From Bacteroidales bacterium (GTDB lineage: Bacteria > Bacteroidota > Bacteroidia > Bacteroidales > UBA1402): DNA of 20,719 nt. The notes beneath the pieces were generated by a model that was not told the origin of the DNA, did not search any database, and saw only the letters and a list, made by a program, of their open reading frames with translations. Positions within the stretch are counted from its first letter, which is position 1. Every line of letters starts with the position of its first letter. Location: contig DOBD01000324.1 in assembly GCA_003506275.1 (NCBI GenBank), positions 4,286 to 25,004 on the forward strand. The letters are read 5' to 3'. The position numbers and the translations under genes are program-made. Positions 1 through 20,719 of the stretch are shown here, piece after piece.

Positions 1-908
1 TCGGTGCGGTAGTAGATGGCATTGGCTACATCGGTTACCTCGGCCCTGGTGGGCCTAGGGTGTTCTATCATGGTGTGTAGCATCTGAGTGGCCACAATGA
101 CGGGTTTCTTTGCTTCGACACATTTACGGATGAGCATACGTTGAATACCGGGAATTTTCTCCTGAGGCACTTCGATGCCCAGGTCTCCTCTGGCTACCAT
201 CACTCCATACGCTACTTCCAGTATCTCGTCGATGTTGTCGACGCCTTCCTGGTTTTCAATCTTGGCGATTATCTTGATGGGACTGACATTTTCATCAAGG
301 ATTTCCTGGATGGCCAGCACATCTTGTTTGCTGCGCACGAAGGAGTGGGCGATGAAGTCGACGCCGTAGTCGATGGCGTATTGGATGTTCTTTTTGTCTT
401 TTTCGGTCAGGGAAGGCAGGTTGATGCGTACGCCGGGAATGTTGACGCTTTTGCGGCTGCCCAGCAAACCGTCGTTTTTTGCTTCACAGACTAGGTGGTC
501 GGTGTATTTTTCAATGACCTTAAGGTCGATTTCTCCATCGTCAATGAGCAGGTCGGTACCCACTTCGATGTCGTTGACCAGGTTGGGGTAAGAACAACTG
601 ATGCATTCGGTGGTGGTTTCCCTGTCTGGGTCGCCCACAAAGCGGATGGTGTTGCCCGTTTTCAGTACGATGGTTTGTCCGTCCTTATTGGCCGTGGTCC
701 GGATTTCCGGGCCCTTGGTGTCCATCAGGATGGCGATTTCCGGGGAGACGGCTCTTACGTTCTTGATGATCAGGTCAAAACCGGCTTCTCCCAAGTGGGC
801 CGAGTTCATGCGGACAACGTTCATACCTGCGTCGAACAGGTCTTTGATGAAGGGTACATCGCAGCGTTTGTCGGAAATGGTGGCGACAATCTTTGTGAAT
901 TTGGTCAT
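1..908 (-). CDS. pyk: Pyruvate kinase, 5' part of the gene (C-terminus outside window)
   Basis: Pyruvate kinase converts phosphoenolpyruvate and ADP to pyruvate and ATP, the last step of glycolysis, in the cytosol. The window holds about the first 302 residues; the gene runs off the left edge. Read on the minus strand, it starts [17 protein letters not shown] and contains the substrate-loop region ([14 protein letters not shown]), [10 protein letters not shown], the B-domain stretch [13 protein letters not shown], the catalytic-lysine motif [10 protein letters not shown], the metal-binding [18 protein letters not shown], and [21 protein letters not shown]. The N-terminal motif has NSAH where many bacterial enzymes have NFSH; this form is usual in Bacteroidales. 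A Tyr stands just before [10 protein letters not shown], where most homologues have Asp. The start ATG is at 906-908, 9 bases after the aroQ stop, so the two genes are probably one transcript from the aroQ promoter. Identification is secure; allosteric-domain features cannot be judged. Confidence 0.97.
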
Positions 909-917
909 AAAATGAGT

Positions 918-1349
918 TTATCGGTTGTGTAAGGCCAACAGGGCTTCAACGCCCTTACGGTATGATTCCATGCCAAATCCTGCAAAGGTGGCTTGGCAGG
1001 CTGTGGCGATCATGGATATCTGACGGAAGGATTCCCTCTTGCTGATGTCGGAAATGTGAACCTCTACGACGGGGGTGGTTACGGCCCGGATGCAGTCGCC
1101 CAAAGCGATGGACGTGTGGGTGTAGCCGCCTGCGTTGAGTACGATACCATCGTAGTCGAAGCCTACTGCCTGGATTTTATCAATCAGGTCTCCTTCGTGG
1201 TTGGATTGGTAATATTCAAAGTGGACCTGGGGATAATCGGTTTTTAATACCTCCAAATAGGACTCAAAGGGTTGGTTGCCGTAGATACTGGGTTCACGTT
1301 TGCCTAACAAATTGAGATTGGGGCCGTTTATGATGGCAATGTTGATCAT
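918..1349 (-). CDS. aroQ: 3-dehydroquinate dehydratase, type II
   Basis: This cytosolic enzyme of the shikimate pathway dehydrates 3-dehydroquinate to 3-dehydroshikimate. The 143-residue product has the usual length of type II enzymes and starts MINIAIINGPNLNLLGKREP, the family signature. Active-site residues visible: Tyr23 in the REPSIYG lid loop, the LNAGGYTHTSIALGD segment (residues 71-85), the EVHISD motif with His98, and Arg105 in SKRESFR. The frame stays open upstream to an ATG at 1397, but the extra 16 residues precede the conserved N-terminal strand and are not expected in this family, so ATG 1347-1349 is preferred. The gene is first in an aroQ-pyk operon. A TACCTTTG promoter element lies about 100 bases upstream, and the intervening leader can form several hairpins. 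It is divergent from xerD. Confidence 0.96.
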   Translation of the reverse strand: MINIAIINGPNLNLLGKREPSIYGNQPFESYLEVLKTDYPQVHFEYYQSNHEGDLIDKIQAVGFDYDGIVLNAGGYTHTSIALGDCIRAVTTPVVEVHISDISKRESFRQISMIATACQATFAGFGMESYRKGVEALLALHNR

Positions 1350-1404
1350 GTCGCTGCCTTTTTTAGTATTTTTGTCCACCGGGGACGGCGGTAACACCGG
1401 GCTG

Positions 1405-1445
1405 GTCGGTTGGAACCGACGGCTCCGTCGATGTCGGCCTTTTTT
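1405..1445. promoter_or_regulatory. Competing hairpins in the aroQ leader / upstream of xerD
   Basis: Three inverted repeats overlap here. GTCGGT (1405-1410) can pair with ACCGAC (1415-1420) around a 4-base loop. CGACGG (1417-1422) can pair with CCGTCG (1425-1430). CCGAC (1416-1420) can pair with GTCGG (1433-1437). They share bases, so only some can form at once. On the plus strand the last stem is followed by CC and six T (1440-1445), which resembles an intrinsic terminator pointing toward xerD. On the minus strand the same bases are in the 5' leader of aroQ. I infer either insulation of the divergent genes or a leader structure; no known riboswitch was recognised. Confidence 0.4.
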
Positions 1446-1472
1446 AACGCTGCAAAGGTACGATTATTTTTC
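1443..1472 (+). promoter_or_regulatory. Weak candidate xerD promoter
   Basis: TATTTTTC (1465-1472) matches seven of eight informative or free positions of TAnnTTTG, and TTT (1443-1445) lies 19 bases upstream. It would give a leader of about 7 bases before the xerD ATG. It overlaps the aroQ -7 element on the opposite strand, so the two promoters could not easily be occupied together. The match is imperfect and the call is tentative. Confidence 0.3.
1453..1460 (-). promoter_or_regulatory. aroQ promoter, -7 element
   Basis: Read on the minus strand the bases are TACCTTTG followed by CAG, an exact match to the Bacteroides -7 consensus TAnnTTTG. No clean TTTG lies 19 bases upstream; TTTA sits at about 21. 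The predicted transcript would start near 1447 and have a leader of about 100 bases. Confidence 0.6.
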
Positions 1473-1484
1473 AACATCCGTTAA

Positions 1485-2387
1485 ATGAAGCTTTCCGGAG
1501 ACACCCATTCCATCAAAAAATACACGGCTTACCTGAAGCTGGAAAAGTCGCTTTCTGCCAACACGCTTGAGGCTTATCTGGACGACTTGGGAAAGTTGTT
1601 GGATTTCCTGGATGGAAAAAAAGCAACGACAGCGGTAACAGCAACAGATTTGGATCGTTTTTTTGGTGGTCTGAGGGATCTTGGTTTGCAGGCGAGGTCA
1701 CAGGCCAGAATTCTGTCTGGTTTGAAAGCGTATTACCGCTTCCTGCTTTTGGATGGTCAGATTGAGGCCGATCCGACGGAGCGCATCGACGCTCCGTCCT
1801 TGGGGCGTCATTTGCCTGAAGTGCTCAGTGTGGCTGAAATTGATGCCATCATTGGGGGAATCGAATTGACCAAGAAGGAGGGTCAACGCAACAGGGCTAT
1901 GCTGGAAACGTTGTATAGCTGTGGTTTGCGGGTGTCTGAACTGGTGGGACTAAAATTATCCCGGTGCTATTTCGATCAGGGTTTTATCATGGTGGAGGGC
2001 AAGGGTAGCAAACAGCGCCTGGTGCCCATATCCGAGAGGGCTATGCAGGAAATTTCCGCCTGGATGGATGACAGGGCGCTTTTGCCTGTTAAAAAGGGGC
2101 AAGAGGATTTTGTGTTTTTAAACCGTAACGGTTTTGCACTGACTCGATCGATGGTGTTCCGCATCGTGCAGTTTCAAGCCGCCATGGCCGGTATTAATCG
2201 TACCATCAGTCCTCATACTTTCAGGCATTCTTTTGCCACGCACCTTCTGGAGGGTGGTGCCAATTTGAGGGTGATACAGCAGATGTTGGGGCACGAAAGC
2301 ATCCAAACGACCGAAATCTACGCCCACATGGATAAGTCCTACCTCCGTGAACAAATCCTCTCCTTCCATCCCAGAAACCGTCTTTAA
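1485..2387 (+). CDS. xerD: Tyrosine site-specific recombinase XerD
   Basis: XerC/XerD-type recombinases act at the chromosomal dif site to resolve dimers at cell division. The 300-residue length is normal. An N-terminal SAM-like core-binding domain (about residues 9-95) is followed by the catalytic domain. The full catalytic set is visible: Arg149 in YSCGLRVSEL, Lys173 in EGKGSKQRL, His244 and Arg247 in HTFRHSFATHLLEGGA, His270 in MLGHESIQTTEIY, and nucleophile Tyr279. The start MKLSGDTHSIKKY places the N-terminal helix in the usual position. It is a chromosomal housekeeping recombinase rather than an integrase: there is no attachment site, excisionase or cargo nearby, and the aroQ-xerD divergent arrangement is common in Bacteroidales. 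XerC is less likely, but paralogue assignment is from overall resemblance only. It converges on the PBP gene, whose stop is 26 bases away. Confidence 0.93.
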   Translation: MKLSGDTHSIKKYTAYLKLEKSLSANTLEAYLDDLGKLLDFLDGKKATTAVTATDLDRFFGGLRDLGLQARSQARILSGLKAYYRFLLLDGQIEADPTERIDAPSLGRHLPEVLSVAEIDAIIGGIELTKKEGQRNRAMLETLYSCGLRVSELVGLKLSRCYFDQGFIMVEGKGSKQRLVPISERAMQEISAWMDDRALLPVKKGQEDFVFLNRNGFALTRSMVFRIVQFQAAMAGINRTISPHTFRHSFATHLLEGGANLRVIQQMLGHESIQTTEIYAHMDKSYLREQILSFHPRNRL

Positions 2388-2395
2388 GTCTTCTT

Positions 2396-2414
2396 AGGGA
2401 TGCCATCCTTTTTT
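2396..2414. terminator. Palindrome with T-run between xerD and pbp1A
   Basis: GGATGCCATCC (2398-2408) is a near-perfect 11-base palindrome followed by six T. With G2397 and A2396 it can form a stem of 4 to 6 pairs with a 3-base loop, in the 26-base gap between the convergent xerD and pbp1A stops. The last T is the first base of the pbp1A stop triplet. As a terminator it would serve xerD. The same 11-mer occurs three more times upstream of pbp1A (4881-4931). Confidence 0.5.
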
Positions 2415-4828
2415 CAGAGGCTGTCAAGTTGAAGGGTTTCTGTAGCGGAGACTTCCACAGTCAGGCTATCATTGGTTGTACTGTCTTGCAAAACCGAATA
2501 GGGCGTTTGGCAGGTATACGGTCTGGTGATGGGTTGCTTGGGGGCTGGAAACGTTGCTCGATAGTTGGTTAGTTCCTTGTCGGCCAGCACCTTTTCCAGG
2601 AACGAGCCAAACACTGGCAGCGCCGTTTTGCTGCCTTCTCCCAGGCTCCCTGTCCTGAAGTGAATGCTCCTGTATTCACCACCCACCCAGGCACCACCAA
2701 CCAGGTTGGGAGTGATACCCACAAACCAAGCATCGGAGTGATTGGACGAGGTGCCGGTCTTACCGCCAATGTCGGTTTTGTAACGGAAGAGATCCCAGGA
2801 CCAAAGGTTTTGGGTTGTGGCGCCCGGCTCCGTCATACCAGCCAGTAGCATTTGCGTCATAAGGAAGGCTGTTTCGTAGGGCAGGGCTCGTTTAACAGTG
2901 GGTTTGTGTTTGTAAATAACGGAGCCGGCGCTGTTTTCTATCCTGGTCACAAAGACTGGTTCCTGAACCAAACCCTCATTGACAACGGTGCAATAACTGT
3001 TGACAAGTTCCAACAGGGAAACATCAGACGATCCCAAACAAACCGAAGGTGTCTCTTCCAATTCGGAAGTAATACCCATGGCATGGGCTGTGCGAATGAT
3101 GTTGCGGATGCCGGTTTCCTGGGCTACCTGAACCGCGATACTGTTGATGGAACGGGCAAAAGCGTATTTCAGTGTCATGGTTGTGCCACTGAAAAAGCCG
3201 TTGGCGTTGGTCGGAGACCACACCGTCGTATCTCCGAATGGTTCGAGATCCCAGTTGATGGGTAGGTCGATGCGGTAATCACAGGGGCCCAATCCTTTGT
3301 TGAAGGCTTCGGCGTAGACAAACAGCTTGAAGGTGGAACCGGGTTGCCGTTTGGATTGTACCTTGTCGTATTGCCAGGAGTCAAAGTCAATGTCGCCCAC
3401 CCACGCTTTCACATGACCGTTCTGTGGTTCCATGGCTACGAAGCCGCAGTGCATGAAACGTACCATGTAACGAATAGAATCCAGCGTACTTAACTTCATC
3501 TCCTTGGTACCGTTTTTGTAGTCAAACACCTTGACCGTATGAGGTTGATTCAGGTACCAGGTAATAGAGTCAGGTTGGTCGGGGAAGCGCTGTTTCAAGG
3601 ATTTGTAGGCTGGTGTCCGACGGGCTATTTGTTCAATGAAACCGGGTATTTCCTGGTGGTTTTCATCTTGCCAGGGATTGGTCTTACCCCAATGACTGTC
3701 GAACTGCTGTTGTAATCGACGCATCTGTTTGAGTACGGCTTCCTCGGCGTAGCGTTGAACCCTGGTGTCCAACGTTGTGTGTATTTTCAATCCGTCCGAG
3801 TACAGATCGAGGTTGTTTTGTTCACAGAAAGCCTCCAGGTATTCCACCACGGCTTCTCTGAAATACAAAGCCTGGCCATCTGAATACGTTTCCACCTTGT
3901 AGTTGAGCTTGATGGGTAGTGTTTTGAGAGAGTCGCAGGCGGCTTTGGTCAAGACGTTGTGAGTGCGTAGGTTTTCCAACACCACATTGCGACGCCTGAG
4001 GCTGTTTACTGGATTGATGCGGGGATTGTAGGTGGTCGTGGCCTTGAGAAGTCCCACCAGGGTGGCTGCCTGTTCAGTGGTCAATTTGTCAGGCGTGGTA
4101 CTGAAGTAGGTCTTGCTGGCTGTTTTGATGCCGTAGGCGTTGCTGCCGAAGTCGACCGTGTTCAAGTACATGGTTAGGATTTCCTGTTTACTGTAGAAGA
4201 TTTCAATCTTGATGGCGGTGACCCATTCCTTGGTTTTCATAATGACCAACCTGAGACCTGGAATCTTCCCCAACAACCCCGTCGAATAGGCTGATCGGGT
4301 TTTGAATAGATTTTTTACCAGTTGTTGGGAAATGGTGCTGGCCCCTCTGGACTTGCCTTGTGTCATATCTTTGGCAGCGGCAAACAGGGCATGGAAATCA
4401 ATACCGAAATGCTTGTAGAAACGTTCATCTTCGGTATAGATCAAGGCGTCAATGACGATGGGTGCGATCTCTTCATAAGGCACCGGGGTGCGGTTTTCCT
4501 TGAAATACTTGCCGATCAATTGACCATCGGCACTGTAAATCTCCGTAGCGTAGGTTTGTTCAGGGTTGTTGATGCTCATCAAGCCGGGTGAGCGCCCGAA
4601 CAGCCAAAACAGATTGATGTCCACCATGATCAGGTAGGCGATGAAAAGCACCATCAGGTCGCCGCCAATAATGAGCACCTTCAGGTACCAAGGTGACCGT
4701 TTGTACCATGCTACATGGGCATTCCATCGGTTTTTAAGGTAATGACCTACCTTGTTGAACAAGGGTTTTGACTTTTCAATCAATGGATTGACCTTGTCGA
4801 TCAGGGTGCGCAAAAGGGATGAATTCAT
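2414..4828 (-). CDS. Class A penicillin-binding protein 1A (transglycosylase/transpeptidase)
   Basis: This inner-membrane enzyme polymerises glycan strands and cross-links peptidoglycan in the periplasm. The 804-residue product has a basic cytosolic N-terminus, one membrane segment (about residues 48-78, KVLIIGGDLMVLFIAYLIMV), then a GT51 transglycosylase domain with EDERFYKHFGID (catalytic Glu133) and RGASTISQQLVKNLF. The transpeptidase domain has the SxxK motif PGSTFKLF (Ser498, Lys501), SIN (560-562) and KTGTSS (690-695). The C-terminus ends in a Thr/Ser-rich tail. The frame is open to an ATG at 4909, but that extension would translate the promoter and one palindrome copy, so ATG 4826-4828 is preferred, with ATG 4832-4834 two codons earlier as an alternative. 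It stands alone on its strand. The symbol mrcA or ponA could be used, but naming is not uniform in this phylum. Confidence 0.94.
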   Translation of the reverse strand: MNSSLLRTLIDKVNPLIEKSKPLFNKVGHYLKNRWNAHVAWYKRSPWYLKVLIIGGDLMVLFIAYLIMVDINLFWLFGRSPGLMSINNPEQTYATEIYSADGQLIGKYFKENRTPVPYEEIAPIVIDALIYTEDERFYKHFGIDFHALFAAAKDMTQGKSRGASTISQQLVKNLFKTRSAYSTGLLGKIPGLRLVIMKTKEWVTAIKIEIFYSKQEILTMYLNTVDFGSNAYGIKTASKTYFSTTPDKLTTEQAATLVGLLKATTTYNPRINPVNSLRRRNVVLENLRTHNVLTKAACDSLKTLPIKLNYKVETYSDGQALYFREAVVEYLEAFCEQNNLDLYSDGLKIHTTLDTRVQRYAEEAVLKQMRRLQQQFDSHWGKTNPWQDENHQEIPGFIEQIARRTPAYKSLKQRFPDQPDSITWYLNQPHTVKVFDYKNGTKEMKLSTLDSIRYMVRFMHCGFVAMEPQNGHVKAWVGDIDFDSWQYDKVQSKRQPGSTFKLFVYAEAFNKGLGPCDYRIDLPINWDLEPFGDTTVWSPTNANGFFSGTTMTLKYAFARSINSIAVQVAQETGIRNIIRTAHAMGITSELEETPSVCLGSSDVSLLELVNSYCTVVNEGLVQEPVFVTRIENSAGSVIYKHKPTVKRALPYETAFLMTQMLLAGMTEPGATTQNLWSWDLFRYKTDIGGKTGTSSNHSDAWFVGITPNLVGGAWVGGEYRSIHFRTGSLGEGSKTALPVFGSFLEKVLADKELTNYRATFPAPKQPITRPYTCQTPYSVLQDSTTNDSLTVEVSATETLQLDSL

Positions 4829-4847
4829 GGTCATGACATTCTGAGAG

Positions 4848-4855
4848 CAAAAGTA
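4848..4855 (-). promoter_or_regulatory. pbp1A promoter, -7 element
   Basis: On the minus strand the bases read TACTTTTG followed by C, an exact TAnnTTTG match 19 bases before the preferred ATG, giving a leader of roughly 13 bases. No good -33 element lies at the expected distance; the palindrome array begins about 25 bases upstream of this box. Confidence 0.55.
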
Positions 4856-4880
4856 CCTTATTTTATGACGGAATGGAAAA

Positions 4881-4936
4881 GGATGGCATCCTTTTTTAAG
4901 GGATGCCATCCTTTCCTATGGGATGCCATCCTTTTT
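4881..4936. repeat. Three palindromic repeats with a 20-base period
   Basis: Copies of GGATGsCATCC start at 4881, 4901 and 4921, exactly 20 bases apart, each followed by a T-run or T-rich stretch. The 11-mer is its own reverse complement apart from the central base. The first copy, with flanks, makes an 8-pair stem (AAAAGGAT / ATCCTTTT) with a 3-base loop. The array lies between the divergent pbp1A and lipoprotein genes. Possible roles are bidirectional terminator-like hairpins or, given a spacing near two helical turns, binding sites for a dimeric protein. The fourth copy at 2398 lies at the other end of pbp1A. Confidence 0.8.
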
Positions 4937-4979
4937 CATAAAAAAATGGGTTTCAAGATGGAAAAACAATAAAGTGTTG

Positions 4980-4987
4980 TACGTTTA
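4980..4987 (+). promoter_or_regulatory. Candidate promoter for the lipoprotein gene
   Basis: TACGTTTA differs from TAnnTTTG only at the last base. There is no convincing -33 TTTG at 19 bases upstream. A start near 4993 would leave a leader of about 25 bases before the ATG at 5018. It is the best candidate in the gap, but is weak. Confidence 0.35.
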
Positions 4988-5017
4988 CAGCAAGTATTCA
5001 CACATAAACCCCTTGTT

Positions 5018-5221
5018 ATGATCAAAAAACGCTTGCTTTTACTGGCCGTTGCAGCCATGTTTTTGACTGCTTGCGGCAACAAGGCCACCGATCAAGGTCT
5101 TTCCTATGAAGATTCCGTGGCGATTAATGATTCGCTGGAGGCTACGGCTGATCAGTTGATGGAAGAAATGGATGTCGCTGCATCCGATGTGGAAAATTTG
5201 GTCAATGAAATCAACAAGTAA
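5018..5221 (+). CDS. Small lipoprotein of unknown function
   Basis: A 67-residue product with a clear type II signal peptide: positively charged MIKKR, hydrophobic LLLLAVAAMF, and lipobox LTAC with Cys19 as the lipidated residue. After cleavage only 49 residues remain, beginning CGNKATDQ and continuing as an acidic, probably helical segment (VAINDSLEATADQLMEEMDV, then NLVNEINK). No domain was recognised. The mature part has no Asp at position +2, so export onward to the outer membrane is plausible but cannot be decided here. The stop is 4 bases before the ATG of the next gene, so both are probably co-transcribed and may act in the same compartment boundary. Real by signal peptide and spacing; function unknown. 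Confidence 0.8.
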   Translation: MIKKRLLLLAVAAMFLTACGNKATDQGLSYEDSVAINDSLEATADQLMEEMDVAASDVENLVNEINK

Positions 5222-5225
5222 GGTC

Positions 5226-5930
5226 ATGAAACAAACAACATCCTGGTTGATGGCTGGCCTCGCCGCCATCGTAATGGCCACAGCACCGGCCACCCTCTGC
5301 GCACAAGGCGCTTCTCAACAACAGACAAACAAGGCTCAGACCCCCAAACACAAAGTGGAGCGTAAACTCGACAAGGTGCAGGGTAAGCGGGACAAGGCCG
5401 CTTACGACTCATCCACCGTTGAGGGGCGTCGAGCTGAAGGTAACGTTAACAAAGAATCCCTTAAGGACGACAAGGTACAACCCAAGAAAGCTGACAAGGG
5501 AAAGCGACATGCCTATGGCAAGGACAAGGATAGCCTGCAAGGCAGGGACTTCGGGCAGGCCAGGGCTGCACAGGCTCGTCTGCAAGGCGAGAAGGCTGAT
5601 ACGTTGAGGATGAAGACAGACAAAGCCATGGAGACCGTGAAGGTGGCCAGGGAAAAAGTAGACCAAGCCAAAGCCAACCTTGAAAAAGCCAAAAAAGCAG
5701 GCAAGCTTTCCGAAACACAGTATGCGGAAAAAATGAAGAAAGTGGAGGCCGCGCAACAGGCCATTGATAAACTGGAAGCCAAAGCCAAGAAAGGTAAGAC
5801 TTTGCTCGAAGGAGCTACCGTCCAAGGAGAAATCGAAGGAGCTACCGTCCAAGGTGACGTCGAATCAGAGGCCGCCCCTGTTGAAGGAGAACAAGCAGAA
5901 CCCTTGCTGGAAATGGAGCAAACCGAGTAA
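5226..5930 (+). CDS. Secreted Lys/Glu-rich coiled-coil protein, function unknown
   Basis: A 234-residue protein starting MKQTTSWLMAGLAAIVMATA with a probable type I signal peptide, cleavage likely after LCA near residue 25. An in-frame ATG at 5172 overlaps the lipoprotein gene and would spoil the signal peptide, so 5226 is preferred. The mature protein is low in complexity: a strongly basic first half (many Lys, Arg, Gln), a heptad-like helical stretch at about residues 130-195 (VKVAREKVDQAKANLEKAKK and following), and an acidic tail. Two 9-residue repeats (EGATVQG core) lie near residues 195-212, encoded by tandem 27-base repeats. The last codons form the first unit of a 17-base tandem array. 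No family was recognised; composition resembles histone-H1-like or periplasmic spacer proteins, without evidence for either role. Confidence 0.75.
   Translation: MKQTTSWLMAGLAAIVMATAPATLCAQGASQQQTNKAQTPKHKVERKLDKVQGKRDKAAYDSSTVEGRRAEGNVNKESLKDDKVQPKKADKGKRHAYGKDKDSLQGRDFGQARAAQARLQGEKADTLRMKTDKAMETVKVAREKVDQAKANLEKAKKAGKLSETQYAEKMKKVEAAQQAIDKLEAKAKKGKTLLEGATVQGEIEGATVQGDVESEAAPVEGEQAEPLLEMEQTE
5806..5859 (+). repeat. Two in-frame 27-base direct repeats
   Basis: Units 5806-5832 and 5833-5859 share TCGAAGGAGCTACCGTCCAA and more, differing only in the last few bases. Each encodes nine residues with the core EGATVQG, so copy-number change would keep the frame. They lie in the acidic C-terminal part of the secreted protein. 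Confidence 0.9.
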
Positions 5931-6000
5931 CAGAGCAAACCGAGTAACAGAGCAAACCGACTAACGGAGCAAACCAAGTAACGAAGCAAACCGAGTAACT
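5916..6000. repeat. Five tandem copies of a 17-base repeat
   Basis: Unit consensus GAGCAAACCGAGTAACA. Units start at 5916, 5933, 5950, 5967 and 5984; the first two are identical and the others differ at one to three positions. The array begins inside the last codons of the secreted-protein gene (unit 1 supplies Glu-Gln-Thr-Glu-stop) and ends on the first base of the convergent CPBP gene's stop triplet, so it makes up the whole intergenic gap. There are no unique spacers, so it is not a CRISPR array. I see no hairpin within a unit. Confidence 0.95.
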
Positions 6001-6950
6001 CAAATCAGCGTTGCCGATTCCCTTTTTCTCCCTTGTCTGATCAATAGGGCAAGAGCCGTCAACGCCACTAATGAAAGGGGACTCAGCCACCAGGAGGCCT
6101 CCAGTCCCAGATTGTCCGGGTCTCCAGTAAGCCAGCCCTTGTTTTCTGCGAAAAGGAACAAGGCTGAGAGGGCGTTGTTGGTCATGTGGGCAGCCACAGG
6201 CACCCAAACCGAACCAGACCACCACAATAAATAGCCAAACCAGGCACCCAACAGCAGCCTGGGGAAGAATCCGAAAAATTGCAGGTGGATAGCACTGAAG
6301 ACAAAAGCCACCACCCAGATGCTGAGGTGTTTCACCCAATCAGGCGTTTGGCCCATCATGACCCGTTGCTTGCGTCCCAACAGCCTGCCCAGCCACTGTT
6401 GGAGCAAGCCACGGAAAAATAATTCCTCACCGAAGCCAGCCAGAATGGCTATGATCAAAAGGCTCCAGGTCAAATCCAGCCACGAAGTACCGGAAAGCAT
6501 TTGTTCAGTAAGAGCGGTGGCGGTCGCCTCTGACTGCCTCATCCAGGCCTCCACGCCCTCCAGACCAGCCGGCAAGTGCAGCCCCTCATTCCAGCTGACC
6601 AACACGTTGATCAGCGGTATGGCAGTCACCACGCTAAGGATGCCCAAAGCCAATGCCCGCCCGTTGGGACGCTGAAGCCCCAGGTACGACACCGGTTTTT
6701 CCTTGTTGAGTAAAGCCATAAAAAAAGGAGGCAGCACAAATAGACTGAACGATTGGATGGCCTGTGTCAACCGCAGCAATCCCGTATCCTCCAGTAAACG
6801 CCCCGACTGTTCCATCGCCTTCACCAGATCGAAGGAATAGGTGGCCAGCAACACAAAAATGGTCAATAACCAGGCCAGGAGCATTCCGCCCAGAATGACA
6901 AACAACAGGTACATCAACTGTTTGATAACCTCAAAGGGCCCCTTCATCAT
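6000..6950 (-). CDS. CPBP family intramembrane glutamic protease
   Basis: A 316-residue polytopic membrane protein with about eight hydrophobic segments. The family's three motifs are present: EEVxxR-type EELFFR (Glu175, Glu176, Arg180), FxxxH in VFSAIHLQ (Phe218, His222), and HxxxN in AAHMTNN (His255, Asn259). These residues form the catalytic centre in Rce1/CPBP proteases; bacterial members cleave unknown substrates or process signal or bacteriocin peptides, and the substrate here cannot be read from the context. The frame is open up to an ATG at 7028, but a TATCTTTG promoter box at 6962-6969 lies inside that extension, and the extra 26 residues are polar and precede the MMKGPFEVIKQLMYLLF start; ATG 6948-6950 or 6945-6947 is preferred. 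Transcribed divergently from tig and convergently with the secreted-protein gene. Confidence 0.88.
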   Translation of the reverse strand: MMKGPFEVIKQLMYLLFVILGGMLLAWLLTIFVLLATYSFDLVKAMEQSGRLLEDTGLLRLTQAIQSFSLFVLPPFFMALLNKEKPVSYLGLQRPNGRALALGILSVVTAIPLINVLVSWNEGLHLPAGLEGVEAWMRQSEATATALTEQMLSGTSWLDLTWSLLIIAILAGFGEELFFRGLLQQWLGRLLGRKQRVMMGQTPDWVKHLSIWVVAFVFSAIHLQFFGFFPRLLLGAWFGYLLWWSGSVWVPVAAHMTNNALSALFLFAENKGWLTGDPDNLGLEASWWLSPLSLVALTALALLIRQGRKRESATLI

Positions 6951-6961
6951 CGAATTTTTTA

Positions 6962-6969
6962 CAAAGATA
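6962..6969 (-). promoter_or_regulatory. CPBP protease promoter, -7 element
   Basis: The minus strand reads TATCTTTG, a full consensus match 11 bases before the preferred ATG at 6950. Initiation about 6 bases downstream would leave a leader of around five bases, nearly leaderless. No TTTG is found at 19-21 bases upstream. The box decides the start choice for the CPBP gene. Confidence 0.55.
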
Positions 6970-7031
6970 AGGTTTTGTGCCACAATCTTCGAGCCAGTTT
7001 TTTCCTGGACTGTTAAGATTGTCGGCATGGC

Positions 7032-7062
7032 TTTGTCAATTCAAAGAATAAGTGTAATTTTG
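7032..7062 (+). promoter_or_regulatory. tig promoter
   Basis: TTTG at 7032-7035, a 19-base spacer, then TAATTTTG at 7055-7062: an exact fit to the Bacteroides primary sigma-factor consensus. Transcription would begin about 7068, giving a leader of roughly 13 bases to the tig ATG at 7082. Confidence 0.85.
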
Positions 7063-7081
7063 CGGCTCAAATTTAACAACT

Positions 7082-8434
7082 ATGCAGGTAGACAAACACG
7101 TTATCGATCAGGTCAATGCTGTCATTACCATCGTATTGGACAAGGCCGATTACCAGGAAAAAGTAGAAAAGACGTTGAAAAACTACCGGAAGAAGGCCAA
7201 TGTGCCCGGCTTCCGTCCAGGCAACGTTCCGGCCGGCCTGATCAACAAACTGTACGGCAAGGCTGTTTTAGCCGAAGAAGTACAACAGTTGGTGGGTGAA
7301 TCGCTGTACAATTACATCAAGGACAATCAACTGAACATCCTGGGCGAACCCATGGCCAGCCTGGATCAGCCCGCCATCGATTTCGATACCCAGGAAAGCT
7401 TTACGTTTATGTTCGACGTGGCCCTGTCGCCCGAACTGACGTTCACGCTCAATAAAAAGGATACCATCCCTTACTACACCATCAACATCACCGAAGACAT
7501 GGTGAATGAGCAGGTGAAAAGCATGGCTTCACGCAACGGCAGCTACGTCAAGGTGGATGTCGCCGAAGAAAAAGACGTGGTCAAAGGGCAGTTGACCGAA
7601 CTCCAAGCCGATGGGCAACCAGTAGCCGAAGGCCTGGTGGTGGATGACGCCGTTCTGATGCCTGCTTATGTCAAGGAAGCCGGTGAAAAAGCCAAGTTCA
7701 TAGGATCCACCGTTGGTCAGACCGTCGTATTCAATCCTGCCCTGGCCTACGACAAAGCCGAAGCCGAATTGGCCTCCTTGCTGCGCGTGGCCAAAGATGT
7801 GGCAGTGACCATCGAGTCGGACTTCGCATTTGAGATCAAGGAAATTACCCGTTATCAGGAAGGTGAACTGAACCAGGAACTGTTTGATGCCATCTATGGC
7901 AAGGATGTGGTAACCAGTGAAGCCGACTTCCGCGAACGCGTGAAAGCCTCCATCGAAGCACAGTTTGCACCCGAAAGTGACTACCGCTTTATGGTCGATG
8001 CCAAGAACGTCCTGCTGAAGAAACTCAGTGACGTGGCCTTCCCCGTCGATACCTTGAAACGTTGGGTGTTGACCACCAAAAAAGACCAGACCGAAGCTTC
8101 CGTTGATGCCGATATGCCGGCCATGATTGAAGACCTCAAATGGCACCTCATGAAAGAGCAAATCGTGAAGGAAAACAACCTCACCGTGACCGACGCCGAA
8201 TTGTTGGAAACAGCCAAAAAAGTGACGCGGGCCCAGTTTGCCCAGTACGGCATGATGAACGTGCCTGAAGATCTTCTGACCAACTACGCCGGCGATATGC
8301 TCAAAAAGGAAGAATCCAGGCAAAACATACTGGACCAGGCCATGAGTGCCGTGGTGGCTGGTTACCTGAAGGGAGTGATCAAGCTGAACCAGAAGTCGAT
8401 CAGTGTCGAGGATTTCAACAAACTCTACGCCTGA
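7082..8434 (+). CDS. tig: Trigger factor
   Basis: Ribosome-associated chaperone that receives nascent chains at the exit tunnel. The 450-residue product begins with the ribosome-binding domain, whose signature GFRxGxxP appears as GFRPGNVP (residues 43-50) within NVPGFRPGNVPAGLINKLYG. The middle region (about 150-245) occupies the place of the FKBP-type prolyl isomerase domain but shows no clear FKBP catalytic motif, as is usual for this phylum. The C-terminal half (about 250-450) is charged and helical, as expected for the substrate-cradling arms. The start is fixed by the promoter and by MQVDKHVIDQVNAVITIVL. It has its own promoter and is followed by two terminators, so it is probably a separate unit from clpPX although adjacent, an arrangement also found in many other bacteria. 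Confidence 0.95.
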   Translation: MQVDKHVIDQVNAVITIVLDKADYQEKVEKTLKNYRKKANVPGFRPGNVPAGLINKLYGKAVLAEEVQQLVGESLYNYIKDNQLNILGEPMASLDQPAIDFDTQESFTFMFDVALSPELTFTLNKKDTIPYYTINITEDMVNEQVKSMASRNGSYVKVDVAEEKDVVKGQLTELQADGQPVAEGLVVDDAVLMPAYVKEAGEKAKFIGSTVGQTVVFNPALAYDKAEAELASLLRVAKDVAVTIESDFAFEIKEITRYQEGELNQELFDAIYGKDVVTSEADFRERVKASIEAQFAPESDYRFMVDAKNVLLKKLSDVAFPVDTLKRWVLTTKKDQTEASVDADMPAMIEDLKWHLMKEQIVKENNLTVTDAELLETAKKVTRAQFAQYGMMNVPEDLLTNYAGDMLKKEESRQNILDQAMSAVVAGYLKGVIKLNQKSISVEDFNKLYA

Positions 8435-8448
8435 TACCCAGCATTAAC

Positions 8449-8482
8449 CTGTGCTGATTCACACCAGCACAGTGCCTTTTTT
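8449..8482 (+). terminator. tig intrinsic terminator 1
   Basis: CTGTGCTG (8449-8456) pairs perfectly with CAGCACAG (8465-8472) around an 8-base loop, followed by TGCC and six T (8477-8482). It begins 15 bases after the tig stop. Confidence 0.8.
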
Positions 8483-8488
8483 AAAATA

Positions 8489-8521
8489 GGCGGTGGAATC
8501 CAATTCACCGTCTTTTTTTTT
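8489..8521 (+). terminator. tig intrinsic terminator 2
   Basis: GGCGGTG (8489-8495) pairs with CACCGTC (8506-8512), seven pairs with one G-T wobble, loop of ten bases, followed by nine T (8513-8521). It stands in tandem with terminator 1, and its T-run runs into the -33 element of the clpP promoter. Confidence 0.8.
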
Positions 8522-8551
8522 GTTTTACTCGTTTTTTTATTTATAAATTTG
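8519..8551 (+). promoter_or_regulatory. Candidate clpP promoter
   Basis: TTTG at 8519-8522 and TAAATTTG at 8544-8551 match both promoter elements, with a 21-base spacer rather than 19. Transcription would begin near 8557, about 120 bases before the clpP ATG. The -33 box is built from the end of the preceding terminator's T-run. Confidence 0.55.
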
Positions 8552-8571
8552 TTTTCCGGCTCAAAAAAGGG

Positions 8572-8621
8572 GGGTATCGGTGGAGCGATCAGTCCACAGG
8601 AACGAAATAACCCCGATAGCC
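8572..8621 (+). promoter_or_regulatory. Hairpin in the clpP leader
   Basis: GGGTATCGG (8572-8580) can pair with CCGATAGCC (8613-8621) with one mismatch, enclosing a second small stem TGGA (8581-8584) with TCCA (8593-8596). It lies in the predicted 5' leader of clpP, between promoter and gene, and is not followed by T, so it is not a terminator. Function unknown; no known riboswitch or RNA thermometer was recognised. Confidence 0.4.
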
Positions 8622-8678
8622 GACAAGTTTTCAATAGGTTAAAAGGATTAAGGTTACACGTTACACAACACGATTCGT

Positions 8679-9344
8679 ATGAAGGATTTTCGCCATTTTG
8701 CCACCGGTCACCTCAACATGAGTGGAACGGCACTGGATGATTACATGAAGATCACCAGCAATTACATCTCTCCGACCATTATCGAAGAGCGTCAACTCAA
8801 CATAGCTCAGATGGATGTGTTCTCCCGACTGATGATGGACCGCATCATCTTCCTGGGAACGCAGATTGACGACTATACCGCCAACGTGGTACAAGCCCAG
8901 TTGCTTTACCTGGATTCAGCCGATCCAGGCAAAGACATCTCCCTCTACCTGAACTCCCCCGGTGGGGGCGTTTACGCCGGTTTGGGCATTTATGACACCA
9001 TGCAGTTTATTTCGAGCCCCGTCTCCACCATCTGCACGGGTATGGCTGCCTCCATGGCCGCTGTCCTGCTCGTGGCCGGCAACAAGGACAAACGTTTCGC
9101 CCTGCAACATTCCAGGGTGATGATCCATCAGCCCATGGGGGGCGCCCAAGGGCAGGCTTCTGACATCGAAATCACTGCCCGCGAGATTCAAAAACTCAAG
9201 AAGGAACTCTACCAAATCATTGCCGACCATTCCGGAAAGTCCATGGAAGAAATAGAGCGAGACGCCGACAGGGATTATTGGATGACAGCCGCTGAGGCCA
9301 AAGCATACGGCATGATTGATGACGTAATGAGTCGTAGCAAGTAA
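8679..9344 (+). CDS. clpP: ATP-dependent Clp protease proteolytic subunit
   Basis: Serine protease that forms a double heptamer and degrades substrates unfolded by ClpX or other Clp ATPases. The 221-residue product carries the catalytic triad Ser125 (CTGMAASMAAV), His150 (RVMIHQPMGG) and Asp199 (RDADRDYWM), with Ser-His and His-Asp spacings of 25 and 49, as in the E. coli mature enzyme. LYLNSPGGGVYAGLGIYDTM is the conserved strand-glycine motif. The first 25 or so residues before the conserved core may include a removable propeptide; whether processing occurs here cannot be seen. ATG 8679 gives the usual family length. One base separates its stop from the clpX ATG, so the two are an operon. 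Transcription probably begins at the promoter with a structured leader upstream. Confidence 0.97.
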   Translation: MKDFRHFATGHLNMSGTALDDYMKITSNYISPTIIEERQLNIAQMDVFSRLMMDRIIFLGTQIDDYTANVVQAQLLYLDSADPGKDISLYLNSPGGGVYAGLGIYDTMQFISSPVSTICTGMAASMAAVLLVAGNKDKRFALQHSRVMIHQPMGGAQGQASDIEITAREIQKLKKELYQIIADHSGKSMEEIERDADRDYWMTAAEAKAYGMIDDVMSRSK

Positions 9345-9345
9345 G

Positions 9346-10587
9346 ATGGCAAAAACAGTAGATAAGTGCAGCTTTTGCGGCCGTGACAGGGATCAGGTCG
9401 ACCTGCTGATTTCCGGTACAACGGGCAACATCTGCAATGATTGCGTGGAGCGAGCCTATGAAATGGTGTCCGACATCCAGAACAAAAAGAAGCAGCCTGG
9501 GAAGAAAGCATTCGACGTGGACAGGAAAAAACTGCCCAAACCCAGGGAAATCAAAGCATTTTTAGACCAGTATGTCATTGGTCAGGATGAGGCCAAGAAA
9601 TATCTTTCCGTATCGGTATACAATCACTACAAGCGCCTGCTGCAAAAAGATGCCGGCGATGAGGTGGAAATTGAAAAGTCCAACATCCTCATGGTTGGCT
9701 CTACCGGAACAGGAAAGACGTTGCTGGCCAGGACCATTGCCCGTAAATTGCACGTGCCTTTCACGATCGTTGATGCCACCGTGTTGACCGAGGCCGGTTA
9801 CGTGGGCGAAGACATTGAGAGCATCCTGACCCGCCTCCTGCAAGTCGCCGATTACGATGTGCCTTCAGCCGAGCGGGGCATCGTCTTTATCGACGAAATG
9901 GACAAGATCGCCCGCAAAGGTGACAACCCCTCCATTACCAGGGATGTCAGCGGTGAAGGAGTACAACAAGGACTGCTCAAGTTGCTGGAAGGCTCCGTGG
10001 TTAATGTGCCGCCTCAAGGTGGACGCAAGCATCCCGACCAGAAGATGATACCGGTGGACACGAAAAATATCCTGTTCATCTGCGGTGGAGCCTTCGAGGG
10101 TATTGAAAAGAAAATCGCATCCAGGCTGAACACCAAGGTTGTGGGGTATGGTGCATCGAAAGAAACGGAACATATTGACCGTACCAACTTTTTGCAGTAT
10201 ATTGCTCCTCAGGACCTCAGGTCGTTTGGGCTGATACCGGAAATCATCGGTCGACTGCCCATACTAACCTACCTGAACCCCTTGGACAGGGAAGCCTTGC
10301 GCCAGATATTGACGGAGCCCAAAAACTCCATCATCAAACAGTATGTGAAACTGTTTGCCATGGACGAGGTGGAACTGACCTTTGAACCGGCTGTTTATGA
10401 ATACATCGTAGACAAGGCGATTGAGTTCAAGTTGGGTGCAAGGGGACTGAGAGCCATCTCGGAAACCATCATCATGGATGCCATGTACGATGCCCCTTCC
10501 GGAGACCAGAAACACTTGACCATCACCCTGGATTACGCCAGGCAGAAAGTAGAGGCATATAGCCACGCCAGGTTGAAAAGCGCTTGA
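9346..10587 (+). CDS. clpX: Clp protease ATP-binding subunit ClpX
   Basis: AAA+ unfoldase that recognises substrates, unfolds them and feeds them to ClpP. The 413-residue product has the N-terminal zinc-binding domain (Cys8, Cys11, Cys30, Cys33), Walker A GSTGTGKT (118-125), pore loop GYVGED (151-156), Walker B IVFIDE (179-184), RKH loop (227-229) and the sensor-2 motif GARGLR (364-369). The tripeptide that docks into ClpP, IGF in E. coli, appears to be VGY here (266-268), with a loop of similar position. Coupled to clpP with one intervening base. The next gene, recQ, begins 58 bases later with no obvious promoter or terminator in the gap, so read-through is likely. High-GC codon style as in the genes to the left. 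Confidence 0.97.
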
Positions 10588-10645
10588 AAGAAACGTTGCA
10601 TAGGAACCATACGACCGTCACTACGTTAACTGAAGCCACGCTAGC

Positions 10646-12826
10646 ATGAAAGAGCAGGAGGTATTGATGAAAAGCCTGAAGACCCACTTCGGATTCGATG
10701 CATTCAAGGGGAATCAGGAAGCCATCATCCGGAACGTCTTGTCCGGCAATGATACCTTTGTGCTCATGCCGACAGGGGGTGGCAAGTCGTTGTGTTATCA
10801 GCTGCCTTCCCTGCTCCTGCCAGGCACGTCGGTCGTCATTTCCCCCTTGATCGCCTTGATGAAAAACCAGGTGGACGCCATGCGTAACTTCAGCGAAGAG
10901 GACGGAGTGGCTCACTTCATCAATTCTTCGTTGAACAAAGCCGCTATCGACCAGGTCAAGGCAGACATCCTTTCAGGCAAGACCAAGCTGCTGTATGTGG
11001 CGCCCGAATCGTTGACCAAGGATGAGAACATCTTGTTTCTGAAAAACATTCCCATTTCCCTCTTTGCCGTGGATGAAGCCCATTGCATCTCGGAGTGGGG
11101 CCACGATTTCAGACCTGAATACAGGCGCATCCGTCCTTTGATCAACGAAATCGGCCGGGCACCCATTATTGCGTTGACGGCCACGGCCACCCCCAAGGTG
11201 CAGCACGATATCCAGAAAAATCTGGGTATGGTCGATGCCACCGTGTTTAAGTCGTCTTTCAACAGACCGAATCTATATTATGAGATTCGCCAGAAAGACA
11301 ATAGTATTGATAAAGAAATTATCAAATATATCAAAGCCAACGAAGGAAAATCCGGAATTGTCTATTGCTTGAGTCGCAAGAAAGTAGAAGAGTTTGCGGA
11401 TATCCTGCGGGCAAACGGGATTAAAGCCTTGTCATACCATGCCGGTATGGATTCGGTTGCCAGATCGGCCAATCAGGATGCTTTTCTGATGGAAGAGGCC
11501 GATGTAATCGTGGCTACCATTGCCTTTGGTATGGGAATCGACAAGCCCGATGTCCGTTATGTCATTCACTATGATATTCCTAAAAGCCTGGAAGGATACT
11601 ACCAGGAAACCGGTCGTGCCGGCCGGGATGGCGGAGAAGGTCAATGTATTGCCTTTTATGCCTACAAGGACTTGCAGAAATTGGAGAAGTTTATGCAGGG
11701 AAAACCCGTTGCAGAGCAAGAAATAGGTCGGCAACTGCTCTTGGAGACAGCCGCTTATGCCGAAACGGCTTTGTGTCGGAGAAAAGTGCTATTGCATTAC
11801 TTTGGTGAAGAGTATTTGGAAGAGAATTGTGGAAGTTGTGATAATTGTTTGAACCCTAAAAAACAAGTGGAAGCAAAAGAATTATTAAGTGCGGTGCTGG
11901 AAGTGGTCAGCACGCTGAAGGAGAAATTTAAAGCTGAATATGTAGTCAATATCCTTTTAGGTAATGAATCCGCCGAAATACAGTCGTATAAACACAATGA
12001 ACTGGAGATTTTCGGATCCGGTCAGGATGAAGACGAGAAAACGTGGAACGCAGTCATCAGACAGGCCCTTATTGCCGGCTATCTGGAAAAGGATATTGAA
12101 AACTACGGATTGTTGAAGATTAGTAAAAAAGGTAAAGACTTCATGACGAAGCCCGTTTCCTTTAAAATAACTAAGGATAACGAGTTTGAAGAGGAGGAAG
12201 AGGAAACTCCTGTTAGAGGAGGGGGCACGAGTGCCGTCGACCCGGTCTTGTATTCGATGATGAAGGATTTGCGGAAGAAATTGTCTAAAAGACTTGATGT
12301 ACCTCCGTTTGTGATTTTTCAGGATGTTTCCTTAGAGGCTATGGCAACGACCTATCCGATTACCTTGGAAGAATTGCAGAATATCCCCGGTGTGGGGGCT
12401 GGTAAGGCCAAACGTTATGGTCAGGAATTCGTGACGTTGATCAAGAAACACGTGGAAGAAAACGAAATCGAACGCCCCGAAGATTTGCGGGTCCGTACCG
12501 TCGCCAACAAGTCGAAACTAAAGGTCTGGATCGTACAAAGTATTGACCGGAAAGTGGCGCTCGACGATATTGCCATGACGAAAGGTCTGGAGTTTAACGA
12601 ACTGCTGGATGAAGTGGAAGCGATTGTCTATTCCGGGACACGCATCAATATTGATTACTTCCTGAATGATGTGATGGACGAGGATCATATTCAGGATATC
12701 TATGAGTATTTTAAAGATTCTGAAACGGACGACCTGGAAGATGCGATAGAGGAACTAGGTGGTGATTACACCGAAGAGGAAATCCGCTTGGTCCGAATTA
12801 AATTCTTATCTGAAATGGCGAACTAA
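10646..12826 (+). CDS. recQ: ATP-dependent DNA helicase RecQ
   Basis: A 3'-to-5' DNA helicase for recombination and replication-fork repair. The 726-residue protein is longer than the roughly 610 of E. coli. Helicase motifs: Walker A MPTGGGKSLCYQ (Lys47), DEAH (143-146) in VDEAHCISEWGHDFRPEY, TATATP, and the motif V-VI region ATIAFGMGIDKPDVRYVIHY with YYQETGRAGRDG. The RQC zinc site has Cys377, Cys395, Cys398 and Cys401. An HRDC domain occupies about 532-605 (LQNIPGVGAGKAKRYG), followed by a roughly 120-residue acidic tail common in this phylum. ATG 10646 is used; ATG 10667 (Met8) is preceded five bases away by AGGAGG, rare here, and may be the true start. Codon style changes from GC-rich to AT-rich near codon 208 (about 11,265-11,290) with the frame intact. 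Confidence 0.96.
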   Translation: MKEQEVLMKSLKTHFGFDAFKGNQEAIIRNVLSGNDTFVLMPTGGGKSLCYQLPSLLLPGTSVVISPLIALMKNQVDAMRNFSEEDGVAHFINSSLNKAAIDQVKADILSGKTKLLYVAPESLTKDENILFLKNIPISLFAVDEAHCISEWGHDFRPEYRRIRPLINEIGRAPIIALTATATPKVQHDIQKNLGMVDATVFKSSFNRPNLYYEIRQKDNSIDKEIIKYIKANEGKSGIVYCLSRKKVEEFADILRANGIKALSYHAGMDSVARSANQDAFLMEEADVIVATIAFGMGIDKPDVRYVIHYDIPKSLEGYYQETGRAGRDGGEGQCIAFYAYKDLQKLEKFMQGKPVAEQEIGRQLLLETAAYAETALCRRKVLLHYFGEEYLEENCGSCDNCLNPKKQVEAKELLSAVLEVVSTLKEKFKAEYVVNILLGNESAEIQSYKHNELEIFGSGQDEDEKTWNAVIRQALIAGYLEKDIENYGLLKISKKGKDFMTKPVSFKITKDNEFEEEEEETPVRGGGTSAVDPVLYSMMKDLRKKLSKRLDVPPFVIFQDVSLEAMATTYPITLEELQNIPGVGAGKAKRYGQEFVTLIKKHVEENEIERPEDLRVRTVANKSKLKVWIVQSIDRKVALDDIAMTKGLEFNELLDEVEAIVYSGTRINIDYFLNDVMDEDHIQDIYEYFKDSETDDLEDAIEELGGDYTEEEIRLVRIKFLSEMAN

Positions 12827-12922
12827 GGATGATAAAAAACGCTAAAAATGAAGACAGATATACTTTTTAGGGTGATGTTCCGTTTTATGTTTTTAAGTGT
12901 TTTATATAAAGTAGTATCAGAT

Positions 12923-14512
12923 ATGAATAAGTATTTCCGGATGAAAACTTGGTGCTTGGGGTGTTTGTTTGCGTTGCCGGTACTCGGTGAAGCTCAAACG
13001 TTGTCCGATTCGGTGATTATGACTGTAGCGGGTAAAGAGATTTCTCTGGCTGAGTTTGAATATATGGCTGCTAAGAATAAAGAGGTTGATTTGACAAACG
13101 AGGAGTCGCTGAATGCTTATGTAGATTTGTTCAAGAAATATAAGATGAAGGTGGCCGAGGCCGAAGAGTTGGGGCTGGATAAAACGGCCGACTTTACCCA
13201 AGAATTTGCCAAATACAAGGGGGAACTGACGGCTAGTTATTTGTCTGATGAAAAAGGTCAGGAGGCCGTTGTCAGAGATATCTATGACCGAGGAGATTAT
13301 GCGCTCGAATTAAGTTATATTCTTTTTCGTTTTCCGGGACGGGTGGTGTCTAAAGATACCGTTTCGATTTATCAAGATGCTTATAAGGCTTATGAACGTC
13401 TCCGTCAAGGTGAGGATTTTGAGGCAGTAGCCCAATCTCTGAAGCAGGATGACGCTGCTTCAAATGCTATATATGCCGAGACTGTCCATTCGCTGTTCCC
13501 ATTGAAAGCCGCAAAAGCATTCGACAACGTGGCCTTCAATCTGAAAGAAGGTGAAGTTTCCGCACCGGTGCGGACGGCTTCCGGTTATTATGTCATCAAA
13601 CTCAATAAACGGAAACCTAATTTGGGCATGGTGAAAGTCGCCCATATCTTGTTTAAAGTCGACAAGGAACACCCGGAACAGGAGACGGAGATCCGGGAAA
13701 AAGCGGAGCAAATCCGGACCCGAATTTTGGATGGTGAAGATTTTCAGACCTTGGTTCAAACGTATTCGGATGATACGAGTACGAAAGAAAAGGGAGGTGT
13801 CTTGCCGTATTTCATGATGGGCAGTTTTATCGCGCCGTTTGAGGATGCAGCCTTTGCCATGAAAGATACCGGAGAAGTGTCCGGCTTGGTGCAAACCAAA
13901 TTCGGTTTTCATATTATCAAGTTGTTAGATAAGAAACCGCGTCCGTCTTTTGATGAGGTGAAAGATGGTGTTGCTTCTGTCCTGAAAAGGGGGGAATGGA
14001 ATTTTGAGTATTATCATGCTTTTGACTCCTATTTGAAAGACGCTTATCAGTATCGGCTCTATCCGGAAGCTTATGCTGCTATACAACGGGCTTGTGATGT
14101 CTACTTCCCTACAGATTCCATGTTCTTTAAAGAAGTCGAGACGTTGGATAATCCGTTGCTCGAGGTGGATGGACAGGTGCTGTCTCAAAAAGACTTTCTG
14201 ACTTATTTGTTACATAATCCGTTTTCTACGAAGACTTATTCCGGCGATTTTATGCAGGAAGTTTATGAGCTCTATGTCCGGGATATTCTTACCGCTTTAG
14301 AACAGCAGAACCTAGAAAAGAAACATCCGGAATATCCCCTTTTACTTCAAGAATATCACGATGGTATCTTATTGTTCGAAATCAGCAATTCCAAGGTTTG
14401 GGAGCATCCTCTGGCGGAACAACCGGAATTGGAAAAACGCTGGATAGAGGAACTGGAGAAGAAATACCCGGTAACCGTGAATACTAAATTATTGAAAAAG
14501 ATTAAGAAATAG
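12923..14512 (+). CDS. Periplasmic peptidyl-prolyl isomerase with two parvulin domains
   Basis: SurA/PpiD-type chaperone likely to assist outer-membrane protein folding. With ATG 12923 the product has 529 residues and begins MNKYFRMKTWCLGCLFALPV, a signal peptide with cleavage probably after GEA. The frame extends to ATG 12848, but those 25 residues would bury the signal peptide. A SurA-like N-terminal helical domain (about 26-120, with VAGKEISLAEFEYMAAKNKE) precedes a degenerate parvulin domain (about 126-228, LELSYILFRFPGRVV) and a better conserved one (about 236-336, MVKVAHILFKV then KEKGGVLPYFMMG and GFHIIKLLDKK). The C-terminal about 190 residues contain a second NPLLEVDGQVLSQKDF segment like a SurA N-terminal strand and helix. 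It begins a same-strand run of six closely spaced genes; the next starts 11 bases after its stop. No convincing promoter was found in the 96-base gap after recQ. Confidence 0.88.
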   Translation: MNKYFRMKTWCLGCLFALPVLGEAQTLSDSVIMTVAGKEISLAEFEYMAAKNKEVDLTNEESLNAYVDLFKKYKMKVAEAEELGLDKTADFTQEFAKYKGELTASYLSDEKGQEAVVRDIYDRGDYALELSYILFRFPGRVVSKDTVSIYQDAYKAYERLRQGEDFEAVAQSLKQDDAASNAIYAETVHSLFPLKAAKAFDNVAFNLKEGEVSAPVRTASGYYVIKLNKRKPNLGMVKVAHILFKVDKEHPEQETEIREKAEQIRTRILDGEDFQTLVQTYSDDTSTKEKGGVLPYFMMGSFIAPFEDAAFAMKDTGEVSGLVQTKFGFHIIKLLDKKPRPSFDEVKDGVASVLKRGEWNFEYYHAFDSYLKDAYQYRLYPEAYAAIQRACDVYFPTDSMFFKEVETLDNPLLEVDGQVLSQKDFLTYLLHNPFSTKTYSGDFMQEVYELYVRDILTALEQQNLEKKHPEYPLLLQEYHDGILLFEISNSKVWEHPLAEQPELEKRWIEELEKKYPVTVNTKLLKKIKK

Positions 14513-14523
14513 TAAGAAACCCG

Positions 14524-15387
14524 ATGAAGATTTGCATTCTTTTCATAGCATTTGTATTTTTGTTGGGTGCATGTAAAAATACACATGCGACGGAAGGGGA
14601 TGTTCTGGCCGAGGTAAAGGGGAAAGTGCTTCGAGAATCGGAGATTAATGGCTTGATCCCTACAGGCATTTCTTCTAAAGATAGTCTCTTGTTCGCAGAG
14701 AATTATACTCGGAAATGGGTGAAAGACGAGTTGATATATGAAGTGGCCCGTGAGAATTTGGGCGATGATGCCGCAGAGATTAATCAATTGGTAGATGCTT
14801 ATCGGAGGTCATTGATCCGTCATCGTTATCTGGAACGGTTGTTGACTGAAAAACTCTCCTCGAATATTCGTGAAAGCGATAAGCTGACTTTCTTTGAAGA
14901 GAACCAGGAACTTTTTACGCTTGATGATGCCATCGTGAAAGGACTGTTTCTAAAAATCCCCATTGATGCACCGGCGTTGGATGATGTGAAGAAATGGTAT
15001 AAGTCGAATGCGGTTGAATCTTTGGAGAAAATTGAAAAATATAGCATTCAGAATGCGAGTGTTTATGAATATTTTTACGATCATTGGGTCGATTTTGGTG
15101 AAGTTATTGCCAATATCCCAATGAAAGTAACCAATGCAAATGCTTTTTTGCGGGCGAACAGGCAAGTGGAAGTCTCCGATAGCTCCTATTGCTACTTGTT
15201 GAATATTCAGGAATATATGCCGGCAGGTAAGGTGGCCCCTTATGATTTTGCCGAACCGCGGATTTTGGAGATGTTGATTAACCAGAAGCGAAAAGCCTTT
15301 CTGGAAAGTTTCGAAAATGAATTATACACCGATGCTGTAAAACGGGGGGATGTGAAGTTTTTTACAGACCGCCATGAGCATAACTAA
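14524..15387 (+). CDS. SurA-N-like lipoprotein without a parvulin domain
   Basis: A 287-residue lipoprotein: signal MKICILFIAFVFLLGAC with lipobox LGAC and lipidated Cys17. After a short linker, VLAEVKGKVLRESEINGLIP resembles the first strand and helix of SurA/PpiD N-terminal domains, and a long helical stretch follows (about 55-140: RKWVKDELIYEVARENLG, RRSLIRHRYLERLLTEKL). The parvulin signature seen in both neighbours (HILF, GGELGF-like, GYHIIQL) is absent, so this protein probably binds rather than isomerises clients. It lies between two double-parvulin genes, 11 bases after one and 10 before the other. The position and the N-terminal likeness support a co-chaperone role in outer-membrane biogenesis; this is an inference. 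AT-rich codon style matches its neighbours. Confidence 0.82.
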   Translation: MKICILFIAFVFLLGACKNTHATEGDVLAEVKGKVLRESEINGLIPTGISSKDSLLFAENYTRKWVKDELIYEVARENLGDDAAEINQLVDAYRRSLIRHRYLERLLTEKLSSNIRESDKLTFFEENQELFTLDDAIVKGLFLKIPIDAPALDDVKKWYKSNAVESLEKIEKYSIQNASVYEYFYDHWVDFGEVIANIPMKVTNANAFLRANRQVEVSDSSYCYLLNIQEYMPAGKVAPYDFAEPRILEMLINQKRKAFLESFENELYTDAVKRGDVKFFTDRHEHN

Positions 15388-15397
15388 TAGAAAAGAA

Positions 15398-16759
15398 ATG
15401 AAAAAGATTTTGATTTTGTTCTTTATGGCATGTTGCTCGCACGTGCTGATGGCGCAGGATAATGTGATCGATGAAATTGTGTGGGTGGTAGGTGATGATG
15501 CTATCTTGAAATCAGATATCGAAAAGCAACGGTTGGAAATGCAGTATGATGGACAACGTATTGAAGGTGATCCGTACTGTGTCATACCGGAAAGAATAGC
15601 GATTCAGAAACTTTATTTGAATCAAGCGAAGATAGACAGTATCGAGGTGAATGAGGCGCAGGTTATTCAGGAAGTGGACCGTTGGGTCAATTATGCGATT
15701 AACCAGATTGGTTCCAAAGAAAAGTTGGAGGAGTATTTCAATATGAAGATTTCTCAAATCAAGGAGGAGCGGAAAGAAACGATTCGCGAGCAACAGATCA
15801 TTCAGCAAATGCAACGCCAGCTGATTGGCGAGATTAAGTTGACGCCTGCCGATGTCCGTAAATACTATAATCAATTGCCGAAAGATAGTTTGCCGATGAT
15901 TCCTACGACTGTTGAGGTGCAAATTATTACGATCGAACCGAAGATCTCTTTTGAGGAGACCGATGCAATCAAAGCACGATTGAGGGATTTTACGGAACAA
16001 ATCACCAAAGGCGAAAAGGAGTTTTCTACACTGGCACGCTTGTATTCTGAAGATCCCGAATCTGCGAAACGGGGCGGTGAACTTGGTTTTTTGAGTAAGA
16101 CTTCCTTGCTCCCTGAATTTGCCAATGTCGCCTTTAACTTGTCCGACCCGAAAAAAGTGTCCAGCATTGTTGAAACGGAATATGGATACCATATTATCCA
16201 ATTGATTGAGAAACGTGGTGATCGTATTAATTGCCGTCACATTTTGTTGAGACCGAAAGTTTCTGAAAGTGAGCTGGTGGATGCAACGGTGAAAATGGAT
16301 TCGCTTTATGCGGATTTGAAAAGTGATAAGTTTACTTTTGAAGAGGCGGCGACCTTTGTCTCTTATGATAAAGATACGCGAAATAACAAAGGGCTGATGG
16401 TGAACTCCAATTATGAGAGTAATAATCAAGGAACACCTCGGTTCGAAATGCAAGAACTCCCACAGGAAATAGGTAAGGTGGTTTATAATATGCAAGTAGG
16501 CGAAATATCCAAGCCTTTCCGAATGATTACGAGTAAGCAAAAAGAGGTAGTCGCTATCGTCAAATTGAAGGATAGAACGGAAAGTCATCTTGCCAATTTA
16601 GCGGACGACTATCAGGCTTTGAAGGGGCTTGTGGAAGCAAAGAAAAGAGAAGAATTACTGAATCAGTGGATTGCGAAAAAACAAAAAACAACTTATGTGC
16701 GTGTGAGCGATGGTTGGCGCAACTGCGATTTCCAATTCCCTGGCTGGGTGAAAGAATGA
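15398..16759 (+). CDS. surA: SurA-like periplasmic chaperone with two parvulin domains
   Basis: Periplasmic chaperone and peptidyl-prolyl isomerase for outer-membrane proteins. With ATG 15398 the product has 453 residues and starts MKKILILFFMACCSHVLMAQ, a signal peptide cleaved probably after LMA. An ATG at 15374 overlaps the previous gene and adds eight polar residues; 15398 is preferred. The order is that of SurA: N-terminal domain (about 22-160, DEIVWVVGDDAILKSDIEKQ and PERIAIQKLYLNQAK), parvulin 1 (about 170-273, EVQIITIEPK, SAKRGGELGFLSK, YGYHIIQLIEK), parvulin 2 (about 277-392, NCRHILLRPKVSE, then a divergent stretch ending VVAIVKLKDRTE), and a C-terminal helix and strand (LLNQWIAKKQKTTYVRV). 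It is the closest to classical SurA of the three chaperone-like proteins. Its TGA overlaps the next ATG (ATGA), suggesting translational coupling to the OstA-like gene. Confidence 0.9.
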   Translation: MKKILILFFMACCSHVLMAQDNVIDEIVWVVGDDAILKSDIEKQRLEMQYDGQRIEGDPYCVIPERIAIQKLYLNQAKIDSIEVNEAQVIQEVDRWVNYAINQIGSKEKLEEYFNMKISQIKEERKETIREQQIIQQMQRQLIGEIKLTPADVRKYYNQLPKDSLPMIPTTVEVQIITIEPKISFEETDAIKARLRDFTEQITKGEKEFSTLARLYSEDPESAKRGGELGFLSKTSLLPEFANVAFNLSDPKKVSSIVETEYGYHIIQLIEKRGDRINCRHILLRPKVSESELVDATVKMDSLYADLKSDKFTFEEAATFVSYDKDTRNNKGLMVNSNYESNNQGTPRFEMQELPQEIGKVVYNMQVGEISKPFRMITSKQKEVVAIVKLKDRTESHLANLADDYQALKGLVEAKKREELLNQWIAKKQKTTYVRVSDGWRNCDFQFPGWVKE

Positions 16760-18336
16760 AGATCCGTCGTTGGCTATTGCTGTCTCTTGTCTTGTTGTTT
16801 TTTTCTGTACTGAAAGCACAACAACAGCAAGATACGATACCTCCTAAAGTAACGTCTGTTTTTTTAGAGCATTCCGATTTGTTGTCATACGATAAGGCAA
16901 TCAATGTGGATGCTCAAATTCTGCGTGGAAATGTTTGCTTCCGACACGACAGTTCGTTTATGTATTGCGATAGTGCGTATTATTATGAGTCGTTGAATTC
17001 CTTGGAAGCCTTCAGTAATGTGCGCATGGAGCAGGGGGACACCCTTTTTGTCTATGGCGATTATCTTATCTATGAGGGGAATATCCAATTGGCCCGCCTA
17101 AGGAATAATGTCCGGATGGTTAATAATCAGGTGACTTTGTATACGGATAGCTTGAACTATGATCGGATTGCGAATGTCGGGTATTATTTTAATGGTGGTA
17201 AAATAGTAGACGAGGACAATGTGCTATCTTCCTTTTTGGGTCAGTACTCGCCGGACACGAAAATGGCTGTTTTTAATGATAGTGTTAAATTGGAAAATCC
17301 ACAATTTACCTTGTATTCGGATACATTGGAATATAGTACGGTCTCTAAGGTGGCGACGATTTTAGGCCCTTCTGTCATCGTTTCTGATAGTGGAACGGTG
17401 TATACTTCGCGCGGTTGGTATGACACGGCAAACGACCAGTCTTTGTTGTTGGATCGTTCACAAGTGGTATCGGGTAACCGCATTCTGATTGGCGATTCAA
17501 TCGCATATAATAAGCAGGATGGTTTTGGGGAGGCTTTTGGAAATATGTGTCTGCGTGATACAGCTCAAAAGGTGATTCTGGAAGGTCAATACGGTTATTA
17601 CAACGAACGAACGGAGTATGCTTTTGCTACTGATAGTGCGCGTTTTATTGAGTATTCGGGCATTGATACCCTGTTTCTGCATGCGGATACCTTGGAGATG
17701 ATAGCCGTTGATTCTGTATCTCGAGAGATTAAAGCGTTTTATGGGGTACGGTTCTATCGTACCGATTTGCAAGGGGTATGCGACTCTTTGCAGTTTAATA
17801 CGCGCGATTCGGTATTGTATATGTTCCGTGATCCGATATTGTGGAATGAGAATTACCAGATTTTGGGCGATACGATTCTAGTCTTCATGAATGACAGTAC
17901 GGTCGATTATGCGCATGTCAAAGAGTATGCTTTTGCTTCTCAATTTATTGACTCTACCTATTTTAATCAATTAAAAGGAAGTGATCTGAAAGCTTTTTTT
18001 CAGGGGAAGGAAGTGCGAAAGATTGATGTGGCCGGTAATGCTGAACTTATCTTCTATCCCATAGAAAAAGATGGGACCATGGTGGCTCTGAATGAGGCGA
18101 AAGGTGGCTTCTTGAGTATTGAACTTAAAGAGAATAGCTTGGACCGATTGGTTATTTGGCCGACTCCGGTGGGTAGCTTGACACCAATTCCTGACTTGAC
18201 GCCTGATAAAAAGTTTTTAAAGGATTTTAAGTGGTACGATTATCTACGGCCTAAGGATAAAAATGATATATTTACCAAACAAATGAGAAAAACACAGACC
18301 GAGACACCTAGAAGGAGTAATAAGTTTGTGCACTAA
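16756..18336 (+). CDS. OstA/LptA-like periplasmic protein
   Basis: A 526-residue secreted protein with signal MKIRRWLLLSLVLLFFSVLK, cleavage probably before QQQQ. The mature protein is a run of repeated beta-strand motifs of the LptA/OstA type: HSDLLSYDKAINVDAQILRG, DSAYYYESLNSLEAFSNVRM, then ALNY/SLNYDRIAN-like and ADTLEMIAVD segments, each pairing a 'D-S-x-x-Y' strand with a 'G-x-V' strand. In LptA and the N-terminal part of LptD this jellyroll carries LPS across the periplasm. The C-terminal outer-membrane barrel of LptD is missing; the protein ends in a proline- and lysine-rich tail (WYDYLRPKDKNDIFTKQM). ATG 16756 is chosen over ATG 16666, which lies inside the upstream gene. Coupled by ATGA to the surA-like gene. 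Fold assignment is confident, its place in LPS transport is inferred. Confidence 0.85.
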   Translation: MKIRRWLLLSLVLLFFSVLKAQQQQDTIPPKVTSVFLEHSDLLSYDKAINVDAQILRGNVCFRHDSSFMYCDSAYYYESLNSLEAFSNVRMEQGDTLFVYGDYLIYEGNIQLARLRNNVRMVNNQVTLYTDSLNYDRIANVGYYFNGGKIVDEDNVLSSFLGQYSPDTKMAVFNDSVKLENPQFTLYSDTLEYSTVSKVATILGPSVIVSDSGTVYTSRGWYDTANDQSLLLDRSQVVSGNRILIGDSIAYNKQDGFGEAFGNMCLRDTAQKVILEGQYGYYNERTEYAFATDSARFIEYSGIDTLFLHADTLEMIAVDSVSREIKAFYGVRFYRTDLQGVCDSLQFNTRDSVLYMFRDPILWNENYQILGDTILVFMNDSTVDYAHVKEYAFASQFIDSTYFNQLKGSDLKAFFQGKEVRKIDVAGNAELIFYPIEKDGTMVALNEAKGGFLSIELKENSLDRLVIWPTPVGSLTPIPDLTPDKKFLKDFKWYDYLRPKDKNDIFTKQMRKTQTETPRRSNKFVH

Positions 18337-18366
18337 AGTGTTGATTCTAATTAATTAATAAAGAGT

Positions 18367-18669
18367 ATGGCCGGATTTTCATTCTTCAAATCGCGTAAAC
18401 CTCGTAAATTTGAACATAAACCGATATATTGGAATGTCCAAAAAGAAAAAGCTGAAGAGCGTGAAAAACGAGTGCGTAGAGAATTGGGAATGGATGACTT
18501 GTCAGATTACAAACCCGATATTAAAGGCTCTTTTGTGGAGGGAACAACCCACCTGAAGAAAAGTTTGGAAAAAGGAGATACACCGCAGACTAGAAAGGAA
18601 AAAAATGCTCGCCTGCTGGTGATTCTCCTGATTGTTATGTTATTGGGTTGGTTTTTGTTTGTAAGATGA
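18367..18669 (+). CDS. Small tail-anchored membrane protein, function unknown
   Basis: A 100-residue protein with no signal peptide. The first 40 residues are very basic (FFKSRKPRKFEHKPIYWNVQ, then EKAEEREKRVRRELG), the middle is charged, and the last 19 residues are a hydrophobic segment (LLVILLIVMLLGWFLFVR) ending in Arg, consistent with a C-terminal membrane anchor and a cytosolic body. The pattern of Lys/Arg-Phe followed by a Tyr/Trp motif and a C-terminal anchor recalls a small protein found beside mutL in other Bacteroidetes that is sometimes labelled 'riboflavin synthase subunit beta', a name I would not adopt. It starts 30 bases after the OstA-like gene, and its TGA overlaps the mutL ATG, so its translation is probably coupled to mutL. 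Real by spacing and composition; no function can be given. Confidence 0.8.
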   Translation: MAGFSFFKSRKPRKFEHKPIYWNVQKEKAEEREKRVRRELGMDDLSDYKPDIKGSFVEGTTHLKKSLEKGDTPQTRKEKNARLLVILLIVMLLGWFLFVR

Positions 18670-20504
18670 GCGACATCATTCATTTATTACCTGATAATAT
18701 TGCGAATCAAATTGCCGCCGGTGAAGTGATTCAACGTCCTTCTTCTGTGGTGAAGGAGTTGGTCGAGAATGCGATAGACGCCGGAGCTAACTGTATTCAA
18801 ATCCTTGTTAAAGATGCCGGGAAAACCCTGATTCAAGTGATTGATAATGGGAAAGGTATGTCGGAAACTGATGCGCGAATGGCCTTTGAAAGACATGCTA
18901 CCTCCAAAATAAGTACCGCTGATGATCTTTTCTCGCTACATACGATGGGTTTTCGTGGCGAAGCGCTTGCTTCAATCGCCGCTGTTGCACAGGTGGAACT
19001 GCGTACTCGTTTGAAAGGGGCGGATATGGGAGTAAGACTTGCGATGGCCGGCTCTACGTTGACGGATATTGAACCGGATGCTTGTGCAGAGGGTAGTGTT
19101 TTCTCTGTCAAGAATCTGTTCTTTAACGTACCGGCCAGACGTAAATTTCTTAAATCCAACGATACGGAATTCCGTAACATTGTCTCGGAAGTTGAACGGG
19201 TCGCTTTGGTTAATTCTGGCATTGCTTTTTCTTTACATCATAATGATGTGGAGATTTTGAATCTTCCGGAAGTCGGACTTCGACAGCGTATTGTCGATGT
19301 GTTTGGGAAAAATCTTAGTGCAAAGCTTCTCTCGCTCGAAGTGCAGAGTAATTTGGTCACTATTTCCGGTTTTGTCGGGCGCCCGGATTCTGCGAAGAAG
19401 CGGGGTGCTTTGCAGTATTTCTTTGTGAATGGCCGGTTTATGAAGCATCCTTATTTCCATAAAGCGGTCATGCAGGCTTATGAAAACTTAATCCCGGCCG
19501 GGGAAATGCCTAACTATTTTATTTATTTCACCTTGAATCCGGAAACGATTGATGTGAATATTCACCCAACGAAGACGGAGATCAAGTTTGAAAATGAACT
19601 TCCTATCTGGCAGATATTATTGGCTTCTGTGCGTGAGGCTTTGGCTAAATCAAGTGCGATTCCAACAATCGATTTTGATACGCAGGATGTTATTCCTATC
19701 CCCGTTTATAGCCAGGATAAAGAAACGACTTTTACGCCTCCAACGGTGCAGGTGAATCCGTCCTATAATCCTTTTCGTTCGTCTTCGAATGAGCCTGTCG
19801 AGCGAACTGGTTTTGATTGGGCCAAGTTGTATGATGAGTTTGAACAAGCTAAAACCAATCTGAATCAGGATCTTTTCGAAAATGGGTCGGCCGATTCTTC
19901 GGATAATGTGTCGGTTGTTTCCTCTTTTTCTCCTGTCAAGGAATCGTTTGCTTGCTATCAGTATAAAGATAAATACCTTATTACTTCGTTGAAATCCGGA
20001 CTGGTCATCATTGATCAGCATCGTGCGCATATTCGGATTCTATTTGAACAGTATCTGGATGCCATACAGCGGAAAAAAGGGATGAGTCAGAAGATGCTCT
20101 TTCCCGAGATTATCGAATTAACTAATTCAGAGGTGTCTGTGCTTCCGCATTTGATGGATGATTTGCAATCACTTGGATTCGAATTGGCCGATTTGGGCAA
20201 TAATTCGTTTGTGATTAATGGCGTGCCTGCCGAGGTGGATAAGCTTGATCCGACTGTTTTGATTAGAGATATCCTTGATCGCGTATTGGATTATAATTGT
20301 TCGGTAAAGGAAGAGTTGTCTCAACTCATGGCTCATGCACTAGCCAAAGCGGCTGCTATCCCCTACGGGAAGACGCTGACTGTTGATGAGATGGATCACC
20401 TCATCGCTTCGCTTTTTTCTTGTCAAGAAACCCGGCTGACTCCGGACGGGAAAACGATTCTTTCTATTATCGGTGAAGATGAATTCGAAAAAAGATTCCG
20501 TTAG
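18666..20504 (+). CDS. mutL: DNA mismatch repair protein MutL
   Basis: MutL couples mismatch recognition by MutS to strand removal. The 612-residue product has the GHKL ATPase domain at its N-terminus: LPDNIANQIAAGEVIQRPSS, ELVENAIDAGA (catalytic Glu31, Asn35), DNGKG (60-64), and TMGFRGEALASIAAVA (Gly95 onward), followed by the transducer domain with FFVNGRFMKHPYF and NVHPTKTEIKFEN-type motif. A Ser/Thr/Pro-rich linker spans about 340-425. The C-terminal dimerisation domain has DQHRAHIRILFE (450-461), which keeps DQH but has Ile where the endonuclease motif DQHA(X)2E has Glu, and the end reads TRLTPDGKTIL where endonuclease-type MutLs have CPHGRP. The nicking activity is therefore doubtful. 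ATG 18666 is set by ATGA overlap with the preceding gene; an ATG at 18648 adds six residues. Confidence 0.97.
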   Translation: MSDIIHLLPDNIANQIAAGEVIQRPSSVVKELVENAIDAGANCIQILVKDAGKTLIQVIDNGKGMSETDARMAFERHATSKISTADDLFSLHTMGFRGEALASIAAVAQVELRTRLKGADMGVRLAMAGSTLTDIEPDACAEGSVFSVKNLFFNVPARRKFLKSNDTEFRNIVSEVERVALVNSGIAFSLHHNDVEILNLPEVGLRQRIVDVFGKNLSAKLLSLEVQSNLVTISGFVGRPDSAKKRGALQYFFVNGRFMKHPYFHKAVMQAYENLIPAGEMPNYFIYFTLNPETIDVNIHPTKTEIKFENELPIWQILLASVREALAKSSAIPTIDFDTQDVIPIPVYSQDKETTFTPPTVQVNPSYNPFRSSSNEPVERTGFDWAKLYDEFEQAKTNLNQDLFENGSADSSDNVSVVSSFSPVKESFACYQYKDKYLITSLKSGLVIIDQHRAHIRILFEQYLDAIQRKKGMSQKMLFPEIIELTNSEVSVLPHLMDDLQSLGFELADLGNNSFVINGVPAEVDKLDPTVLIRDILDRVLDYNCSVKEELSQLMAHALAKAAAIPYGKTLTVDEMDHLIASLFSCQETRLTPDGKTILSIIGEDEFEKRFR

Positions 20505-20519
20505 TACGTGTTCTTTTTT
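20488..20519 (+). terminator. Possible weak terminator after mutL
   Basis: AAAAAAGA (20488-20495, inside the last codons) can pair with TCTTTTTT (20512-20519) with a 16-base loop. The stem is A-T only apart from one pair, so it would be weak. It is the only hairpin with a T-run near the mutL stop. Confidence 0.25.
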
Positions 20520-20586
20520 TATGGGTGCTTAGTTAAATAATCTAAACATAGGTTATAATCTTCATTAAAAAGTAAATCTATTTAGT

Positions 20587-20594
20587 TAACTTTG
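20587..20594 (+). promoter_or_regulatory. Upstream promoter-like box for a gene beyond the window
   Basis: TAACTTTG matches TAnnTTTG. The sequence 19 bases upstream is TTA (20565-20567), a poor -33. It may be the upstream of two promoters reading right. Confidence 0.4.
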
Positions 20595-20637
20595 TCCCGC
20601 TTTAAGCTAAAAAAGAAAGTGTTAGGGGTGTAAGGTG

Positions 20638-20667
20638 TTGATTATATGTAAATAATCACTATCTTTG
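20638..20667 (+). promoter_or_regulatory. Promoter for a gene beyond the right edge
   Basis: TTG (20638-20640), a 19-base spacer, then TATCTTTG (20660-20667) followed by CAG: an exact fit to the Bacteroides promoter consensus. Transcription would begin about 20673. The remaining 46 bases are A-rich with no ATG-initiated reading frame of note, so they are probably the leader of the next gene. The 20505-20719 stretch holds nothing else I can support. Confidence 0.75.
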
Positions 20668-20719
20668 CAGCCTGATTGAAATATTTATAGATAATTAAAA
20701 AGAAACATTCTAAAGTAAA

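What the first reader, a model, noticed from the sequence alone, without database searches (positions are those of the whole stretch)
11221..11340. Abrupt change of base composition and codon style inside recQ
Left of about 11,265 the genes are GC-richer with many C/G-ending codons and frequent AGG arginine. Right of it codons turn AT-rich. Hand counts of G+C per 60 bases: 31 at 10681-10740, 33 at 11161-11220, 17 at 11281-11340, 20 at 11821-11880, 18 at 12841-12900. Values rise again in places (30 at 11401-11460), so the change is sharp but not absolute. The frame is unbroken and the switch falls right after the conserved FKSSFNRPNLYYE motif. It could be a homologous-recombination junction between two Bacteroidales, or a chimeric join in an assembly at a conserved stretch. 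If real, the whole right-hand operon including surA, ostA-like and mutL may have a different ancestry from tig-clpPX.
Basis: partly seen in the sequence, partly recalled or inferred. Interest (0 to 1): 0.75.

Follow-up and report, generated by a model that had tools for sequence, protein, structure and literature searches.

The report
Chimeric contig joined inside recQ
The sudden change in DNA composition is real, but the stretch is most likely an assembly join of two different Bacteroidales bacteria at a part of a helicase gene that they share, not a natural feature of one genome.

Summary
The composition step is real: third positions inside recQ break best at 11264 (GC3 0.72 left, 0.49 right), and 0 of 80 relatives have such a step. 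It marks the seam of a two-parent mosaic. The window's RecQ has no difference from P0121 (a Bacteroidales lineage without a family name here) over residues 1-195, and none from P0004 (Massilibacteroides-like, Tannerellaceae) over 175-726. Trees of the two parts put the window in different families, and forcing it the other way is rejected (p 3e-4 and 3e-5). A close relative of the left parent (G405) has its own recQ end, surA and mutL; Massilibacteroides has its own tig-clpP-clpX-recQ start. The hybrid protein is known from one contig. Best explanation: a metagenome assembly chimera. The reads that would settle it are not held. Natural inter-family recombination is not excluded but unlikely.

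The parts
1..11167 (.). Segment of the left parent: a Bacteroidales lineage close to genome G405 (pyk, aroQ, xerC, pbp1A-like, unknown gene, CPBP/Rce1-like, tig, clpP, clpX, recQ codons 1-174); GC about 0.505
   Evidence: Protein identity to G405: pyk 97, aroQ 89, xerC 87, pbp1A 91, unknown 67, CPBP 72, tig 91, clpP 99, clpX 95, recQ 1-155 96 %; RecQ 1-195 without a difference from P0121
11168..11230 (+). Seam: recQ codons 175-195, where the two parents have the same amino acids; the switch of parent lies somewhere in here
   Evidence: Informative sites: last left-parent site residue 174, first right-parent site residue 196 (coordinates)
11231..20719 (+). Segment of the right parent: Massilibacteroides-like (Tannerellaceae): recQ codons 196-726, three genes in the place of the surA-like PPIases, OstA-like, small ORF, mutL; GC about 0.42
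   Evidence: RecQ 175-726 without a difference from P0004; identities to G435/G436/G437: recQ second part 92-94, surA1 58-60, surA2 70-71, surA3 83-85, ostA 77-80, small ORF 58-72 %, mutL 69-72 %
10646..12826 (+). recQ, open over 726 codons, a two-parent mosaic
   Evidence: 169 discriminating sites: 35 left then 134 right, no exception
7082..8434 (+). tig (trigger factor), left parent
   Evidence: Pfam PF05697; 91 % to G405, 69 and 68 % to G360 and G296
18663..20504 (+). mutL, right parent
   Evidence: 72, 69, 69 % to G437, G435, G436; 55, 54 and 46 % in the best stretch to G405, G360, G296

Best explanation
The window is part of a chimeric metagenome contig. Two Bacteroidales of different families carry the same gene order here (tig-clpP-clpX-recQ-surA-like-ostA-like-mutL). 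Their recQ genes share a conserved stretch that encodes ALTATATPKVQHDIQKNLGM. An assembler took a short exact match in that stretch for continuity and left one genome for the other, so the first 11.2 kb are from one organism and the last 9.5 kb from another. Shown: two ancestries, a single switch within 63 bases, unmixed parental RecQs. Inferred: that the window comes from a metagenome and that the join was made by an assembler (or library) and not by a cell.
For: Composition and codon step at one main point. 0 of 80 relatives have a recQ GC3 step of 0.23 or more (largest 0.137), and G405 is flat at 0.58 on both sides of residue 196. RecQ mosaic: 169 sites, 35 P0121 then 134 P0004; no difference from P0121 in 1-195, none from P0004 in 175-726. 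Of 232 relatives compared, 0 are 93 % or more identical to both parts. Trees place residues 1-174 with P0121 and 196-726 with P0004, while P0121 and P0004 themselves keep to one family each in both trees; forcing the window to the other side is rejected (p-AU 0.00034 and 0.000033, exact parents left out). G405's RecQ is 98 % identical to the window in 115-174, but 75 % in 196-726, where it is 95 % identical to P0121; its surA3 and mutL are 55 %. The family lists of the two sides do not overlap. The hybrid protein is listed from 1 contig; P0004 and P0005 from 4 each; P0121 and P0122 (same letters from residue 8) from 1 each. Assemblies do break in this gene: G405 contigs end inside recQ and overlap exactly by 125 bases as fetched (2 bases short of the contig end), and by 127 at the tig end. 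Inter-family recQ pairs have longest exact runs of 14-41 bases; in 9 of 30 pairs one of the four longest touches 11168-11230. A review says that k-mers shared between species can lead to chimeric contigs (PMC7299287, passages read).
Against: No reads, coverage or assembler are available, so the artefact itself is not shown. The parents' own DNA could not be fetched, so the exact shared match at the seam is not measured; the differing residues 174 and 196 limit it to about 65 bases. The seam is not the single longest inter-family match in recQ, and 9 of 30 is only about twice what chance would give by a rough estimate (my arithmetic). One of 44 relatives (L015) has an upstream-downstream GC3 difference of 0.22, although its upstream side rests on clpX alone. 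The uniform ancestry of each side beyond recQ rests on relatives, not on exact parents.
Confidence: 0.94

Rival explanations
1. A natural homologous recombination: a cell of one lineage took in at least 9.5 kb (or 11 kb) from a bacterium of another family, with the exchange point in recQ.
For: The gene order is the same in both families, the frame is kept, and the exchange point lies in a stretch of identical protein; homologous recombination and an assembler would both prefer such a place.
Against: The window's recQ DNA left of the seam (10946-11167) differs by 26-32 % from seven Tannerellaceae-side loci. A published fit, log(r)=r0-18x (PMC1764933, passages read), would make such an exchange 10^4.5 or more times rarer than between identical strains if the logarithm is base 10, which the passage does not state. 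The protein is identical to both parents over its two parts, so the event would have to be very recent. No other sequence with the junction appears among the 120 best listed of 7997 hits in each, or among the 120 best listed of 4473 short proteins (highest identity listed 85 %, over 73 % of the query).
Confidence: 0.04
2. A native change of composition within one genome (expression, replication strand, or a low-GC operon).
For: The GC skew also shifts at the point.
Against: 0 of 80 relatives show a comparable step in recQ; the protein mosaic and conflicting trees cannot come from composition.
Confidence: 0.005
3. A chimera made before assembly, in the library or by amplification, rather than by the assembler.
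For: It gives the same sequence pattern; not separable with the data held.
Against: A single chimeric molecule seldom dominates a contig of this length (general knowledge, not tested).
Confidence: 0.015

Closest known systems
Interspecies chimeric contig of metagenome assembly (e.g. review PMC7299287, passages read)
   Same: Two genomes joined once at a short conserved stretch, with both parental proteins present unjoined in databases
   Different: Reads and graph are not available here, so the cause is inferred from sequence alone; the passages speak of related species, here the parents are of different families
Natural mosaic genes from homologous recombination between bacteria
   Same: Sharp in-frame switch of ancestry inside a housekeeping gene
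   Different: Known cases are mostly between close relatives (recalled); here the parents are of different families and both parts are identical to unrecombined parental proteins

Membership tests
Interspecies chimeric contig | The two sides have different, separately attested parents | tested here: met
   P0121 left, P0004 right; trees and AU tests
Interspecies chimeric contig | A single switch located in a stretch conserved between the parents | tested here: met
   One switch in 169 sites, within codons 175-195 where the parents' proteins are identical
Interspecies chimeric contig | Exact shared DNA of at least k bases at the seam | not testable with these tools
   DNA of the exact parents could not be fetched; in 9 of 30 other inter-family pairs a run of 17-23 exact bases touches the seam
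Interspecies chimeric contig | No reads or pairs span the seam, or coverage changes there | not testable with these tools
   No reads held
Interspecies chimeric contig | Junction absent from independent sequences | tested here: met
   Among listed hits only P0003, the window's own protein, on 1 contig, carries it; 0 of the 120 short fragments listed match it in full
Natural recombinant | Junction seen in more than one independent genome or sample | tested here: not met
   (listed hits); G405 and Massilibacteroides genomes carry native arrangements

The most novel reading that the evidence does not exclude
A living Bacteroidales cell replaced at least 9.5 kb of its recQ-to-mutL region with DNA from another family by a very recent homologous exchange within about 63 bases of conserved recQ, leaving a working hybrid helicase and a foreign mutL.
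Probability: 0.04. Interest if true: 0.6.

Novelty: not a real feature. Interest (0 to 1): 0.08.

Why it matters
As an artefact it matters for hygiene: the hybrid RecQ would look like a real protein, and gene neighbourhood or transfer claims drawn from this contig would be wrong. It also shows that a composition step seen by eye can place an assembly seam to within about 100 bases. If it were natural it would be a very wide homologous exchange.

Tried and rejected
Native heterogeneity was rejected by the comparison with 80 relatives and by the trees. A third lineage or further seams were looked for: the next largest composition difference is 0.032 against 0.080, and per-gene identities point to one lineage on each side. 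Rfam gave no match in the window. The first AU test did not answer, because the window is identical to a parent in each part and such rows are merged; it was repeated without P0121/P0122 (left) and P0004/P0005 (right). The fragment search for an independent junction listed none. The first paper search with four terms found nothing; one search gave the review whose passages were read, and the modelling paper whose passages were read; the other papers were seen as listings only, as was a search for Massilibacteroides (not used).

Rows dropped: of 239 proteins, 6 outside 600-800 aa were left out (P0001 and P0002 among them), and the window's own P0003 was the reference, leaving 232. These are the best 120 listed of 7997 in each of two searches. 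Gene names other than those with Pfam hits (pyk, clpP, clpX, recQ, mutL and the small ORF were not in that call) rest on recall of the sequences and, for recQ, on the names. The reading of source 'lgn' as Logan is recalled.

Full report
G+C falls from 0.505 (1-11200) to 0.422 (11231-20719). Between adjacent 3-kb stretches the largest difference is 0.080 (at 11790); at centres more than 3.5 kb away it is 0.032, in the opposite direction. Inside recQ (10646-12826) the best change point of third-position letters is 11264, with a log-likelihood gain of 18.1 against a largest value of 12.7 in 500 permutations. GC3 is 0.72 for the first 206 codons and 0.49 for the rest. AGG makes up 41 of 156 arginine codons on the left and 6 of 143 on the right. 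GC skew rises at the same place.

It is not a property of this locus in general. Of 80 relatives kept by a search with the whole RecQ, 0 have a GC3 drop of 0.23 or more at this point; the mean is 0.025 and the largest 0.137. Upstream against downstream genes could be compared in 44 of the 80, with mean difference -0.003. One (L015, 0.22, with only clpX upstream) is as large as the window's own.

The two sides have different kin. In the same 80 loci the right side is Parabacteroides-like (recQ second part up to 90 %), while the left side is about equally far from many lineages (trigger factor at most 52 %). A search of 393 genomes of the order with trigger factor gave 69 and 68 % in G360 and G296 as the best, and the family of G360 (13 genomes) held G405 with 91 %. 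For the right side, the surA-like gene at 12917-14512 was sought in 123 genomes of the family of G003 (a Parabacteroides locus lies in it) and was best in G435, G436 and G437 (61, 60, 58 %). The two family lists share no genome, so the parents are of different families in that grouping.

Both parental lineages have the gene order in native form. G405, the close relative on the left, matches pyk through recQ codon 155 at 67-99 %. Another of its contigs holds recQ from residue 115 on, and its own surA3 at 55 % and mutL at 55 % in its best stretch. That RecQ is 98 % identical to the window in residues 115-174, 100 % in 175-195 and 75 % in 196-726, where it is 95 % identical to P0121. Its GC3 is 0.58 on both sides of residue 196. 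Massilibacteroides G435 and G437 have their own tig (46-47 %), clpP, clpX and recQ start (81 %), followed by recQ and downstream genes that match the window's right side (recQ 94 and 92 %, surA3 85 and 83 %). G436's contig ends within recQ, so its upstream genes were not seen.

The mosaic is exact at the protein level. Searches listed 239 proteins (the best 120 of 7997 each, one shared), of which 232 were compared with the window's. P0004 and P0005 are 100 % identical to it over residues 207-726 and 83.0 and 82.5 % over 1-206; P0121 is 98.5 % over 1-206 and 74.8 % over 207-726. Residue by residue, P0121 has no difference from the window in 1-195 and P0004 none in 175-726. P0121 and P0004 differ at 169 sites: the window has P0121's residue at the first 35 and P0004's at the next 134, without exception. 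The switch lies between residues 174 and 196, window 11168-11230. Of the 232, 0 are 93 % or more identical to both parts. The window's protein P0003 is listed from 1 contig; P0004 and P0005 from 4 contigs each; P0121 and P0122 from 1 each.

Trees agree. On residues 1-174 the window is identical to P0121 and sits with the family of G360, G296, G115 and G214; on 196-726 it is identical to P0004 and sits with Massilibacteroides. P0121 and P0004 keep to one family each in both trees (44 rows, quick method). With the exact parents left out, forcing the window into the other group costs 53 and 228 log-likelihood units (p-AU 0.00034 and 0.000033).

How it most likely arose. Two Bacteroidales families share the gene order and the helicase stretch ALTATATPKVQHDIQKNLGM, which lies in codons 175-195. 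In 30 other pairs of recQ genes from the two sides the longest exact DNA run is 14-41 bases, and in 9 of 30 one of the four longest runs touches 11168-11230, about twice a rough chance estimate. That suffices for a short k-mer join, but does not single the seam out. Assemblies do break in this gene: G405's contigs stop inside recQ and overlap exactly by 125 bases as fetched, two bases short of the contig end, and by 127 bases at the tig end, which looks like the k-mer overlap of a de Bruijn assembler (inference). Chimeric contigs from shared k-mers are a known problem (PMC7299287, passages).

Natural recombination would give the same pattern only if it were very recent (protein identical to both parents), very wide (26-32 % DNA divergence left of the seam) and rare or local enough to be missing from the listed hits. 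The published decline of recombination with divergence (PMC1764933, passages) makes it unlikely but not impossible. What is shown is the two-parent mosaic; that it was made by an assembler is an inference that reads would settle.

Noticed in passing
Proteins P0001 (908 aa) and P0002 (818 aa): Two RecQ relatives carry an exact in-frame tandem duplication of 182 and 92 residues; P0002 is listed on 2 contigs (longest 124,638 bases). Real duplications or assembly errors, not decided.
   Followed up: partly
L139, L140, L171 (genome G405): Contigs of one assembly overlap end to end by exactly 127 bases (tig end) and by 125 bases as fetched (in recQ), so the tig-clpPX-recQ region is split at what look like graph branch points.
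   Followed up: partly
window 5172-5930 (+): Unknown 252-aa, charged ORF with no Pfam match, 67 % identical in G405; the least conserved gene of the left side.
   Followed up: partly
window 12917-16759 (+): Three genes in a row where PPIC-type surA-like proteins lie; the middle one (14524-15387) has no Pfam match although it keeps its place in relatives.
   Followed up: no
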